Virus record (IMG/VR): IMGVR_UViG_3300024999_000091
Coordinates: 1-64,000 of that record
Origin: a virus
Reading direction: 5' to 3' (one strand)
Length of the DNA stretch: 64,000 nucleotides
The notes beneath the pieces are model-generated. The model worked only from the letters and a program-made list of their open reading frames with translations, did not search any database and was not told where the DNA came from. Positions within the stretch are counted from its first letter, which is position 1, and every line of letters starts with the position of its first letter. Both the position numbers and the translations under genes were made by a program. This document shows positions 1 through 64,000 of the stretch, in pieces.

Positions 1-93
1 AAACACCGCCTCAAACTCCATTTCTAAATCCTGCATCAGCAGGTATAGGGCAACCGAGTTTACGCCGAAACCCATCGATAGGTAATTTTTCAA
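1..93 (-). CDS. PAPS-reductase-like protein, N-terminal fragment (inverted copy)
   Basis: First 31 codons of the PAPS-reductase-like gene at 8427-9140, read on the minus strand and cut by the window edge. Its start is a TTG at 91-93 behind the leader repeat with its GGAGC ribosome site. It is not a separate gene: it is the other-orientation junction of the same locus. Placed here, the gene would be read outward from the start of segment A. Confidence 0.8.
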   Translation of the reverse strand, partial: MKNYLSMGFGVNSVALYLLMQDLEMEFEAVF

Positions 94-114
94 ATTCTGC
101 TCCATCGCGAAAAC

Positions 115-127
115 TGATTATACTTTC
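115..127. other. Inversion junction site, left (TGATTATACTTTC)
   Basis: Thirteen bases that recur with one mismatch as TGATTGTACTTTC at 59851-59863 and inverted at 8393-8405. All novel joints in the window change partner within or at the edge of the heptamer TACTTTC. A seven-base exchange core would fit a tyrosine recombinase overlap region, but no recombinase gene is recognised in the window. Confidence 0.6.
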
Positions 128-132
128 GAATA

Positions 133-155
133 TGGCAGGGCTTTATTGCCTGCCA
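133..155. other. Hairpin next to the left junction
   Basis: TGGCAGG (133-139) and CCTGCCA (149-155) form a perfect 7-bp stem with a 9-base loop. No T-run follows on either strand, so it is not a good intrinsic terminator. It lies 6 bases inside the junction heptamer and could be a protein-binding or RNA structure. Confidence 0.5.
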
Positions 156-175
156 CCCCACCACTATTCCCCACA

Positions 176-204
176 AAACTACCATTCCAAAAACCAACTG
201 TCAA
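176..204 (-). promoter_or_regulatory. Candidate outward promoter
   Basis: On the minus strand a perfect -35 TTGACA (199-204) is followed after 17 bases by TAGTTT (176-181). It points out of segment A across the junction at 127. The -10 is imperfect. If active, it would transcribe whichever flank is joined there. Confidence 0.4.
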
Positions 205-230
205 TAACCTATTTCTATAAAAACGCATTA

Positions 231-273
231 GTGCAATAATACCCTTGCACAGTAAATAATTATGTGCTAAACA
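231..273 (+). promoter_or_regulatory. Candidate promoter with overlapping operator for the early + genes
   Basis: TTGCAC (245-250) and TAAACA (268-273) are separated by 17 bases. The -35 is the right arm of a perfect inverted repeat, GTGCAA (231-236) and TTGCAC (245-250), with an 8-base gap; another GTGC lies at 264-267. This looks like a repressor site over the promoter of the XRE gene at 319. The 128-318 stretch holds only these signals and the hairpin. Confidence 0.45.
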
Positions 274-318
274 ATACTCATTCGCTAGTAGCATAATACT
301 ACATTGGAGGTTAGGAAA

Positions 319-519
319 ATGTTCAAGTTTAAGCCGAAAAAAGTACGGAAACTCAGAGAGAAGCATAAGCTCACGGTTTACTCATTTGGTAAGCGCATCG
401 GCGTGAAAACCAATTTTGTCGTGAACGGGTATGAGAACGGATCGATTACCCCTTCGGTTCCGACGCTCGAAAAAATGTGCGCGGAATTTGGGGTTGAGCC
501 GAACTACTTCTTCACCTGA
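319..519 (+). CDS. XRE-family helix-turn-helix regulator
   Basis: A 66-residue DNA-binding protein: a basic N-terminus (MFKFKPKKVRKLREKH), then an HTH (LTVYSFGKRIGVKTNFVVNGYENG) ending in the IxPSxPTLEKMCxxFGV helix typical of Cro/CI-type folds. The ATG at 319 is chosen because GGAGG (306-310) lies 8 bases upstream; an in-frame TTG at 304 would overlap that site. It is the first gene of segment A, beside the operator-like repeat at 231-250, so autoregulation is likely. Whether it is the lytic repressor is unknown. Confidence 0.8.
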   Translation: MFKFKPKKVRKLREKHKLTVYSFGKRIGVKTNFVVNGYENGSITPSVPTLEKMCAEFGVEPNYFFT

Positions 520-530
520 GAGGAAGGGTG

Positions 531-887
531 ATGAGCAAGGAATTGTCCGAAGCGGAAGAGAGTTTTTATCTGGCCATCAGGGCGTTCAAACATCCCATCC
601 CGGAGCGTGAGTTTTTATTCCTGCCCGGGAGAAAGTACAGGATCGACTTCGCGTGGCCGGAGCAGAAAGTAGCACTGGAGGTGGAGGGCGGCCTTTACCA
701 TGGCGGCAGGCATACCTCAATCACCGGGTTTGAAGGTGATTGCATCAAGTATGCTCTTCTCGCTCAGAACGGGTGGAGGCTGTACAGATTTTCAACAGGG
801 CAGGTCAAGAAAGGGATTGCCCTCATGTTCATGGAGGAGGAGTTTAGGCGATGGGCCGAAAACGATACGACAGGAGGCGGGCGCTGA
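531..887 (+). CDS. Small endonuclease-fold protein (VSR/DUF559-like)
   Basis: 118 residues. The core reads RxYRIDFAWPEQKVALEVEGG followed by H and later WRLYRFS. A D, then ExExG/H pattern of this kind is typical of the PD-(D/E)xK nuclease fold in VSR/DUF559-like phage proteins. AGGAAGG precedes the start; ATG at 531 is preferred over GTG at 528, which abuts the ribosome site. It follows the XRE gene by 11 bases, so they are probably co-transcribed. A nuclease role in replication or recombination is inferred from fold and context. Confidence 0.65.
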   Translation: MSKELSEAEESFYLAIRAFKHPIPEREFLFLPGRKYRIDFAWPEQKVALEVEGGLYHGGRHTSITGFEGDCIKYALLAQNGWRLYRFSTGQVKKGIALMFMEEEFRRWAENDTTGGGR

Positions 888-997
888 ACCTCGAAGAGTT
901 GAAGGAAGAGCCGAGGAAGTCGAGCTCGTATCGAAACGTTGGATTTCACCGATGGAGGAACAGAAGTGAAGGAAGAAAACAGAGCAACATACGCTGA
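851..997 (+). CDS. Small basic protein, 48 residues
   Basis: An ATG at 851 sits a suitable distance after a strong GGAGGAGG site and opens a 48-codon frame rich in Arg and Lys (starts MGRKRYDRRRALN). It overlaps the end of the nuclease-like gene and the start of the next gene in other frames. The ribosome site argues for translation; the overlaps and lack of a recognisable domain argue for caution. No function assigned. Confidence 0.35.
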   Translation: MGRKRYDRRRALNLEELKEEPRKSSSYRNVGFHRWRNRSEGRKQSNIR

Positions 998-1370
998 CGG
1001 TATTCTTTTTCTTGGAGAGCTGCGAGACGGTGATTGCGTGGCGGAACTTTACGAGAAAGTGAAAAACATCACTGCGGCATGTGTGCAGACCGGGAAGAAG
1101 GGAGAACTTATCTTGAAACTCTCATTCTCCCCACAAGGTATGCAGGTAATTATCAAGGATGACTTTAAAGAGAAGGTGCCTCAATTCACCGTACAGCCTA
1201 CGGTGATGTTCGCAGATTCGGATGGCAATATCACCCGCCGGAGCCCCAGGCAGATGTCCCTTGGCGACGCCGTGAAGGTGAAAACCAAGGCTGATACCGT
1301 GAGGGTTGACGGAGAGGAAGAATCTGTAAGAGTGAACCCTGAAACAGGCGAAGTAATCAGGGTCCAGTGA
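966..1370 (+). CDS. Hypothetical early protein
   Basis: 134 residues starting at GTG 966, which lies 7 bases after GGAGGA; an in-frame TTG at 939 has no ribosome site. The protein is acidic and rich in beta-forming residues, with a C-terminal run of charged strands. No family recognised. It sits 44 bases before the DUF2303 gene in the same direction, which suggests a role in early DNA metabolism by association only. Confidence 0.7.
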   Translation: MKEENRATYADGILFLGELRDGDCVAELYEKVKNITAACVQTGKKGELILKLSFSPQGMQVIIKDDFKEKVPQFTVQPTVMFADSDGNITRRSPRQMSLGDAVKVKTKADTVRVDGEEESVRVNPETGEVIRVQ

Positions 1371-1414
1371 TCCAGTAAGAAATCAAATACACACCAACAA
1401 GAAGGAGAACTTTC

Positions 1415-2278
1415 ATGAAAGAAATGGAGAAAATCCCGGCTGCCGAGTCGATCAGGGAGTTGCTTATGAATGGATTGGCTATGGCGAAAGTAAATGAAGA
1501 AAAGGAGATGCTTTATGCCATCCTTCCGGAAGGATGTTCGTTGGCAACTCACGACCTCGCCAAGCGCAACGAGGAGATGGAAGACCGCAGAATAGTCAGG
1601 GAAACCGGCCGGCCGATGCGGAACACCGGACTCGTGACCGTTGCCGACGTCGACTCTTTCGTCCTCATGGTAAGACGGGAGTTAATCCCGGCCACCACCA
1701 TCATCAAAGCTGACGTGGAGGAGCGTACCTTTAAGGCTATCATCAACTTCGCCGAGAATGGCGAGAAGGCTGGGCACAGCGACAGGAGTATCAATTTCGA
1801 GCTGGTCGCCACTGAAGAATTCAAGCGATGGCTTGGGAAGAACAGGGTTCACATGGGGCAAATGGACATTGCCTATTTCATCGAAGAAAACCTTGATAGT
1901 ATCAGCGACCCACCAGCCGGCGAGATGCTGACCATGGTACAAAATCTCAAGGTCAAGAAGCGGGCGAAATGGGAGAGTTCGATCGATACCGCCACCGGTC
2001 AACAGAACGTTTCATATTCCGAAGAGGTGAAGGGTGAGCAGCAGAAGGGAGACATGGATTTTCGGTCTGCTTTCACCATTACCGTCCCGCCGTTCTACGG
2101 CACCAAGCCTTACGAAATTCAGTGCAGCCTCCGGTTCTCGGTCGAGGACGGCAGCCTGAGAATCTTCTTTGTCATGCAGAATCTGCATAAGATTCTGGAC
2201 CATGCCTTCAACTCCGAGATGGAGAAAATCAAAGAAGCGATGGGTGAGTTGCAGGTACCAATTATCAACGTTCGATAA
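1415..2278 (+). CDS. DUF2303 family protein (YfdQ-like)
   Basis: 287 residues. The N-terminal region followed by strands around the motif FxAIINFAENGEKAGH and a C-terminal IxCSLRFSVEDGSLRIFFVM block match the layout of phage DUF2303 proteins, which usually sit in recombination and replication gene clusters. Function of the family is not established. GAAGGAGAA lies a few bases before the ATG. It is followed by a GC-rich hairpin (2298-2329) and then the SMC-like ATPase. Confidence 0.8.
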   Translation: MKEMEKIPAAESIRELLMNGLAMAKVNEEKEMLYAILPEGCSLATHDLAKRNEEMEDRRIVRETGRPMRNTGLVTVADVDSFVLMVRRELIPATTIIKADVEERTFKAIINFAENGEKAGHSDRSINFELVATEEFKRWLGKNRVHMGQMDIAYFIEENLDSISDPPAGEMLTMVQNLKVKKRAKWESSIDTATGQQNVSYSEEVKGEQQKGDMDFRSAFTITVPPFYGTKPYEIQCSLRFSVEDGSLRIFFVMQNLHKILDHAFNSEMEKIKEAMGELQVPIINVR

Positions 2279-2297
2279 GGCCAACCTGAAATAAAAA

Positions 2298-2329
2298 CTC
2301 CCCGGCCCAAACGAGAATGGACCGGGGAG
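2298..2329 (-). terminator. GC-rich hairpin between DUF2303 and SMC-like genes
   Basis: CTCCCCGGCC (2298-2307) pairs with GGACCGGGGAG (2319-2329) with one bulge. On the minus strand it is followed by TTTTT, the form of an intrinsic terminator. On the plus strand, where the genes run, there is no T-run, so there it may act as an mRNA stability or processing structure. Confidence 0.5.
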
Positions 2330-2368
2330 CAACGGCGTGACGAGCCAACCCACAAGGAGAATATTACC

Positions 2369-4336
2369 ATGAAGTTGATAGAATTACAAATCCGCAATTT
2401 TAAGGGATTCACCAATTTTACTTTTACCCCGGACGGCAAGAACTTGACCGTCTATGGTGACAATGCCACCGGCAAATCAACGATCTGCGATGCCGTACAA
2501 TGGCTCTATTTTGGCAAAGACAGCCTGGACCAAGCTAACTTCGCAATCAAACCGATCGGCATGGTTGGGACCCCAATCGCACCAGTTGAGTGTGAAGTAA
2601 AAGCCGTCTTCACCAATGGAATTTCCCAGGGAACCACTTCCCTTTGCAGGGTAATGACTGAGAAGTGGACGAAACAACGTGGCTCGGTCCTAAAGGAATT
2701 GACGGGGCACACGACAGAATATTATATCGACGATACGCCGGTCACCGAAGGTGCCTATAAAATTAAGGTTGGCGAGATCACTACCGGCGAACAGATATTC
2801 AAACTGCTCACATCCTGCACCTATTTCAACGAGACCATGCACTGGAAGGAGCGGATAACTCTTCTGCTTAATATCTGCGGCACCATCACTGACGCCGATG
2901 TCATCAACGCCTTCCCCGAACTCTCGGCTCTTCCTGCTCTCCTTCAAGGAAAAGATCCGGAAGCCTTCAAGGCGACCATCATGTCGCAGCGGAAAGAAAT
3001 CAATACCAAGATCGAGGGCATTCCGGCGAGGATTGACGAGGTGCAGCGTGGCCGGCCGGAGAATGTCGATTCCGGCCAGAAGAGCGCCAAGGCTGATTTT
3101 CTCACGTCGACAAGAAACCTGCTGGCGGCCAAAAACACCGAACTCACCCAGGCGGAAATGGGTGGCGGGGTGGCGGCGACCAAGGCGAAGATCGCCGATG
3201 TCGAATTGCAGATCACTCAGCTGAAAAATACCATTCTGCAGGCCAAGAACAAGAAGGTCCAGGATATCCAAGAGCGGCTCAACAACTTGAAACAGGAAGA
3301 GCCAAAACTCAACCTGAAGACCAGCACGGCAAAAACCAATCTCGGCATAGCCACCAGCGACCGGCAGCACACCGTCGAGGTGACGGAGAAGCTCAGGGAT
3401 GAATATGCCGCTATCGACGCCCTTGTTTTCACCGGAAACCACTGCCCATATTGTTCTCAGGTTCTCCCGGCAGATCACTGCCCATATTGTTCTCAGGTTC
3501 TCCCGGCAGATCAACTGGAGGCAGCAGAGAAGGCCTTCAACTTGGAGAAGTCCACAAAACTGACCAAGTGCGTGGAAACCGGCCAGGCGAACAACCAGCG
3601 GATCTCCGAACTGGATGCCGAAATTAAGGCGTATGGCGTCGAGATAGAAGCCACAGGCAAAACCATTACCGACCTCAAAAAAAGCATTCAGGAAGTCACC
3701 GGCGAGTTGCAAAAGGCAAAAGATGATGACGGCAAAACTCAGGAACTCACCGCCCTTGATTTTTCCATGAGCAACCTCCATCTGGAACTGGAAAAGAACA
3801 AGTTGGGGAGCCGCGATCTGGTAGAGAAACTGACAGCCGAAAAAACCAGGCTCGAAAAATCAATCGAAGAAACCGAGAAAGTAATCGCTCAAATTGATCA
3901 GGCTGAAAAAGACGATGCGCGAATTGCCGAACTCAAGCAAGAAGAGAAGGACCTGGCCGCGAAATTCGAGGTAACTGAGCGCAACCTCTTCCTTATCGAA
4001 ACCCTGATCAAAAAGAAATGCGAGATGCTGGAAGGCGTAATCAACAGCCGATTCCCCACAGTGCGATTCAGATTATTCAAGAACCAGATCAACGGCGGTA
4101 TCGAGCCAATTTGCGAAGCCGAAGTTTGCGGGGTGCCCTACAATTCTCTCAACCATGCAAAGAGGATCCACGCCGGGCTGGAAATCATCGATGTGGTTGG
4201 CGACTACTACGGCTTCCATCCGATGGTATTTGTGGATGGGAAAGAATCACTGACCACCATGCCGGAGATGAAGAGTCAGGTGATTTGCATGGTGGTGTCG
4301 GAACCGGATAAGAAACTGCGTTTCGAGGCTCAATAG
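2369..4336 (+). CDS. SMC/RecF-like ATPase with zinc hook
   Basis: 655 residues. Walker A GDNATGKST is at residues 30-38; long heptad-rich coiled coils flank a central CPYC zinc hook near residues 358-381; the C-terminal LNHAKRIHAGLEI block and MVFVD match the signature and Walker B regions of phage SMC_N/AAA ATPases. Such proteins bridge DNA through hook dimerisation and usually work with a nuclease, here possibly the MBL protein downstream. The hook is oddly duplicated in tandem (see 3440-3511). AAGGAG precedes the ATG. Its 3' end is repeated at 63920-64000. Confidence 0.85.
   Translation: MKLIELQIRNFKGFTNFTFTPDGKNLTVYGDNATGKSTICDAVQWLYFGKDSLDQANFAIKPIGMVGTPIAPVECEVKAVFTNGISQGTTSLCRVMTEKWTKQRGSVLKELTGHTTEYYIDDTPVTEGAYKIKVGEITTGEQIFKLLTSCTYFNETMHWKERITLLLNICGTITDADVINAFPELSALPALLQGKDPEAFKATIMSQRKEINTKIEGIPARIDEVQRGRPENVDSGQKSAKADFLTSTRNLLAAKNTELTQAEMGGGVAATKAKIADVELQITQLKNTILQAKNKKVQDIQERLNNLKQEEPKLNLKTSTAKTNLGIATSDRQHTVEVTEKLRDEYAAIDALVFTGNHCPYCSQVLPADHCPYCSQVLPADQLEAAEKAFNLEKSTKLTKCVETGQANNQRISELDAEIKAYGVEIEATGKTITDLKKSIQEVTGELQKAKDDDGKTQELTALDFSMSNLHLELEKNKLGSRDLVEKLTAEKTRLEKSIEETEKVIAQIDQAEKDDARIAELKQEEKDLAAKFEVTERNLFLIETLIKKKCEMLEGVINSRFPTVRFRLFKNQINGGIEPICEAEVCGVPYNSLNHAKRIHAGLEIIDVVGDYYGFHPMVFVDGKESLTTMPEMKSQVICMVVSEPDKKLRFEAQ
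3440..3511 (+). repeat. 36-bp exact tandem duplication of the zinc hook
   Basis: Two identical 36-bp units (3440-3475, 3476-3511) each encode HCPYCSQVLPAD. The duplication keeps the frame and places two CxxC hooks 12 residues apart. It may be a recent slippage event or a mixture in the sample. Confidence 0.9.
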
Positions 4337-4367
4337 GAAAGTAATATCAATATCTGCGATGGAGCAG
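4336..4367 (+). repeat. Leader repeat copy 1
   Basis: Contains ATGGAGCAG (4359-4367) directly before the ATG at 4370, and GGAAAGTAAT upstream. It resembles copy 2 at 8393-8423, including the GAAAGTA heptamer (4337-4343). The GGAGC is the ribosome site of the next gene. Confidence 0.6.
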
Positions 4368-4369
4368 AA

Positions 4370-4726
4370 ATGAACACATCTGAATTTAGAAAAGAACTCG
4401 TGAAAATAATGCCTGGGTACGAATGGACGGTGCATAGACCGTACTCTGACGTGGGCGGATATCTTTCTGCCACCGGTATACAGAGTAGCGGGTTTAATCG
4501 GCTTTCAACTTTACAAGTCGTGAGAAGAGAGAGAAATGAAACTGTCGAATATGAAGTGAAAAGTTCGGGTTTCGGTAAAAACTCCCCATGGCTATCTGAA
4601 GCAACAGACGGCACTCTCGCAAGGGCGCTGCGGACGCTTCAAACACACTACGAACACAGGGCTTCTTTGCATGCAAGCCACGCCAGAGCACTGGAATCTG
4701 CTCGTAAGCCAAAGCCCACAGCCTGA
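4370..4726 (+). CDS. Hypothetical protein
   Basis: 118 residues, starting three bases after the leader repeat's ATGGAGCAG. Mixed alpha/beta N-terminus (PGYEWTVHRPYSDVGGYLSATG) and a helical, His- and Ala-rich C-terminus. No family recognised. Tight spacing to the 74-residue gene at 4734 suggests a shared mRNA. An identical copy lies at 63530-63886. Confidence 0.7.
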   Translation: MNTSEFRKELVKIMPGYEWTVHRPYSDVGGYLSATGIQSSGFNRLSTLQVVRRERNETVEYEVKSSGFGKNSPWLSEATDGTLARALRTLQTHYEHRASLHASHARALESARKPKPTA

Positions 4727-4733
4727 GGTTAAC

Positions 4734-4958
4734 ATGTCTGAAATAAGGTTCACCACTGACAATATCAAAGACTTCCAGAATGGCTTGGCATACGTCAAGC
4801 GGAGCAGGGATAATCGCCGTCAGCCGACAGTACGGATAACTCTGCCAGACGGCACCAGCACGGCCCTATGCACATCGACCTATAATTACAACATGTCATA
4901 TGAAATGCAGTGCATAGTGGCACAACGCATAGCTGATTTATGGAATTCTCAACGTTAG
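4734..4958 (+). CDS. Hypothetical protein
   Basis: 74 residues starting at ATG 4734; a longer in-frame start at 4671 would overlap the preceding gene by 56 bases and lacks a ribosome site. The sequence looks like a small alpha/beta domain (IRFTTDNIKDFQNG, then VRITLPDGTS, then a C-terminal helix). No family recognised. An identical copy lies at 63298-63522. Confidence 0.65.
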   Translation: MSEIRFTTDNIKDFQNGLAYVKRSRDNRRQPTVRITLPDGTSTALCTSTYNYNMSYEMQCIVAQRIADLWNSQR

Positions 4959-4995
4959 GAAAAGATTGGTTATAACTGAATATTTGCCAAAACCC

Positions 4996-5694
4996 ATGAT
5001 CAAAATAACCACAATTGCCTCATCATCATCCGGCAACTGCTACCTCCTCGATAACGGGAAATCGAAACTTGTTATCGAGGCCGGAATCAGTATTGCGAAG
5101 ATCAAAGAAGCGATGGGTTTTCAGTTGTCGTCATCTGCTGGGTGCCTGGTCAGTCACGGCCATGGCGATCATGCGAAGGCGGTAAAGGATATGATGATAG
5201 CCGGAGTGGATGTTTTTATGAGCAAAGGTGCCGCAGAACAGATCGGAGCGACCGGTCACCGCATGAATCACGTCCAGGCGCTGCAGCAATTCACGGTTGG
5301 CGGATGGACCGTGCTGCCGTTCGACGTGGTTCATGATGCTGAAGAACCACTTGGATTCATTATTGCGTCCGGTGATGAGAAGGTCCTCTTTATAACCGAT
5401 CTTGCCTATTGCAAGTATCGATTCTCAGGGGTTACGCACCTGATGATCGAGGCGAATTTTTGCGAGAAGATCCTCGCCGAGAACGTGGCGTCCGGATTGG
5501 TCGAAAAAGAGCGCTGCTGGCGGATTATAAAGAGCCACATGAGCATTCAGCGGGTAGTAGACCTCCTAAGGCAGATGGATAAAAGCAGGTTGAAGGAAAT
5601 TCATCTTCTTCATCTCTCGTCGGCGAATAGCCATGAGGCGATGTTTAAGAAATTAGTTGCAGAAACGACCGGTAAAACAGTTTACGTAGGATAA
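4996..5694 (+). CDS. MBL-fold metallo-hydrolase, probable recombination nuclease
   Basis: 232 residues. It starts with the strand IKITTIASSSSGNCYLL and has the metal-binding motif SHGHGDH near residue 50, a DVVHD strand, and later FITD and LLHLSS. This is the metallo-beta-lactamase fold of the YycJ-like exonuclease group. In several phage families an MBL protein is found next to recT, so a 5'-3' exonuclease role with RecT (10103) is likely but not shown. ATG 4996 is chosen because the fold begins there; an upstream TTG (4966) adds ten unrelated residues. An exact copy lies at 62562-63260. Confidence 0.8.
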   Translation: MIKITTIASSSSGNCYLLDNGKSKLVIEAGISIAKIKEAMGFQLSSSAGCLVSHGHGDHAKAVKDMMIAGVDVFMSKGAAEQIGATGHRMNHVQALQQFTVGGWTVLPFDVVHDAEEPLGFIIASGDEKVLFITDLAYCKYRFSGVTHLMIEANFCEKILAENVASGLVEKERCWRIIKSHMSIQRVVDLLRQMDKSRLKEIHLLHLSSANSHEAMFKKLVAETTGKTVYVG

Positions 5695-5721
5695 TAATTT
5701 GTACTAAGTTGTTCAAAAAGT

Positions 5722-5749
5722 TTGACTGTTCTATGTAGTATGGTATTCT
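5722..5749 (+). promoter_or_regulatory. Promoter ahead of the replication genes
   Basis: TTGACT (5722-5727), 16-base spacer, TATTCT (5744-5749). It is 28 bases past the MBL stop and starts a transcript that runs into the structured leader and the hairpin at 5837-5926. Both boxes are close to sigma70 consensus. Confidence 0.6.
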
Positions 5750-5755
5750 TACGCC

Positions 5756-5930
5756 ATCGCTTAGCGGATGGCACCCGCGCAGTAAGGGCGATAAACCAGA
5801 ATTACAGGTGACATGTTGAATAATCGAAACTTTTTTAAAATGGCAAGCAGCTGGACGTGCCAAACTATTCCACCTTGGGTACCTGTGCCCTTGGAAGGTG
5901 GAATAGGTCCAGCTGCTTGCCATTTTTTTT
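5756..5930 (+). ncRNA. Structured leader or small RNA before the replication operon
   Basis: From the predicted start near 5756, about 80 bases contain a small hairpin (GCCATCGC 5753-5760 with GCGGATGGC 5764-5772) and then a long terminator hairpin. No open frame with a ribosome site fits. The unit could be a free small RNA or an attenuator controlling the primosome genes. No known riboswitch class was recognised. Confidence 0.45.
5837..5930 (+). terminator. Long two-part hairpin with T8 tail
   Basis: Outer arms 5837-5856 and 5907-5926 are perfect 20-base complements. Inner arms CTATTCCACCTT (5865-5876) and AAGGTGGAATAG (5895-5906) are perfect 12-base complements. An 8-base bulge (5857-5864) separates them on the left side. 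Eight T residues end at 5930, so this is a strong intrinsic terminator on the plus strand. Genes downstream either need read-through or a later start. Confidence 0.8.
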
Positions 5931-5940
5931 GGTGAAACCT

Positions 5941-6090
5941 ATGCGAGAAAAAGATGACATAGATGATGATTTTGAAGATTGGATAGAAAGATTGCGCGAG
6001 TACTCCAAGGAGAAACGAGAAATTTTTGAATCTGGAATGCCTTTCTCGCAGGATGTTCACGAAGAACTGATTGATAATCATAGGGTGTGA
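5941..6090 (+). CDS. Small acidic protein before the replication initiator
   Basis: 49 residues (MREKDDIDDDFEDWIERLRE start), acidic and helical. A longer frame beginning at 5857 would be translated through the terminator hairpin and is rejected. The stop overlaps the GTG start of the next gene by 4 bases, suggesting translational coupling. No family recognised. Confidence 0.55.
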   Translation: MREKDDIDDDFEDWIERLREYSKEKREIFESGMPFSQDVHEELIDNHRV

Positions 6091-7034
6091 CTGTGGGCAC
6101 ATCATCGACAAGATACAGGACAGTGCATTGTCTGATATGGAATGATGATAAATTTCCTTATATGTCCGACTATGGAAAACTCGTTTTTCTTCACCTCCTC
6201 ACCACAACGTTTTCATCACCATTCGGTTGCTTTAAGGCGGGGAAAGCATCGCTCCTTGAAGAGTCTCGAATGAACCTCGAAGGGTTTGGCAAAGGGTTTG
6301 CCGAAGGGTTAAAAGCAGGTTTGTTTAAATATGACGAAAGGACCCTTACTATCCTTCTTCCAAACTTTCTGAAACACAATAAACCGGCAAATCCGAATGT
6401 GGTAAAAATGTGGGGAAAACTGTTTTCAGAGTTGCCTGACGGACCATTGAAAAACGAGAATTACTTATTAATAAAAGCATGTTGCGAAGGGTTAGGTAAA
6501 GGGTTTGCCGAAGGGTTTGCCGAAGGGTTTAGGGAACCATGTCGAAACCATATGCCAATACAGGAACAGGAACAGGAACAGGAACAGAATAATAACAACC
6601 TTTCCGCTTCTGACGAAGACGGTGGAGTAAAAGAGGTTGAAGAAGAGACTTTTTACCTTTCAAAGAAAAAACGAAAATTAAAAGGAAAGGTTCTTGAAAA
6701 TTTCAATCTTTTCTGGGCAGCTTTTGCTTACCCGAAAGCAAAAGCTGAGGCAGCTGACGCCTGGTTGGACGTATATTCGCAAAATCTCGTCGACGCCATT
6801 ATAAACGCCGCAAGAATCGAAGCAGCAGAGAGACCGAGAATTATCGCTCAGGGGAAAACACCAAAGTACGCCCAAGGTTGGTTGTCGGGGAGAAGGTGGG
6901 AGGATTCACTCGGGGAAGATGGTAGCAATAAATTATTCGACTGCGAGCGATGCAATTACAAACTCAACCACCAAACCACATGCTGGAAAGAGGGCCGTAA
7001 AACATGCTCATCATACCAGAAGGTTGAGTTATGA
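6087..7034 (+). CDS. Lambda-O-like replication initiator
   Basis: 315 residues starting GTG, coupled to the gene before it and overlapping dnaB by 4 bases. The N-terminus (IWNDDKFPYMSDYGKLVFLHLLTT) is the winged-helix type of phage replication initiators. The middle has GKGFAEGF repeats and an EQEQEQEQ tract encoded by DNA repeats. The C-terminal half has a DnaD-like helical block and a short Cys-containing tail (CERCNY). Its place directly before dnaB and the internal iterons support origin binding and helicase loading. Confidence 0.75.
   Translation: MTVGTSSTRYRTVHCLIWNDDKFPYMSDYGKLVFLHLLTTTFSSPFGCFKAGKASLLEESRMNLEGFGKGFAEGLKAGLFKYDERTLTILLPNFLKHNKPANPNVVKMWGKLFSELPDGPLKNENYLLIKACCEGLGKGFAEGFAEGFREPCRNHMPIQEQEQEQEQNNNNLSASDEDGGVKEVEEETFYLSKKKRKLKGKVLENFNLFWAAFAYPKAKAEAADAWLDVYSQNLVDAIINAARIEAAERPRIIAQGKTPKYAQGWLSGRRWEDSLGEDGSNKLFDCERCNYKLNHQTTCWKEGRKTCSSYQKVEL
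6279..6533 (+). repeat. 12-bp iterons inside the initiator gene, candidate replication origin
   Basis: Two tandem arrays of a 12-bp unit like GAAGGGTTTGCC: three units at 6279-6314 and four at 6486-6533. A hexamer tract (CAGGAA)4 begins at 6561 and is followed by an A-rich stretch. Lambdoid phages carry their origin iterons inside the O gene, so this arrangement is a reasonable origin candidate. Confidence 0.5.
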
Positions 7035-8368
7035 ACGCGCCGCACAGTCTTCAATCAACAAGAGTCCCGCCGCAGAATATAGAGGCCGAGATGTCTATCA
7101 TCGGCACATGCATGCTTTACCCAGACGCTGTGACAACCGTAGTCGCAGAGCTTGCCCCGCAGGATTTTTACAAGACGCATCACCGAAGTATTTTTGAGGC
7201 AATTTATTCTCTTTGGCACAAGAGGGTCAACGTCGACCTTGTAACCGTTTCGTCTTTCCTGAAGGATATTTCGAAACTTGAGGAGGTCGGAGGTTTCGCA
7301 TACCTGTCATCGCTTTGTGCTGTGGTCCCGATAAGGTCAAGAATAAAAGATTTTTGCCAGATCGTGAAAGAGAAGGCGAAAGCACGGCAGTTGATCAAGG
7401 TCGCCGAAGAAATCGCCGGATCATGCTATGACGGTGCCCCGGTAAATGATCTGGTGAATGAGTTTGGCCAGGAGATCGTTAATCTGTCCACCGATGACAC
7501 CGAATATACCAGGGATATCTCCGTCATCACTGATTCGTTACTCAAACACATCACCGAAATCCATAATGGTGAGAAAGACACGTTTGGGCTTCCAACCGGA
7601 TTTGCTGATTTCGACAGCCTGATTGGAGGCCTACAAAAAGCAGAGGTGACTATTATTGCCGGCCGGCCAGCGATGGGGAAAACCACATTTGTCATGAATA
7701 TCGCCCATCATGTGGCTAAGGCCGGGACGGGGGTGTTGATTTTCTCAATGGAAATGGCATCTGAAAGGCTGGTACAAAAACTCATCTCGACCATCTCTGG
7801 CGTGAACACCAAAAAAATGGATCGGGGTTTAATGACGCCTGATCAATTAAAGGCTGTTCAGGAAGCGGCAATTTTTCTAAAGAAACTGCCAATCACCATT
7901 GATGAAAGCTCTGCCCTTGGTATCACCCAAATTCAAGCCAGAGCGAAAATCCAGGCCATGAGGCGATCTATTGGCCTGGTGGTTGTCGATTATATGCAAC
8001 TCGGGAAAGCCAAGGCAGTTTCCAGGGAGCAAGAGATTACCGCAATTTCTGCAGGGCTTAAGGCTTTGTCGAAAGATTTAAATGTGCCGGTCATTGCCCT
8101 ATCACAGCTTTCCCGGAAATGTGATGAGCGACCGGACAAGAAACCAATGATGTCTGATCTCCGGGAATCTGGTTCGATTGAACAAGATGCAGGGGTTATT
8201 GCCTTCATCTATCGGGATGAGGTGTATAACACGTCAGAAGACAATCCGTTACGAGGATTGGCTGAAATAATCGTGAGGAAAAACAGATACGGCGATCCTG
8301 GAACTGTGAAAATGTTCTTTGATGGGGGCCGGTGTAGGTTCGGCGATATGGTTCAGGAAATAAACTAG
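7031..8368 (+). CDS. dnaB: Replicative DNA helicase, DnaB family
   Basis: 445 residues, normal length for DnaB. The N-terminal domain starts with QNIEAEMSIIGTCMLYP. The C-terminal RecA-like domain has Walker A GRPAMGKTTF near residue 213, Walker B VVVDYMQL near 318, and SQLSRKCDERPDKKP plus DLRESGSIEQDAG. It unwinds DNA at the phage fork, probably loaded by the overlapping upstream gene. No intein. It is the last gene of segment A: 31 bases after its stop the sequence reaches the inversion junction. An exact copy is at 59888-61225. Confidence 0.95.
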   Translation: MNAPHSLQSTRVPPQNIEAEMSIIGTCMLYPDAVTTVVAELAPQDFYKTHHRSIFEAIYSLWHKRVNVDLVTVSSFLKDISKLEEVGGFAYLSSLCAVVPIRSRIKDFCQIVKEKAKARQLIKVAEEIAGSCYDGAPVNDLVNEFGQEIVNLSTDDTEYTRDISVITDSLLKHITEIHNGEKDTFGLPTGFADFDSLIGGLQKAEVTIIAGRPAMGKTTFVMNIAHHVAKAGTGVLIFSMEMASERLVQKLISTISGVNTKKMDRGLMTPDQLKAVQEAAIFLKKLPITIDESSALGITQIQARAKIQAMRRSIGLVVVDYMQLGKAKAVSREQEITAISAGLKALSKDLNVPVIALSQLSRKCDERPDKKPMMSDLRESGSIEQDAGVIAFIYRDEVYNTSEDNPLRGLAEIIVRKNRYGDPGTVKMFFDGGRCRFGDMVQEIN

Positions 8369-8392
8369 GTGGCGGCCGGTTGTGACCACTAA

Positions 8393-8405
8393 GAAAGTAT
8401 AATCA
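8393..8405. other. Inversion junction site, right (GAAAGTATAATCA)
   Basis: Reverse complement of 115-127 and, with one mismatch, of 59851-59863. Bases 8393-8399 are common to all three joints seen. It also holds TATAAT (8398-8403), a perfect -10 box without an obvious -35, and forms the 5' end of leader repeat copy 2. Confidence 0.6.
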
Positions 8406-8423
8406 GTTTTCGCGATGGAGCAG
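8393..8423 (+). repeat. Leader repeat copy 2
   Basis: Runs from the junction heptamer to ATGGAGCAG (8415-8423), which supplies the GGAGC ribosome site for the TTG start at 8427. The best relative is copy 1 at 4336. Confidence 0.6.
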
Positions 8424-8426
8424 AAT

Positions 8427-9140
8427 TTGAAAAATTACCTATCGATGGGTTTCGGCGTAAACTCGGTTGCCCTATACCTGCTGATGCAGGATTTAGAAAT
8501 GGAGTTTGAGGCGGTGTTTGTTGATCATGGAGGAGATTGGCCTGAGACATACGAGTACGCCAAATATTTCATTGCTTCAGGCAGGCCCGTGACGATCCTG
8601 AAGCCAAATGTCGAAGGCTACGACTCTCTCTATGACTACTCGATCGCAAAACGGATAATGCCGAGCAGGATAAAGCGCTGGTGTACAGATAAGTTCAAGG
8701 TGAAGGTGTTGTTAAAGAACATTCAAACTCCTTGTTTTCAGCACATCGGCATTGACGCTGGGGAGTCCCGCAGAGCCAAAATAGCAACAAGCAAAGGGGT
8801 GGAGAACCGCTACCTGTTGATAGAGCACGGTATCGACAGGGATGGTTGCAAGAGATTGATAACCGATCATGGCCTCGACGTGCCGAGAAAGAGCGGCTGC
8901 TTTTTTTGCCCTTTCCAGCGCAAAGCCCAATGGCAATCACTGCGAAAGGCAAATAATGGGCTGTGGTGCAAAGCTGTTGAGATTGAGACAGTGACAAATA
9001 AAGGCCGGGACCTCCGGGGTAAAAAACATATTTTTCTCTACCAGAAAGACCGTCCGCTGCCGTCTTTGATTAACGATAAGCAATCGGCGTTACCAGGGAT
9101 GGAAGGCATTGGATATCCGCCATGCCAGTGCGGATTATGA
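8427..9140 (+). CDS. PAPS-reductase-like PP-loop protein
   Basis: 237 residues. The N-terminal GFGVNSVAL is a phage-type variant of the PP-loop (SGGxDS) of adenine nucleotide alpha hydrolases. Later RWCTDKFK and SGCFFCPFQ are the Cys motifs of phage PAPS-reductase-like proteins. The family activates or transfers sulfur or modifies nucleotides; the phage substrate is unknown. TTG 8427 is chosen because the leader repeat places its start codon 3-5 bases after ATGGAGCRG; ATG 8415 is the repeat itself. It is the first gene beyond the inversion junction. Confidence 0.75.
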   Translation: MKNYLSMGFGVNSVALYLLMQDLEMEFEAVFVDHGGDWPETYEYAKYFIASGRPVTILKPNVEGYDSLYDYSIAKRIMPSRIKRWCTDKFKVKVLLKNIQTPCFQHIGIDAGESRRAKIATSKGVENRYLLIEHGIDRDGCKRLITDHGLDVPRKSGCFFCPFQRKAQWQSLRKANNGLWCKAVEIETVTNKGRDLRGKKHIFLYQKDRPLPSLINDKQSALPGMEGIGYPPCQCGL

Positions 9141-9163
9141 GTTGTTAGAAAAAGAGAGATACT

Positions 9164-9203
9164 AACTGAGTACATGTCTCACGAAAATTCGAAAATGGAG
9201 CAG
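9164..9203 (+). repeat. Leader repeat copy 3
   Basis: Has the dyad TGAG-N7-CTCA (9167-9181), then AAAATTCGAAA and ATGGAGCAG (9195-9203), four bases before the ATG at 9208. The most complete copy. Confidence 0.75.
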
Positions 9204-9207
9204 TTTT

Positions 9208-9354
9208 ATGAAATATAAAATTATTTGTGGTTCCAGTAAAGAATGCGAAGAAGAACTCAATAAGCTTGTAGTAAAACACTGGGTCATTGTTCATGGCTTC
9301 TCTGTTGTTAATGAAAATGTGACCATATTGGTCGAGCTTAACGAAAGGGTTTGA
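9208..9354 (+). CDS. Small protein, 48 residues
   Basis: Starts MKYKIICGSSKECEEELN. The ATG lies four bases after leader repeat copy 3. Predicted beta-alpha-beta-beta layout ending VTILVELNERV. Its stop codon TGA (9352-9354) is the first three bases of the TGAG arm of leader copy 4, tying it to the next gene. No family recognised; the perfectly placed leader supports translation. Confidence 0.6.
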   Translation: MKYKIICGSSKECEEELNKLVVKHWVIVHGFSVVNENVTILVELNERV

Positions 9355-9388
9355 GTAGTTGTCTCAATAATTTTCGGAAATGGAGCGG
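9352..9388 (+). repeat. Leader repeat copy 4
   Basis: TGAG-N7-CTCA at 9352-9366 begins with the stop codon of the upstream gene. Then TTTTCGGAAA and ATGGAGCGG (9380-9388), four bases before ATG 9393. Confidence 0.75.
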
Positions 9389-9392
9389 GTTT

Positions 9393-9602
9393 ATGAAAGA
9401 CGATGAGCGAAAGCTACTTGAAGAGCTACAGCGCCGAGCCAAGGCAAATGAACGCGCCTATGTTCGCGAGATAGTCTCAGAAATGAAGATTCCGGAGAAG
9501 AGGGCAGCCTATATTTGCGGCAAATGGACCGATAAGGGGTGGTATGACTATGGGGTTAGCGTTTTGGCTGGATGGCTCACCGATGACGGGATGGCCGCAT
9601 AA
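9393..9602 (+). CDS. Small winged-helix-like protein
   Basis: 69 residues from MKDDERKLLEELQRRA. The pattern YVREIVSEMKIPEKRAAYICGKWTDKGWYDYG resembles a compact winged helix, with a helix pair followed by a turn and aromatic wing. The start at 9393 follows leader repeat copy 4; an in-frame TTG at 9351 would run through the repeat. Possibly a DNA-binding regulator, by shape only. Confidence 0.55.
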   Translation: MKDDERKLLEELQRRAKANERAYVREIVSEMKIPEKRAAYICGKWTDKGWYDYGVSVLAGWLTDDGMAA

Positions 9603-9607
9603 ATAAC

Positions 9608-9644
9608 TGAGTAGTTGTCTCACAAAAATTCAAGAATGGAGTAG
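9608..9644 (+). repeat. Leader repeat copy 5 (degenerate)
   Basis: TGAG-N7-CTCA (9608-9622) is intact. The ribosome part has changed to ATGGAGTAG (9636-9644) and no start codon follows directly. The next gene uses its own AAGGAAAA site at 9668, so this copy keeps the dyad but has lost the translation role. Confidence 0.65.
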
Positions 9645-9667
9645 AAAATATTTCAAAAAGGAAAACC

Positions 9668-10060
9668 ATGAAAAGAAAATTGAACGAACTTGGCCAAAAA
9701 CTGCATGACGAATTCGAGATTGACCGGCAGATGTTTGGCGGTTGTTCCTGCCATATCAGCCCGCCGTGCGGCTTCTGCCTCCATCCAGGAAATCCAAGTA
9801 ATCTGGAAGAAACACCGGAGGCATGGGAACCGGAAGAGATCGAGATCGTTATTCCTGTCAATCCTGTTGAATCATCCAATATTCTCGGCGTCGGCTATGA
9901 TGCAGAAAGCAAAACCATGGCCGTGCAATTCAAGAGTGGCGGGACCTACTATTACCCTGAAGTACCGCAGGGCGATTACGACGCTCTCCTGGCTGCCAAG
10001 AGTATCGGCAAGCATTACCATTCCCATATTCGGGGGAAATTTTTAGGCAAGAAAATCTGA
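9668..10060 (+). CDS. KTSC domain protein
   Basis: 130 residues. An N-terminal part with Cys residues (GGCSCHISPPCGFCLHPG) may bind metal. The C-terminal part from about residue 75 (SNILGVGYDAESKTMAVQF, then YYYPEVP, then KSIGKHYHSHIRGKF) is the KTSC domain, a small fold common in phage and bacterial proteins near nucleic-acid enzymes. Exact role unknown. It sits 42 bases before recT. Confidence 0.75.
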   Translation: MKRKLNELGQKLHDEFEIDRQMFGGCSCHISPPCGFCLHPGNPSNLEETPEAWEPEEIEIVIPVNPVESSNILGVGYDAESKTMAVQFKSGGTYYYPEVPQGDYDALLAAKSIGKHYHSHIRGKFLGKKI

Positions 10061-10102
10061 GTGTCATCAACGGAAAAATCATCAACAAGGAGAACTACCA
10101 CA

Positions 10103-11260
10103 ATGAAAGGTCAAAAAAGCACAACCACCAAACTGCCGGCGGCAACCGCGGCAAATCAAGGCGCCCTGGAAGTAGCTCAAGCGAGCGTCTCCGAGCGGTT
10201 CATGAACATGGTCATCAAGGAATTCGGTTCCGGTGTCGGGGAGATCGCCCTGACCAAGGCGCAGAAACGCCTTGCTCAGAATTACTTCATGGCAATTGAT
10301 ACCGTTCTGAAGGTGGCCGAAGAAAAGCGCCTGAAGAAATCGGAAAAATACCGAGACCAGTTGGCGATCACCTGGAACAACGTCAACAAAGAACTCCTCG
10401 CTCGAAACGTGGTGGCAGCAGCCAGGATCGGATGGGATCCTCTTGAAAAGAACCACGTCCACATGATTCCGTACAAGAACAATACCACTAATCTCTACGA
10501 CATCGGCTTCATTCCAGGATATCGCGGTCTGGAATTGAAGGCTGAAAAATATTCCCTCGGTGAGCCGCCTATCGTGATTTGCGAACTGGTCTATTCAAAC
10601 GACAATTTCCAAATATTCAAGAAAGGTCAGGGCAACGAGGTTGAATCCTATATCTTCAATGTCGAAAATCCTTTCAACCGCGGCGAGATCGTTGGCGGAT
10701 TCTATTACCACTCATACAAGGATCCTGCCCGCAACCGGCTCGTCGTGATGTCCTTGGCCGATATCCTCAAGCGCAAACCGAAGTATGCCAGCACTGAATT
10801 TTGGGGCGGGGAAAAGGATGTTTGGGAGAAGAACGAGAAGACCGGGAGGAGCGAAAAATCCGGCACCGAAAAGGTTGATGGTTGGTTCGATGAAATGTGC
10901 CTTAAGACCATCAAGCGGGCGGCCTACGGAAATATCACCATCGACAGCCAGAAGGTGGACGATAATTACCAATCTCTTCTGCAGAACGAGGTGTCGGTGC
11001 GAGATGCTGAGAACCGACAGGAATACGAACAAGAGGCCAATAAGGAAGCGATTGACATAACCGCGACAAATGTTGAGGAGTCGAGCGATCAACCGCCACC
11101 GGGGAATGTCGATACCAATACCGGCGAGATGAAAGAAGAAGAGCCCCCTCTTCCCGATGAGCCGACAGGCGGACAAGAAATGTCTTCACAGGAAGCCGAC
11201 AAAGCCCTCGCCGAGCAGGAAGATAAGCAACCGGCACGAACCGGTCGGGCGCCGTTCTGA
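10103..11260 (+). CDS. recT: RecT family single-strand annealing protein
   Basis: 385 residues. The region from about 30 to 290 (RFMNMVIKEFG, NCxxxxLL-type core, AARIGWDPLEKNHVHMIPY, IGFIPGYRGLELKA) is the RecT fold; the C-terminal 90 residues are acidic and low-complexity, as is common. It anneals single strands during phage recombination, probably with the MBL-fold nuclease in segment A. ATG 10103 is preferred because AAGGAGAA precedes it; an upstream GTG at 10061 has no site. Confidence 0.9.
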   Translation: MKGQKSTTTKLPAATAANQGALEVAQASVSERFMNMVIKEFGSGVGEIALTKAQKRLAQNYFMAIDTVLKVAEEKRLKKSEKYRDQLAITWNNVNKELLARNVVAAARIGWDPLEKNHVHMIPYKNNTTNLYDIGFIPGYRGLELKAEKYSLGEPPIVICELVYSNDNFQIFKKGQGNEVESYIFNVENPFNRGEIVGGFYYHSYKDPARNRLVVMSLADILKRKPKYASTEFWGGEKDVWEKNEKTGRSEKSGTEKVDGWFDEMCLKTIKRAAYGNITIDSQKVDDNYQSLLQNEVSVRDAENRQEYEQEANKEAIDITATNVEESSDQPPPGNVDTNTGEMKEEEPPLPDEPTGGQEMSSQEADKALAEQEDKQPARTGRAPF

Positions 11261-11272
11261 TAATCATACAGT

Positions 11273-11356
11273 TCATTGCGCGTAGCGGCAACGTGGCGCA
11301 GTCGTGAGGAGCCGTTGGTAGGATAGACTGAGCGGGATACCAACTGCGCGTGATGA
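11273..11356 (+). ncRNA. Three-way-junction RNA candidate
   Basis: TCATTGCGCG (11273-11282) pairs with CGCGTGATGA (11347-11356) with two wobbles. Inside, GTTGGTA (11314-11320) pairs perfectly with TACCAAC (11338-11344), and CGGC (11286-11289) can pair with GCCG (11311-11314, sharing one base). No tRNA T-arm is present. It lies between recT and leader repeat copy 6. Confidence 0.35.
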
Positions 11357-11373
11357 ATTTTCCATATTATAAC

Positions 11374-11410
11374 TGAGTATCACTTTTTAAAATTTCCGAA
11401 AATGGAGCGG
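11374..11410 (+). repeat. Leader repeat copy 6
   Basis: AACTGAGTAT at the left lacks the CTCA arm. AAAATTTCCGAAA is followed by ATGGAGCGG (11402-11410), three bases before ATG 11414. Confidence 0.65.
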
Positions 11411-11413
11411 GAA

Positions 11414-11917
11414 ATGGAGCCGTACATAATACCTGTCGCCCGGTTGGTTCTCAGCTCTCAGGTTGGGGCGTGGTGTAAAATCCCCTATCCTGGGCACCCG
11501 AAAGGTTGCCCAAATTATGGAACGGAAGACCGATGTCCGCCACATGCTCCGCATGTTTCTGAATATTTCGACACTTCACGACAGCTCTATATTGTTCATT
11601 CAGAATTCGATCTATCAGGCCACCAGGAAAGAATGCAAGAAGCACATCCTCAATGGTCAGATCGCCAGTGTCGGTGCGTTCTCTACTGGCAGCCAAGATC
11701 GAGGAAACAACTGAAAGAGCGAGCGGCACAAGCAATGAAATCTCTCGGCCTTGATGCTATGGCGTGGGTGCCGGAAGCAATGGGGGTCAATGTTTACGCA
11801 ACCTGCAAGCTTTCCGGCTTACATCTCGAACAAATACGAAACCTTAAAACATGTCGGCATGTTGCTCTAATCGGGCATGGCCAAAACAAAACCAAAGGGC
11901 AATTGAAATTGTTCTAG
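11414..11917 (+). CDS. DUF2284-like metal-binding protein
   Basis: 167 residues, Cys-rich. CKIPYPGHPKGCPNYGTEDRCPPHAP near the N-terminus matches the CxxCxxYGxxxxCPP style of DUF2284 metal-binding proteins, with further Cys at CRC and in the C-terminal half. Likely binds a metal or Fe-S centre; substrate unknown. ATG 11414 follows leader copy 6 (ATG 11402 is part of the repeat). Last clear gene of the + cluster. Confidence 0.65.
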   Translation: MEPYIIPVARLVLSSQVGAWCKIPYPGHPKGCPNYGTEDRCPPHAPHVSEYFDTSRQLYIVHSEFDLSGHQERMQEAHPQWSDRQCRCVLYWQPRSRKQLKERAAQAMKSLGLDAMAWVPEAMGVNVYATCKLSGLHLEQIRNLKTCRHVALIGHGQNKTKGQLKLF

Positions 11918-11928
11918 AATTTCTGAAA

Positions 11929-11937
11929 ATGGAGCGG
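11929..11937 (+). repeat. Leader repeat copy 7 (short)
   Basis: AATTTCTGAAA followed by ATGGAGCGG (11929-11937), then ATG at 11942. The TGAG/CTCA part is missing. Confidence 0.5.
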
Positions 11938-11941
11938 AAAA

Positions 11942-12103
11942 ATGACCATTGAGCTTGGCACGAAAAAGCCCGAGAAGGTTGGTCAGGCCTTCCCGGGCTT
12001 CGGGGGTGGAGAACTGGACACGATCAACAGATCAGGTGTTGGTCGTACTGTAGCCTTATCGGTAGGTGAATGTCAATATTTAAGTCCGCTCGAACCATCC
12101 TGA
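11942..12103 (+). CDS. Possible 53-residue protein over the late terminator
   Basis: An ATG placed four bases after leader copy 7 opens 53 codons (MTIELGTKKPEKVGQ start). The frame runs across the late-operon terminator and into the end of the endolysin gene on the other strand. The leader suggests translation; the composition, set by a terminator stem, suggests it may be a decayed gene. Confidence 0.25.
   Translation: MTIELGTKKPEKVGQAFPGFGGGELDTINRSGVGRTVALSVGECQYLSPLEPS
11963..12000 (-). terminator. Terminator of the late operon
   Basis: AAGCCCGAGAAGG (11966-11978) and CCTTCCCGGGCTT (11988-12000) form a 13-base stem with one mismatch. On the minus strand it is followed by TTTTT (11967-11963). 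It ends the structural and lysis operon about 80 bases after the endolysin stop. Confidence 0.8.
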
Positions 12104-12622
12104 AAATTCTTCTCTCTCCGGGTTCGATCGCATGAGGTTGATATAATACTCTGCCTGAAGGTGATTAAGAAGTTTTACCAGTTTCTTAAGTCGCCCAACC
12201 ATGATACACGTTTTCAGGTTACCGATGGTCATGTCACGGATGTTTCCGGTAAGCGGCAGGTCCTGGTAGAGCATGCGGTTTCTGTTGAGCAAGTTCATCG
12301 CCTCCTGCAGGATCTTTCCGGCGCTCACAGGTGAAATATTCACGGCTGTGTCAAAGACCTCGATAGCGACATCCCTTGAAAGCGCTGCCAGTCTGTCACC
12401 GTTTATTGCATCCCAGAAGTTCATCTTATAAAAGAGCGCCACCATTTCGTTCGGGACAGGCTCGCCGCGGTCAACAAGAGCCCACCCCTCCCATTTCGGA
12501 TGACGATTACGGGCAATGCCCCAAACGGTCTGCCCGCCAGGGTCAAGCTGATGGTCTGATTCTGGCCCTTCAATCCCTTTGGTATGGGCCAGGGCTATCT
12601 GGAAATCCTTGGTGTGGATCAT
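12080..12622 (-). CDS. Endolysin, GH108 family
   Basis: 180 residues. The N-terminal KGIEGPESDH with DPGGQTVWGIA matches the E-G-G-Y/DPGG signature of glycoside hydrolase family 108 muramidases; Glu18 is the likely catalytic acid. The C-terminal half fits the helical peptidoglycan-binding part of these enzymes. It cuts the glycan strands at lysis. No signal peptide, so a holin or other route must release it. Its start overlaps the previous gene by 4 bases. Confidence 0.85.
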   Translation of the reverse strand: MIHTKDFQIALAHTKGIEGPESDHQLDPGGQTVWGIARNRHPKWEGWALVDRGEPVPNEMVALFYKMNFWDAINGDRLAALSRDVAIEVFDTAVNISPVSAGKILQEAMNLLNRNRMLYQDLPLTGNIRDMTIGNLKTCIMVGRLKKLVKLLNHLQAEYYINLMRSNPEREEFSGWFERT

Positions 12623-13080
12623 TGGTTGGCTTTACCTCTTTCTGAAAGAAGTTGGCTGACGAGATCATCATGCCTTTTCATGAGTGTGTCAAAGCGCTTT
12701 TCTCCCGCATCATGATAGTCCTTGATCATCCCCTTGATTTCGTCAAACTCCCTGGTCCCAGCGGTGAACTGCGCCTGTTGTGCCACGAATTGCACTTGAA
12801 TCAACTCATGAAATTTCTTTTGGCTGGCAAGGCAGTCTCCAGGCTCGATACATTCAATGGCGTCGATATCACCCTGGAGCCTGGTGACATCTTCTTTAAA
12901 CTCCGCTTTGTTCTCTGTCGCTTCTTTCTTTAAATCGACTACCGCTTTTTCTACGGTCTTTATGCGATTGTCATATTTTTCTACACTGCGGCCATACCGG
13001 AATGCGGAGAGAACCCACCCAAGGATGGCAGACAGCCCTATCCCTCCCCATTTAATGACTTCTTTTTCGTCAATGGTCAA
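12619..13080 (-). CDS. Membrane-anchored coiled-coil lysis accessory protein
   Basis: 153 residues. One membrane segment near the N-terminus (WGGIGLSAILGWVLSAF, residues 11-27) is followed by a long charged coiled coil with a CxxxxxC pair in the middle (ECIEPGDC). This is the shape of XhlA-like or inner-spanin-like phage proteins. It overlaps the endolysin start and follows the DUF1353 gene, so a lysis role is inferred. Confidence 0.55.
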   Translation of the reverse strand: MTIDEKEVIKWGGIGLSAILGWVLSAFRYGRSVEKYDNRIKTVEKAVVDLKKEATENKAEFKEDVTRLQGDIDAIECIEPGDCLASQKKFHELIQVQFVAQQAQFTAGTREFDEIKGMIKDYHDAGEKRFDTLMKRHDDLVSQLLSERGKANQ

Positions 13081-13679
13081 AACGCTACCCCTCTCTCGGT
13101 AACCCCTGGCAGTCCCAGGCTATTATCATTGTATGCCGTCGGTCCGAGTCGGCGGTACCGATTCCAGGACCGCCAGCCGAACAAACGAAGAGCGCGGTAA
13201 GCCCGGCCGGCGTCTACTGTGGCCCCGTGTTTCTCGATGGTGATGTGGCGAAGGAGTTGGTCACCAAACTTCTGGCCGCGGCCGATGAAGACTGGCACCA
13301 GGTCGCCAAACAGGTAAGGGAATTGCTTAACGAGACGCTCGGAGGCAATGTTGAAGATCAAGCCTGGCTTCCGCCTGGCGAGCATGTAGCCGTATTGATA
13401 CCACTGATCGTGCGGCACGGACCCTTCAAGGAGAGTGCCGGTCGGCTCGATGATCGGCCAGCACGGACGCGGGACACTGGCCCCGTCGATGACGAATCCA
13501 TCAGGGTGGACCAGTTCTAAACCGTCACCGAACTCTGGATCCTCGTCGAGAGTGATTACGTACTCCCCGTAGAGCCGGTACCGTGGCGGAAATCGCCACC
13601 TGTAAATTATCTGCTGGAAATAGTTGAGGCCGTGCAGGTTATAAGGTAGCCGTTCGAGTCGCGGTGTCGGGATGATCAA
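13077..13679 (-). CDS. DUF1353 family phage protein
   Basis: 200 residues. The motif FVIDGASVPRPCW followed by GSVPHDQWYQYG is the DGASxPR...HD signature of DUF1353, a family found in phage lysis and tail-end regions. The function is not established; the conserved His-Asp suggests an enzymatic or metal site. It overlaps both neighbours by 4 bases. Confidence 0.8.
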   Translation of the reverse strand: MIIPTPRLERLPYNLHGLNYFQQIIYRWRFPPRYRLYGEYVITLDEDPEFGDGLELVHPDGFVIDGASVPRPCWPIIEPTGTLLEGSVPHDQWYQYGYMLARRKPGLIFNIASERLVKQFPYLFGDLVPVFIGRGQKFGDQLLRHITIEKHGATVDAGRAYRALRLFGWRSWNRYRRLGPTAYNDNSLGLPGVTERGVAF

Positions 13680-14179
13680 GGTATTACCCCTTTCTGCATC
13701 GGCAAATATTTTTTGATCGTGTCGAAAAGCAGCTGATAATCACAGTCCAGATCGTACCGCTTGCATATCAGCGTCCAGGCCGCGCAGTAATCCGGGACAT
13801 GATAGAGGTTCGGCGGCAACCACTCATCCGGCCCCTTGGCGCCCTTCGATCTGTTCACGGCGGCCAGGACCGGCAAAAGGTTATCTTGATCGTTGGCGAA
13901 GGCCTCGCGGCGATCAGCTGGCCAATTCTCGGCGCCGTGATCCCATGCCCACTTGAGAGGGATGATATGGTCTATGTCGGCCTTGCCCGGATCCGTGATC
14001 ATTTCCCCGGTGTACGGGCAGGCTATGCCGATGTTTATTGCGATTTTGATCGCTTCTTCCCGGGTGTTCTCGCCATCACGGTCGGCATCTATCCAATGAT
14101 GAAAACTCTCGCGGGAATAGTCGGCGGCGGCTGCCGGCAGGGAGAAGAAGAGGATCAGTGAAAAAATGATATTTTTCAT
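13676..14179 (-). CDS. Secreted HNH nuclease
   Basis: 167 residues. A clean signal peptide (MKNIIFSLILFFSLPAAAA, cleavage near residue 19) precedes an HNH domain: DIDHIIPLKWAW, then a Trp, then NDQDNLLPVLAAVNRSKG and DEWLPP. This is the secreted HNH family related to the GmrSD C-terminal domain. The export signal means it acts in the periplasm, for example on incoming or host DNA. It sits inside the lysis cassette, overlapping its neighbours by 4 bases. Confidence 0.8.
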   Translation of the reverse strand: MKNIIFSLILFFSLPAAAADYSRESFHHWIDADRDGENTREEAIKIAINIGIACPYTGEMITDPGKADIDHIIPLKWAWDHGAENWPADRREAFANDQDNLLPVLAAVNRSKGAKGPDEWLPPNLYHVPDYCAAWTLICKRYDLDCDYQLLFDTIKKYLPMQKGVIP

Positions 14180-14367
14180 TTCCCGGGCCTGGTGAATAGT
14201 TTTTGAGCAAGTCCGCTGAGGCCTTCTCCTGAAGCGATCGACGCAAGAGTTCCGGCCAGGTACATGAAATTATCGCTCACGGCGACCATGAAACCGTGCT
14301 TGTAGCTGATCGCGGCCCAGGTTGCGGCCATGATGATGAGGATTATACAGGCTGTGATTTTTGCCAT
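14176..14367 (-). CDS. Holin candidate, two membrane segments
   Basis: 63 residues from MAKITACIILIIMAATWAA. Two hydrophobic segments (about 5-22 and 29-48) and a basic tail (QKLFTRPGK) fit a small class II holin. An upstream in-frame start adds five residues but has a weaker context. It overlaps the secreted nuclease by 4 bases. Holin identity rests on size, topology and position. Confidence 0.5.
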   Translation of the reverse strand: MAKITACIILIIMAATWAAISYKHGFMVAVSDNFMYLAGTLASIASGEGLSGLAQKLFTRPGK

Positions 14368-14519
14368 GGTGGCGCCTCGCAATGCTCAACGGTTTTATAA
14401 TGAGGACATACCTGCTTTTTACCGGTCTTCAGGTTCTTTGATACGCACACGCCTTGGCAACGCTCCTCTCTCAGTTGTTTGTTGCCGTTCTCGGTGAATG
14501 GTTTTGTGCGGATTTCCAC
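14343..14519 (-). CDS. Small Cys-rich protein
   Basis: 58 residues starting at GTG 14519 (VEIRTKPFTENGNKQLREER). Four Cys in the pattern C-x3-C-x12-C-x8-C suggest a small zinc or disulfide fold. It fills the gap between the lipoprotein and the holin candidate and overlaps the latter's start. No family recognised. Confidence 0.5.
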   Translation of the reverse strand: MEIRTKPFTENGNKQLREERCQGVCVSKNLKTGKKQVCPHYKTVEHCEAPPWQKSQPV

Positions 14520-14523
14520 CTCA

Positions 14524-15174
14524 TCACCAAAGTGTTTTCTGGCTTGAATCGGTTTTGGTCGTAGTGTCGCCGCCCTTGTTCAGGCCCATATCCCAATATC
14601 CAGACGATTCACCGGCAATGCTGTAGATCGGGTTTTTATTGTTGTCAGACTGATAGAATACATCCCCGAGCCCGGAGTTGTTGATCGCAACCGAGCTATC
14701 GTTCTTCGGGATTTTCGCGGAATCGCCAAACAACCCGAGGCCATATCCCTGAAGCGCAAGACTTGCGACTGGCACAAGGTTTTTGTCGGCAAAATCGACC
14801 ATTGTTTTGGGAGGAGCGATGCCATCAGGAGGGGGAGATGTGGGGATTTGCGCGACAAGGAGGGTATCAACAAGGTTGGATAGTGTCCGCTCGGTTGGTG
14901 TCTGGAGGTCCTTTTGTCGAGCGGTCCCCTGCTCTTTGATGAAATCGATTTTCTTGGAGGCCATGATATTGAATTTATCAACCCGGCTACCTTCGTATTC
15001 GTAAAATTTATTGAGGTTGCCCGATTCGAAAAAAGGCGTTTCGGCAACAGGCTCCTCGGTAATCGTGCCGGTCACCTTGCCGTTGTCGTCAAGCATTGTC
15101 GTTGTCGTTTTTGTCGTCGGAGCGCAGCCGATGAGCAACAGTACGGAGAGAATCAGGGGGAATATTTTTTTCAT
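14524..15174 (-). CDS. Lipoprotein
   Basis: 216 residues from MKKIFPLILSVLLLIGC, a textbook lipobox (LIGC, Cys17). A Thr-rich linker follows, then a mixed domain with SRVDKFNIMASKKIDF and a C-terminal Gly/Ser-rich part. GAGG precedes ATG 15174. Too long for a usual outer spanin; it may alter the host envelope or exclude other phages. Role unknown. Confidence 0.7.
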   Translation of the reverse strand: MKKIFPLILSVLLLIGCAPTTKTTTTMLDDNGKVTGTITEEPVAETPFFESGNLNKFYEYEGSRVDKFNIMASKKIDFIKEQGTARQKDLQTPTERTLSNLVDTLLVAQIPTSPPPDGIAPPKTMVDFADKNLVPVASLALQGYGLGLFGDSAKIPKNDSSVAINNSGLGDVFYQSDNNKNPIYSIAGESSGYWDMGLNKGGDTTTKTDSSQKTLW

Positions 15175-15226
15175 AGTTTGCACCTCGAATTTGTTATGTT
15201 TTAGGTTAATGGTAGTTTCATATCAG

Positions 15227-15310
15227 TCACGGTCGCTTCAAAAGTTTTCGCCAAAGCGCCATGGTTGCCACTGCCATAATCAACATGGAGATAATTATAC
15301 TGGCGCGCAT
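15227..15310 (-). CDS. Possible 27-residue membrane peptide
   Basis: MRASIIISMLIMAVATMALWRKLLKRP: one hydrophobic helix and a basic tail. It sits alone between the beta-helix protein and the lipoprotein. The ribosome site is weak. Its composition and position beside lysis genes are the only support. Confidence 0.3.
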   Translation of the reverse strand: MRASIIISMLIMAVATMALWRKLLKRP

Positions 15311-15320
15311 GAATTGACCA

Positions 15321-16805
15321 TCACTCGGTATAATCAGCCGGATAACACCCAACATCGGCCAGCTCCAGCGCAACCAATGGGGAGTCGTACCGGAGCCGCA
15401 TGTCGCCGTTTTTAACATCAATAAACTTTGGATCGAGATACCTGTCGTTCGTTACATTCGATAAGGCATTCCACTCTTCGATGCTATTGTACGTTACTCC
15501 GTTGTATTTCCATGACCCGCCGCCTGCTTCGGAAAAATAAAAATTGTTTTCGAAAATTGCTTCAGACCCGGCACTAGAACTAACAAATATAATATCTACC
15601 TCAGAATATACTATATTACACTTTAATGCCGCGCCGGTTGTTACTCTTGGAATTTCGGAACTAGCAATGTATAATCCAGGGTGAACATGGTCCGCATCAT
15701 TAAAAATCAAATTGTTTTTGTACGCGGAATCCGTAGAGCCCCTGGATAATATAGCTCCTCCATCGGTGGTTGAGTTTATCACAGTATTAAACTCAAGCAC
15801 TGATCCAATGGTATTTTTATCGACGACACCATATGCCGATAATGAAAATTCGTTGAACCGAGCTATCGCTCCAGTGATAGCTCCTAGCAAGAGGCCATGG
15901 TTCGCCCTGGTAACTATATTCCCGCAGACAACAACGTTGGCAATCATATTAGGTGTCGCTGGATATGCATCGTCGCCTACCTGCACTCCATATCCAGCAT
16001 TCCCAAATGAATCTAAAATATTTGAAACAATATTCACTCTGCCAATTATATTAGCAGAGTTTTTAATCGAAATAGGAGCGGAAAAACCAGTTCCCCGACA
16101 ATTAATCGTATTGCAAATAATATCCGCGTTGAAATCGGTATTACCAATACCGACAGACGCAGACGAAGTGGACAGATCAATAACGTTACCAAATATTTCT
16201 GCAAACCCCCCGCCCTTTGAATCGGTTACTGTGATGCACGGATCTCGAAATGGGGCACCGGGAAAATTCATAGTATTGTTTCTGATTTGACAGAGCCCTG
16301 CACCAACATAGCAGGACAAAGCCGCTCCCGCGCTGCCGTCAAAATCACAATTTTTAATAATAGTATCCGCGCAGGCGGCTTCGAACAAACTGAACAGCGT
16401 TGATCCTAAAAATTTACACCCATCAGCTATTGTCGATGACAATCCTGCTTGTATATCCAACCCATAACTAGCGAGGCTGTTGGCATCTACTGTTACCCCA
16501 ACCAGTTCGACACTCAATGTACTCGGATTTGCAATTAATGCCCTTATGCCAGCAGATGTTAATTGCACGATTGGCAGGGTATTATTCTCAGAAATAATAT
16601 CAATTGCCTTTGTTATCGTGTGGGCTGTAGCTGATTGATACGTGCCATCGTTTACTACGATAATATCACCGGCGACGGATGCAGATAATGCGCTCGTTAT
16701 GGTGAGTTTTGGGGTTGACTTTGACGCAGCTTGCGCTCTAGTATTCGCATCGTTTCCGATAGCATACCCGTTAGTTTCCGACTGGCTGACATATATAGTG
16801 GCCAT
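15321..16805 (-). CDS. Right-handed beta-helix tailspike-like protein
   Basis: 494 residues. After a 20-residue head the sequence is a run of short strands with repeated N/G/D turns (IIKNCDFDGS, IRNNTMNFPG, IFGNVIDLS, IICNTINCRG, VVCGNIVTRANHG), the pectin-lyase type parallel beta-helix. Such proteins bind or cut surface polysaccharide. The N-terminus starts NDGTYQSA-like after residue 50, as in DUF1565 proteins. The C-terminus carries RYLDPKFIDVKNGDMRLRYDSPL, typical of such helices. Confidence 0.75.
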   Translation of the reverse strand: MATIYVSQSETNGYAIGNDANTRAQAASKSTPKLTITSALSASVAGDIIVVNDGTYQSATAHTITKAIDIISENNTLPIVQLTSAGIRALIANPSTLSVELVGVTVDANSLASYGLDIQAGLSSTIADGCKFLGSTLFSLFEAACADTIIKNCDFDGSAGAALSCYVGAGLCQIRNNTMNFPGAPFRDPCITVTDSKGGGFAEIFGNVIDLSTSSASVGIGNTDFNADIICNTINCRGTGFSAPISIKNSANIIGRVNIVSNILDSFGNAGYGVQVGDDAYPATPNMIANVVVCGNIVTRANHGLLLGAITGAIARFNEFSLSAYGVVDKNTIGSVLEFNTVINSTTDGGAILSRGSTDSAYKNNLIFNDADHVHPGLYIASSEIPRVTTGAALKCNIVYSEVDIIFVSSSAGSEAIFENNFYFSEAGGGSWKYNGVTYNSIEEWNALSNVTNDRYLDPKFIDVKNGDMRLRYDSPLVALELADVGCYPADYTE

Positions 16806-16806
16806 T

Positions 16807-17550
16807 TTATGCCCTCCTTTGAATTGCTATGGGGCTATAGCCGAGCGTTAATAAATCAAAGCCATTTGCCGATCTGTAATGCAGAGAATCACCTATTATC
16901 AGCCCATCGGGAAGCCGCTTTTGCCCTCGATATGCGTTGTATGCTATCGGGCCAACGAGTTCAGCGCATGGATAGAAACCTATCAGCAATCCATCTCTTG
17001 CGACCCTGACCCCGCAAACAAAATGACCATTAGATATATCTATTCTGCCAGCAACAGTACATGCAGGTTGATTTGTTGTTTGTGCAGTGATGGTATCGGT
17101 GGGCAGTATTCCAGGAATTGAAATACAAGTAACCCCATTGCCAAGATAACCGGCCGGAGTATTGTACAGAGATGCCAAATTGCTTAGGCCAAAATGACGC
17201 AAAGCTTTGTTCAGAACCCTCCGAGATGTACCGATGGCATAAAGCACATAACCTTTGCCGGAAGCGCCTATCAATTCGTAAATATTGAGGAGATTTGATG
17301 CTTCGATGTTGATGATTCGCTGTGCGTCACTATAGGGAACGTCAAACTCATCAAACAGCAGTGCCCATATTTCAGGGCGCACATTCGGCTTATCCGTGAT
17401 TGATATGCCGATAACATCGGTCATCACGCCGCCGACATTTATTATCAGCGCTTGTAAACCATCTCTGGGTATACCGTTTCGAGATGGTTCATTAGAGGAA
17501 CGAACTGAAGGGCGTTTTGTGCTGCGGACGGTGGGTACGACTCTATTCAT
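16807..17550 (-). CDS. Hypothetical virion-associated protein
   Basis: 247 residues from MNRVVPTVRSTKRPS. A basic, Ser/Pro-rich arm of about 30 residues is followed by a compact alpha/beta or beta domain. It stops one base before the beta-helix start, so the two may form one appendage. The start at 17550 is used because a longer frame would begin inside the hairpin at 17570-17597. No family recognised. Confidence 0.6.
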   Translation of the reverse strand: MNRVVPTVRSTKRPSVRSSNEPSRNGIPRDGLQALIINVGGVMTDVIGISITDKPNVRPEIWALLFDEFDVPYSDAQRIINIEASNLLNIYELIGASGKGYVLYAIGTSRRVLNKALRHFGLSNLASLYNTPAGYLGNGVTCISIPGILPTDTITAQTTNQPACTVAGRIDISNGHFVCGVRVARDGLLIGFYPCAELVGPIAYNAYRGQKRLPDGLIIGDSLHYRSANGFDLLTLGYSPIAIQRRA

Positions 17551-17569
17551 GTAGACACCACATGATGCG

Positions 17570-17597
17570 CCGTGGTGTCGGCGTTCGGACACCACGG
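17570..17597 (-). other. Perfect 10-bp hairpin between appendage genes
   Basis: CCGTGGTGTC (17570-17579) and GACACCACGG (17588-17597) with an 8-base loop. No T-run follows on the minus strand. It could protect or process the late mRNA between the two genes. Confidence 0.6.
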
Positions 17598-17619
17598 CTT
17601 ATTGATTGCTGATCGTTCC

Positions 17620-18837
17620 TTAATCCGCAGTTTCTACGTAATAAATCGAGCCGGTAAAGTATGTCGGAACTCCGGTCGGAGCGCCAAGAACTACCTTGAC
17701 CCAATCGCCGGCATCGATCGTACCGTTCGTCAATGCCCCGTCATCCTCGGCGCCGTTGTCGTCTGCAGTGATTGCAGCATCGACAGTCGCGCAGTTTGCA
17801 CCCGCGGCATCGCACTCCTGGATATCAACCGATATGTCGGTTCCTGCGCCTTCTACGATTACATGTATATCGGTAATGGTGATCGCAGTTTGCGCTTTAA
17901 AGAGAAACGAATCATCTGCATCGGCAGGGGCCTTGATTGCAAAGTCCTTCTGCTTTTTGTAGGTCACTACTCTTTTCGCGCCGCCGAAGTAGATAAGCTG
18001 ATCGGATGTGGTGTCGACCGCAATCTCGCCGGCGGCATCAACCGTTGGAGCCGCACCTTGGGGAAGCGCTGCGCTGACAGCGAACACCGGACTTTCAGCC
18101 GGAGCCTTCAAGGCCAACTGGTCGAAGACCTTATCTGCACTCCATATGGAAGTCGTGTCGCCATTGCCCTTTGTGTCATCCAGATCAGTGGCATCTATTT
18201 TGAGCGCCAACTCGCTGGTTGATTTGTCCGCGCTCCAGAAATATGTCGTGTCCCCGACGCCCTTGGTATCATCGAGGGCAGTGAGAGCTACCTTCAGGGC
18301 CAGCTGATCAAACACCTTGTCGGCGCTCCAAACGTAAGTAGCATCACCATTCCCTTTGGTATCGTCCAATACGGTGGCGTCAAGTTTGAGCGCCAACTGG
18401 TCAAAAGATTTATCGGCACTCCAGAAGAAGGTGGTATGGCCGTTTCCTTTACTATCATCCAAGGCGGTCAGGTTGACCTTCAAGGCAAGTTGGTCGAACA
18501 CCTTATCCGCACTGTAGAAGTAGGTGGTATCGCCATTTCCTTTCGTGTCGTCAAGAGCGGTCAGATTCACCTTGAGCGCGAGTTGATCAAAAGATTTGTC
18601 AGCGCTCCAGACGTATTCGGTGTGACCATTCCCTTTGGCGTCATCGATTACCGAGGCCCAACCGAAGGTGCCGACTCCGGTCGCCTGAAGCAGTTGGGTG
18701 TCGGCGGTCGGTAGGGCATTGAGCCCGCCATAGGTGACATCAATCAGTCCATTTGAATCATTATCCTGTTCAAGCGCGTGTACCGGTAAAGCATAGACAA
18801 GTAACAAAATTGCGAAAAAAGATACGAAACGTTTCAT
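17620..18837 (-). CDS. Secreted repeat protein, six 31-residue repeats
   Basis: 405 residues. It has a signal peptide (MKRFVSFFAILLLVYALPVHA), unusual for a virion protein. Residues about 55-245 hold six repeats of the form LDDTKGNGDTTYxxSADK followed by xFDQLALKVNLTA. The C-terminus has a short beta region (FLFKAQTAITITDIHVIVEG). AGGAGG precedes the ATG. It may be a fibre-like adhesin, or a protein exported to the host surface. Confidence 0.65.
   Translation of the reverse strand: MKRFVSFFAILLLVYALPVHALEQDNDSNGLIDVTYGGLNALPTADTQLLQATGVGTFGWASVIDDAKGNGHTEYVWSADKSFDQLALKVNLTALDDTKGNGDTTYFYSADKVFDQLALKVNLTALDDSKGNGHTTFFWSADKSFDQLALKLDATVLDDTKGNGDATYVWSADKVFDQLALKVALTALDDTKGVGDTTYFWSADKSTSELALKIDATDLDDTKGNGDTTSIWSADKVFDQLALKAPAESPVFAVSAALPQGAAPTVDAAGEIAVDTTSDQLIYFGGAKRVVTYKKQKDFAIKAPADADDSFLFKAQTAITITDIHVIVEGAGTDISVDIQECDAAGANCATVDAAITADDNGAEDDGALTNGTIDAGDWVKVVLGAPTGVPTYFTGSIYYVETAD
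18110..18668 (-). repeat. Six 93-bp coding repeats
   Basis: Tandem units of 93 bp encode the 31-residue repeats of the secreted protein. Units differ by scattered substitutions, with alternation between two subtypes (KSFDQ and KVFDQ), which suggests pairwise duplication. Confidence 0.7.
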
Positions 18838-18866
18838 GACAAATCCTCCTGAGATCTATTTTAACC

Positions 18867-19202
18867 CTACCAAGTTGCGGCTACACCACCGATCGTTACA
18901 TCTTCACCACCCAACGTTACTGCTTCATCAGTCTGCGTTACCCCGCCAGCGTAAACTATAGCCCTTCCACTCTCGAGATTACTGTTGAAGCGGTATCGAA
19001 TTGTGAGGTCATTTACTATGATCGAGAACTGAGTTTGCGATTCAGTGATGGCCCCCGGGACTTTCTCCCAACTGGTTTCACCAGGCATCTGCGACTCCAG
19101 CCATACCTTCCCTGAGAAACTTCCCTTGATCTTTATATCTGTATCACCCAGCGGAAAGAAACTAGCTGATGGTCTGCCGATACTATCCAAGTAGCCTTTC
19201 AT
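18867..19202 (-). CDS. Hypothetical small structural protein
   Basis: 111 residues, nearly all beta: FSGKVWLESQMPGETSWEKVPGA, then QTQFSIIVNDLTIRYRFNS. The C-terminus has a Gly/Thr-rich tail (TLGGEDVTIGGVAATW). It looks like a small beta-sandwich, similar in style to decoration or tail proteins. No family recognised. Confidence 0.6.
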   Translation of the reverse strand: MKGYLDSIGRPSASFFPLGDTDIKIKGSFSGKVWLESQMPGETSWEKVPGAITESQTQFSIIVNDLTIRYRFNSNLESGRAIVYAGGVTQTDEAVTLGGEDVTIGGVAATW

Positions 19203-19307
19203 ATCGCTTTTCCCTTTTCTGATTGTTTGGAGTCATCAATAAATTGATACATCTTTTTTATCCTATTCTTTATCATAATAAAAGCCTATTCTATCGATAG
19301 CCTCTTC

Positions 19308-22300
19308 CTATTTGTTCTCACCTACGACATATTTTGAATATCCGATTGACCGGCGAATGGGGTATTCGGTCTGCCCGGTGGCCGCGTCATAAACACCTTC
19401 GAATGTCCGCTGTATTGGTTTTGTTGGGATTCCGGCGAAATAGCCGAAGGTATGAACCATTCCGAGAAGCGACTGCTCAAGATATTCATCAGGGGAAATT
19501 CGCTCCGTGCCGCCCTGCAGAAATTTAAAGAAATCGCTCACGGTTTCCTTGCTGGTGCTGAACGCCTCTGACACTGGCGTGAACTCGTCTCCGAAATATC
19601 CTTGCCCGGTGATCGCCTGAGAATACCCCTCCATGATGGTTCGGATGATTGGCAGTCCCTGGAAAGGACCGAGAGCGATACCTTTCGCCTGGTTCTTCAG
19701 GAAGCGCTCCTCGTCCTCATCGTCGCCGTCGATAATCATCAAGGCGTCGGCAATGGCCTGGAAAATAACGGGCAGAAGGACGCCGAAGACAAAAAGCCGT
19801 TTGGCCGAATCCTTCGGGTCTGCCCTCATGTTTCTCACAGCCATGAATATCTGCCGGCTGTAACTGGCCGGCGCCGTCATGAACATGGTGAAGAGTTTCA
19901 TGATCGGGGTGCCCTGCTGGAACCAACCAAGATCCTTGGCCGCTCCAGACTGTTGGGACCGCTCGGTTGCCTTCTCGAACTCATCGAGGGCCTGCTGGTC
20001 AGCTTCCCGGTGAGACATGCCGCCCGCCTTGAGTTTGTCCAGGTGGTATTTATAGACGGCGTACCCACCAGTGAGAACGGAAAACTTGTCACCCAGCTGC
20101 ACCATCACCATAACGGCATCTCTCCCCCGGCGATGCTGGGCAATTATGTTGTCGCCGCCCATCTTCATGGCGGCGGCCACGTCCCGCTCGAAGCCCTGCT
20201 TATATCTGGACTTCATCATGGTCGACCGGCCGAGAATCCTGGCAACCGTGATCGGGTGAGCCATGGCATAACCAGTGTGCTTAAACCAATCGGCAACAGG
20301 AACGTCAGCCATGTATGCCGGAATGGCGGTCATTTGCTTGAGGAAAACGACGGGGTTCAGGCCTACCATGGCCCGGGTCACGTTGCCGCGTACTCGGTCC
20401 AGAAAGTGCAGATCATCGACAATCTCCCGGTCGCTCTTCACAAATCGATCCTGGAAGAACCGGATGGTCCGCATGGTCGACCGGCCGTAATGCTGCCGGA
20501 TGAACTTCTGCACTGTAGGGCTGTTGAAGGTGCCGTTGATCTCCCGGGTGGGAATCGCCCACGCCTTGAAGTGGTTCATGTCGGCAATGTGATTAACCAG
20601 GATGTCGTTGACGTTCTGCATCTTGAACGGTTTGGTATTTCGCACCCGGGACCGCAAGGATCCCTTCTTGATGCTGCCGGTCTCTATGCCGGATAGCATG
20701 CCCTCCTTCTCCTTGTCTGCCGCCTTGCCGGTCACCTCCCGGCGCCATGGCACATAGTTGGCCGTCTTATCCAGATCGATACCGTAAACCTGCCGATACA
20801 CCTTGTTCGTGTCGTCGTGGAAGTCCTGATAGAAATCGGCAACGAGATAGTCTGCCCACGCTTTCAGTTTTGGGCCAATCAGCTTTTCAATCTCATCGAT
20901 GGTCTTGCCGTCGATACCCATGCCCTCGAAGGTCTCGGCCACTACCGGGTTTTCCATGTCCCGGCTGATCTGATACCAGTAAGCGGCCTGCAGGGGAGAG
21001 ATGGTCACGGCCCGCCGTTCCCCCTTGTCGCCGAAAGCGATGTGTACCTTGCCTTCTACCTGCTGGCCGAGTTTCGCGAAGGTCTTGGCGAGAGCCACGT
21101 TGTCTTTGACGCCAAATATCTCCACGGCCTTGTCCATGACCCTCTCATGCGTCTCCATCTGCATGCGCTCGTAATCCCTGGTGGCCTTGTGAGCGATGCT
21201 GCCGAAGTGCTTCACCATCCATGACTGCAGGGTCTTGCCACCTGACTTACGGCTGATCTTGTCGAGCATCAACTCCCAACTTTGGATGGAGTTTGCCGTA
21301 GCCGAAAGGGCTTCTTTCACCTTGCCGGTGGCGCTCTGTTCCCGGGCAACTCGCTGGCTCTTCTCAGCGATGGTCTCCGGAACCGGTTCATCTTCGCCGG
21401 TAATTTCCTTAATGGCCTTTTCCCGGTTCGCCTTATTGCGCTCCTTCCAGGTTTCAAATTGTTCCCGCCACGGCGCCCGGCCTTCCTCAAGGACATCGGA
21501 CATCGACCGGTAAGCTCTCACCACCTCGTCAAAGGTTTGGGCCTCGATACCGCCGAAGATGGCGAGCAGGTTGCCGAAGGATTCCATATCGGCTATCTGC
21601 TCCTCGACCCGCTCCTGCTCCTGGGGAGTTTTGGCCTGCTGTAGCTGATCTTGGAGAATGAGGTGTTGCTGGTGCAGGCGGTCCTGCTCGAGTTGCAACT
21701 CCACCCGGGAGTCCGCCGTCTTGCCGATCTTGAAAGCGATGCCACGGAGATATTTCAGGTCGCGCTCGAAGGCCGCCCCCCGGCCGCGCCGCACCCTGTC
21801 TTTCTTCATCCGCAAAGGGGCAACGGCCTTTTCCAAGCGCTCAATGATCTCGTCTTTGAGGTATCCGGCCAGGGCCTTATTGCCGTGGATAAGGAAGTTC
21901 CGCAGGCGCTTCTGCTGTATCGCCTGATCCTTCACCCGGCTGATCTGCGACAGTTTGTTGAGCAGTTCCGCCCGGGGTTCCGCCGGAAACTTGTTGACGA
22001 AGTTCGCCGCGAACTGCTGTTTGGCCGCCGCCGACTTCAGCGGATCTTTGATTGCGGCCCGGGCGGCCCGGAATGCCTCGAGTGCTTCGTCAACCTTTTT
22101 GGCACCAAACCGATTCTTGGCCACGGCCGGCGATGACACGGCAGCCAGTTTTCGCATGATCTCGGCAACCAGTTTCTCTCCGTGGGTCAGGCTTGCGTCG
22201 GAAACCACGCCGTCTACCGTGGCGTTCAGGATTGTGGTGTTGCGGGCTTCCTGGTAACTGTCGGCGGTAAGGTCTGGACTGCTCTTGCTTTTCAAGAGGA

Positions 22301-25300
22301 CATCGCGCACGTCCTGCCCTTCTTTCAAAAGCCCTTCGGTTTTCAGCATCTTTTCCATACTGAGCCACGGCGGCCGCACTTTTCGCGCTGCCGGTGGCAA
22401 GTTCAGGCGATACTGAACAAGCCTTGCTTCAACCTCTCCGACTCGTCGGTAATATGATTCCGGCTCGGAAGCGTCATATCTTGTTCCAGTTGCAAAACCT
22501 TCGTGATGCTGAATGATGTGCTGAGTCTCGTGCTGAATAACGCTGCGCTGCACGGCATGGCTCATCCTTGAGTTCACGAATATCGTCTTCGTGGCCTGAT
22601 CCAACAACCCTCTTCTGTTCGGACCCAAAGCCCTGAAACTGATTTCGTAATCATTGAGGAACGGGTAGTTGGCGAACAGTTGACGATGCTTCAAGGCATC
22701 GCTGAGTTTTCCCTCCTTCGGTTCTATCGAGGAAAGGCTGTCGTCAATCTCGAAGCTCCATTGCCCCGGGACGATTTCCCACCATCCGGTTTCCGCCCAT
22801 ATCTCTTCTCTCGGCTGGCCGTCGGCCTTCATCTCTTTGGCCGTGGCCAGTTTGCCGCGGTCGGCGGCGGTCGCTTTCTCGCCTGCGAAGGAGAAGGAAA
22901 CACCTTCGCTTTTCCCTGCCGGCGATGAAGTAGCGCGAACTGCTTTTGCGGCCATGGCCTTAAAGTCATCGACAGATAGGAAATTGACAAACCGCTTCCC
23001 GAACACCCGCAGCATGATCTTCTTGATTGCCGCCATAACCCGGCGAACCGGCCCGGCTGCCGGAGCGTCCTCGACCATGTAGGCAAGAACCTCGCTCCAG
23101 TAGTTCTCCGGTTTCGTGTCGGCTGGCACCCTGGCCATTGCCGCTCTGATTGCCCGGCCGGTCCTGCCGGTTTCCTTCTGGCGCTTCTCGAGCGAGCCTT
23201 CTACCAGTTGATACTCACGATCGGCGAGCAGGAGCTTCCGGAGATGGACGCCTACCTCGTGGTTTAGGACATCGGCGTCCCGGCCCGGCTGGATGCCGTC
23301 GGCCACCAGCCATACTTTTTCACCGTTGGTAAAGCCCTGGATGGTCTTGCCGTCGGCTGAATATAGGACTTCGACTATCGAGACGTCTGCGTCATTGAAG
23401 ATGACGTAGTTGTGGACGGGTCCGCGCGGAACCAGGTCACCCCGTTCCAAGGCATCAGCTGCCACGTCTTTCCCTTTTTCCCTTAGATGAGTAACGGCTT
23501 TAGGGATATCCTCGACCATCATCAGCATGGCAGATTCGGCATCATTTTTTACATCGTTACTGCCATCCTTACCGTTGGCCCATTCGAGTTGAAAGTTAAC
23601 ACCACGACTGCTGGCGTCGAGGTATTTGATGCCGCGGATACCGAGGGAGTGGAGGTATTTGGAGGCGGCTTGGTCGTTCCTGCGATCCCCTTTATCTTTC
23701 ACATCTCCAAGAGATGACGATATTCGTTCGTATATGCCGCTTCCGGAAAAATCAAGACCAGTATCTAGTAGTTTCCCTATGATGGCATTATTGTCCCATG
23801 CACCGGCATCAAGCGCCGTCCTAACCTTCTTCGACTGTTCCGATAGTGGCTTATCCCACAGCAGATATTCGTCTTCGGTTGGGGCGAGATCAACCTTGTA
23901 TAGGTTTCCTGCCGGTTTTCCCCACGCCTTATCAGTCGCATCCCAAAGTTTTTCTTTATTCTCCTCAATAAAGCCTCTTGCATCGGCGACAGCATAACCT
24001 GCTTTTCTTACCGCTACTGCCGAGCGCATACCGGCGGGAGATTCATTTTTAAATTTAAATATCTCAACAACCAGATTGTGTGGCGCTTCCGGAATCAGGC
24101 GCTTGAACTCGTTTATAAAGGCCCCGATCTTTGGTGACAGTGTGGTTCGGTAAAAATCTGCCACCTCCTTGTTCCCGGCAAAATAAAGCCCATACCCGTA
24201 AGATTGGTTACCTTCACCGCTCCCGATCTTCGATGAAGAAAACTTGTCAACGGTGTGCGGGGTGCCATGCCATGCGGCAGAATACTTCTTCTCCCCGCGC
24301 AGGCCAGCGATAATCTTCCGCGCCTCCTCCTGGTTGCCGACGATAGCCATGGTGCCCTGCAGGGATTCAAAGACATCGGCACCGAGTTTTGCGCGGAGCT
24401 CCTCCTCTACCTGGGCGACTGTGCGGCCGGAAGATTCCCCAGATTTCGAGTATTGCGTATTATCGTCGGACTGCGCCTGATTGCCCCCGGCAGGCCTTCC
24501 GCCGGTCACGGTCAGGATCTTGTGGTTCTTTAATATCCGCTCGAGAACCGCATTGCCATCGGTACCGGTCGGTATGAAGTTCCTAGTGATGTAGTTGATT
24601 CTCTCGGTGAATGCGCCATAGTTCGACAGGATATTGTAATCGCCGTAGCCGGTACCTTCTACCTCCATGCGGTTCTCGCCGGCCACGCGCCTCCTGATGA
24701 TCTTCCACTTGTTGTCGAGGTTGAGTGTCTGCCCGTTCTGCAGGATGGTATCTTGCGCCTGCTTCGGCGTCATCTCCACGGCCTTTCCTTCGACATCCAG
24801 GAGGGCCATAACCTCAGAGATGTGTTCCCCGGCAATCATCCGGCCAAGCATCGTTTCGGTGCCGGTCTGCACCCGGATAATCTTCGGGTGCCCGACAAGC
24901 TTATCCCAGATAGGCAGAAGTGCCCCGGTGATAAGGTGTTCTCTTTGGGTGACGATATCAGGAATCGCCTTCAGCGCTTCGTTCCATCTTTCGAGCGCTT
25001 CAGCCTTGTCGGTGATAGAGGTGAATTTCTCTTCAAAGCCTTCTTTCTCGACCTTCCGTATCGCATTCCTGCCGTTTCTGAGAGTGATATGGTCAACGAT
25101 ATTTCCAGCCTCGTTGGTAGAACTGCTTTGACTAACGATCTGCCACGGCATACCGCTGTGATTGTTCACCACCATTCTTCGTTTTGAATCGAACGGCACC
25201 TTCTCAACGCGGTGGTCGACATCCAGTTGCACGTATTCGGTAACGGCGCCTGATCGCTGCTCGGTATAGACGGTCTGCTTATCAACAACCCTGATGGCTT

Positions 25301-28300
25301 TAGCCTTCAAGGTTTCAAGTCCGACATCCAGCGTCCCGTTTTCCTCTGCCCGGGTGACATTGGCATCGAGATAGGTTGAGAATAGATCGAAGACCTTGTT
25401 CTGCATATCGATCTTCATACTGAGAATCCGGTTAAGGAATCTCGGCACGGTCGGAATCTGTGTGCTGTTCAGCCCGCCATGCTCGTCAACGAGGTTCGGC
25501 AAGCCGAGCTCACGGACCAACATCGACATGTCGATACCATTGACGTTGCCGCGGTAGACATTGGTGATGAGCTGTTGAACTGCATCAACGGCGTACTCGC
25601 TCTCGAGGTTGTCGCGCTCTGAGAAAAGCCCCTGAGAGGATGCCGTGCGCTGTCCTTCGGTGAGCGCCCCCAACTGTGACAGTTTCCTGGCGATGGAAGA
25701 AATAAATCTCTTATGTCCCTTGAGGTCTGTGGTGACTAGGACATACTCAGGGGCAACTGCCTGGTTCGATCGATGTGACCGGCCAAGGCCCTGCACCGCG
25801 CTATCTGCCCGCCATCCTGCCTGCAAGATGTAATGGCTGCGCTGCCGCTTGTTGACGGCCGAGTTGTCGGCGTGATAGCTGGCCCCGGTGCCGCCCGCTT
25901 CGGAGAAGATGAGAATCTGCTTCTTGTCGGCCATGAACTGCGCGGCATCGGCAACACCCTTGGTCTTGCTCCATCCCTGCCGTATTTTCCTGGGGCCTGA
26001 GCCATCATCAACGGTGACGATCCGCTTCGACCTGCCGGTGACCTCTGCCACCTTGTCGACACCGAAGACATTGAGGATCTGGTCGAGCGGCGCGTCCGGC
26101 ACTTTGATGCTGCCGAGTTTATCCAGCAATTCTTCCCGCATGGCAACGGCCTCACGGTTCACCACCGGATTTCCATCGGAATCGACGACCGGCCGCGTCC
26201 GCTTGTTGCCGTCCTCATCCTCGTATTCCTCGTATTGCTGGATCGGGAAGGAATTCTCGATCATCTGCATGAGTTGGTCGCGCGGGGTGATATCGACATC
26301 CTCAAGCGACTCGGCATTGGCCAGTGCCCGGTTGGTGCTGGCCTCGTTGGTGTTGGTGATCTGCAGGACAACGGCCTTGCCGTCCTTGATATCCTGCTTG
26401 ATTGAGGTGATGACCGACGGCATCTGCATGGCCGTCAGCACCTGGTTGAAGAATCTTTGATGAGATCCCCAGAATGCCGACAAGGCATGGCTCTTGCCGT
26501 TGGAATCGGCCTCGGTGATCTGCAGGGCTTCGTCGATGTTTTTCAGGACAAGTTGCCAGGCCCCGGCGAGCTCATCATAGATTTCGCGCTGCTGGCCGGA
26601 TAGTTCATGCTCAAGGCGACGATACTTCACCTGATACGCCTTATTCTTGCCGTTGTAGGCGAGCTTCCTGGCCAGGTAGCTGCCCATGGCCTTCATATCC
26701 CGGGCGACGACCTCCATGGCCGCGATGCCGCCCTGCGATATCTTGCCGATGAAAGCCGTCGCGTTGGCGAATGGCGTACCTTCCCCCCATAAACCGAGAC
26801 GCTCGGCATAGGCGAGGTTGCTTACTTCGGTGGCTCCGGTTGCCGAGACATAGACAATCTTCGCCTTCGGCAATGCCCGCTGCAGATCGAGAGCGGAGAG
26901 AGCCATCTGGGAGGGCTTCTTGGTGAACCGGCCTTCCTTAATGGATATGGCATTCCCCATCTTGTGGGATTCGTCGAAGGCGACAACCCCGTCGAAATCA
27001 GGACCGGCCCAATCGATAATTGCCTGGAGGCGGGAAAGCTGCCCTTCTTTTGCTGCGGAAGAAACGGTTGAGTAGGCGGTGTAAAGCACACCGTCTCTGT
27101 TTGGGATGGCCTGGCCGGCCTTCACCGCGCCCTGCTCGATGATCAAATCACCGGACCAGCCGATACCATCCATATCACGATTGGCATCCTTGGCAAGGGT
27201 CCGATCCTTGCTGATCCATATAGACTTCTTGCGGCCCTGGTTCCAGTTGTCGAAGAGAATGCCGGCAATCTCCCGGCCCTTGCCGACACCGGTACCGTCG
27301 CCGATAAAGAAGCCCCTGGTTTCCCCGTTCGGTAGGGTGTCCTGGTGCGCTTGGCCGGCGGCGGTAATCGCCTCGAGTTGAACTTCACTCAGTTTGCCGG
27401 AGGTGACTGTCTCTTTCGGAATGCTTGGCTGGTATGTGATGTTGGGAAGATTGACGGCGGCCATGGCCGCGCTTTCAACGAGGTCGGCGGGGTGAGGCTT
27501 CGCCCCCTTGATAACTACGGTTGGTTGGTAGCCTTCAAAGACGGAATCAGCTGACTGCTGCTGCTTTTCCTGGCGGGTGGTCTCTAAAGTGTCTGTTCTC
27601 GGTACAGGCTCTCCATTCTGTCGAGTATTTTCCAGGCCAACTCCTTGGGCGTTGTTTTGCTGTCCGCCGTCGACACCGGAATCCCCTCGTCCTGGTTCAG
27701 GTCGGTTACCTCCTGCATCCATTCCGCCGGCTTCCACTGCAGCATTTGGCCTATCCTGTCTTCTACTTCCTGGCTTGTTTGCATCTCCCCGCTGGCCAGT
27801 GCCCATGTCAGCAGTTGTTGGAGATACAGCCTGCTGCTGTTTGGCTCCAGTTTCAGTTGCAGGAGTTTCTTCTTGGCCAGTTGGTTGATTGGTTTCTCGT
27901 TGAGCGGTAGCGGTTCTGTCATCTCTCACCCCCTGGAGTAGAGAAATCAGGTCGGCGTAGTTGTCCACCTTCCCGGTTATTACAGCATTTGTCGTCGGAC
28001 TCGTTTTGTCAATGACGAGAAGTTGATTATCGAACGTGGTGCCATACTTCCGGTATCCCTCGCCATTCATCCCGACATTGGCGCGGACATTATACTTTGC
28101 GCTGATAACCTTCCACCATTGCCGGAACATAGGCTTGTCGCTGCCCATTCCCTCGCCGACGATGGCCACGAGCCGCCCGCCAGGCTCCAATCTTTTCAGC
28201 GCCTGCTCGATATGCGCGGCACCAAACTTGGTTTTGTTTTTACTGAGTCTGCCGCCGGTTGCCGAGAAAGGAGGATTCATGACGATGACGGTCGGCTTCA

Positions 28301-31300
28301 CTGCGGCCGGCAGGATATTGTCGAGCTGCTCGGCATTCTCGCTGTAGACCGACGTGAACCCCATTTCTTTTAGCACATCCCGGCGCCGGTCGCTCAATTC
28401 GTTCACGGCGATATCTCCGACACCGGCAATCTTGCCGAACACGGCCAAGCCGCCGATACCCGCCGACGGCTCAAGATATGAGTCGGTGCGCTTCAGGTTC
28501 ACAACCCAATTGGCGACATAGGCCAATGGAGGAGGAGTCGAGTACTGCTGGAACTTGTCCTGCTCTTCTGTTCGCTTGGTCTGCGTCGGGACCAAGGAGA
28601 GGATTTGCTCAAGTTCCTTGATTTGCTGAACAGGCTCATTGCTCTTGAATTTGAAATTGTCGGCGAGGTATTGGTTGATGCCAAGCTCAAGGGCGTCGTA
28701 GGCGTCCTTTGGGGTATATTTCCCCTCGCTTTGTTTTCCGCTGTAGGCTTCATTGGCCCACTTAAAAAGGTTGTCGGTTCTTATCTTTTTCCCCGACGAC
28801 AGCCATTCTTTCACGTTGCGGGCAATCTTGGCTGAAGGTGTCCTTGGAGTAGCAGATTTGTCACTCGAAACTTCAGCAAGGTGAGCGTCTACTTCCGCCG
28901 CGCTACTCATCCCGTCCTTGTCGATCCCCGGCCAGTGCCGAAGGTTCTCATAGGTGCCGCGAAGAAACGGGCGGAACTCGGTGCCGATGTCGGCGAGAAC
29001 GGTTTTCGACCAGTCGGCAAACTTGCGGATTCCGGATTCGAAGTAGGCCCCACCGAGAACAAGAAGGTCCTGCATCAGCTCGGGGTCAAAGCCGGCTGAC
29101 AAGGTGCCGCGTTTCGCTTTCAGCCTTTCCCGGGCGGCGGCCACGGCGTCGGCGGTGAAGACTTTGTTGTTGGAAAAAGGATCTGCAGTTGCCCCGGGTG
29201 TCGCTTTGGGCGTGAGGTCTTTCAGGATTGATGGAACCACTTTCGGCTGCTCTTCACCGAACAGGTACATATGGGCTGAATCAGTATCTGCCTGGTAGAA
29301 TTTGTCGGCCTTCATGGCCTTCGACAAGGTGACGTTGTAATCGTCGCCCCGCGCTTCCGCCTCTGCCCGGTAGTTGTCGATGAGCCATTGATTCGACTTC
29401 GCCGTATCCCGTTTGGTGGTTCGCTTGGTACTGTACTTCGGGTACGGAGTAGTCTGCCGGCCGGTGGCCGTGGTGAAGACGTCGCCGGGCATGATCGTCT
29501 TGCCGTCTTTCCGGCGGCCGTCTTCGGTGAGAGTGGGCGCTACTCCTCCCGGAACTCGTGGCTCTTCGGATACCGGTGCGTTTCCGGCGGCTCCCATTCC
29601 AGAAACGGGTCCGGTGCGATCTTCATTTCCTCTTCCTGGACTTCCATTTTCACCGGCTCCTGTTGTTCCGCCGTCATTGGTCTGCTCCTTGGGTAAATGT
29701 TCCTCGCGAATGAACCACCCGTCATCCTTCTTGAAGGTGAATGGGTCGATGGCCTTGGCCTCTTTCCACTTGAGGTCGGTCTGGACTATGCCGCGGATGG
29801 TCTTGCCTTTTTTGGTGGTGTACTCAATGATCTCGGGCGAACTTCCTACGCTGTATGTATTAGATATGTTGCCATTAGATGAATTGCCTGGTATGGTAGG
29901 TGTATCATCAATTTTACTTAGAGGTTTATTATGGGTATCGGAAGACCGAGTTCCGGAGGGCACATCAGAAGGTTCCCTCGTCACAACACCAGCTATAGGC
30001 TTATCAGTGTTGCTGTCGATGGCATCAGAAGGCAAAGGTTTGAGCACAGGCTCGTTATGGAGCAGTTCCTTGGCAGAAGGCTTAGGAGGGGTGAGATCGT
30101 CCACCATCTTGACGGGGATGGGCTCAACAACTCCATCGATAATCTTTCCCTTATCACCCAAGCCGAGCATGTCGACATTCACAGACTCGGGCTTTTGTCC
30201 TGGTCTTTGGATGCTGCCGTTTGTCTTCGCGGAGAGGGGTGCTCTTTCGCTGAGATCGGCTCTATCGTTGGAGTTTGCGCCGCCTCCATCCAAGCCGCTT
30301 TTAAGAGAAGGGGTATTGACACCGGGGGGAGGCCCATCATTTACACTTGGGATTTCAACTTGGCCGTTCAGCTTTTCCGCGATGGCGTTTCCATTAGAGA
30401 CATCGCCAAGACTGTTGGCACCGGTTCCAGCACCATAAAGCGTAGTTTCCGCAGGAGAGGAATTGCTTCGTGATTTCGGGATAGCAACGAATCCATCACG
30501 GAACTTCTCGATATCGTAATCTTCAGGGCTATTCCCTTGAGCGGTAATCGCCTTCTTTATGGAATACCTGTTTTTATATGGCGAACCGTCTTCTTTCTTG
30601 ACGATGCTTTGCGCGTTTCCGCCGCCCATCAATTCAAATCCTTGGCCAGGGGGAAGGAGGGGCGTCTCGCCCGCCGACTGCCGGCGCTTCATCTCCTCAT
30701 CAGCCTGCAGCCTGGCAAAGCCCTTACGCCGCACCTTGACATCCGCCTGGTCCTGCTCATCCTGCGCCTGGTCGGCGAAGTCGTACATCATGTCGTTGAC
30801 TTCGCCTGGGTCCACGCCCTGCAGATCCTTCTCCTCGTCGTACTGCGCCTGAATGCCATGGGGAAGCTCGGGGGAATACGGCTGTTCGCCGCGGGCCTTC
30901 GCCTGATTGTATTCGGCGGCTGCTGCCTTCTGCTGCTCCCATTCGTCTTGCATCGGGCCGGAAGCGTCCACGCCCTGGCCCGGCACCGGAATACCGAGAA
31001 ACCGGAAAACCCCATCGCTGACCAATCGGTCCTTGGCGTCCTGGGGAACATCCGGGTCGTTGAAAAACTGCAGGGCGGCGTTCACCCGTTGCCCGCGGTC
31101 TTCATCGGTTTCGATGGTGGTGCCGGTGAGGACTCCTGAAAGATCGGCTGCCGCCATGATATCTGGTGATTCTGCCGGAACCGCTGGTTGATCGGTCAAA
31201 CTTTCGGTAAGTATTTTTTCCACCTCACCGCCGAGCGGGTCGGTTTCGAGATCCTTACCGCTGTCCATGAAACTGGTGGTAACGTGGAATCCGCCGCCGC

Positions 31301-32405
31301 CAAGGCCCATGGCCGCGCCGATCAGCCCGCCCTCGGCTGATGCTTCAGGCACTCCTTGATTCCATGGCTTGCCGGTGGCGAGGTTCATCCACACGGTTTC
31401 CTGTGCGCTCTGCGGCATCTCCTCAAGCATTCCCTCGGTGAGTCCGCTGCCAACCAGGGCTTTGCTGATAGCGCCGACGGTCATCTTCTCGCCGGGTTTT
31501 CTCGAGACGCCGGCCAGGAGGGAATCCACATCGGGCAATCCAAGCCTGTTGGCGATCTTGCCGCCGAGCAGGGTAAGGAGTCCGGTGCCGGCACCGGCCG
31601 CAAGGGACATGCCTGTTTGTGCCAACGTCCTGTCGCCGGTTTCTTGCTGGATACCTTCGGCTGTCGCGCCTGCGGTGAGCGCACCTTCGCCGACAGCTGA
31701 TGCGGCAATCCTGCCGGCCGTGGTTGCGCCGATAACCTTAGGGGCAATGGAAGCCAGGCCCCGGGCAATGCCGCCGGCACCGACGAGTTGGGGTAATGCC
31801 CGGGACACGCCGTGGACGATGGAAGACGGATTTTCCACCATCGCCTCAAGTTTGCCAGTGAAGCCCTTGGCCTGCGCTACTTTCTCGTTTGCCGCCTGCT
31901 GGGCCGGGGAATACAGATCGTCAATGACATCGTGCGTCGTCTTCGCGTCGTAGCCGACATAATCGAGTGCCTTGTCGGTGAGCCCGCCGGTTGCGATACC
32001 AGCCAAGCCTTTCACCGCCTCACCGGTATCCACCACGCCGTGGGCGAGGGAAACCCCGACATCTCCCAAGGTGCCGAGCACGGTTCTTTTCGGTGCTTGC
32101 GGAGTTTCGACAGCCGGTTGCGGCTTCCGCTGCTTCAACTCATCGAATATATTTCCACGCCTGACTGGCTCCTGTTCATTTAAAGCATATGTGGTGGTGC
32201 TGCCGCCATCGTCGTTTTCTGTTTTGGTTACGGCGATAGGCGGTCGCGTATCTACCTGGCCGAGTGACGATACCTGCGGCGCCAGTTGATCTTGACGGGT
32301 AACTGGCGATGGAACAGGCGATACCGATAATGGTTGCTCTGTGGCTTCAGGAGCGGCGCTGCTCAGTGCTGGTTTATTTTTCAACTCGTCGAAGATAGTT
32401 GCCAT
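19308..32405 (-). CDS. Giant polyvalent protein with methylase, Sno helicase and ART domains
   Basis: 4365 residues, about 22% of the unit genome. In order: a Gly/Ala-rich, membrane-active-looking N-terminus (80-380); disordered linker (about 600-950); an adenine methylase-like domain with EPSAGIGG and NPPF (about 1280-1480); a strawberry-notch-type helicase with GDGTGVGKGRE near 1703, DESH near 1814 and a C-terminal helicase half to about 2250; an ADP-ribosyltransferase-like ART-PolyVal region (WHGTPHTVDKF...GYGLYFA, about 2710-2750); HEVGVH near 3052 and HETQH near 3293, peptidase-like motifs; then helical domains ending in an LPD38-like region with one hydrophobic segment near 4210. The set matches phage polyvalent and DarB-like antirestriction proteins that enter the host with the DNA. 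AGGAAG precedes the ATG. A plus-strand HNH gene overlaps residues 645-825. Confidence 0.85.
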   Translation of the reverse strand: MATIFDELKNKPALSSAAPEATEQPLSVSPVPSPVTRQDQLAPQVSSLGQVDTRPPIAVTKTENDDGGSTTTYALNEQEPVRRGNIFDELKQRKPQPAVETPQAPKRTVLGTLGDVGVSLAHGVVDTGEAVKGLAGIATGGLTDKALDYVGYDAKTTHDVIDDLYSPAQQAANEKVAQAKGFTGKLEAMVENPSSIVHGVSRALPQLVGAGGIARGLASIAPKVIGATTAGRIAASAVGEGALTAGATAEGIQQETGDRTLAQTGMSLAAGAGTGLLTLLGGKIANRLGLPDVDSLLAGVSRKPGEKMTVGAISKALVGSGLTEGMLEEMPQSAQETVWMNLATGKPWNQGVPEASAEGGLIGAAMGLGGGGFHVTTSFMDSGKDLETDPLGGEVEKILTESLTDQPAVPAESPDIMAAADLSGVLTGTTIETDEDRGQRVNAALQFFNDPDVPQDAKDRLVSDGVFRFLGIPVPGQGVDASGPMQDEWEQQKAAAAEYNQAKARGEQPYSPELPHGIQAQYDEEKDLQGVDPGEVNDMMYDFADQAQDEQDQADVKVRRKGFARLQADEEMKRRQSAGETPLLPPGQGFELMGGGNAQSIVKKEDGSPYKNRYSIKKAITAQGNSPEDYDIEKFRDGFVAIPKSRSNSSPAETTLYGAGTGANSLGDVSNGNAIAEKLNGQVEIPSVNDGPPPGVNTPSLKSGLDGGGANSNDRADLSERAPLSAKTNGSIQRPGQKPESVNVDMLGLGDKGKIIDGVVEPIPVKMVDDLTPPKPSAKELLHNEPVLKPLPSDAIDSNTDKPIAGVVTREPSDVPSGTRSSDTHNKPLSKIDDTPTIPGNSSNGNISNTYSVGSSPEIIEYTTKKGKTIRGIVQTDLKWKEAKAIDPFTFKKDDGWFIREEHLPKEQTNDGGTTGAGENGSPGRGNEDRTGPVSGMGAAGNAPVSEEPRVPGGVAPTLTEDGRRKDGKTIMPGDVFTTATGRQTTPYPKYSTKRTTKRDTAKSNQWLIDNYRAEAEARGDDYNVTLSKAMKADKFYQADTDSAHMYLFGEEQPKVVPSILKDLTPKATPGATADPFSNNKVFTADAVAAARERLKAKRGTLSAGFDPELMQDLLVLGGAYFESGIRKFADWSKTVLADIGTEFRPFLRGTYENLRHWPGIDKDGMSSAAEVDAHLAEVSSDKSATPRTPSAKIARNVKEWLSSGKKIRTDNLFKWANEAYSGKQSEGKYTPKDAYDALELGINQYLADNFKFKSNEPVQQIKELEQILSLVPTQTKRTEEQDKFQQYSTPPPLAYVANWVVNLKRTDSYLEPSAGIGGLAVFGKIAGVGDIAVNELSDRRRDVLKEMGFTSVYSENAEQLDNILPAAVKPTVIVMNPPFSATGGRLSKNKTKFGAAHIEQALKRLEPGGRLVAIVGEGMGSDKPMFRQWWKVISAKYNVRANVGMNGEGYRKYGTTFDNQLLVIDKTSPTTNAVITGKVDNYADLISLLQGVRDDRTATAQRETNQPTGQEETPATETGAKQQQAVSPTTADMGTGQRGDANKPGSRRQDRPNAAVEAGGMDAGGNRPEPGRGDSGVDGGQQNNAQGVGLENTRQNGEPVPRTDTLETTRQEKQQQSADSVFEGYQPTVVIKGAKPHPADLVESAAMAAVNLPNITYQPSIPKETVTSGKLSEVQLEAITAAGQAHQDTLPNGETRGFFIGDGTGVGKGREIAGILFDNWNQGRKKSIWISKDRTLAKDANRDMDGIGWSGDLIIEQGAVKAGQAIPNRDGVLYTAYSTVSSAAKEGQLSRLQAIIDWAGPDFDGVVAFDESHKMGNAISIKEGRFTKKPSQMALSALDLQRALPKAKIVYVSATGATEVSNLAYAERLGLWGEGTPFANATAFIGKISQGGIAAMEVVARDMKAMGSYLARKLAYNGKNKAYQVKYRRLEHELSGQQREIYDELAGAWQLVLKNIDEALQITEADSNGKSHALSAFWGSHQRFFNQVLTAMQMPSVITSIKQDIKDGKAVVLQITNTNEASTNRALANAESLEDVDITPRDQLMQMIENSFPIQQYEEYEDEDGNKRTRPVVDSDGNPVVNREAVAMREELLDKLGSIKVPDAPLDQILNVFGVDKVAEVTGRSKRIVTVDDGSGPRKIRQGWSKTKGVADAAQFMADKKQILIFSEAGGTGASYHADNSAVNKRQRSHYILQAGWRADSAVQGLGRSHRSNQAVAPEYVLVTTDLKGHKRFISSIARKLSQLGALTEGQRTASSQGLFSERDNLESEYAVDAVQQLITNVYRGNVNGIDMSMLVRELGLPNLVDEHGGLNSTQIPTVPRFLNRILSMKIDMQNKVFDLFSTYLDANVTRAEENGTLDVGLETLKAKAIRVVDKQTVYTEQRSGAVTEYVQLDVDHRVEKVPFDSKRRMVVNNHSGMPWQIVSQSSSTNEAGNIVDHITLRNGRNAIRKVEKEGFEEKFTSITDKAEALERWNEALKAIPDIVTQREHLITGALLPIWDKLVGHPKIIRVQTGTETMLGRMIAGEHISEVMALLDVEGKAVEMTPKQAQDTILQNGQTLNLDNKWKIIRRRVAGENRMEVEGTGYGDYNILSNYGAFTERINYITRNFIPTGTDGNAVLERILKNHKILTVTGGRPAGGNQAQSDDNTQYSKSGESSGRTVAQVEEELRAKLGADVFESLQGTMAIVGNQEEARKIIAGLRGEKKYSAAWHGTPHTVDKFSSSKIGSGEGNQSYGYGLYFAGNKEVADFYRTTLSPKIGAFINEFKRLIPEAPHNLVVEIFKFKNESPAGMRSAVAVRKAGYAVADARGFIEENKEKLWDATDKAWGKPAGNLYKVDLAPTEDEYLLWDKPLSEQSKKVRTALDAGAWDNNAIIGKLLDTGLDFSGSGIYERISSSLGDVKDKGDRRNDQAASKYLHSLGIRGIKYLDASSRGVNFQLEWANGKDGSNDVKNDAESAMLMMVEDIPKAVTHLREKGKDVAADALERGDLVPRGPVHNYVIFNDADVSIVEVLYSADGKTIQGFTNGEKVWLVADGIQPGRDADVLNHEVGVHLRKLLLADREYQLVEGSLEKRQKETGRTGRAIRAAMARVPADTKPENYWSEVLAYMVEDAPAAGPVRRVMAAIKKIMLRVFGKRFVNFLSVDDFKAMAAKAVRATSSPAGKSEGVSFSFAGEKATAADRGKLATAKEMKADGQPREEIWAETGWWEIVPGQWSFEIDDSLSSIEPKEGKLSDALKHRQLFANYPFLNDYEISFRALGPNRRGLLDQATKTIFVNSRMSHAVQRSVIQHETQHIIQHHEGFATGTRYDASEPESYYRRVGEVEARLVQYRLNLPPAARKVRPPWLSMEKMLKTEGLLKEGQDVRDVLLKSKSSPDLTADSYQEARNTTILNATVDGVVSDASLTHGEKLVAEIMRKLAAVSSPAVAKNRFGAKKVDEALEAFRAARAAIKDPLKSAAAKQQFAANFVNKFPAEPRAELLNKLSQISRVKDQAIQQKRLRNFLIHGNKALAGYLKDEIIERLEKAVAPLRMKKDRVRRGRGAAFERDLKYLRGIAFKIGKTADSRVELQLEQDRLHQQHLILQDQLQQAKTPQEQERVEEQIADMESFGNLLAIFGGIEAQTFDEVVRAYRSMSDVLEEGRAPWREQFETWKERNKANREKAIKEITGEDEPVPETIAEKSQRVAREQSATGKVKEALSATANSIQSWELMLDKISRKSGGKTLQSWMVKHFGSIAHKATRDYERMQMETHERVMDKAVEIFGVKDNVALAKTFAKLGQQVEGKVHIAFGDKGERRAVTISPLQAAYWYQISRDMENPVVAETFEGMGIDGKTIDEIEKLIGPKLKAWADYLVADFYQDFHDDTNKVYRQVYGIDLDKTANYVPWRREVTGKAADKEKEGMLSGIETGSIKKGSLRSRVRNTKPFKMQNVNDILVNHIADMNHFKAWAIPTREINGTFNSPTVQKFIRQHYGRSTMRTIRFFQDRFVKSDREIVDDLHFLDRVRGNVTRAMVGLNPVVFLKQMTAIPAYMADVPVADWFKHTGYAMAHPITVARILGRSTMMKSRYKQGFERDVAAAMKMGGDNIIAQHRRGRDAVMVMVQLGDKFSVLTGGYAVYKYHLDKLKAGGMSHREADQQALDEFEKATERSQQSGAAKDLGWFQQGTPIMKLFTMFMTAPASYSRQIFMAVRNMRADPKDSAKRLFVFGVLLPVIFQAIADALMIIDGDDEDEERFLKNQAKGIALGPFQGLPIIRTIMEGYSQAITGQGYFGDEFTPVSEAFSTSKETVSDFFKFLQGGTERISPDEYLEQSLLGMVHTFGYFAGIPTKPIQRTFEGVYDAATGQTEYPIRRSIGYSKYVVGENK
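29931..30473 (+). CDS. HNH homing endonuclease, antisense inside the giant gene
   Basis: 180 residues. EHRLVMEQFLGRRLRRGEIVHH followed by LDGDGLNNSIDNLSLITQAEH is a full HNH_3-type motif. The C-terminal half has two helix-turn-helix units (SFAEIGSIVGVCAASIQ and SIRDIAKTVGTGSSTIK), each ending FKRRG or FRRRG. AGAGG lies about 8 bases before the ATG. This is the make-up of a free-standing homing endonuclease. It runs opposite to the giant gene with codons in exact register, over its disordered linker. A domain this complete is very unlikely by chance. Confidence 0.8.
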   Translation: MGIGRPSSGGHIRRFPRHNTSYRLISVAVDGIRRQRFEHRLVMEQFLGRRLRRGEIVHHLDGDGLNNSIDNLSLITQAEHVDIHRLGLLSWSLDAAVCLRGEGCSFAEIGSIVGVCAASIQAAFKRRGIDTGGRPIIYTWDFNLAVQLFRDGVSIRDIAKTVGTGSSTIKRSFRRRGIAS

Positions 32406-32457
32406 TCTTTCTTCCTGGTGGATGTTTGTCTGGTCTTAAACCTGCCTCAATAAAGCA

Positions 32458-34131
32458 TTAATACTCTATTCCATACCGAGATGCGATAGTTGACAACTCA
32501 TCTTCCATTCCCATTTCCTTCATATATTCCAGTTTGAGCCGGTCTTCCTTTGAAGGATTGTCCGGATCAAACTCTGGGCTCAGATTGATATCCATACCGC
32601 CGTTCGGTGTAACCCACGTACCTGTACCTGGCCTCTGCTTGCCCTTGTTGTCGAATTGTGGCGGGACGTAATGCGGTTTATTCAGTTTGTCCTGTTTGTC
32701 CTGGTCGGTGTCCTTGTTGGCCAGTGTCTTAAGCTGCGTAGCCAAAACACCTTTCCGTTTTGGGTCTGTCGCCGGATTGATAAACTCCTCCTGCAGTTTG
32801 TTGATCCTATCGATCTGGGCAAGTTTGCCGCGATTGAGGTCGCTCAGCGATCCACTTCTCAGGGAGTCGTTCGCGGTATTGGCATCCGCCGCCTTGATGT
32901 AGGCTCCTGTTTTCATCTGGTCTACCTGATTCTTTGCGGTGTTGTTCTCGATATCAGCTGCCAGTTTCCCGCCGGCCAGGGCGGTTGCCGCTTCATTGTT
33001 GGCAAGGTCTCTTTCTTGGTTGGCGAGGCCTCGCTCCTTCAGTCCTCTATCTATCGATTTGTAATAATCACGTCGCGCTGTCGGGTTGCTTGCTGGCGGA
33101 GGCTTGCCCGGGCCGCTGGTACTACCACCGTTCGGAGAACTGGCAAGAATCCTGCCGGCGTTCAACGATGCTCGTTGCCCCTGAGTCATCCCGCCGCCCG
33201 CCGCCGCGAGAGAATCAAACCGATTGATCTGCGCCGTCGGTCTGACCGGGTTCTCGAGAAAAGCTGCCCTCTGCCCGGGAGAAACGGATCGATCAAAAGA
33301 GACATCCATATTGCCAACCTGCCGGAGGCTACCGGAGCGCTGCGGCGATGGTAGCGGCCGGCCGTCAGGACCAACCGGAACTCGGTCAGTGCCGCCGCGG
33401 AGAAAACCTGCTTGCTGACGGACGGTTTCTATTCTGGCGGCTTCATCTGCGGTCGGGACGGCGCCTGATGCCAAGCGCTGGTCAATAGCCGCAAGACTTC
33501 CCTTGATTGCTTCATCGTTGGGAGAGAGGTTTATGGTCATCCTTGAGCCTTCTGCTCCAATAGATCCTACTGGCGGGATTCGTTTTTGCGGAACTACCGA
33601 GAGAGGTTGCGGTTGATCTGCCTGCGCCACACCCACCCCAGAGTCGGGCGGCTTGGGAAGTTGAATCATAGGTTGCTCTGTCTGCGGAGAAAGCGGCGAT
33701 ATGTTTGTCACCTTGCCGTGTTGACTTGCCTCGGTGACCGCTGCTGCCTGCGGAAGCGGATCGGCCTTGACATCCACGCCGACGCCGCCAACTTTCCTTT
33801 CATAGTTCGGTCCCATCGTGGCTGCCAGCGCCTCACGCTCTCCAACCGGAGTCCTATTCGCATTTAGAGCCTGGCCAGACATGAAGCGGTTTTGTGACTC
33901 TCGACCGGCAAGAACCGGGGCGGCAACTGCCAGCGCACCAGGGGCGATAACATCGGTCATCAACTTCTTGGCAGGAGTGAGAACACCTATTTCCGCTGCT
34001 TTTTGTGCTGGAGCGGTGACTATATCTACGGCCTTTCCTACAGCCGCATTCATATTTGACTGCGCTACCTCAGTGGCAGATCCTTTCTTGTAAATATCAA
34101 CCGACTTTTTCTTGTCTTCAAACAGTGCCAT
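32458..34131 (-). CDS. Internal virion protein candidate
   Basis: 557 residues. The N-terminal 100 residues are Ala/Val-rich and helical; the rest is Pro/Gln/Ser-rich and looks disordered, with a coiled-coil segment (GLKERGLANQERDLANNEAA). Such proteins between the tail genes and the giant ejected protein are usually internal or ejected virion components. No family recognised; AGGAGG precedes the ATG. Confidence 0.6.
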   Translation of the reverse strand: MALFEDKKKSVDIYKKGSATEVAQSNMNAAVGKAVDIVTAPAQKAAEIGVLTPAKKLMTDVIAPGALAVAAPVLAGRESQNRFMSGQALNANRTPVGEREALAATMGPNYERKVGGVGVDVKADPLPQAAAVTEASQHGKVTNISPLSPQTEQPMIQLPKPPDSGVGVAQADQPQPLSVVPQKRIPPVGSIGAEGSRMTINLSPNDEAIKGSLAAIDQRLASGAVPTADEAARIETVRQQAGFLRGGTDRVPVGPDGRPLPSPQRSGSLRQVGNMDVSFDRSVSPGQRAAFLENPVRPTAQINRFDSLAAAGGGMTQGQRASLNAGRILASSPNGGSTSGPGKPPPASNPTARRDYYKSIDRGLKERGLANQERDLANNEAATALAGGKLAADIENNTAKNQVDQMKTGAYIKAADANTANDSLRSGSLSDLNRGKLAQIDRINKLQEEFINPATDPKRKGVLATQLKTLANKDTDQDKQDKLNKPHYVPPQFDNKGKQRPGTGTWVTPNGGMDINLSPEFDPDNPSKEDRLKLEYMKEMGMEDELSTIASRYGIEY

Positions 34132-34142
34132 ATCGCATCCTC

Positions 34143-35513
34143 CTATTCTTCGTTAAACCCGTGGGTTTCGCTTATACTGTCGCCATGACTCCAATGCTCG
34201 CCCCTGTTCTCGCTGGCGGAAGTGCTGTGGCCAATCGACGTATTGACCGCATTCAAGGCGCTCGCCAAGACCTGGGCGGCGATATTGCTGATGGCGTCAA
34301 GAATCTTCTCTCTGAGAGCATTAATGGAAATCGTGCTGTCAAGCAGGGCCTTGACCTCCTGAACGGCCTTCTCGAGTTCAAGCCTTGATTTCTCAATCTT
34401 CGCCTTCTGGTTCTCGGTGAGGGCATTGTACCAATCGGCCTGCGCCCGAACCTTCGAGGCATAGACATCGCCGTCTGCTTTATGGGCCTCGACCAGGCTC
34501 GACCGCTCTTTGGCGATCTGGTCGGTCTGGGCGATAGCTCCGTCCATCTGCGCCCTGAAGGAGTCGACCGTCACCTTGTTGTCAGCGGCGTAAGCCTCCA
34601 TGACTCCGACTTTCGCCCGCAGTTCGGCATCGATCCCCTGCCACTGCGCGATATATGCCTTGTTCTTCTCGGCATAGTTTTCAAGGATCAGCTGGGCCGC
34701 AGCCTTTTTAGCCTCAAGCGACAGCCTGCCCGAGTTTTGATGGAATTCGCGCAGGATCTGTTCGAGTTGCACCGCCCTCTCAATGAGGAAGTTGGTATTG
34801 GTCTGAGCAAGTTCAGCCTGTTTGATCGCGATCTCGGCATTGATGACAGTGTTCTGACGTAACACTTCGGCGGCCATGCGCTGTTCGATCGATCTCAGGG
34901 CAAGCTGAGGAAAGGTTATACCGCGAGCGCCTAGTTCTCTCGTTGCCTTGAGGTAAGCATCCTCATTCTCTACCCGTTGCCGTTCCCTGGCCCTGGTCCA
35001 TAATCCAGCCTCTACCGCGGCGCCAAGCCCGGTGCCGCCTTCCAGCAACCCATCATGCACCTTCGTGAACAGGTCGAGCCACATCTCTGAGGTGTATGGC
35101 GTTTCCGAATATCCGAGAACCGGGTTCACATCGGTCGGTTTGACCGGAGTGCTATAGTCCAGGGAAATAACCGGCGAAGTCTTCAGAAGCGGGGCGAGAG
35201 GGAATACCACCTCCTCGAAACCTGGAAGGGTGAGCGCCCCGGGCGGCGAGATGCTGTTGAGGCTGATACCGGCTACATCGTCGATAACCACATCACCGAT
35301 AATGTCCTGCCATCCTGCAGGCATTGCTATAGAGGTCAGGGTGCTGTTCAATTCTCCCAGATATGCGACTACCTGAGTCTTCATATCCTCGACCAGGGCA
35401 AATGTCTGGTCGTACTTCTCGATCAGGACATTGCGCCCACCAGCATAGCCTGCTGCCATGTCGTCTACATGGTTTTCTGTGACATCAACAAACGTTCCGC
35501 TTCCGGCCATCAT
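34143..35513 (-). CDS. Coiled-coil virion protein
   Basis: 456 residues. A mixed N-terminal part (about 1-170) with a short beta stretch is followed by about 230 residues of almost continuous helix (LEQILREFHQNSGRLSLEAKK and similar), then a His/Ser-rich tail. The layout fits a rod-like virion protein that contacts DNA or the injected proteins. GAGAGG precedes the paired ATGs at 35513/35510. Confidence 0.6.
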   Translation of the reverse strand: MMAGSGTFVDVTENHVDDMAAGYAGGRNVLIEKYDQTFALVEDMKTQVVAYLGELNSTLTSIAMPAGWQDIIGDVVIDDVAGISLNSISPPGALTLPGFEEVVFPLAPLLKTSPVISLDYSTPVKPTDVNPVLGYSETPYTSEMWLDLFTKVHDGLLEGGTGLGAAVEAGLWTRARERQRVENEDAYLKATRELGARGITFPQLALRSIEQRMAAEVLRQNTVINAEIAIKQAELAQTNTNFLIERAVQLEQILREFHQNSGRLSLEAKKAAAQLILENYAEKNKAYIAQWQGIDAELRAKVGVMEAYAADNKVTVDSFRAQMDGAIAQTDQIAKERSSLVEAHKADGDVYASKVRAQADWYNALTENQKAKIEKSRLELEKAVQEVKALLDSTISINALREKILDAISNIAAQVLASALNAVNTSIGHSTSASENRGEHWSHGDSISETHGFNEE

Positions 35514-37657
35514 GCACCTCTCAATGCTTCGATATCAACTTCTGAGCCATTATAAAAAAGACGCTCTTTCGCTACACCATCAAAATTGTACTTGACCCTC
35601 AACTGTTCTTGATCTTGAGCGAGCAATACCTGCCCGGCAGGTTGTATGTTGCCGCCTACTGCCAGATTGAGCATACCAACCATCGGCAGTCCGGTTATTC
35701 TGTCGATCCTCCCATCAAAAAATACGGAAAAGTTGGCCACAAGACTGAACTTATCTCCAAGGTGCCTTCTGACCTCCTGGCTTAATTGATCGGTGAAATA
35801 GGTATAGAGCGAGAATACCCGGCCCCATTGTGGAAATTCATATGGAACGCCTATTTGTGCGTACTCTTTATTGCTTGAGTCGGACCAACTGAGATCAGTT
35901 TGCGAGGGAAAACCAGGGAACGCATCTGCTTCCCCAAGGTTCCCAGGGTCAACAGTATTTACGTTAAAATATATCTGGTAAGGCTCGGACGGCGAGAATG
36001 TCCATTGTTCAAGCGTTATCGAATTGCCATCTATTTCAAAAAGCTTCAGGCTGAAATCGATACTTATAGGAACCAACTCGGTATTTACATTGTCGTTGTC
36101 CTCAGTACTTTGAGCAGAGATGACACCACAATCCCATGAAAGAATCAACACGGCCTTACTGCACGACCAAACAGCATAGCAACCTTTTGATGTTATGGTT
36201 CTGTCACTGTAAAAAGTCTCGGTTGTATCAGGAACTTCTAGATATCTAAAAGTTTCAGTTTTGTCCTTCGATGAAGTTACTTGGGTGGAAAATTCGCCAA
36301 TTTTATTTAATCCGAAAAAATATTCTGCCTTTGCAGTTCCAGTGAAACTACGATCAATAACAACATCTCTTTCTTTTGGAGTTACTGTCCCTTCCACCCC
36401 CACAAAATCATCTAAATATATTTGATCTGATTCAAACTCATATGATGTGCTGTAACTAGATAACATTGTAAAATCGAACTCAGGGTATGACCTGACCGTC
36501 ATGGTCCCACTGAAAAAGTTTGTTTCATCCTGGCTCTGGATTATCGTTGTTGTCCTGTCATAATGAACACCCCATTCCTGAGGATCAGGAACACCTGTGG
36601 CAGTATGATCCTGCGTCCTGCTGCGAGTTGTCGTTGCACTGGTTGCCGCAACCGCAACAGCCTGAGAAGTGTTCGTTACTGCGTCAAGGTCGCCGTTCGC
36701 GTTCCAATCCGGCGATATTGCAATGCGATGCAGAATGAATTGGTAATGGAGGTCGCCGCCGTTATCCAGATAGAACCCACCCCAATCGCCACATGAGCCA
36801 TCACCATAAAATCCTACGACTGCATCCCATCGCAGGGCAAGCATGTCGTAGTAGCCGGTTATGGTGAAAGAGAAAACCGGACTCTCATCATATATCGGCG
36901 ACTTCATTTCAAGGCTTCTCGGGCAGATCATCGCAGCCTGATAACTGGCCGTAAGGCTAACAGATAAATCATCGCCGACCCTGCTTGCATCGTAGTCTTC
37001 GGTAAACCCTAGCCTGTATGCGTAGCCATTGAATACCCTAACTGGCCAGCTGGTATTCATGGCATCGATTAAGGCGGAAAAACTCGGCAGCATGTATTCC
37101 TTTACCGCAACCACCTGGCCCCCGGCGACAACGGGAAGAATTATGCCGGTGTATGCCTCAGTCCCTCTTGGGTCGCCGCTCAAATCAGGATTCATCGGAG
37201 AACAGAGGGTGTACCCGGTAGGCACTCCATCGATAACTTCAGGCGCTTCGGTAAACCACGGCGCGTCGTAGGTGGCCCCGGCAATCGGAAAGCCGGTAAG
37301 CATGAAGCAGGCGGCAGGTACTGGCGATGCGTGATATCTGCGGTCGAGTCCGATTATCAGCCATCTGGCAGGGTCTTCATCGTTCATCGAATCGAGTACC
37401 AAAACCTTGTCACCCACACACAGCCACATGGCAGGCGGAATTACGCCTGACGGGAGCAAACACCCGACGCAGGCTGAATCGATATCGACATCGTTGGTTG
37501 CAGTGGATAATTCCGGCATGGTCGGCCCGCTCCACTGCACTGTGGCTGTTGCATGATCGGCGGAAATTGAGATGACCAGTGCGCGATAGACGCAGGCATT
37601 TTGAAAATTATACTGGACCTTTGCCGGGTAGCAGGCGGTCTTTATATCGGCGGTCAT
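35510..37657 (-). CDS. Large beta-rich tail protein
   Basis: 715 residues from MTADIKTACYPAKVQYNFQN. Nearly all predicted strands; an early segment (GDKVLVLDSMNDEDPARWLIIG) resembles small OB-like domains seen in baseplate proteins. The start at 37657 is chosen because GGAGGTG precedes it; an upstream start at 37726 would overlap the neighbour by 73 bases. Likely part of the short tail; exact role unknown. Confidence 0.6.
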   Translation of the reverse strand: MTADIKTACYPAKVQYNFQNACVYRALVISISADHATATVQWSGPTMPELSTATNDVDIDSACVGCLLPSGVIPPAMWLCVGDKVLVLDSMNDEDPARWLIIGLDRRYHASPVPAACFMLTGFPIAGATYDAPWFTEAPEVIDGVPTGYTLCSPMNPDLSGDPRGTEAYTGIILPVVAGGQVVAVKEYMLPSFSALIDAMNTSWPVRVFNGYAYRLGFTEDYDASRVGDDLSVSLTASYQAAMICPRSLEMKSPIYDESPVFSFTITGYYDMLALRWDAVVGFYGDGSCGDWGGFYLDNGGDLHYQFILHRIAISPDWNANGDLDAVTNTSQAVAVAATSATTTRSRTQDHTATGVPDPQEWGVHYDRTTTIIQSQDETNFFSGTMTVRSYPEFDFTMLSSYSTSYEFESDQIYLDDFVGVEGTVTPKERDVVIDRSFTGTAKAEYFFGLNKIGEFSTQVTSSKDKTETFRYLEVPDTTETFYSDRTITSKGCYAVWSCSKAVLILSWDCGVISAQSTEDNDNVNTELVPISIDFSLKLFEIDGNSITLEQWTFSPSEPYQIYFNVNTVDPGNLGEADAFPGFPSQTDLSWSDSSNKEYAQIGVPYEFPQWGRVFSLYTYFTDQLSQEVRRHLGDKFSLVANFSVFFDGRIDRITGLPMVGMLNLAVGGNIQPAGQVLLAQDQEQLRVKYNFDGVAKERLFYNGSEVDIEALRGA

Positions 37658-38265
37658 CTCGGCACCTCCCTGAATCTCGGCTCGGAATGCGCGATGTGGG
37701 AGATGCGGCAACTGACCATCGAACATGCCTCACGGCTCGGCTCGGTGTAGTTTGCGGTCAGCGGGTCAGGTTCAAAGACTATGAGAACAACTTGCCCCAC
37801 CTTATAAGGCCTCATCAGCATCGGTAGGACGCCAGAGAGCAGGATATACCGGTATGTTCCTTCGAGGTTGCACACCTCGACATCATATGTCCATGTCGGG
37901 TCGAAATAGTCGTAGCAGGCCCTACGCCTCGGTCCGACGATTTGGCCAACGGCGAGATGGCAGTTGCAATAGCATTCCAGATCGACCTTCCCAGCCGGCC
38001 CTCCTTTGTGCGGGACATGGATATGAATATGCGACTCACCAAACGATGACCACACCTCGATTACCGATCCATCCGTCATTTTCACGGTCTGGTGATCCTG
38101 CTGGAATTTATCGAGGCCCATCTTGTGCGCCCTGGCAACCCGCTGCTCGACAAAGGAAAGGACCGAGTTTGCCCGGCCTATAAGCATCTTGCCCGCGTTG
38201 ACGTTGCCGGTGATATCCAGGCGCCTTGGTATTTTCCTGAATCCGATCAGTTTGGTTGCCATCAA
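37654..38265 (-). CDS. Hypothetical tail-region protein
   Basis: 203 residues, beta-rich after a basic helical head. SHIHIHVPHKGGPAGKVDLECYCNC has clustered His and Cys and may bind a metal. MRPYKVGQVVLIVFEPDPLTANYTE resembles an OB-fold strand pair like that in the neighbour at 35510. Overlaps both neighbours by 4 bases, so translation is coupled. No family recognised. Confidence 0.6.
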   Translation of the reverse strand: MMATKLIGFRKIPRRLDITGNVNAGKMLIGRANSVLSFVEQRVARAHKMGLDKFQQDHQTVKMTDGSVIEVWSSFGESHIHIHVPHKGGPAGKVDLECYCNCHLAVGQIVGPRRRACYDYFDPTWTYDVEVCNLEGTYRYILLSGVLPMLMRPYKVGQVVLIVFEPDPLTANYTEPSREACSMVSCRISHIAHSEPRFREVPR

Positions 38266-39581
38266 TGCACCTGGTTCCGGATATAGCGAAGCGCTGAAGG
38301 CAATACTGGAATACTGTCGTCTTTGAATCTGGCGGCAAAGTCCGGGAGTGTTGCTATCATGTCAATGCCTTGGTCAACCGGCTCCTCTTCTTCAACGAAC
38401 GATCCCCTGAACCTTGGCAGTCTTGCGATCATTTGGAAGTTGTAGCCAGCGATACTAGAGAACTCAGCCGAGAATACTGGAAGGCTGGCGCTCATCGTAA
38501 AGAACTGTTCTCCGCCGATTTCTCCCGCCGCCTTGAATTTTGGCAACGTTGCGACCATGCTGAATGGCGAAGAAGTGGTGAAACTTCCCGTCGCAGAAAA
38601 ACCGGGAAGCTCGGCCTCCATGGTCGAACCAGGTTCAAAAGCAGCATTGAACTCAGGAAGAACAGCGATAATTCTGTTTGTGGTGTCCCTGATATATCCA
38701 GATCCCACGAAGGCCGGAAGGGTCATCACGGCCGTGATATCCAGGGCTCTGAAGATTGCCTCGAAACTCGGCAGTGTCGCTTCCAAAGATGCACCAGCGC
38801 CGAACTGAGCATCGAACGCAGGCAACTGACACTCAACATCAGAGCCAAGCTGCCCCTCAACCACAAAGGCGGGGATAGTTGCTACGGCTTCAGATCCAAA
38901 CTGTGCTTCAGCAACGAACACCGGAAGTACGGCAGAGATAGATAGAAAACTGGTTATATGTACAGCTACATCAAAAGCCGGTAGTGACGTATTGAGTTCA
39001 GATCCAAGTTCTGCAGAAGTGATGAATTCCGGTAACTCAGCAATCAACCCAATAGAGTTATCAACTTCGTCATACCAAAATTCAACCTCCCCAATACCAA
39101 CCCAGCCATTGCCCTGACTAGCGCCTTTGTACATGCTATCAATACGCAAACGTAGATAGCATGGGGAGATATCTGTTAAATCAACACGATCAGACCAACT
39201 ATTCTGGCCGTCAACTTCACCAGAAGTATAACCTGCCCCAGAAAATGTATATGTTCCGGCTGTAGTTTCTTCTCCTGCAAAAGCCCCTGTAGCTGATGTT
39301 AGGATTGTTACATCTTTGACGGTGCCAATCTGGCCGCAATAATAATGCTGCGCCAATCTTATGCCAGTTATGACACCGTCAATTCCACGCAGATCATATG
39401 TTATCCAGGTTGAAGTACAGGCAAACGGCGTAGTGACCGAGCAGGCCGACAGATCGGATGCCCAACCAGTAGTAACGTTGCCATCAAATGACAAATTTAC
39501 AAGGTACGTACCATAATAACTACTGGCAGCAACGGCTAATGCCTTGTTGGTCCCAGACCCTTGGAATAACTGCTCTGCCAT
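38262..39581 (-). CDS. Tail fibre-like protein: discoidin-like head, LPxF repeats
   Basis: 439 residues. Residues 1-175 look like an F5/8 type C (discoidin) beta-sandwich (LSFDGNVTTGWASD, WITYDLRGIDGVITGIRL, VGIGEVEFWYD), a carbohydrate-binding fold. Residues 180-430 hold about 13 short repeats centred on LPxF (LPAFDV, LPVFVAEAQFGSE, IPAFVVEGQLGSD) with a spacing of 17-30 residues. This suggests a beta-rod fibre with a binding head. GAGG precedes the ATG. Confidence 0.6.
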   Translation of the reverse strand: MAEQLFQGSGTNKALAVAASSYYGTYLVNLSFDGNVTTGWASDLSACSVTTPFACTSTWITYDLRGIDGVITGIRLAQHYYCGQIGTVKDVTILTSATGAFAGEETTAGTYTFSGAGYTSGEVDGQNSWSDRVDLTDISPCYLRLRIDSMYKGASQGNGWVGIGEVEFWYDEVDNSIGLIAELPEFITSAELGSELNTSLPAFDVAVHITSFLSISAVLPVFVAEAQFGSEAVATIPAFVVEGQLGSDVECQLPAFDAQFGAGASLEATLPSFEAIFRALDITAVMTLPAFVGSGYIRDTTNRIIAVLPEFNAAFEPGSTMEAELPGFSATGSFTTSSPFSMVATLPKFKAAGEIGGEQFFTMSASLPVFSAEFSSIAGYNFQMIARLPRFRGSFVEEEEPVDQGIDMIATLPDFAARFKDDSIPVLPSALRYIRNQVH

Positions 39582-39590
39582 ATCGCCTCG

Positions 39591-40055
39591 TTATGCAGGG
39601 AACTGTACAGATGCTACGTCGATGGTCCGAGTTTCACTGGTCAGCACAGAAGTATTTGGCATGATGAACGTTGCACCTGACGATGCTACTGCCCCATCGA
39701 ATCTACGAGCAACAGTACTTAACCCTTCAACTTGAGCATTATCGTAAACCCTGGCCCATCCAGCAACCCCATCAGCCAAAATAACGCAGGACCAAACTTC
39801 ACCAGCCGCCTTGACTACCTTGCCATCAGCATCAAGTTCCCAATTGAGTCCATTTGTTGCAACTCCAGGAGTGAATGCTCCTGAAGCAAGTGTTATAAGT
39901 CCAAGCAATGTGTATCCAGATTCATCGGCATCTGCTGTTGCTGGCTGCGTTCCATCAAAAAGAGCAATAACACAGTTTGCAAATATATCTGCAAACGATT
40001 CACCGCTCTCTTTCATTATGTCATTTCTACATCCGGTCGAAAAACGAAGTGGCAT
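39591..40055 (-). CDS. Hypothetical tail-region protein
   Basis: 154 residues from MPLRFSTGCRNDIMKES. A helical start is followed by beta strands with small loops (GYTLLGLITLASGAF, NGLNWELDADGKVVK). The start at 40055 has GGAGAG just upstream; the longer frame to 40088 overlaps the neighbour. Similar small proteins beside P22-type tail genes can be tail accessory factors. No family recognised. Confidence 0.6.
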   Translation of the reverse strand: MPLRFSTGCRNDIMKESGESFADIFANCVIALFDGTQPATADADESGYTLLGLITLASGAFTPGVATNGLNWELDADGKVVKAAGEVWSCVILADGVAGWARVYDNAQVEGLSTVARRFDGAVASSGATFIMPNTSVLTSETRTIDVASVQFPA

Positions 40056-40068
40056 GGTACTCTCCTTT

Positions 40069-41457
40069 TCAGCCCATTCCGAGGGCAAGGTTGATTGGTA
40101 AAACTGAGAATTGATTCATGGTGCAGTCGGCACCGGCAACGTTTTCAATCTTGAATTTCAGGTATCTTCCTTTGCTTCCTGCCCCCCTGGCGGCAAAAGA
40201 TTTGCGTATCGTCTGCTGTCCAAGTTTCGAATTGGTGGCAGTGATCTGCATCCCAGCCACATTGTCGGCATACGGGGTAACAAGGAATGCCCCCTGTGAA
40301 TTGGCCCCGAGGTAGAAATGGTCAGCCCGCTTCTGCCCTTGATATCCGAAGTCTGATGTCAGTGTCTCGATATCCATGTCGATATCGACTCCGGCGTAAT
40401 CGTCTCCCCCAAGGAGATAAAGTCCCGAGCTGCTGCATGCGAGGTAATCCTCTCCTCTCCGGCAGAAAGAGTTGAACGGGAAGTGACTGCGGTTGGTCGT
40501 GGCTTTCCCGGTGATCTCCCCCACTTTCAGCGCGGTCTGTGTGCAGAACGAATCATCGAGCGTGGCGATCAGGTCGTAGCCGCGCAAGAGCATCGCCCCG
40601 CGGGTGCCGGTTGCCGGATACGCAAGCCTGGCTTTTGTGATATTCAGGAACAACCCATCTGCTGTTCCCATGCAAACACCCTCGCGACTGAGCCACAGAG
40701 AACAAAGCCCGGGTGCCGCCATTCCTATTTCAATCCCCTCGACTTGTTCTGTTGCAACAGCCCATTCAGTGGCCGGATAGTTGGCAACCTGTTTGGGCGC
40801 CATATCATCCAGGCAACTGCCGGCGAGGAACCATATTGATTTCTCATCGCTCAGAAAAATACCGGCATCGACCGCCACGGCCATGATCAGTCGGCTGGAA
40901 AGTGAGAAAGCCTTGCTGCAATCCCATAAACCAAAGTCGCCAAGCTCAGACTCGAACAGCGAATTGCCGACTATGCCGAACATCCGGCCGGCGTGGACAA
41001 CGATCTTCTCGAAATTTGGAATGGATGTTTCGAAGTACCGAGTGGTGATCGGTCCGTTGTAGGTGCCGACGCCCCAGACATTGGAGACTCCTTCCCTGAT
41101 AATGCCCTTGTCGGTGCCGTTGACATAGTAGGTCTCGTCGCCGTACTGCTGATAGCAGATGCGGTCGCCGGTCATCCCCGATCTGATTCCGGACAGGGAG
41201 TTGTTCGAGGCTACTTGATAAAGAGATGTCCCTTGAGCGGCAAGACATATCCCCCCATCACAGAACAGGCTATGACCCACCGTGAGGTCTACTGCCTCGC
41301 TGTAGCCATCAGCCCGGACGATCCGCTTACCCTCGCTTATCACCGCATTGACGGCATACGCTAGGTCTTCCTTGCCCATTTCGGCCGGATCAACTGCGGT
41401 ATTCAGCCCAAGGCAATTATCTATTATATCGATCGGTTTCATTTCGATCCGAGCCAC
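40069..41457 (-). CDS. Tail hub/nozzle-like beta-propeller protein
   Basis: 462 residues. IDNCLGLNTAVDPAEMGKEDLAYAVNAVI is the typical N-terminal strand-turn of phage tail nozzle or P22 gp10-like proteins, and the following repeated strands (GGICLAAQGTSLYQV, GDETYYVNGTDKGII, GRMFGIVGNSLFESE) look like propeller blades. It follows the adaptor gene, as the nozzle does in podophages. The GTG at 41457 or ATG five codons on could be the start. Confidence 0.6.
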   Translation of the reverse strand: MARIEMKPIDIIDNCLGLNTAVDPAEMGKEDLAYAVNAVISEGKRIVRADGYSEAVDLTVGHSLFCDGGICLAAQGTSLYQVASNNSLSGIRSGMTGDRICYQQYGDETYYVNGTDKGIIREGVSNVWGVGTYNGPITTRYFETSIPNFEKIVVHAGRMFGIVGNSLFESELGDFGLWDCSKAFSLSSRLIMAVAVDAGIFLSDEKSIWFLAGSCLDDMAPKQVANYPATEWAVATEQVEGIEIGMAAPGLCSLWLSREGVCMGTADGLFLNITKARLAYPATGTRGAMLLRGYDLIATLDDSFCTQTALKVGEITGKATTNRSHFPFNSFCRRGEDYLACSSSGLYLLGGDDYAGVDIDMDIETLTSDFGYQGQKRADHFYLGANSQGAFLVTPYADNVAGMQITATNSKLGQQTIRKSFAARGAGSKGRYLKFKIENVAGADCTMNQFSVLPINLALGMG

Positions 41458-42131
41458 CCGAGATTTGTCGATGGCCGCAATGGAAACACTTTGCCCTGCT
41501 CATCGCAGTAGGCGTCGAGGAGAACGAGTTTCTCCTGAAGCAACTCTTCTTGTTTTTTGGTATTCACCTTGCTACCCTCCATGCCGTTTTCGATTCTGTT
41601 AAAAATCTTTGCACATGTGTCGTGGATGATGGCCCAATCGAAATCATCGTTACCATAGGCGCCGTCCGGATTGGACGCCTCTACCGGTGGCTCTGCTTCC
41701 GAATCGGATATCACCATGTCGATCGGCAACCGATAATAGGACAGTTGGATGTTCGTAGCTGCAGACGGAACCTGTTGATAAACCAAAAAACCTTTCTTGG
41801 TAGCCACAGCGGCGACATCTCCTGTGTCGAGGTCAAGAACTCCGCTCCGTGACATCCGCATCGTCACCACATCCTTAAAGATGTCGAGCGCCGTGCCGTT
41901 ATCCAGGTTGGCCATGAACAGGTTTTTATGGAAGTCTTCGGGCAACTCAACTTCCATCTCGCCCACTTCGGTGATAACGGTATCGAATCCGTCTTTCAGG
42001 TCAGGGAGAAAAAGGAGATCGGCGATTCTGCGCTGAGAACGATTGATACGCTTCAGTATGTCGGCCGGAGTAGCGTATGATGGGTTATCCACGATGTCGA
42101 TTACTTCGGCTACCAACTCGTCAGCGTTCAT
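41439..42131 (-). CDS. Head-to-tail adaptor candidate
   Basis: 230 residues. A helical N-terminus (LVAEVIDIVDNPSYATPADILKRINRSQRRIADLLFLP) is followed by a beta part (EVELPEDFHKNLFMA) and a C-terminal helix with DDFDWAIIHDTCAKIFNRI. This is the usual fold pattern of phage adaptor proteins that dock under the portal. Position after capsid and before the nozzle supports it. AAGGGGA precedes the ATG. Confidence 0.65.
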   Translation of the reverse strand: MNADELVAEVIDIVDNPSYATPADILKRINRSQRRIADLLFLPDLKDGFDTVITEVGEMEVELPEDFHKNLFMANLDNGTALDIFKDVVTMRMSRSGVLDLDTGDVAAVATKKGFLVYQQVPSAATNIQLSYYRLPIDMVISDSEAEPPVEASNPDGAYGNDDFDWAIIHDTCAKIFNRIENGMEGSKVNTKKQEELLQEKLVLLDAYCDEQGKVFPLRPSTNLGWLGSK

Positions 42132-42199
42132 GTTTTATCCCCTTGGAAGGAAGCGCATGGCCCCGAAGAGCCATGCGCAGTTGATTGTTACCAGCCGTA

Positions 42200-42622
42200 T
42201 CAGCCCGAGGTAGACACGGACTCGATGAGGACAGTCACCTTCTTTCCGGCATTCGCGATATTGTTGTCATTGATGGTGAGCGTCAGGTCATGCTTACCGG
42301 CAACGGTGATCGGCAGGATGAATGCCTCGATGTCCTGGGATGCAACGATATCGTGAGCGGCACCGAACTCATCGTCGTTGGTGGTCAGTCCGGTTTCTCG
42401 ACTGAGGAACCCCAGATCGATGTCGGAACCGGCGTTGAATGCGGGGTCGGCTACGATTCTCATCCGGTAGTAGGTCTGGTACTCGTTTTTCTTCCTGAGT
42501 TTCACCACCGTGCCATCAGCTTCAGAACCGGTGAAGGTGTACTCAACTTTGTCGAAATTGACGTTGCCCTTATGGGCGTCATGCGCCAAATCTTTGTAAC
42601 ATGCAGCTTCGATCGTAGGCAT
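42200..42622 (-). CDS. Capsid decoration or head protein candidate
   Basis: 140 residues with mostly beta strands (GTVVKLRKKNEYQTYYRMRIVAD, DLTLTINDNNI, KKVTVLIES). It lies directly after the major capsid gene with a strong GGAGG site. Size, fold style and position suggest a head decoration protein, not proven. A hairpin separates it from the capsid gene. Confidence 0.5.
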   Translation of the reverse strand: MPTIEAACYKDLAHDAHKGNVNFDKVEYTFTGSEADGTVVKLRKKNEYQTYYRMRIVADPAFNAGSDIDLGFLSRETGLTTNDDEFGAAHDIVASQDIEAFILPITVAGKHDLTLTINDNNIANAGKKVTVLIESVSTSG

Positions 42623-42648
42623 TGAAAACCTCCAAAATTTGAACAGTT

Positions 42649-42678
42649 ATAAGGGAGCCTAGAAATAGACCCCCTTAT
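42649..42678 (-). other. Hairpin after the major capsid gene
   Basis: ATAAGGG (42649-42655) pairs with CCCTTAT (42672-42678). It is 24 bases after the capsid stop, with no T-run, so at most a partial terminator or an mRNA stabiliser. Confidence 0.45.
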
Positions 42679-42702
42679 TTGTGATACGGTTTATGCCGTG
42701 GC

Positions 42703-43914
42703 TTATACCAGGGCCGCGTCGAACGCGACAACACCGTAGTCGTTTATCCGGCCGCTTCCGTCGGCAAACCGGATCTTGGCAAGGCCCATGATCCAGTCCA
42801 TCCACTGACGCCACCAGGCTTTCTGGTTGTAAAGCTCGCCGTCCATCAGAAAGTTTCCGAACCCGCCTGGCAGGACCGAGCCGTAAGCCATGGCCAAGGC
42901 CTGGCCGCCGAGGATGAAACCGCGCTCGACAGCGACCGGTGCGACCTGGGCCGCTTCGGTGGCCGCGTCGTCGTCGGCAGAAACCATGATGCTGTCACCG
43001 GCAGACCATCCAATGGGCTTCCCGTATTTCCGGAAGAGGATGTTGTCCTTGAGGAACATTTCCCCTTTGAACAGCGGGTGATTGAACCCGTTGGTCCGCT
43101 TCAGGGCATTAGCTACCTGTGTTTGGAAATCGGTAGCTGCAGCCTCGAAGGTAGACCACATTCTCGGAGTGACGAATGCCAGGTACATCGGGTCGCAACC
43201 CATGGTATCCACCGTGCCGCCGATACTTACCGGCTGGGGCGGGTGCGGCATCACCTCGAGCAGCTCCTTGAACTTCCGGGTGTCATCCGGGCCGAAGGTG
43301 TCGCCAGCACCGATGGCAACCGTGCCGCCGGCACCGGAGATGGACGTCGCCGCTCCGCAATACATCTTGCGGTCGAACGTCGGCGCGGTTACCGGATTCA
43401 CCATAATCTTGGCGTAATCCGCATCGGTGGTCAGCGGGAGAATGCGGTCAGCGGAGGTGTAGGTGCCGCGGGCGCCGGCCAGATGGTTGACGGCGATCTC
43501 GTCGGTGAGGACGCCGTGATACTTGGTGAGCAGCGGCCGGCCGAGTTTCTTATAGTTGAAGCCAACCTTCTGCTGTTCCATCATCAGCGGAACTTTCACA
43601 GCCTTGTGGCACTGGTTGATCTTCATGTCGAAAGTTGCCCGGGAAACGTCTTCCTCGAAACCATCACGCTTTTCAATTCCCATGGACGGCTTGCCGCTCA
43701 GGTCATGGATGATCGTGACGGAAATCTGGTTGCCGTGAGTCTTGCTCAGGTCGTTGATCTGCACTACCGGCGCAGTCGGGGGAGTTTGCTTCTTGCCGTC
43801 GTGGGCGTCGATCATATCCGACGCGGAGGCGGTGAGAAGGTTGGGGAGCGAGTGCATCTTGTGGCATTCGCTGAAAACAATCCTGTCGGCTAACATCTGT
43901 TTTGAATCGGCCAT
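42703..43914 (-). CDS. Major capsid protein, N4-gp56/DUF4043 type
   Basis: 403 residues. The N-terminal MADSKQMLADRIVFSEC with ISVTIIHDLSGKPSMGIEKRDG and AVKVPLMMEQQKVGFNYKKLGRPLL is the pattern of N4-gp56 family (Phage_capsid_3) coat proteins of HK97 fold. The C-terminus has the inserted GFILGGQALAMAYGS strand near ATP-like loops. AAGAGGA precedes the ATG. It follows the scaffold gene by 9 bases. Confidence 0.8.
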   Translation of the reverse strand: MADSKQMLADRIVFSECHKMHSLPNLLTASASDMIDAHDGKKQTPPTAPVVQINDLSKTHGNQISVTIIHDLSGKPSMGIEKRDGFEEDVSRATFDMKINQCHKAVKVPLMMEQQKVGFNYKKLGRPLLTKYHGVLTDEIAVNHLAGARGTYTSADRILPLTTDADYAKIMVNPVTAPTFDRKMYCGAATSISGAGGTVAIGAGDTFGPDDTRKFKELLEVMPHPPQPVSIGGTVDTMGCDPMYLAFVTPRMWSTFEAAATDFQTQVANALKRTNGFNHPLFKGEMFLKDNILFRKYGKPIGWSAGDSIMVSADDDAATEAAQVAPVAVERGFILGGQALAMAYGSVLPGGFGNFLMDGELYNQKAWWRQWMDWIMGLAKIRFADGSGRINDYGVVAFDAALV

Positions 43915-43923
43915 GATTTCCTC

Positions 43924-44925
43924 TTAAATATTGAGCGCAATATCGATCTGATCGCGAACCTTCTGCGGCTGGGCGTTGTAAAACGCCATCTGCTTTGCCG
44001 GGTCGGCTATCGCTTGCATCTGATCGAGCGCAGTGTTTCCTGCAGCTGGTGGAGCCACGCCGGCCGCACCGGTCAGAGAAGCAGGAATTCCTGCCATCTG
44101 CGTCGGTGCGCCTGTGGTGGCCGTGGTTACATCGGTCTTCACCGCTTCAACCACCTTGGCGAAACGGTCGGCGTAGGGGAGTTGTGCGTAAGCAGGATCC
44201 GCCAGGAGTTGAGAATCCTTTGCTACCGCTCGGCTCCAAAGGGCCGGGCTATTTTCCTGCCAGTATGACAGTTCATCGTTGGCGTCTATGGCCTTAAGCA
44301 GTTCGGGGTCCACGCCTTCGGCTGGCGCTTGCGCCGGGGCGGGAGCGGCCGGGGCGGTTGCCGTTGACGGAGCTGCTTGCTGCTTCAGGACAGCAACCGT
44401 GGCGGTGAACATATCCGCCAACTCGTCACCGAACTCATCCCTGATAGCCTCAATCTTCTCGGGCGTAAGGTTTGCCGTGGGGTCTTTGGGAAGACTTACC
44501 ACGCCCTTATCCTGCAGGGTCTGTCGCAGCTGATCCATTTCCGCCTTGAGAGTATTCAGGTCGCCCTCAAGTTGATCGGCCTTCTGAGCCTTTGCCGCGG
44601 TCTCTTCGAGTTGCATCCTCAACTGCCGCTTCTCGTGCCGCTCTGCCGCCCATTTGCTCGGCGGGGCGATGTGCTTGGCCAAGTCTTCGGCCGGGGCCGG
44701 GGCTGGCGCTGCAGATGGTTCCGCCGGTGGTACCGCGGCGGCCGGAGTGGCCGATGCCGCGGGAACGGGAGGAACAGTCTCGGACGCTACTGCCGGTTGC
44801 TGGGGGGCCGCCGGGACTTCCGGTGCCGCTGCCCCTGCTTCGTCGGCTGCAACTGCGTCTTCGAGCTTCTGCAACTCTTCCATACCCATGGTGCTCAATT
44901 TCGATTCATCGATTTCTACTGCCAT
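43924..44925 (-). CDS. Scaffolding protein
   Basis: 333 residues, Ala/Pro-rich and acidic. An N-terminal low-complexity part is followed by a coiled coil (LRMQLEETAAKAQKADQLEGDLNTLKAEMDQLRQTL) and a helical C-terminus. The length, composition and position between portal and capsid fit an internal scaffold used to build the prohead. AGGAGA precedes the ATG. Confidence 0.7.
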   Translation of the reverse strand: MAVEIDESKLSTMGMEELQKLEDAVAADEAGAAAPEVPAAPQQPAVASETVPPVPAASATPAAAVPPAEPSAAPAPAPAEDLAKHIAPPSKWAAERHEKRQLRMQLEETAAKAQKADQLEGDLNTLKAEMDQLRQTLQDKGVVSLPKDPTANLTPEKIEAIRDEFGDELADMFTATVAVLKQQAAPSTATAPAAPAPAQAPAEGVDPELLKAIDANDELSYWQENSPALWSRAVAKDSQLLADPAYAQLPYADRFAKVVEAVKTDVTTATTGAPTQMAGIPASLTGAAGVAPPAAGNTALDQMQAIADPAKQMAFYNAQPQKVRDQIDIALNI

Positions 44926-44952
44926 ATCACTACTCTCCTTGCCTTTGCATTT

Positions 44953-47067
44953 TTACGGTGTTTGCTCACGAGGCATAGTTTGCATCCCCATGCCGGGGAG
45001 AGGCTGAACAAGTGCATTGCTCGCCGGTTTCGGTGTTGCTGCTCCTGATGCACCAGGAGGGAGGCCGCGCCGGGGATCAGCCGGGCGGCCGCCGTTTCCC
45101 GCTGGCAGTCCAGGCATTGTGCCGGGGACTCCCAACTTGAATTGTCGAATGAGCTGCGCTATCTCAAGGCGTTTCTTCATGGCGTCGGCGGTGGCGCTGT
45201 TGGCCTGGGCCTTCTTCAGTTCGGTGCCCGCCTCCAATTCTTCCACTTCGGCGACGAACTTGCGGATCTCCGCTTGCCGTTGCTCTTCGGCGGCCTGGGC
45301 CTGGGCCTGCTCGCTGGCCTCACGCTTGGTTTCGTCTTCCTCGTAGCCGAGTTTCTTGTTGATCGCCTTGATTGCCTGCTGCTTGTGGGGCATCTCGGAA
45401 GATTCCAACCAGAACGGGAGAAGCGTGCCCTTCAGATCGTCTGGCAATTCCTTCATGATGGCGCCGATACGCATATGGGTGTGCTGGCGGTATCCGGCCG
45501 AGGTGTGAATGTCCTGGATATCCACCTGTGCTCGCATGAGCGACACCCGGTTATCCATGCCATCATTCAGCACAACCTGTTTTTTCTGCTGGCCGATTTT
45601 CTGCGGGATGTTCACGACCGTTCTGCGCGGGCCGATATCGTTGACGATATGGGCAAAGGCCAGGTCGCCCACATGTTTCCTGGCAGACTGATAGTTCATA
45701 TTGATTTTGCCGAGAGACTGAGCACCAAGTTCCGCGATAGACTCGACAGCGATGCCGCTTTGGTCGGTCTCTGAGTTGCCCTGGAAGGTCTGGAAGATTC
45801 CGCTTGCGGCGTTTATTTCTTCTCTTGCCCTTTTGCATATCCCCTCCAGTGCGGCTATCTTCTCCCACTCGCGAATGACCTGGAAATCACGGCCATGCTT
45901 CTTGTTGATCAATCCATCGGTCCGGTTGATTTCAAATATCGCTTGGGCATCATTCATTCCCTGGAGCGCGTCGTGGTCCTTGACTATCAGCCTCGACCGA
46001 AGAATGCGCTGAATCTCGATGACCGCCCGGTTGTACTCCTCCTGGGGACCACGCATGCGCCGGATGAGACCGGTGGGAACGTTGCTGCCATCTTCGCGGA
46101 CACCGACGAATGGGACATATGGGAAATGGTTATGGGGCTCGCGGCTCTGCTCATCCCAAATGAGATGAGGGCCGAGGAACCACGCTTCGCGGCAGACGTT
46201 GATGGGAATCTGGCGGTTCAGCTGCCCGTAGCCGGAGGCGAGCGCGTCCAGGTGGATCGGATTGTTCTTGTTGAACTCCATGACCGCGCCGTCATTGGTG
46301 AACAATAGGTCGCGCGGTTCGGTGACTTTGTAATAGACCTCGTAGATTCCGACTCTCGGCCGGCCGCTGTTGTTGTCCAGCACCAGGTCTATCGGGTCGG
46401 TGTATTCGTTCTGGGCGGCAAACCAATCAACGGTCGGACCTTCTTCGGCAATATCGACCGTGCGCCAATCGGAATAGGTGAAATCCACCAGATCGTGATA
46501 TTCCTTGCCGAGAAACGCCTTGGCCATGTCCTTGTCGAGGAATTTCCGGCGGGCGAGCCACCGGCAGTCACGACGCAGATCGTTACTCCGCGCCCTGATG
46601 TCCCAGAATATTTCATCACGGTGGACATCCTCGATCAGGAGTTTGCCGGCGGCCATCGGGTCGGGATTTTTGGTGACATGCACCCATCCGATACCAACTC
46701 CTGCCTGAGAACCATATGCTTCGGAGCATGAGGCGTTGGCTTCGGCCAGGCGCATCTCGTCATTGAGACGGTGATTGATGGCTTCCGCCATCTCGTCATG
46801 CTCTTCGGCCGCGGCCGTGATCATCCAATCAACCCGGTGCTTGGCCTCATACCCGGTAACGGAATCCATTGCCGGGGCGATGAGGTTTACATGCATCGGG
46901 TTTAGACCGAGGCTCTCGATATAGGCAATCTGCTCCTTGCTCCACTGCTTGTTGTCCCGCCACGCCATGTCGATGGCAGCCTCGCCGCGCCATTGCGGCT
47001 GGGAAGCGATATCACTGAGGAGGGAGCGAAGGACCGGATTTGCTTCTGAGAGCCTTTTGACGATCAT
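44953..47067 (-). CDS. Portal protein, P22 type
   Basis: 704 residues, near the 725 of P22 gp1. The N-terminal region (WRDNKQWSKEQIAYIESLGLNPMHVNLIAPAMDSVTGYEAKHRVDW) and NHFPYVPFVGVRED with GLIRRMRGPQEEYNRAVIEIQRIL match the P22_portal family. The C-terminus is a long coiled coil (EEQRQAEIRKFVAEVEELEAGTELKKAQ), like the P22 barrel. It forms the dodecameric DNA gate at one vertex. Confidence 0.85.
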   Translation of the reverse strand: MIVKRLSEANPVLRSLLSDIASQPQWRGEAAIDMAWRDNKQWSKEQIAYIESLGLNPMHVNLIAPAMDSVTGYEAKHRVDWMITAAAEEHDEMAEAINHRLNDEMRLAEANASCSEAYGSQAGVGIGWVHVTKNPDPMAAGKLLIEDVHRDEIFWDIRARSNDLRRDCRWLARRKFLDKDMAKAFLGKEYHDLVDFTYSDWRTVDIAEEGPTVDWFAAQNEYTDPIDLVLDNNSGRPRVGIYEVYYKVTEPRDLLFTNDGAVMEFNKNNPIHLDALASGYGQLNRQIPINVCREAWFLGPHLIWDEQSREPHNHFPYVPFVGVREDGSNVPTGLIRRMRGPQEEYNRAVIEIQRILRSRLIVKDHDALQGMNDAQAIFEINRTDGLINKKHGRDFQVIREWEKIAALEGICKRAREEINAASGIFQTFQGNSETDQSGIAVESIAELGAQSLGKINMNYQSARKHVGDLAFAHIVNDIGPRRTVVNIPQKIGQQKKQVVLNDGMDNRVSLMRAQVDIQDIHTSAGYRQHTHMRIGAIMKELPDDLKGTLLPFWLESSEMPHKQQAIKAINKKLGYEEDETKREASEQAQAQAAEEQRQAEIRKFVAEVEELEAGTELKKAQANSATADAMKKRLEIAQLIRQFKLGVPGTMPGLPAGNGGRPADPRRGLPPGASGAATPKPASNALVQPLPGMGMQTMPREQTP

Positions 47068-47072
47068 GGGAT

Positions 47073-47498
47073 TTATCCCCTGTTCTGGAATTGGCCAGTG
47101 GCTTTCTGGTAGGTAACGCCGGGCAGGGTGACGACGTTGGACAGCAACTCACCATGCAACCTGAATCTCAAGATGCTCATGCGGAACTGGTAGCCGTCGA
47201 GTTTGGCCGCCTCGACCTGGAACTCATCGTCCGAAAGGGCATCGACAACTATCCAATTGGGATTCTTCGCAACCGGCTGGGCGGCTTCGTCCAGGGTGAC
47301 ATCGGGATATCTGCCTATGTCATCAGGCGGCTCTTCGTTTCCAATCGGTGGCACGGATGTTTCGACGAGCGCTTCCTCGCGGCTCTCCATCACGTCGTCT
47401 TCGATGGGGACTCCAACCTGTGCTTTCTCAGCTATCTCGACGCTTCCCAATGTATTGGTCTGCGGCAACGGCTGCGGTGCTTGTTTCCTGGGTGGCAT
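47073..47498 (-). CDS. Hypothetical head-region protein
   Basis: 141 residues. A Pro/Gln-rich head, acidic middle (EEALVETSVPPIGNEEPPDDIGRYPD) and a C-terminal small domain (FRMSILRFRLHGELLSNVVTLPGVTYQ). It lies between the terminase and portal genes with AGAGGAGAA before its ATG. No family recognised. Confidence 0.6.
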   Translation of the reverse strand: MPPRKQAPQPLPQTNTLGSVEIAEKAQVGVPIEDDVMESREEALVETSVPPIGNEEPPDDIGRYPDVTLDEAAQPVAKNPNWIVVDALSDDEFQVEAAKLDGYQFRMSILRFRLHGELLSNVVTLPGVTYQKATGQFQNRG

Positions 47499-47539
47499 GT
47501 TGTTCTCCTCTAAAAATGAAGGTGGATGTTATCTGTGTC

Positions 47540-47821
47540 CTATATGGGAAAGCGGTTCTCGTATCCGTTGCATTTCAGGATAGCTTCACCGCTTGCCATA
47601 TGGCCATCTGCGCCTGTATCGACGCTGGTCAGGAGCGAGCCGACAATCGAAGATATGCTGGGCAATTTGCATGGCGTCACTTTCGGCAGGTGCGGGTTTC
47701 CGGTCTCATGGTCATTCAAGCAATGCAGACAGCTCTGGCATGCCTGGTAGTCAGGCACGGTGTTGCCTTCCTGTGTCGGGGTGGTTCCGTCCATCCTGGT
47801 GATTCTCGCACTCCAAGTCAT
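47540..47821 (-). CDS. Hypothetical Cys-containing protein
   Basis: 93 residues. Two Cys pairs (CQSCLHC and a later single C) suggest metal binding. AGGAG precedes the ATG at 47821, 20 bases after the terminase stop. No family recognised. Its place between terminase and portal genes suggests a packaging or head accessory role. Confidence 0.55.
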   Translation of the reverse strand: MTWSARITRMDGTTPTQEGNTVPDYQACQSCLHCLNDHETGNPHLPKVTPCKLPSISSIVGSLLTSVDTGADGHMASGEAILKCNGYENRFPI

Positions 47822-47840
47822 GTTATTCTCCTATGTGGGG

Positions 47841-50255
47841 TTAATAAGGAGTAGGCCGCCGCTCGACATACGAGTTGGTGGCCTTCTCTTCGATAAGTGC
47901 CATCAGTCCTTCACCCTCGCCCATCAGCCCGTATTCCAGAGCCTCGACAGGGTGGGACCATTCGTTTTTGTCGGGAACATCCATAAATTTCTGATCTCCG
48001 GCAACCTGTAGGCGCCGGTAACAGAACTTGCCGGACAACCCCTTGCGTATCATCTTCGCCTTCTTACAGATCAGCAGGCGGGGCCGCCCGTTCATGCCAA
48101 GTTGCGTAAGCGGTTGAGCAACCGCCGCTCGACGCTGCAATGTGTCGTTGGTATCGCACGGCATACAGGGAATGCCATGGAGGTTGAGTATCTGAATAGC
48201 TGAGCTCTCAACCTCCTGCCCTGGATGTTGGCCGGCAGGGTCACCCCAACCGATAAACGAGGCGCCCTTGTAGTTCTGGTTCAGATAGTTCAACAGGTTC
48301 GGCGCGAACTTCGAGGCAGACATGGATGTAGCGCAAAACTCATCGAGGCAGAACCATGTCCCGCCGATATCCTGGATGATTGCACATGCAGGGGTCCGGC
48401 CAAAATCGAAGGAGAGGACAATCGGTGAATCAGGCCGCCAATCGACATCATCTACGCAATGGATTGAGTCGTTGTACTCGGGATGGACTGGTTTGCCGTC
48501 CATGACGAATCCATACATGTTGGCGAGGTTTACTTTGATCCAATCGTCGCTCTTACCCTGCATGCCCCGCTCGTAATAGCGAGGCACCTGTACTTCCAGG
48601 TTCTCGCGGTTTTCATGTGCAGGATTAACCACCCACACACCATTGACCTTGTACACCCCACCGGGTTGCCGGAAAAACTTCCAATCTGGCAACTTGCCAG
48701 CCGGAGCCAATTCTTCTTGGAATCTGTAGAGCCAATGATCTTCGTCGCACTGGTTTGTGTCGCCGAACATGCCGTGCCAGCTCGGCAATACCTCTCCGAG
48801 AATCATTGATGGGTATCGGCCATGCCGAAGATCAGCCATGTCCACAATTTCCTTCGGCAATTCCTTGGCCTCGCTGAGATAAAACCACGTAGTTTGTTGT
48901 CCTCGTAGTTTCCTGATGTGATCTGGGCGATCCAAGGCAATGAATATCATCTCATGATGAACAGTAGTTGGATGCGGAACGATCTTTGTCGGAGGCACCT
49001 TGAAGCGCATGGTGAATACTGGAGGTTCCTTACTACCTTCCTTCCACACCCCAATGTCTCCGAATATGGATTTAAAATCTTTGGCTGTGGTCCCGAGTAA
49101 TTCTGCGTATGTATTCCTGATCGCAATGCATTTTGTCGGACGTATCCCGCGTCGATTAGGTGTCTGCTGCATCATGAGACGAAAGCTCTTGTAGCAGGAG
49201 GTGGTGGTTTTTGCCGAATTGCCAGTGATGAAAATGCAGTCGTTATGCCGGGCAAGGAAAAATGATGTGGGGACGGTGAAGCAATATTTTCTCCCGTTGA
49301 GCGCTGGAGCCCTCACGCATTCGGTGGTGTTCCTGATATTTGTGTCATTCTTCCTGGAATTTAATCCGTGGATATAGACACAGAAGATATCTTTCCATTC
49401 AGGTCTTTCAGGGCGAACCTTCCTGGACATTGTTGCTTTTCTACCCGTGGCATGAGAGGCATACTGGATAAAATCAGCGTCATCTTTATGGGCAGTGAAA
49501 AACCGCGTCTCTTCTGTGGTGAATAATCCATCCCAATGAGATAACTCGTCGATAATCACGGCCAGTTGATGAGATGAGCATTGCCACCATTGACCGTCGA
49601 AATGCTTGCCGTGATATGGTGAACGGAAGAAGTAATTATCCTCTGTCGGCCTACTCTCGTAGGTTTTTTTCTCGAATAAAACACCATTCGAATTAAGCAG
49701 CATTTCCAACCGTTCTTTCTTCCTGGCCTTTCTCAAACCGAAACGACAGTAGTTATCATTGCATCTCTCGGGGAAATTCCCATCAGCATGAATAGCAACG
49801 GCCAACCTGATCATATCGTCAGACATATCCACCCCCATTCGCGCGGGAGGCGAGAACAAGAATGGAATATGCCTGATCGACTTGTGCTTTTCGATATCTC
49901 CCGCGAGAGCTACCCGGAACTTGCGGTGATAATCGTAATACGGGACTCGATGCTCATCCGAAAGGTTCATCGAGAGCGAATATTCGTTACGGAAATTGAT
50001 GAGAGTTTCGCAGGGCAGATCGACGTATTGATCTGGTCGCACATGGCTGATATGTCCTGTGGATGGATCCCACTGAGCAACCGTGTCACCTTCAATGAAC
50101 TGGTCAATCCGTTTCCAGCCGGTGCCGGTGAAAAACTCGGTATCTCCCGACAGGCAACCCAGGGGGCCTGTGATGATTGAGTTGGTAGTCCTGTCGTCGT
50201 AGTAGGCTTGCAGCACTGGGCCGGGTGGAGTGAATAGATAGCGATGGGTGGTCAT
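47841..50255 (-). CDS. terL: Terminase large subunit with an intein in its Walker A motif
   Basis: 804 residues, of which residues 34-346 are an intein. The extein is 491 residues. Joined, the ATPase motif reads GPLG/SAKTTTCYKSF; later FYLSEAKELP is the Walker B region, and LSFDFGRTPACAIIQD with FIGWGDPAGQ marks the RNase H-like nuclease. It packages DNA into the prohead through the portal. The protein can bind ATP properly only after splicing. The start follows the small subunit stop directly (TAG-ATG). Confidence 0.85.
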   Translation of the reverse strand: MTTHRYLFTPPGPVLQAYYDDRTTNSIITGPLGCLSGDTEFFTGTGWKRIDQFIEGDTVAQWDPSTGHISHVRPDQYVDLPCETLINFRNEYSLSMNLSDEHRVPYYDYHRKFRVALAGDIEKHKSIRHIPFLFSPPARMGVDMSDDMIRLAVAIHADGNFPERCNDNYCRFGLRKARKKERLEMLLNSNGVLFEKKTYESRPTEDNYFFRSPYHGKHFDGQWWQCSSHQLAVIIDELSHWDGLFTTEETRFFTAHKDDADFIQYASHATGRKATMSRKVRPERPEWKDIFCVYIHGLNSRKNDTNIRNTTECVRAPALNGRKYCFTVPTSFFLARHNDCIFITGNSAKTTTSCYKSFRLMMQQTPNRRGIRPTKCIAIRNTYAELLGTTAKDFKSIFGDIGVWKEGSKEPPVFTMRFKVPPTKIVPHPTTVHHEMIFIALDRPDHIRKLRGQQTTWFYLSEAKELPKEIVDMADLRHGRYPSMILGEVLPSWHGMFGDTNQCDEDHWLYRFQEELAPAGKLPDWKFFRQPGGVYKVNGVWVVNPAHENRENLEVQVPRYYERGMQGKSDDWIKVNLANMYGFVMDGKPVHPEYNDSIHCVDDVDWRPDSPIVLSFDFGRTPACAIIQDIGGTWFCLDEFCATSMSASKFAPNLLNYLNQNYKGASFIGWGDPAGQHPGQEVESSAIQILNLHGIPCMPCDTNDTLQRRAAVAQPLTQLGMNGRPRLLICKKAKMIRKGLSGKFCYRRLQVAGDQKFMDVPDKNEWSHPVEALEYGLMGEGEGLMALIEEKATNSYVERRPTPY
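49218..50156 (-). mobile_element. Intein with LAGLIDADG endonuclease in the terminase
   Basis: 313 residues. Begins with Cys (CLSGDTEFFTGTGWKRI, block A) and ends FITGN before a Ser in the host protein. The middle has two LAGLIDADG-like motifs (IRLAVAIHADG, AVIIDELSHWDG). The Cys1, terminal Asn and Ser+1 needed for splicing are present; the usual His before the terminal Asn is replaced by Gly. The insertion lies inside the P-loop, so it interrupts the ATP site. Confidence 0.85.
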
Positions 50256-50951
50256 CTATTCATCCTCATCCTGTTGATTCAAAGGGTCTTCTGGTCCGCC
50301 TTCGACGTATGCTCCATAGCCAGGATCATGAATAATGACCGTCGGCAGGGCGTCATCCTCGCTTCTCTTGTCGTCCAAATTGAATGCCAATCGTTCCAAC
50401 ATCTGCCGCTTATGGCTGGCTCCCGTCAACTGGTTGTAGGCCATACACAGGTCGGTATCGCAGATGTCAAAATCTTGGGAGATGATCTCCCCTTTATATG
50501 AAAAAACTTTGGTAATTTTTCCAGTGAGCAGGCGGGCGGCGAGAGTCTCTTCGATCAGTCTGAGTTTCGATAGGTCTTTCCGATGGGAGCGCAAAACGGC
50601 AACGCGAGTCTCAGCGGCGAGTTCGATATCTCGCTGTTCAAGCTCATCGTCTGGAGGTTGACACTCGGTTTCTCTTATGTTGTCAGTTGTCAACTTATCG
50701 GCTGGCGGTGTCAACATTCCAACCAATTCACGAGCAGACCGAGCATCTTCCTTGATCAGTTTGGCTTGCGCAACCCTTCGTACTTCCGATGAATTATCAC
50801 GTGCCCACTCGCCTTCTTTAATCTTCTTGTAGAGAGATTGGCGGCTACACCCATGACGACGACACAACTCCGCGTCTGTAAACTGAGCAGTGGAATACTC
50901 ACGTTTGATTGCTGGCCAATCAAATCTATCCCTCCCACTCGGTTTTCCCAT
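50256..50951 (-). CDS. terS: Terminase small subunit
   Basis: 231 residues. An N-terminal HTH (FTDAELCRRHGCSRQSLYKKIKEGEWARD) with a long helical middle fits phage small terminase subunits that recognise the packaging start. AGGAGA precedes the ATG. It is the first gene of the late operon, 50 bases downstream of a candidate TATAAT. Confidence 0.7.
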   Translation of the reverse strand: MGKPSGRDRFDWPAIKREYSTAQFTDAELCRRHGCSRQSLYKKIKEGEWARDNSSEVRRVAQAKLIKEDARSARELVGMLTPPADKLTTDNIRETECQPPDDELEQRDIELAAETRVAVLRSHRKDLSKLRLIEETLAARLLTGKITKVFSYKGEIISQDFDICDTDLCMAYNQLTGASHKRQMLERLAFNLDDKRSEDDALPTVIIHDPGYGAYVEGGPEDPLNQQDEDE

Positions 50952-50989
50952 CGCGATCTCCTATAACAAAGATATGATTTTCCGCTAAT

Positions 50990-51016
50990 ATTATAGGCCA
51001 AAACTATTAATCGCAA
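50990..51016 (-). promoter_or_regulatory. Late promoter candidate
   Basis: On the minus strand TATAAT (50995-50990) lies 15 bases after TTGCGA (51016-51011). The spacing is short, so the -35 may be weak or an activator may help. It faces the terminase-led late operon. Confidence 0.5.
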
Positions 51017-51073
51017 CGTTTTTATATTGGTTCGATAGGCAAAACCGATAACACCAGTATTTTGCTTTTGTGC

Positions 51074-51103
51074 TTGACATTACCCATTGGGTAATGATAC
51101 AAA
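51074..51103 (+). promoter_or_regulatory. Promoter with perfect palindromic operator
   Basis: TTGACA (51074-51079) and TACAAA (51098-51103) with an 18-base spacer. The spacer begins with TTACCCATTGGGTAA (51080-51094), a perfect 7-1-7 inverted repeat. A repressor bound there would block the polymerase. The HTH protein at 52710 in the same operon is the nearest candidate. Confidence 0.7.
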
Positions 51104-51165
51104 GAATCATGCAGGAAGTTTTTGAAGGAAAAACAGGACAAAAGATAAACACATAGGAGAGCCAC

Positions 51166-51393
51166 ATGGACCCGAAGACCATCGAGCAACGCAGGCGCAG
51201 AAACCAGGAAATCCTTCAAAAGATGACGATGGCAAAACTCATCTCGGCACAGGACCGCCCTTTCACCATCATCTCCCCGCCAGATTGGAATGAGAGTTAT
51301 ATCAAACCTGAGCCGAAACTTTCATGGCGGGAGCGGATCATGATAACCGTCGGCATCATTGCGGTGCTGGTGTTCTGCTCGCTGAAAGTTTGA
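51166..51393 (+). CDS. Small membrane protein
   Basis: 75 residues. A basic N-terminus (IEQRRRRNQEILQKM) and one C-terminal membrane segment (IMITVGIIAVLVFCSL). AGGAGAG precedes the ATG. It is the first gene behind the operator promoter. Role unknown; early membrane proteins of phages often alter host physiology or exclude rivals. Confidence 0.65.
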   Translation: MDPKTIEQRRRRNQEILQKMTMAKLISAQDRPFTIISPPDWNESYIKPEPKLSWRERIMITVGIIAVLVFCSLKV

Positions 51394-51412
51394 CTATAGA
51401 TGGGAGGAAACC

Positions 51413-51676
51413 ATGCCACTTGAATTTTGGACCAGCCTCATAAAGACGAACATGCGGCAAACAGAATCAGCCGAGAAGAGTCTCAAAGCCAACTGCACCA
51501 AAGTTAATGATCGTTACTGGATATTCGAGGGTGAAATCGACTGTCTTTCGGAAGATGGCGTAAGTTTTAAGGTCGTGTCTGAGGGCTCCGTTCCATGCCT
51601 CGGAGGGAAGTCAAAGAAGGCGTTGGTCAAGATATGCCTGGAGAGATTCGGTATAGACGTTACCAATGAGGGATAA
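51413..51676 (+). CDS. Hypothetical small protein
   Basis: 87 residues, beta-rich in the middle (RYWIFEGEIDCLSEDGVSFKVV) with helical ends. GGGAGGAAA precedes the ATG. It ends 5 bases before the next start, in the same operon. No family recognised. Confidence 0.65.
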   Translation: MPLEFWTSLIKTNMRQTESAEKSLKANCTKVNDRYWIFEGEIDCLSEDGVSFKVVSEGSVPCLGGKSKKALVKICLERFGIDVTNEG

Positions 51677-51681
51677 ACCAA

Positions 51682-51966
51682 ATGGACGAAAGAGAAAAGC
51701 AGCCTACATTTGGTATGCGCAGCCAATTTGAGAGGGAATGTAAGGGCAAGGAGATGGCCGTCGCTGAATTGTTCGAACAAGAAAGGTATGACCCGACTAT
51801 CAAAAGATTTATCGACATGTGGCAGGCAGGCCTTTTCCCTTCTTTTGAAAATATGCTCTGCAGTCTAGTGGTGCAACTATCGACCGAGAAGGATACGATT
51901 CAGAAATTATTGCTTAACTTTCACAACACTATGCCCAATCCCCTTGTGTTAAGAATTGACGATTGA
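51682..51966 (+). CDS. Hypothetical helical protein
   Basis: 94 residues, nearly all helical (FERECKGKEMAVAELFEQERYDP, then DMWQAGLFPSFENMLCSLVVQL). Its stop codon TGA (51964-51966) is the start of the repeated hairpin element at 51964-52040. No family recognised. Confidence 0.6.
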   Translation: MDEREKQPTFGMRSQFERECKGKEMAVAELFEQERYDPTIKRFIDMWQAGLFPSFENMLCSLVVQLSTEKDTIQKLLLNFHNTMPNPLVLRIDD

Positions 51967-52040
51967 TCATTGGACCAAGCCGGGGGCGATGCTCCCCCCG
52001 GCGGCAGTCGAGCGGTCAAACATCCAGATCAAAATCAACA
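51964..52040 (+). repeat. Structured intergenic element, copy 1
   Basis: Starts at a stop codon. ATTGGACCA, then a hairpin GCCGGGGG (51979-51986) with CCCCCGGC (51995-52002), then GCAGTCGAGCGGTCAAAC. It ends just before the ribosome site of the next gene. The flanks match copy 2 at 53981; the stem does not match but still pairs. Confidence 0.75.
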
Positions 52041-52053
52041 CGGAGGACGGGCA

Positions 52054-52242
52054 TTGGAACCAATAAGGGTCGGAGATAAATTCAGGGTTATAAAATCAGG
52101 AATGGTGTGGAAGGTTACGAAAGACCTTTGTTTCGGCAAAGTAGATGTTATCTGCCGGGATAAGCACCTACAGGGTATGAAGCACAAAAAAGACCTGAGA
52201 GACACGACAAGATATGAGAGATTGAAAGGAGAAACATTATGA
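52054..52242 (+). CDS. Hypothetical small protein
   Basis: 62 residues starting at TTG 52054, which follows GGAGG; a longer frame to 51970 would be translated through the hairpin element. Basic, with strands IRVGDKFRVIKSGMVWKVTKD resembling a small SH3-like barrel. Its stop overlaps the ATG of the next gene by 4 bases. Confidence 0.55.
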   Translation: MEPIRVGDKFRVIKSGMVWKVTKDLCFGKVDVICRDKHLQGMKHKKDLRDTTRYERLKGETL

Positions 52243-52502
52243 ACCCCAGAAGCATCAAAATCAAAACCACCTGCAACGGCATGACGGTCAACACCACCCT
52301 CGCAAGCCCCATCTCGCCCCTTGGCGATGTCCGGGACGCCTCCGTGCAGATCAGGCAGATCAACAATATTCCGGCAGACGTACCTACCGCATTGGCGATC
52401 AGGCTCTTTTCCGGAACCTGCGATATCACCGGGCTGTGCGGGCAGAAAGAGCGGCTGGAATTCGATTACTCCGAGTTGGGGTATGGGAAAATCATTCGAT
52501 AA
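52239..52502 (+). CDS. Hypothetical small protein
   Basis: 87 residues. Beta-rich (SIKIKTTCNGMTVNTTLASP, LAIRLFSGTCDIT), with GAAAGGAGAA before the ATG. Coupled to the previous gene by overlap. No family recognised. Confidence 0.6.
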   Translation: MNPRSIKIKTTCNGMTVNTTLASPISPLGDVRDASVQIRQINNIPADVPTALAIRLFSGTCDITGLCGQKERLEFDYSELGYGKIIR

Positions 52503-52512
52503 GGAGAGAGTT

Positions 52513-52713
52513 GTGAAAAGAATACTCACAAGAGATGTCACGCCAGAAGAGTGCCCATGGCTTGATGAAACGATAAAGAAGGGTGCCGTAGTAGTATTTG
52601 ATTACTCTGATTGCACCTACGGTTGCATTTCTGATTCTGGCAAGGCTGTTTCCAGGGAAGAGGGGAAAAAGCCTTTTTTCGAGATCCCGCGAAACGCTTT
52701 GGGGTTGCAATGA
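52513..52713 (+). CDS. Hypothetical small protein
   Basis: 66 residues from a GTG at 52513 after AAGGAGAG. The acidic N-terminal half (LTRDVTPEECPWLDETIKKG) and two short strands (AVVVFDYSDCTYGCIS) look like a small folded domain. The stop overlaps the HTH gene start by 4 bases. No family recognised. Confidence 0.6.
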   Translation: MKRILTRDVTPEECPWLDETIKKGAVVVFDYSDCTYGCISDSGKAVSREEGKKPFFEIPRNALGLQ

Positions 52714-52931
52714 TCACCATCAAAGCTATCCGCGCAAAGCTCGGCATATCCCAAGCGGTCATGGCCAAGCTGCTCGGCACATCCCCGCACCGAGTCAGCG
52801 AGATCGAGCGGGGGGCATACGGACGGAAGGAATCAGTGCAGATGCAGGCCCACCTGGTCGCGCTCGAATCGGCGCACGAGTCCGGCGAGATCGAGGCACT
52901 TATCAAAACCATGAAGGAGAATAAGGTATGA
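52710..52931 (+). CDS. Cro/XRE-like regulator
   Basis: 73 residues. IRAKLGISQAVMAKLLGTSPHRVSEIERGAY is a clear helix-turn-helix of the XRE type, followed by a helical tail. It lies in the middle of the + operon whose promoter has a palindromic operator, so it is the best candidate for its autoregulator. The stop overlaps the next start (ATGA). Confidence 0.8.
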   Translation: MITIKAIRAKLGISQAVMAKLLGTSPHRVSEIERGAYGRKESVQMQAHLVALESAHESGEIEALIKTMKENKV

Positions 52932-53608
52932 GAGAAGAAGACCAAAGTAATATTCAATGGGGAAAGGCGGACACTGAGGACGCCGATCTGCGAGAGAAGC
53001 AGGGCGGCCCAATAGTCCACGTATCCGACATGGCAACAACAGGCTGCTCAGTATTCGACGCGCACTCAATTGTCGAACAGCAGATGATAGACAGCATTGG
53101 TCTTTCGGCCTTGGAGTTGAACGCAGTCAACGACAAACTTGAGAATGACGATGGACTCACCGCCTGGACCGCCATTATCAGGAAACCCTCCTACATCATC
53201 GACGATTACCCTGAGCCCTACCACCTCATCCAGATCGAGGGAGGTAACGCCCAGCATGCGGCCGAACTGGCATTGATCGAGGCCATGCGAACCGACGAGA
53301 ATGAAGGCCGGCAGCCGATCACGCAAGACGATTACGAACTGGTCGTGGTCTTCGCCGGGCTTCCGGATCCTGCTCTCTGGGGATGGTCGATGGATATGCC
53401 AGCGGAAGATAAACCGGAATTCGAGATCATCAAGTCCAGCACCATCGAAGTCTATACCTGCAAGTGTGGCGCCGGGCCCCACCACTTCCTTTGCTGCAAT
53501 GAAAAAGGAATCGGCGTCTGCCTCCACCGGACCGGCGAGCGGATGCTCTACAAATGCGAAATGTGCGGCCACATCGTGGAAATCAACAACGATTCAATCG
53601 ACGAATAG
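52928..53608 (+). CDS. Hypothetical protein with C-terminal zinc ribbon
   Basis: 226 residues. An acidic N-terminus, a middle with IIDDYPEPYHLIQIEGG and DYELVVVFAGLPDPALWGW, and a C-terminal Cys cluster (YTCKCGAGPHHFLCC, then YKCEMCGHIVEI) that looks like a zinc ribbon. Overlaps the regulator gene by 4 bases. No family recognised. Confidence 0.6.
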   Translation: MREEDQSNIQWGKADTEDADLREKQGGPIVHVSDMATTGCSVFDAHSIVEQQMIDSIGLSALELNAVNDKLENDDGLTAWTAIIRKPSYIIDDYPEPYHLIQIEGGNAQHAAELALIEAMRTDENEGRQPITQDDYELVVVFAGLPDPALWGWSMDMPAEDKPEFEIIKSSTIEVYTCKCGAGPHHFLCCNEKGIGVCLHRTGERMLYKCEMCGHIVEINNDSIDE

Positions 53609-53617
53609 GAGAACGAT

Positions 53618-53983
53618 ATGAGAAAGGTTATGGTTAGTGCGATGGTTTGGAACACAGAAGCAAAGAGAAACCTGAAACAAGAAAAAGGAGAGGCATTATT
53701 CCATCAATTTGGCGTCGATCACGAGGAGTTTGATGGCGGACCAGGGAATTACACCGCGGCAGTAGTCGAATGGCCTGATGGTCAAGTGGAATTGGTCCCT
53801 GCTCACCATGTGAGATTCATGGACTCTGCCACGAAAAAGGAAAACGCTCCCCTGAAAGTTCACCCTATAATGATCGAAGAACTTGAAGATTTGCTTAAAA
53901 CTATCTCGCACTGCGACATATCGAGGGAATCTGAAGACAACGCCCTGGAAGCAGCTATCGACTTCCTGAAGCGATTCGTTTGA
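53618..53983 (+). CDS. Hypothetical protein
   Basis: 121 residues. NYTAAVVEWPDGQVELVPAHHVRFMD is a small beta barrel-like part; the C-terminus is helical. AGGAGAA precedes the ATG. Its TGA stop (53981-53983) begins the second hairpin element. No family recognised. Confidence 0.6.
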   Translation: MRKVMVSAMVWNTEAKRNLKQEKGEALFHQFGVDHEEFDGGPGNYTAAVVEWPDGQVELVPAHHVRFMDSATKKENAPLKVHPIMIEELEDLLKTISHCDISRESEDNALEAAIDFLKRFV

Positions 53984-54047
53984 CCATTGGACCACGGCGG
54001 GAGAAATCCCGCCTGCAGTCGAGCGGTCAAACATCAACATCAAAAAA
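53981..54047 (+). repeat. Structured intergenic element, copy 2
   Basis: Starts at a stop codon, like copy 1. CCATTGGACCA, hairpin GGCGGG (53996-54001) with CCCGCC (54008-54013), then GCAGTCGAGCGGTCAAACATC. GACC and GGTC in the conserved flanks can pair to give an outer stem in both copies. Confidence 0.75.
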
Positions 54048-54057
54048 TGGAGAACAC

Positions 54058-54240
54058 ATGAACTCGTGGCAGATCAACCAGCAATATCAGCACCAAATGT
54101 TCAAAGCTATGTTCCACTTCGACTTCATTTTATATCGGAGCAGACCGGTAGACGCGCAGGTAATGTATCGCATCAATTTTCCCGAAGCACTTCACTACGT
54201 GACGCAAATGCACGATCTCAAGGAGATGAACAGATGCTGA
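54058..54240 (+). CDS. Hypothetical small protein
   Basis: 60 residues from ATG 54058, after TGGAG. Helical, aromatic and His-rich (QQYQHQMFKAMFHFDFILY). Overlaps the next gene by 7 bases. No family recognised. Confidence 0.5.
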   Translation: MNSWQINQQYQHQMFKAMFHFDFILYRSRPVDAQVMYRINFPEALHYVTQMHDLKEMNRC

Positions 54241-54455
54241 AGACCAGAAAAGCAAAGCGCCTCCTGTCGAAATGGGAGCAATCCCACCTGACGGCGGTCG
54301 GTATCAACCGGGTTGAAGACTTCGACGAGCGGCTGACCGCGATGGCAACAGATCAGGCGAAGGCCGAGCGAAGAAGCGAGAATGATGTCCCGGTTGTGGT
54401 GGTTGGGTTTTGCCCTACCTGTTGGGGGATTGGCAAGAAGTTGAAAATGATATAG
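54234..54455 (+). CDS. Hypothetical small protein with CPTC
   Basis: 73 residues from ATG 54234, preceded by AAGGAGATG. Basic helical N-terminus (KTRKAKRLLSKWEQSHL) and a C-terminal CPTC that may bind zinc together with a partner. No family recognised. Confidence 0.55.
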   Translation: MLKTRKAKRLLSKWEQSHLTAVGINRVEDFDERLTAMATDQAKAERRSENDVPVVVVGFCPTCWGIGKKLKMI

Positions 54456-54474
54456 AAGAATATCAACCAAGGAA

Positions 54475-54744
54475 ATGAATATGAAAATAACGCACATTAC
54501 ACGGAAAATATCCGGAAATAATTATGACAATATATCGGTCACCGCTGAATTGGCGGATGGCGATGATCCAGTAAGATGCGCTGTTGACCTTGATGAAAAA
54601 GCATATGAAATGCTTCGTAAAATCAAAGAAAACGAAGAGTCAAGGAACAAAAAGGAAGAGTCAGTCAGAGAGTTGAAAAACAGGATAGAACAACTGCTTT
54701 GGCGTATCAATAACGGTGAAGACGTAGGCTATATCCCTTTCTAA
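54475..54744 (+). CDS. Hypothetical small protein
   Basis: 89 residues. A beta N-terminus (ISGNNYDNISVTAELADGDD) and a charged coiled-coil C-terminus (IKENEESRNKKEESVRELKNRIEQLL). AAGGAA precedes the paired ATGs at 54475/54481. Last gene of the + block, 17 bases before the terminator. Confidence 0.6.
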   Translation: MNMKITHITRKISGNNYDNISVTAELADGDDPVRCAVDLDEKAYEMLRKIKENEESRNKKEESVRELKNRIEQLLWRINNGEDVGYIPF

Positions 54745-54760
54745 TCCAACTGGAACTTCT

Positions 54761-54800
54761 ACAAAAGGCCCCGCTGGTTTCCCGGCAGGGCCTTTCTATT
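54761..54800. terminator. Bidirectional terminator between converging operons
   Basis: AAAAGGCCCCGCTGG (54761-54775) pairs with CCGGCAGGGCCTTT (54781-54794) with small bulges. T-rich sequence follows on the plus strand, and the paired A-run gives T residues on the minus strand. It ends the + block from 51166 and the - block from 59837. Confidence 0.7.
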
Positions 54801-54801
54801 T

Positions 54802-54972
54802 TCAATCCACCAGATATTCTTCAGTCACGAACGCGCACACCACTTCGACAAGTTCCGCCCTCATCGAATCCACGATCACGGTAGCATGCGGGTGCATGTT
54901 GTCGTTCAGCCATTTAATGAGCGGCCGCACGGTTTTCTCGAATTCTTTTCTTTGATCTTCGGTGAGTGTCAT
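54802..54972 (-). CDS. Small conserved protein, paralog A
   Basis: 56 residues (starts MTLTEDQRKEFEKTVRPLI). The core RPLIKWLNDNMHPHATVIVDS, with E(L)VEVVCAF and a final EEYL, recurs in a second copy at 59510-59680. Overlaps its upstream neighbour by 4 bases. The family looks like a small alpha/beta fold; function unknown. Confidence 0.65.
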   Translation of the reverse strand: MTLTEDQRKEFEKTVRPLIKWLNDNMHPHATVIVDSMRAELVEVVCAFVTEEYLVD

Positions 54973-55382
54973 CTTCCATCCTCCGGCAGTACTGGTAATG
55001 GTTTTCCGAGAAGCTCAACAACCTTGGCGTAAATCTTCTTGATCGTCGGCCAACTCACCGGCACCTTCTCGGTAATCGTCTCATCCGCATTCGGAAAAGT
55101 CTCACATAAATTACACTCACCGCAGTCGCAGTAATCAGGATTTCGCACCTCGATACTCTCGTAGAACTCGCCCATGAGCGCACCTTTGGCACCGTTTTCA
55201 GCGGTGAGGCGTAGCGGCATGGCGATCATGTCGGCGGCCGGTGCGCGGCTGTCCCAGGCGGCTTGCCATGAAATTTTCATGGCTTCGATGTTTGCGTGAT
55301 CGAATATGTATTCAGATAGGGGGTATTCCCCGGCAAACCACTCTCCAAACGCCTTCCGGCACTCACTCAATTCTTCATCCAT
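54969..55382 (-). CDS. Hypothetical protein with CxCxxCxxC
   Basis: 137 residues from MDEELSECRKAFGEWFAGE. The pattern CRKAFGEWF...YIFDHANIEAMKISWQAAWDSR is seen in many small phage proteins. The C-terminal half has CDCGECNLC, probably a metal site. The start at 55382 is chosen over longer frames as it follows AAGGGG and matches the family style. Confidence 0.6.
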   Translation of the reverse strand: MDEELSECRKAFGEWFAGEYPLSEYIFDHANIEAMKISWQAAWDSRAPAADMIAMPLRLTAENGAKGALMGEFYESIEVRNPDYCDCGECNLCETFPNADETITEKVPVSWPTIKKIYAKVVELLGKPLPVLPEDGR

Positions 55383-55440
55383 CACACACCCCTTGTACTC
55401 TGAAAATTTTTCCCGAAATGACCAATCACCACACGATTTT

Positions 55441-55629
55441 TTACTCTGCCGCCCCCCCCATCGATAGGAATTTACCGTCGATATCGAATTCAAACTCGGT
55501 GAAGAAACCAGGATATCCTTCAACCTTATCCATTCCTTCATCGCAGATCACCGATTTCCCTTCTTCCCTAAAGCCAACTCCGAATTCGCTCAACAATTTT
55601 AGCAACTTCTCCTTATCCGTCATGTCCAT
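55441..55629 (-). CDS. Hypothetical small protein
   Basis: 62 residues. A helical start (TDKEKLLKLLSEFGVGF) then strands SVICDEG and FFTEFEFDIDGKFLSMGG. This looks like a small alpha-beta fold. Overlaps the gene before it by 17 bases. No family recognised. Confidence 0.55.
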   Translation of the reverse strand: MDMTDKEKLLKLLSEFGVGFREEGKSVICDEGMDKVEGYPGFFTEFEFDIDGKFLSMGGAAE

Positions 55630-55819
55630 TTACCTTGTTTTGAAAGGGAGAAACTATCTTGATTTCGGTTAAATACAGTTTCCCATTATACTGATAACCA
55701 ACAACAATTCCACAATACCAACTGAAGCGAAACTTTTTGCCATACTCTTTCGCTTCAGCGATCACGCAATCAGCGGAGACACAATTTTCAAGCATCTCCT
55801 CGGAAAAGAAAGTTTTCAC
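55613..55819 (-). CDS. Hypothetical small protein
   Basis: 68 residues from a GTG at 55819, with a strong GGAGGTGAG just upstream. Two Cys near residues 13 and 18 and strands FRFSWYCGIVVGYQYNGKLYLTEI. No family recognised. Confidence 0.55.
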   Translation of the reverse strand: MKTFFSEEMLENCVSADCVIAEAKEYGKKFRFSWYCGIVVGYQYNGKLYLTEIKIVSPFQNKVNGHDG

Positions 55820-55828
55820 CTCACCTCC

Positions 55829-56329
55829 TCACGGTCCTTCAAACCGATATACCCCACATTCACCTGTCCGGTCACCAGGCTCTAAACGACGGATCGTGCA
55901 GAGCCACATAATAGCCGCCACGCACCCGTCATGAATTTTTTCCAGATGAAAACCGATTCCCCGCTCTTGATCAAAAGCGCTCGCCAATCCATGATATGCA
56001 CTCGCGATATACCCGAGCGCCTCCATGGTCTTCCTGGTCTTCTCGCTTCCATCCGGTTTCCAGGAGACAACCTGCATCTCACTCACAGCCCACTTCCGGC
56101 ACATCGCCGCGAGCTGCACCAGTTCGATATGGAGGTCGGTATTGCGCTCTGGGGCATTTTCCGTGCTTTTGTGGAAGGCCTCAACCACCTCGTAAAACTC
56201 CTCGGTGAGCGCGCCGAATGCTTCCCACTTGCTGAGGAAGTGGCCATTGATACGGATTGCCCGGGCCAGTTCGGCTTCCACTTCGGCGAGGATTTCTTCC
56301 GTGGTGGCTGACAGGTTAATTTTGACCAT
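55829..56329 (-). CDS. Helical protein, possibly MazG-like
   Basis: 166 residues from MVKINLSATTEEILAEVEAE. EALTEEFYEVVEAF followed by HIELVQLAAMCRKW is like the EExxE...ExxD helices of all-alpha NTP pyrophosphatases, but the final Asp is missing. It could be an inactive or divergent relative. GGGGGCGG precedes the ATG at 56329. Confidence 0.45.
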   Translation of the reverse strand: MVKINLSATTEEILAEVEAELARAIRINGHFLSKWEAFGALTEEFYEVVEAFHKSTENAPERNTDLHIELVQLAAMCRKWAVSEMQVVSWKPDGSEKTRKTMEALGYIASAYHGLASAFDQERGIGFHLEKIHDGCVAAIMWLCTIRRLEPGDRTGECGVYRFEGP

Positions 56330-57107
56330 TCCGCCCCCTGTGCTTCTCGACAACCGCGTTGATACTGTCCTTCCAGCGGATAATCGGATCGTCATTGTAC
56401 CTTTCGTAAAGAGCCATTATCTGCCCATCGTTTTGCAACTCCTCAAGCCACTCAACTTCTTTCCGGTATTTTCCCGGCACCCGCAACCTGGCCTTGTTCA
56501 TCTTGCCAATCCATATCGTATCGGTGACAAATTTCCTGATCAACTCGACCAATTTTACCGTTCCCTCGAAACCTTGGAGCATTGGCTCAATCGAAACTGA
56601 GGTGTGATATCCGCCCAAGAATGCACTCACGAGACACGTGTGCCTTTCATTTGGCTCGGTCGCTCCAGGTTCCCAGAAGAGAGAAATGGAAGGATCAGTG
56701 GTTCCCATAGTGAACCGGAAAAGTATTTGGCTCTGGCGCCCCATGAAAGCATCGATCATTTTCTCCACACATTCCAGTCGAGGCTTTGAAACGATCAGGA
56801 GTTTATTACCGCTTTCAAGAATCAAATTTGCCACTCGAATATAAGCGTCCACATTGAAAGGCGTGATATCGTGGCTACTGGGGAACATGATAACGCCATC
56901 CCTGGCGGGGTAATGCTTGATATCTGCCCGCTTCGTTAACTCCTCCCGCGCCCAATCTTCCCTTTTCCTTTGGCCAAACCTGTTGGCATTGCTGGCAGCA
57001 TAACAATAGAGGCAGTTGTTCGCGCATCCGCGGCATATGTTTTCATTCACCTCGGCCCATTCGGCCGTACCTGTGCCAACTCTCTTTTTATCGAAATCGT
57101 TTCCCAT
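56316..57107 (-). CDS. Radical SAM protein (DUF5131-like)
   Basis: 263 residues. CRGCANNCLYC (Cys25-35) gives the radical SAM C-x3-C-x2-C at residues 28, 32 and 35. MFPSSHDITPFNVDAYIRVANLIL and TLVSKPRLE-type strands follow, as in phage DUF5131/gp37-gp68-like proteins. It would bind a 4Fe-4S cluster and cleave S-adenosylmethionine; its substrate is unknown. Start at 57107 overlaps the preceding stop by one base. Confidence 0.75.
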   Translation of the reverse strand: MGNDFDKKRVGTGTAEWAEVNENICRGCANNCLYCYAASNANRFGQRKREDWAREELTKRADIKHYPARDGVIMFPSSHDITPFNVDAYIRVANLILESGNKLLIVSKPRLECVEKMIDAFMGRQSQILFRFTMGTTDPSISLFWEPGATEPNERHTCLVSAFLGGYHTSVSIEPMLQGFEGTVKLVELIRKFVTDTIWIGKMNKARLRVPGKYRKEVEWLEELQNDGQIMALYERYNDDPIIRWKDSINAVVEKHRGRNGQN

Positions 57108-57580
57108 CAAACCCACCCCCTCGCCTGATAACCTTTCGCGTAAGATTCAGCCTGCATGCGACCAAGTTCAGCAGGCGTCAATTTCTTTTTGGCCTTCTTC
57201 TTTTCATCCGGTTTTTCCACCTCGACCTTTGGCGGCTCAACTGGGGGAGCGGCGAACTGCTTTTGAGCCTCTTCGCTCTTCGTCTTATTCATCGATCGCA
57301 AGCGACTGGCGATCCTGCCGGTCGTTTCCGCCACCCGCTGCTTTTTCCTGGCCTTCACCGGCGCACCCTCGCAAGTGCAATATTTCTTACTCTTCCGGCG
57401 CAACTGATCGACCCGCAACACCCGCTCGTGGCCGCACTTGTGCCGGCAGAGCCATGTGGTTGGCCGGTTATTGCCGACGGCGACCACAGACAGCACTTCC
57501 CAATCACCAAACTTGCTGCCGGAATAGTCCTTGAAATTCGGACCGTCTACTCCTTTTCCCATTACGTATTGATCAGCCAT
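57107..57580 (-). CDS. Zinc-finger protein with basic tail
   Basis: 157 residues. GSKFGDWEVLSVVAVGNN with WLCRHKCGHERVLRVDQL and YCTCEG is the small zinc domain often found in phage DNA-binding and HNH-associated proteins. The C-terminal half is a Lys/Glu/Pro-rich tail with a final LTPAELGRMQAESYAKGY. Likely DNA-binding. No nuclease residues seen. Confidence 0.6.
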   Translation of the reverse strand: MADQYVMGKGVDGPNFKDYSGSKFGDWEVLSVVAVGNNRPTTWLCRHKCGHERVLRVDQLRRKSKKYCTCEGAPVKARKKQRVAETTGRIASRLRSMNKTKSEEAQKQFAAPPVEPPKVEVEKPDEKKKAKKKLTPAELGRMQAESYAKGYQARGWV

Positions 57581-57794
57581 TTGATTTTTCCTTTACCGTT
57601 GCGGCATCCGCATCCTTTCTGCGCTGCACAGCTTTTAACACTTCTGCCAAATCATCAGTGGTCAAAAGAAAGTCGGCATTATCGTTCTCAGGCGATCGAA
57701 CGAGAAGCGTGATTTTCTTACCTGGCTTAAAGCATCTCTCAATCTGTCCCAATTTTTCTTCACAGTAATCTGCTACATCATCCAGTTTGCTCAT
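57573..57794 (-). CDS. Hypothetical small protein
   Basis: 73 residues. Helical start (LDDVADYCEEKLGQIERCF), then strands KKITLLVRSPE and ADFLLTTDD, then a helix. A compact alpha/beta fold. GGAGGAAGG precedes the ATG, which overlaps the gene before it by 4 bases. Confidence 0.6.
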   Translation of the reverse strand: MSKLDDVADYCEEKLGQIERCFKPGKKITLLVRSPENDNADFLLTTDDLAEVLKAVQRRKDADAATVKEKSNG

Positions 57795-58222
57795 TTGCCT
57801 TCCTCCAGAATCTTTTCGATATCGTTAAGATATTCCAGTAATATTGTTTCCCTTTCATTGCATTCCCATTCGTAACAAAGAAGAATATCCTCTCTCCAGA
57901 ATTTCACAGCCGCCCGTATCGCCTCAATCTGACGCTCTACCTGCGTTTTAGCCTGCGATAGCTCGCAGTTTTCACATTCTACGAGTCGCCGTGCGGCGGA
58001 GGTATTCTGTATGATCTTGGTGGATTTATCTTGGTACTCCCAAAAATTTCCGCGACCGTCCGTTACTCGATAAAATACACCTGGATTCATGCGGCCTATT
58101 CGGCGTTTTTCCTCGACGAATATCCCTTCCTTTAGCGGGTTATTCTCGCTGGCGTAAATGCCAATAACTTTGTCGCCAAATTTTGGCCGGCGTGTTTTTC
58201 CGTTCTGGTTGTCGCTCATCAT
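57791..58222 (-). CDS. Hypothetical protein
   Basis: 143 residues. A basic beta N-terminus (KFGDKVIGIYASENNPLKEG) like an SH3-type barrel and a helical C-terminus with CENCELSQ. GGGAGAAAG precedes the paired ATGs at 58222/58219. Coupled to both neighbours by overlaps. No family recognised. Confidence 0.6.
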   Translation of the reverse strand: MMSDNQNGKTRRPKFGDKVIGIYASENNPLKEGIFVEEKRRIGRMNPGVFYRVTDGRGNFWEYQDKSTKIIQNTSAARRLVECENCELSQAKTQVERQIEAIRAAVKFWREDILLCYEWECNERETILLEYLNDIEKILEEGK

Positions 58223-58686
58223 TTCTTTCTCCCATGTTTTTCAGAAAAAGACATCCACCCCTTCGGCATCCTTGGGGAATAAACCTCACCACAAGGCTTT
58301 ATCCCTTTCCACGCCGGATCACAGAACAACCGATAGTGCCACACCTCAAGTTGTTTTCCTTTGGCGGTATGTGGCGGCTCGATCCACAGCAATCGAACAT
58401 CGTCGCCAAAAAACGCTTTTGCCAACACCTCGGCCCGGCGAGCAAGGTATCCATCCTCGAAAGAAATCGACAAATGGTAGCATTGTTCGTAGTCAGGATT
58501 TTTCCACCACCCACAAGAATGATATCCAGCATCCCGGGTGAAGATCACCTTGGCTCGCTGCGGCACGAAGAAACTCCGGCAGGCAATCAGGTAATCGAAG
58601 GTGTCGTTCGTCCCATCGAAAGTACCGGTCATCGCCCTGGCTTTGGCGTTTACCACCAAGTCTTGAAGGTTGAAATAATCAGTCAT
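58219..58686 (-). CDS. Hypothetical protein
   Basis: 155 residues. LQDLVVNAKARAMTGTFDGTNDTFDYLIACRSFFVP and a His/Trp-rich centre (YHLSISFEDG, WIEPPHTAKGKQLEVWHYRLF) suggest a compact enzyme-like domain. GGGGGCTGG precedes the ATG. No family recognised. Confidence 0.6.
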   Translation of the reverse strand: MTDYFNLQDLVVNAKARAMTGTFDGTNDTFDYLIACRSFFVPQRAKVIFTRDAGYHSCGWWKNPDYEQCYHLSISFEDGYLARRAEVLAKAFFGDDVRLLWIEPPHTAKGKQLEVWHYRLFCDPAWKGIKPCGEVYSPRMPKGWMSFSEKHGRKK

Positions 58687-59072
58687 GATCCAGCCCCCAT
58701 AACTTCCGAGTTGTACCGCTCTTCATCTATCCCTCTCAACTCGACGAGAAGTTGCCCGGCCTGGTTCCCCCATGTCGAAGGGTGAAGGCCATCAGTGTTG
58801 CGGATGAGACGGGCGAGGCGGTAGAGGATATTATCCTTCTTCCCTTTCGGCGGCGTCCACCCGAGTTTGATCAACTGTTTTTTGATCTCTTCTTCCTGTG
58901 TGTTCATCACCAACATTGTGATGTTTTCTCGGATACTACCAAGGTGAGAAACGACCTCGGAGAAGATCACCTCATCCTTCACTGACGTTTTAATCTCATA
59001 ACCAGCCGAAAACCTATTTGTCGATTCTTCCTGCTCCGCCCAATACGGCTTGTACTGTTTTTGACCACTCAC
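58683..59072 (-). CDS. Hypothetical helical protein
   Basis: 129 residues from GTG 59072 after GGGAGGCGG. Helical segments (VIFSEVVSHLGSIRENITMLVM, EEEIKKQLIKLGWTPPKGKK). The open frame continues upstream to about 59168 with coding-like residues (RGKLHNDVREAYTLFKIIGRR) but no start codon, so the gene may have been longer. Confidence 0.55.
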   Translation of the reverse strand: MSGQKQYKPYWAEQEESTNRFSAGYEIKTSVKDEVIFSEVVSHLGSIRENITMLVMNTQEEEIKKQLIKLGWTPPKGKKDNILYRLARLIRNTDGLHPSTWGNQAGQLLVELRGIDEERYNSEVMGAGS

Positions 59073-59210
59073 TCACCCGCCTCCCGATGATTTTAAACAG
59101 CGTATACGCCTCTCTAACATCATTATGTAGCTTGCCACGTACGTTCTTGTGCGCGGCACCTTGTTCTTCCGCCTACAGTCAACCTCGCAAGCACAGAAGG
59201 CAAACCAGCC
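59073..59210 (-). other. Gap with possible frameshifted gene remnant
   Basis: No frame has a start with a ribosome site. One frame reads GWFAFCACEVDCRRKNKVPR, with Cys and basic residues typical of a small zinc protein; another continues the next gene's frame upstream. The two together look like a gene broken by a frameshift. Confidence 0.3.
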
Positions 59211-59366
59211 TTACGCTTTACCCCTGATATTGCCCTCGATGCACTCAGGGCATTTCACGAACAACCCAGTGCTCGTTTTTCCGACTTTCGTCTTATGCTT
59301 TTCGCAGTACGATTGCCGTCGGTCGAGTTTGTAGCATTTGCCGCAGAAGTCTCTTGGCTCTCTCAT
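59211..59366 (-). CDS. Small zinc-ribbon-like protein
   Basis: 51 residues from MREPRDFCGKCYKLD. Two Cys pairs (CGKC and CPEC) with another Cys and His between make a probable zinc site. It begins 38 bases after the tRNA-like gene. No family recognised. Confidence 0.55.
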   Translation of the reverse strand: MREPRDFCGKCYKLDRRQSYCEKHKTKVGKTSTGLFVKCPECIEGNIRGKA

Positions 59367-59404
59367 TTTTCTCTCTGGTTGATGTTCAGTTACTATCGGG
59401 CATG

Positions 59405-59503
59405 AACGGTGACGCGGAATCGAACCGCGCAGCACCCGGCTTCCCCACTGATAGAATCAGCGCCAGGCTTTAGGAGTGCATTCTACCTTTCTGCCACACC
59501 GTT
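59405..59503 (-). tRNA. tRNA-like gene, irregular, anticodon possibly UCU
   Basis: 99 bases. Acceptor arms AACGGTG and CACCGTT are perfect complements; the T-arm CGCGG-TTCGATT-CCGCG is canonical; a D-arm-like stretch (GCAGAAAGGTAGAATGC) follows the acceptor. CGCTG-ATTCTAT-CAGTG makes a 5-bp stem with a 7-base loop whose middle is TCT (Arg). But about 15 bases precede and 16 follow that stem, where a normal tRNA has 1 and 5. It may be a class II-like, intron-bearing or decayed tRNA. CCA is not encoded. Confidence 0.55.
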
Positions 59504-59509
59504 CATTTT

Positions 59510-59680
59510 TCAGTCTTTCAGGTAGTCTTCTGTGGTGAAAGCGCAAACACCTTCCACCAGTTCAGCATGTGTGGTGTCGATGATAATCGTAGCGTGAGGA
59601 TGCATATTATCGTTCAGCCACTTTATTAAAGGTCGTGATAATTCTTCAAATTCTTTGCGTTTCTGCTCATTCGTTTTCAT
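59510..59680 (-). CDS. Small conserved protein, paralog B
   Basis: 56 residues, same length as the protein at 54802 and sharing PLIKWLNDNMHPHAT, a VD/ID strand, AELVE, VCAF and TE-x-YL. Overlaps its upstream neighbour by 14 bases. Two diverged copies at the two ends of one operon suggest an old duplication with both kept. Confidence 0.65.
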   Translation of the reverse strand: MKTNEQKRKEFEELSRPLIKWLNDNMHPHATIIIDTTHAELVEGVCAFTTEDYLKD

Positions 59681-59837
59681 CTTCGTATACCTCCACCAGT
59701 TCGTGATATTCTCTCAGACTCTCGGCAACTTTTTCCGCTGAGTCTTTCGACATCAGGCCAGTTTTTACCCACTCGCCAAACTCCGGGTTAACCTGCCTCC
59801 AGTATTTTACTCGATACTTTTGATTGCGATTTTTCAT
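59667..59837 (-). CDS. Small basic protein at the right junction
   Basis: 56 residues (starts MKNRNQKYRVKYWRQVNPEFG), with CAGAGG before the ATG at 59837. It resembles short proteins with a WxxVNPEFGEWVKTGLMSKDSAEKVAESL pattern. It is the first gene of the - block; only 20 bases separate it from the junction at 59857, after which the inverted dnaB begins on the same strand. Confidence 0.55.
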   Translation of the reverse strand: MKNRNQKYRVKYWRQVNPEFGEWVKTGLMSKDSAEKVAESLREYHELVEVYEDENE

Positions 59838-59850
59838 AGGTGCCTCTGGT

Positions 59851-59863
59851 TGATTGTACTTTC
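59851..59863. other. Inversion junction site, right end (TGATTGTACTTTC)
   Basis: One mismatch from TGATTATACTTTC at 115-127. Left of the heptamer is unique sequence from the end of block B; right of it is the reverse complement of the end of segment A. It is the reciprocal of the joint at 127/128. Confidence 0.6.
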
Positions 59864-59887
59864 TTAGTGGTCACAACCGGCCGCCAC

Positions 59888-61225
59888 CTAGTTTATTTCC
59901 TGAACCATATCGCCGAACCTACACCGGCCCCCATCAAAGAACATTTTCACAGTTCCAGGATCGCCGTATCTGTTTTTCCTCACGATTATTTCAGCCAATC
60001 CTCGTAACGGATTGTCTTCTGACGTGTTATACACCTCATCCCGATAGATGAAGGCAATAACCCCTGCATCTTGTTCAATCGAACCAGATTCCCGGAGATC
60101 AGACATCATTGGTTTCTTGTCCGGTCGCTCATCACATTTCCGGGAAAGCTGTGATAGGGCAATGACCGGCACATTTAAATCTTTCGACAAAGCCTTAAGC
60201 CCTGCAGAAATTGCGGTAATCTCTTGCTCCCTGGAAACTGCCTTGGCTTTCCCGAGTTGCATATAATCGACAACCACCAGGCCAATAGATCGCCTCATGG
60301 CCTGGATTTTCGCTCTGGCTTGAATTTGGGTGATACCAAGGGCAGAGCTTTCATCAATGGTGATTGGCAGTTTCTTTAGAAAAATTGCCGCTTCCTGAAC
60401 AGCCTTTAATTGATCAGGCGTCATTAAACCCCGATCCATTTTTTTGGTGTTCACGCCAGAGATGGTCGAGATGAGTTTTTGTACCAGCCTTTCAGATGCC
60501 ATTTCCATTGAGAAAATCAACACCCCCGTCCCGGCCTTAGCCACATGATGGGCGATATTCATGACAAATGTGGTTTTCCCCATCGCTGGCCGGCCGGCAA
60601 TAATAGTCACCTCTGCTTTTTGTAGGCCTCCAATCAGGCTGTCGAAATCAGCAAATCCGGTTGGAAGCCCAAACGTGTCTTTCTCACCATTATGGATTTC
60701 GGTGATGTGTTTGAGTAACGAATCAGTGATGACGGAGATATCCCTGGTATATTCGGTGTCATCGGTGGACAGATTAACGATCTCCTGGCCAAACTCATTC
60801 ACCAGATCATTTACCGGGGCACCGTCATAGCATGATCCGGCGATTTCTTCGGCGACCTTGATCAACTGCCGTGCTTTCGCCTTCTCTTTCACGATCTGGC
60901 AAAAATCTTTTATTCTTGACCTTATCGGGACCACAGCACAAAGCGATGACAGGTATGCGAAACCTCCGACCTCCTCAAGTTTCGAAATATCCTTCAGGAA
61001 AGACGAAACGGTTACAAGGTCGACGTTGACCCTCTTGTGCCAAAGAGAATAAATTGCCTCAAAAATACTTCGGTGATGCGTCTTGTAAAAATCCTGCGGG
61101 GCAAGCTCTGCGACTACGGTTGTCACAGCGTCTGGGTAAAGCATGCATGTGCCGATGATAGACATCTCGGCCTCTATATTCTGCGGCGGGACTCTTGTTG
61201 ATTGAAGACTGTGCGGCGCGTTCAT
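59888..61225 (-). CDS. dnaB: DnaB helicase (inverted copy)
   Basis: Same 445 residues as 7031-8368, with the Walker A GRPAMGKTTF and VVVDYMQL motifs. In this orientation dnaB runs directly into the 56-residue gene at 59837, about 50 bases downstream, with no terminator seen between them. Confidence 0.9.
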   Translation of the reverse strand: MNAPHSLQSTRVPPQNIEAEMSIIGTCMLYPDAVTTVVAELAPQDFYKTHHRSIFEAIYSLWHKRVNVDLVTVSSFLKDISKLEEVGGFAYLSSLCAVVPIRSRIKDFCQIVKEKAKARQLIKVAEEIAGSCYDGAPVNDLVNEFGQEIVNLSTDDTEYTRDISVITDSLLKHITEIHNGEKDTFGLPTGFADFDSLIGGLQKAEVTIIAGRPAMGKTTFVMNIAHHVAKAGTGVLIFSMEMASERLVQKLISTISGVNTKKMDRGLMTPDQLKAVQEAAIFLKKLPITIDESSALGITQIQARAKIQAMRRSIGLVVVDYMQLGKAKAVSREQEITAISAGLKALSKDLNVPVIALSQLSRKCDERPDKKPMMSDLRESGSIEQDAGVIAFIYRDEVYNTSEDNPLRGLAEIIVRKNRYGDPGTVKMFFDGGRCRFGDMVQEIN

Positions 61226-62169
61226 AACTCAACCTTCTGGTATGATGAGCATGTTTTACGGCCCTCTTTCCAGCATGTGGTTTGGTGGTTGAGTTTGTAA
61301 TTGCATCGCTCGCAGTCGAATAATTTATTGCTACCATCTTCCCCGAGTGAATCCTCCCACCTTCTCCCCGACAACCAACCTTGGGCGTACTTTGGTGTTT
61401 TCCCCTGAGCGATAATTCTCGGTCTCTCTGCTGCTTCGATTCTTGCGGCGTTTATAATGGCGTCGACGAGATTTTGCGAATATACGTCCAACCAGGCGTC
61501 AGCTGCCTCAGCTTTTGCTTTCGGGTAAGCAAAAGCTGCCCAGAAAAGATTGAAATTTTCAAGAACCTTTCCTTTTAATTTTCGTTTTTTCTTTGAAAGG
61601 TAAAAAGTCTCTTCTTCAACCTCTTTTACTCCACCGTCTTCGTCAGAAGCGGAAAGGTTGTTATTATTCTGTTCCTGTTCCTGTTCCTGTTCCTGTATTG
61701 GCATATGGTTTCGACATGGTTCCCTAAACCCTTCGGCAAACCCTTCGGCAAACCCTTTACCTAACCCTTCGCAACATGCTTTTATTAATAAGTAATTCTC
61801 GTTTTTCAATGGTCCGTCAGGCAACTCTGAAAACAGTTTTCCCCACATTTTTACCACATTCGGATTTGCCGGTTTATTGTGTTTCAGAAAGTTTGGAAGA
61901 AGGATAGTAAGGGTCCTTTCGTCATATTTAAACAAACCTGCTTTTAACCCTTCGGCAAACCCTTTGCCAAACCCTTCGAGGTTCATTCGAGACTCTTCAA
62001 GGAGCGATGCTTTCCCCGCCTTAAAGCAACCGAATGGTGATGAAAACGTTGTGGTGAGGAGGTGAAGAAAAACGAGTTTTCCATAGTCGGACATATAAGG
62101 AAATTTATCATCATTCCATATCAGACAATGCACTGTCCTGTATCTTGTCGATGATGTGCCCACAGTCAC
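61222..62169 (-). CDS. Replication initiator (inverted copy)
   Basis: Identical to 6087-7034, including the GKGFAEGF and EQEQ repeats. Confidence 0.75.
   Translation of the reverse strand: MTVGTSSTRYRTVHCLIWNDDKFPYMSDYGKLVFLHLLTTTFSSPFGCFKAGKASLLEESRMNLEGFGKGFAEGLKAGLFKYDERTLTILLPNFLKHNKPANPNVVKMWGKLFSELPDGPLKNENYLLIKACCEGLGKGFAEGFAEGFREPCRNHMPIQEQEQEQEQNNNNLSASDEDGGVKEVEEETFYLSKKKRKLKGKVLENFNLFWAAFAYPKAKAEAADAWLDVYSQNLVDAIINAARIEAAERPRIIAQGKTPKYAQGWLSGRRWEDSLGEDGSNKLFDCERCNYKLNHQTTCWKEGRKTCSSYQKVEL
61723..61977 (-). repeat. Origin-like iterons (inverted copy)
   Basis: Mirror of 6279-6533: arrays at 61942-61977 and 61723-61770. Confidence 0.5.
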
Positions 62170-62315
62170 ACCCTATGATTATCAATCAGTTCTTCGTGAA
62201 CATCCTGCGAGAAAGGCATTCCAGATTCAAAAATTTCTCGTTTCTCCTTGGAGTACTCGCGCAATCTTTCTATCCAATCTTCAAAATCATCATCTATGTC
62301 ATCTTTTTCTCGCAT
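62166..62315 (-). CDS. Small acidic protein (inverted copy)
   Basis: Identical to the 49-residue protein at 5941-6090, coupled to the initiator by a 4-base overlap. Confidence 0.55.
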   Translation of the reverse strand: MREKDDIDDDFEDWIERLREYSKEKREIFESGMPFSQDVHEELIDNHRV

Positions 62316-62325
62316 AGGTTTCACC

Positions 62326-62419
62326 AAAAAAAATGGCAAGCAGCTGGACCTATTCCACCTTCCAAGGGCACAGGTACCCAAGGTGGAATAGTTTGGCACG
62401 TCCAGCTGCTTGCCATTTT
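62326..62419 (-). terminator. Long two-part hairpin (inverted copy)
   Basis: Mirror of 5837-5930; same arms and T-run on the minus strand. Confidence 0.8.
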
Positions 62420-62500
62420 AAAAAAGTTTCGATTATTCAACATGTCACCTGTAATTCTGGTTTATCGCCCTTACTGCGCGGGTGCCATCCGCTAAGCGAT
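62326..62500 (-). ncRNA. Structured leader or small RNA (inverted copy)
   Basis: Mirror of 5756-5930. Confidence 0.45.
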
Positions 62501-62506
62501 GGCGTA

Positions 62507-62534
62507 AGAATACCATACTACATAGAACAGTCAA
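62507..62534 (-). promoter_or_regulatory. Replication-gene promoter (inverted copy)
   Basis: Mirror of 5722-5749. Confidence 0.6.
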
Positions 62535-62561
62535 ACTTTTTGAACAACTTAGTACAAATTA

Positions 62562-63260
62562 TTATCCTACGTAAACTGTTTTACCGGTCGTTTCTGCAAC
62601 TAATTTCTTAAACATCGCCTCATGGCTATTCGCCGACGAGAGATGAAGAAGATGAATTTCCTTCAACCTGCTTTTATCCATCTGCCTTAGGAGGTCTACT
62701 ACCCGCTGAATGCTCATGTGGCTCTTTATAATCCGCCAGCAGCGCTCTTTTTCGACCAATCCGGACGCCACGTTCTCGGCGAGGATCTTCTCGCAAAAAT
62801 TCGCCTCGATCATCAGGTGCGTAACCCCTGAGAATCGATACTTGCAATAGGCAAGATCGGTTATAAAGAGGACCTTCTCATCACCGGACGCAATAATGAA
62901 TCCAAGTGGTTCTTCAGCATCATGAACCACGTCGAACGGCAGCACGGTCCATCCGCCAACCGTGAATTGCTGCAGCGCCTGGACGTGATTCATGCGGTGA
63001 CCGGTCGCTCCGATCTGTTCTGCGGCACCTTTGCTCATAAAAACATCCACTCCGGCTATCATCATATCCTTTACCGCCTTCGCATGATCGCCATGGCCGT
63101 GACTGACCAGGCACCCAGCAGATGACGACAACTGAAAACCCATCGCTTCTTTGATCTTCGCAATACTGATTCCGGCCTCGATAACAAGTTTCGATTTCCC
63201 GTTATCGAGGAGGTAGCAGTTGCCGGATGATGATGAGGCAATTGTGGTTATTTTGATCAT
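62562..63260 (-). CDS. MBL-fold nuclease candidate (inverted copy)
   Basis: Identical to 4996-5694, with SHGHGDH. Confidence 0.8.
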   Translation of the reverse strand: MIKITTIASSSSGNCYLLDNGKSKLVIEAGISIAKIKEAMGFQLSSSAGCLVSHGHGDHAKAVKDMMIAGVDVFMSKGAAEQIGATGHRMNHVQALQQFTVGGWTVLPFDVVHDAEEPLGFIIASGDEKVLFITDLAYCKYRFSGVTHLMIEANFCEKILAENVASGLVEKERCWRIIKSHMSIQRVVDLLRQMDKSRLKEIHLLHLSSANSHEAMFKKLVAETTGKTVYVG

Positions 63261-63297
63261 GGGTTTTGGCAAATATTCAGTTATAACCAATCTTTTC

Positions 63298-63522
63298 CTA
63301 ACGTTGAGAATTCCATAAATCAGCTATGCGTTGTGCCACTATGCACTGCATTTCATATGACATGTTGTAATTATAGGTCGATGTGCATAGGGCCGTGCTG
63401 GTGCCGTCTGGCAGAGTTATCCGTACTGTCGGCTGACGGCGATTATCCCTGCTCCGCTTGACGTATGCCAAGCCATTCTGGAAGTCTTTGATATTGTCAG
63501 TGGTGAACCTTATTTCAGACAT
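63298..63522 (-). CDS. Hypothetical protein (inverted copy)
   Basis: Identical to 4734-4958. Confidence 0.65.
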   Translation of the reverse strand: MSEIRFTTDNIKDFQNGLAYVKRSRDNRRQPTVRITLPDGTSTALCTSTYNYNMSYEMQCIVAQRIADLWNSQR

Positions 63523-63529
63523 GTTAACC

Positions 63530-63886
63530 TCAGGCTGTGGGCTTTGGCTTACGAGCAGATTCCAGTGCTCTGGCGTGGCTTGCATGCAAAGAAGCCCTGT
63601 GTTCGTAGTGTGTTTGAAGCGTCCGCAGCGCCCTTGCGAGAGTGCCGTCTGTTGCTTCAGATAGCCATGGGGAGTTTTTACCGAAACCCGAACTTTTCAC
63701 TTCATATTCGACAGTTTCATTTCTCTCTCTTCTCACGACTTGTAAAGTTGAAAGCCGATTAAACCCGCTACTCTGTATACCGGTGGCAGAAAGATATCCG
63801 CCCACGTCAGAGTACGGTCTATGCACCGTCCATTCGTACCCAGGCATTATTTTCACGAGTTCTTTTCTAAATTCAGATGTGTTCAT
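63530..63886 (-). CDS. Hypothetical protein (inverted copy)
   Basis: Identical to 4370-4726. Confidence 0.7.
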   Translation of the reverse strand: MNTSEFRKELVKIMPGYEWTVHRPYSDVGGYLSATGIQSSGFNRLSTLQVVRRERNETVEYEVKSSGFGKNSPWLSEATDGTLARALRTLQTHYEHRASLHASHARALESARKPKPTA

Positions 63887-63888
63887 TT

Positions 63889-63920
63889 CTGCTCCATCGC
63901 AGATATTGATATTACTTTCC
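63889..63920 (-). repeat. Leader repeat copy 1 (inverted copy)
   Basis: Mirror of 4336-4367. Confidence 0.6.
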
Positions 63921-64000
63921 TATTGAGCCTCGAAACGCAGTTTCTTATCCGGTTCCGACACCACCATGCAAATCACCTGACTCTTCATCTCCGGCATGGT
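63920..64000 (-). CDS. SMC-like ATPase, C-terminal fragment (inverted copy, cut by window)
   Basis: Last 26 codons and the stop of the gene at 2369-4336, continuing past the window edge. Confidence 0.85.
   Translation of the reverse strand, partial: TMPEMKSQVICMVVSEPDKKLRFEAQ

Follow-up and report, generated by a model that had tools for sequence, protein, structure and literature searches.

Introduction

Homing genes are commonly held to depend on an intron, intein or intergenic gap as a way of sparing the host gene, and HNH genes are often found within group I introns. The nearest published case to the locus described here is the ShiLan domain, the hidden HNH of mycobacteriophage DNA methylases (Arsenault, Gosselin, Gogarten 2025, PMC11855218), which, together with the Pacc40 insert, represents HNH genes situated in alternative frames of phage methylase genes in the absence of splicing (PMC11855218). 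As at the present locus, the ShiLan HNH lies in a coding gene whose frame stays open with neither intron nor intein, and the insert is predicted to form a tolerated loop; unlike the present gene, it occupies another frame of the same strand, has a GTG start and lacks a ribosome site (PMC11855218). A word search of the text of that paper found no mention of the opposite strand. Antisense homing endonuclease genes (HEGs) are described from nuclear rDNA group I introns, for example I-DsqI (PMC9548176), and these share with the present case a homing nuclease gene opposite the host gene, but the intron that holds them is self-splicing and belongs to an rRNA gene, so that no second protein frame overlaps them. 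The free-standing homing endonucleases of T4 type (mob, seg) are likewise intronless mobile nuclease genes, but are intergenic or slightly overlap the end of a neighbour, rather than lying inside an intact ORF of the opposite strand (PMC2988022).

At the locus reported here, too, an HNH gene occupies an alternative frame while the host ORF stays open and splicing elements are absent. It is not on the host's strand, however: it runs antisense, codon on codon, within the gene of a giant polyvalent protein, and the complement is free of stops even in relatives of the gene that lie outside giant genes. We consider it probable (roughly 0.8) that a mobile gene of the HNH homing type was inserted antisense and in codon register in an inter-domain linker, without intron or intein, and that the host gene is read through it.

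The HNH gene and its giant host gene

The window (the whole stretch of DNA analysed, 64,000 nucleotides) is part of a 68,255-bp IMG/VR virus record (IMGVR_UViG_3300024999_000091) and encodes a P22-type portal, a major head protein and TerL. It also contains a perfect inverted repeat, in which 4256-8399 is the reverse complement of 59857-64000 (position i is matched by 68256-i). Should the repeat extend to the ends of the record, the terminal repeats would be 8399 bp long; it is either an assembly fold-back or a pair of true inverted termini. The features of the insertion and of its host are the following.

19308..32405, minus strand: large polyvalent (DarB-like) protein gene, 4365 aa, host of the insertion
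29931..30473, minus strand: antisense-derived Pro/Ser/Asn-rich linker, residues 645-825 of the giant protein
26643..27497, minus strand: AAA_34 (N part of the Strawberry-notch helicase), downstream of the insert in the same frame (E=1e-107)
25311..26090, minus strand: Helicase_C_4 domain of the giant protein (E=3e-85)
22728..22895, minus strand: LPD23, large polyvalent protein associated domain (E=1e-19)
29931..30473, plus strand: HNH_3 nuclease gene of 180 aa, opposite the giant gene and aligned with its codons
30045..30173, plus strand: HNH_3 domain, residues 39-81 (Pfam HNH_3, E=7e-12)
30207..30308, plus strand: first three-helix (HTH) bundle, residues 93-126 (AF2, pLDDT 80-90)
30354..30455, plus strand: second HTH bundle (HTH_7), residues 142-175 (Pfam HTH_7, E=2e-6; AF2)
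29920..29924, plus strand: Shine-Dalgarno-like AGAGG ahead of the HNH ATG
29869..29897, plus strand: promoter-like TTGCCA-17-TATGGT with TG extension, 33 nt 5' of the ATG (not above chance alone)

The HNH ORF begins with ATG, and the AGAGG ends 6 nt upstream of it, in line with the 180-residue plus-strand frame with a ribosome site that the earlier note, made from the letters of the window, had described. The protein scores 45.1 bits against the HNH_3 profile, for which the curated cut-off is 24.8 (Pfam), and its HTH_7 match covers residues 133-173 (E=2e-6; Pfam). In the AF2 model (mean pLDDT 83), a beta-beta-alpha HNH core is followed by two three-helix bundles, such that profiles and model agree with the HNH_3 motif and the two HTH units recognised in that note. 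A search of PDB folds with this model returned nothing below E=0.001, the weak matches being to resolvase HTH and I-PpoI. A promoter scan near the gene gave the single site listed above, and a search for DNA repeats around the insert gave no convincing target-site duplication.

The giant protein unites LPD23, AAA_34 and Helicase_C_4 in one chain, the combination that characterises a large polyvalent protein, and a profile search adds a metallopeptidase-like domain. The Strawberry-notch helicase, LPD23 and related domains are shared with other large polyvalent or DarB-like proteins, from which this host differs in that part of its linker is antisense HNH sequence. It is related to the DarB-like giants of Pseudomonas H66, Shewanella Y11 and Pseudoalteromonas Y7 (that of H66 is recorded as structural, with verification by mass spectrometry). 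The HNH gene lies opposite residues 645-825, as had been claimed, exactly codon on codon, and the 4365-codon ORF is intact. Pro, Ser and Thr account for 28% of the antisense stretch versus 17% of the whole giant protein, and bulky residues for 22% versus 28%; in five of six hosts (the exception being L083) Pro/Ser/Thr are more abundant in the complement than in the remainder of the giant protein, a composition that suits a linker. The earlier note had proposed a Pro/Ser/Asn-rich, disordered linker at this place.

Group I or group II introns gave no Rfam match at the gathering threshold, and intein splicing blocks A, B, F and G are absent from all six giant or polyvalent hosts of this HNH family and present in the TerL relatives described below. 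These results accord with the invasion without intron or intein that had been suggested. They also bear on the possibility that the HNH gene resides in a cryptic group I/II intron or a degenerate intein, to be excised from mRNA or protein, a situation that would resemble the antisense HEGs known in introns (PMC9548176) and the related HNH genes that lie antisense inside TerL inteins. We regard this as very improbable, since the linker is devoid of the intein blocks that surround the TerL cases, the insert is little larger than the HNH ORF, and within an intron the open frame would not need keeping.

Relatives of the HNH gene and their settings

Relatives were gathered by HNH protein similarity alone, and not by nesting or by an open antisense frame. 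Seven further close relatives were obtained, four in viral contigs (L003, L004, L083 and L200, with 67%, 59%, 52% and 52% identity to the window gene, respectively) and three in bacterial assemblies (L110, L111 and L112). The HNH gene is nested antisense in giant ORFs of 3210 (L003), 2799 (L004), 2398 (L111) and 2373 codons (L200), as well as in an ORF of 604 codons that contains an InPase-like domain (L083), and every one of these nested genes is in codon register. The insert follows the InPase domain in L003, L004, L083 and L200, and other domains in the window and L111. No clear ribosome site is seen ahead of the L003 gene. The L110 and L112 genes are located outside long ORFs, beside InPase-like genes, and their antisense complements are still open (GC 0.39 and 0.32, respectively). 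Past the insert all six polyvalent-type host genes continue in frame, with the downstream MTase/helicase regions of the window, L003 and L004 remaining open.

The arrangement, which the earlier note had described from a single phage, is therefore real but not unique: a single HNH family shows it in six polyvalent-type genes that are giant or long, and there is one further case with a different HNH. The latter (L179, ~3434-3763) has a zinc-finger-like N-terminus; it too is antisense to a giant polyvalent ORF, codon on codon, and is located upstream of the InPase domain of that ORF. At L110 (1167-1853), the HNH complement is fused in frame to an InPase-like N-terminus and a second InPase start is found downstream, possibly as the result of a gene-end duplication at insertion. 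L082 was considered as a nested case and rejected, as the HNH covers only the extended start of its 709-codon antisense ORF. A plasmid search yielded a single weak match only.

The open antisense frame

In codon register, only the codons TTA, CTA and TCA of the HNH gene would place stops in the giant frame, and a codon count of the 29931-30473 plus-strand frame finds none of them, as the earlier note had stated. Given the protein and the codon usage of the phage, the chance of such an open frame is 0.01-0.02 for the window member, so that the single case is only modest evidence. The explanation that had been offered for the open giant frame, namely the lack of these three codons in the endonuclease gene, extends to all eight members (163 Leu and Ser codons in seven members and 27 in L200). 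The per-member chances are 0.008, 0.58, 0.23, 0.11, 0.0014 (L110), 0.44, 2.5e-5 (L112) and 0.10 (L200), with a product of ~2e-13 that ignores the relatedness of the members and hence overstates their independence. In L112, at a GC content of 0.32, TTA or CTA is used for none of 13 Leu and TCA for none of 9 Ser (P=2.5e-5).

The codon-register antisense frame is open in 8/8 family members compared with 6/65 other HNH genes (Fisher P=2e-7). Among the six open controls L179 is itself nested in a giant gene; L039, L066 and L087, whose antisense frames are open in part or throughout but which are not nested, were also retained as controls. With about 9% of other HNH genes open in this register, an open antisense frame alone is weak evidence. 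That frequency, and chances that reach 58% for some members, are what might be said for luck, according to which a real HNH gene happens to have an open complement and the giant gene is broken or split, its downstream part restarted or dead. Such a coincidence is highly unlikely in view of the openness of all eight members, including AT-rich ones in which it is least expected, and of the in-frame continuation of the six host genes past the insert.

Conservation of the two frames

Across seven members, the HNH frame retains 51-67% amino acid identity and the giant frame 20-43%, and the differences at HNH codon positions 1, 2 and 3 are 0.38, 0.28 and 0.62, respectively. Of 118 core columns, 41 are invariant when read as HNH and 4 when read as giant protein, all 4 of which are invariant in the HNH as well. 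The higher HNH identity and the excess of changes at position 3 indicate that the nuclease is kept as a protein and that the giant side is only kept open; at the level of these sequence comparisons, they show purifying selection on the HNH frame only. The earlier note had called for a codon-position analysis of both strands, which singles out the HNH frame as the conserved one, and had named decay of the HNH frame in relatives as contrary evidence; the frame is intact in 8/8 members.

Intron HNH nucleases exclude competitors, and the gene might correspondingly have been domesticated, for example for excluding rival phages or for regulating the giant gene through antisense transcription. The purifying selection on the HNH frame and the steady link to polyvalent and InPase genes would be in keeping with such a role. 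We nonetheless think it unlikely, because the gene is rare (present in 1 of the 250 genomes searched from the family of G001) and occupies varying places in the giant gene, features that a mobile element fits better.

Empty sites and probable mobility

In L170, relative to L200, the flanks of the insert are joined by a short linker without an HNH gene, with 55% identity across the junction, and the same is seen in L156, L148 and L174 relative to L004 (43-44% identity). The giant protein of the window and that of H66 share the N-terminal region and the domain past the insert, with no HNH between them in H66; the DarB-like giants of the three isolates H66, Y11 and Y7 all lack an HNH at the corresponding place. 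Thus, the comparison of homologous giants that had been proposed as a check finds the flanks joined without the antisense-coded linker, and tblastn with the linker peptide gives no match in 50,697 phage records, indicating that it is not an independently conserved domain. The gene accordingly displays the patchy presence, at sites empty in relatives, by which homing endonucleases are recognised. The search gave no two closely related phages with the insert as their sole difference, the empty-site relatives being just 43-55% identical across the junction. The varied insert sites and the contrast between the HNH proteins of the window and L003 (67% identical) and the corresponding helicases (23% identical) fit a mobile gene, one that would tolerate several linkers of a single class of proteins.

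TerL inteins with antisense HNH genes

In the same HNH search, at least 20 distinct TerL genes of phages were recovered, 700-1060 codons long, that have an intein at Walker A with an HNH gene antisense to it (loci L006, L009, L011, L013, L017, L029, L035, L056, L065, L068, L072, L113, L115 and others). The intein starts C..GDT and ends HHN ahead of SGK, and the sense protein matches Pfam Intein_splicing and Terminase_6N as well as NCBIfam intein_Nterm. Unlike in the giant-gene family, the register is always phase 2. The HNH gene lies between splicing blocks B and F, the position usual for the nuclease in inteins with nested homing endonuclease domains; in contrast with such inteins it is antisense and a separate gene, and the giant gene of the window has no intein at all. 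As the TerL group is defined by its open phase-2 frame, the figure of 21/21 is descriptive, the informative one being that the phase-2 complement is open in 0/65 control HNH genes. Conservation again favours the HNH frame (mean identity 60% versus 37%).

In AF2 models of 11 of these inteins, residues 1-95 and 300-339 fold (pLDDT about 90) and match the splicing domain of the Mtu RecA intein (E=6e-7), and the antisense middle is predicted to be disordered (pLDDT 30-40). Protein splicing would remove the antisense-coded stretch, and the frame, which in its different register has more potential stops, would be held open by the need for TerL. Isolates with such an intein are Pectobacterium phage Ymer, in which the HNH is unannotated and TerL is labelled hypothetical, and Pseudoalteromonas phage PHS3.

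The TerL gene of the window (47841-50255, minus strand) has a canonical intein (49218-50156, minus strand) at Walker A (CLSGDT ... FITGN/SAKT) with a LAGLIDADG-like motif in sense (LAVAIHADG), at the same site as the antisense-HNH inteins elsewhere. In L042, the TerL ORF (3434-6586, minus strand) seems to contain a pair of inteins, one with an antisense HNH gene and, after it, another near the C-terminus (CFVAGTLIETQEG ... YYANSILVSN/C).

Discussion

The proposal of a homing gene in a tolerant linker, with its antisense strand turned into protein sequence, is supported by the present analysis; homing itself and the translation of both frames we infer. The HNH protein would be expressed separately from the opposite strand by means of its own ribosome site, and would cut a giant or InPase-type gene that lacks the insert, whereupon repair would copy the insert into it. 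Only copies that leave the recipient readable would survive, and for an antisense insert in codon register readability amounts to the absence of TTA, CTA and TCA, which the lineage would have fixed; selection would favour this avoidance of stops, as any insertion that disrupts the giant gene is presumably lost. The HNH complement would then supply ~180 stop-free codons that become a disordered spacer in the giant protein, and both proteins, giant and nuclease, would be made.

Our literature search, whose scope did not extend to the preprint 10.1101/2025.01.02.630785 on non-canonical actinophage inteins, found no paper describing an HNH gene on the strand opposite an intein or a protein gene that is read through. 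With the same-strand, out-of-frame ShiLan HNH as the nearest published case, we regard the antisense, recurrent arrangement as a new form of such hidden insertions. On balance, we favour the wider view that adaptation to the strand opposite an intact protein gene has occurred repeatedly among HNH nucleases, in one lineage through a stop-free complement as a standing adaptation that permits splice-free insertion in protein linkers, and in another through inteins whose nuclease is an antisense gene.

If this is true, selfish spread and host-gene function would reside on the two strands of the same DNA. The means of sparing the host gene would be double-stranded reading, in which the complement of the nuclease gene is harmless protein, and the locus would allow selection on the two strands of a single sequence to be put to the test. 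It would, moreover, explain some of the odd linkers in giant phage proteins, and it points to TerL inteins, such as that of Ymer, in which the nuclease gene has been missed by annotation.
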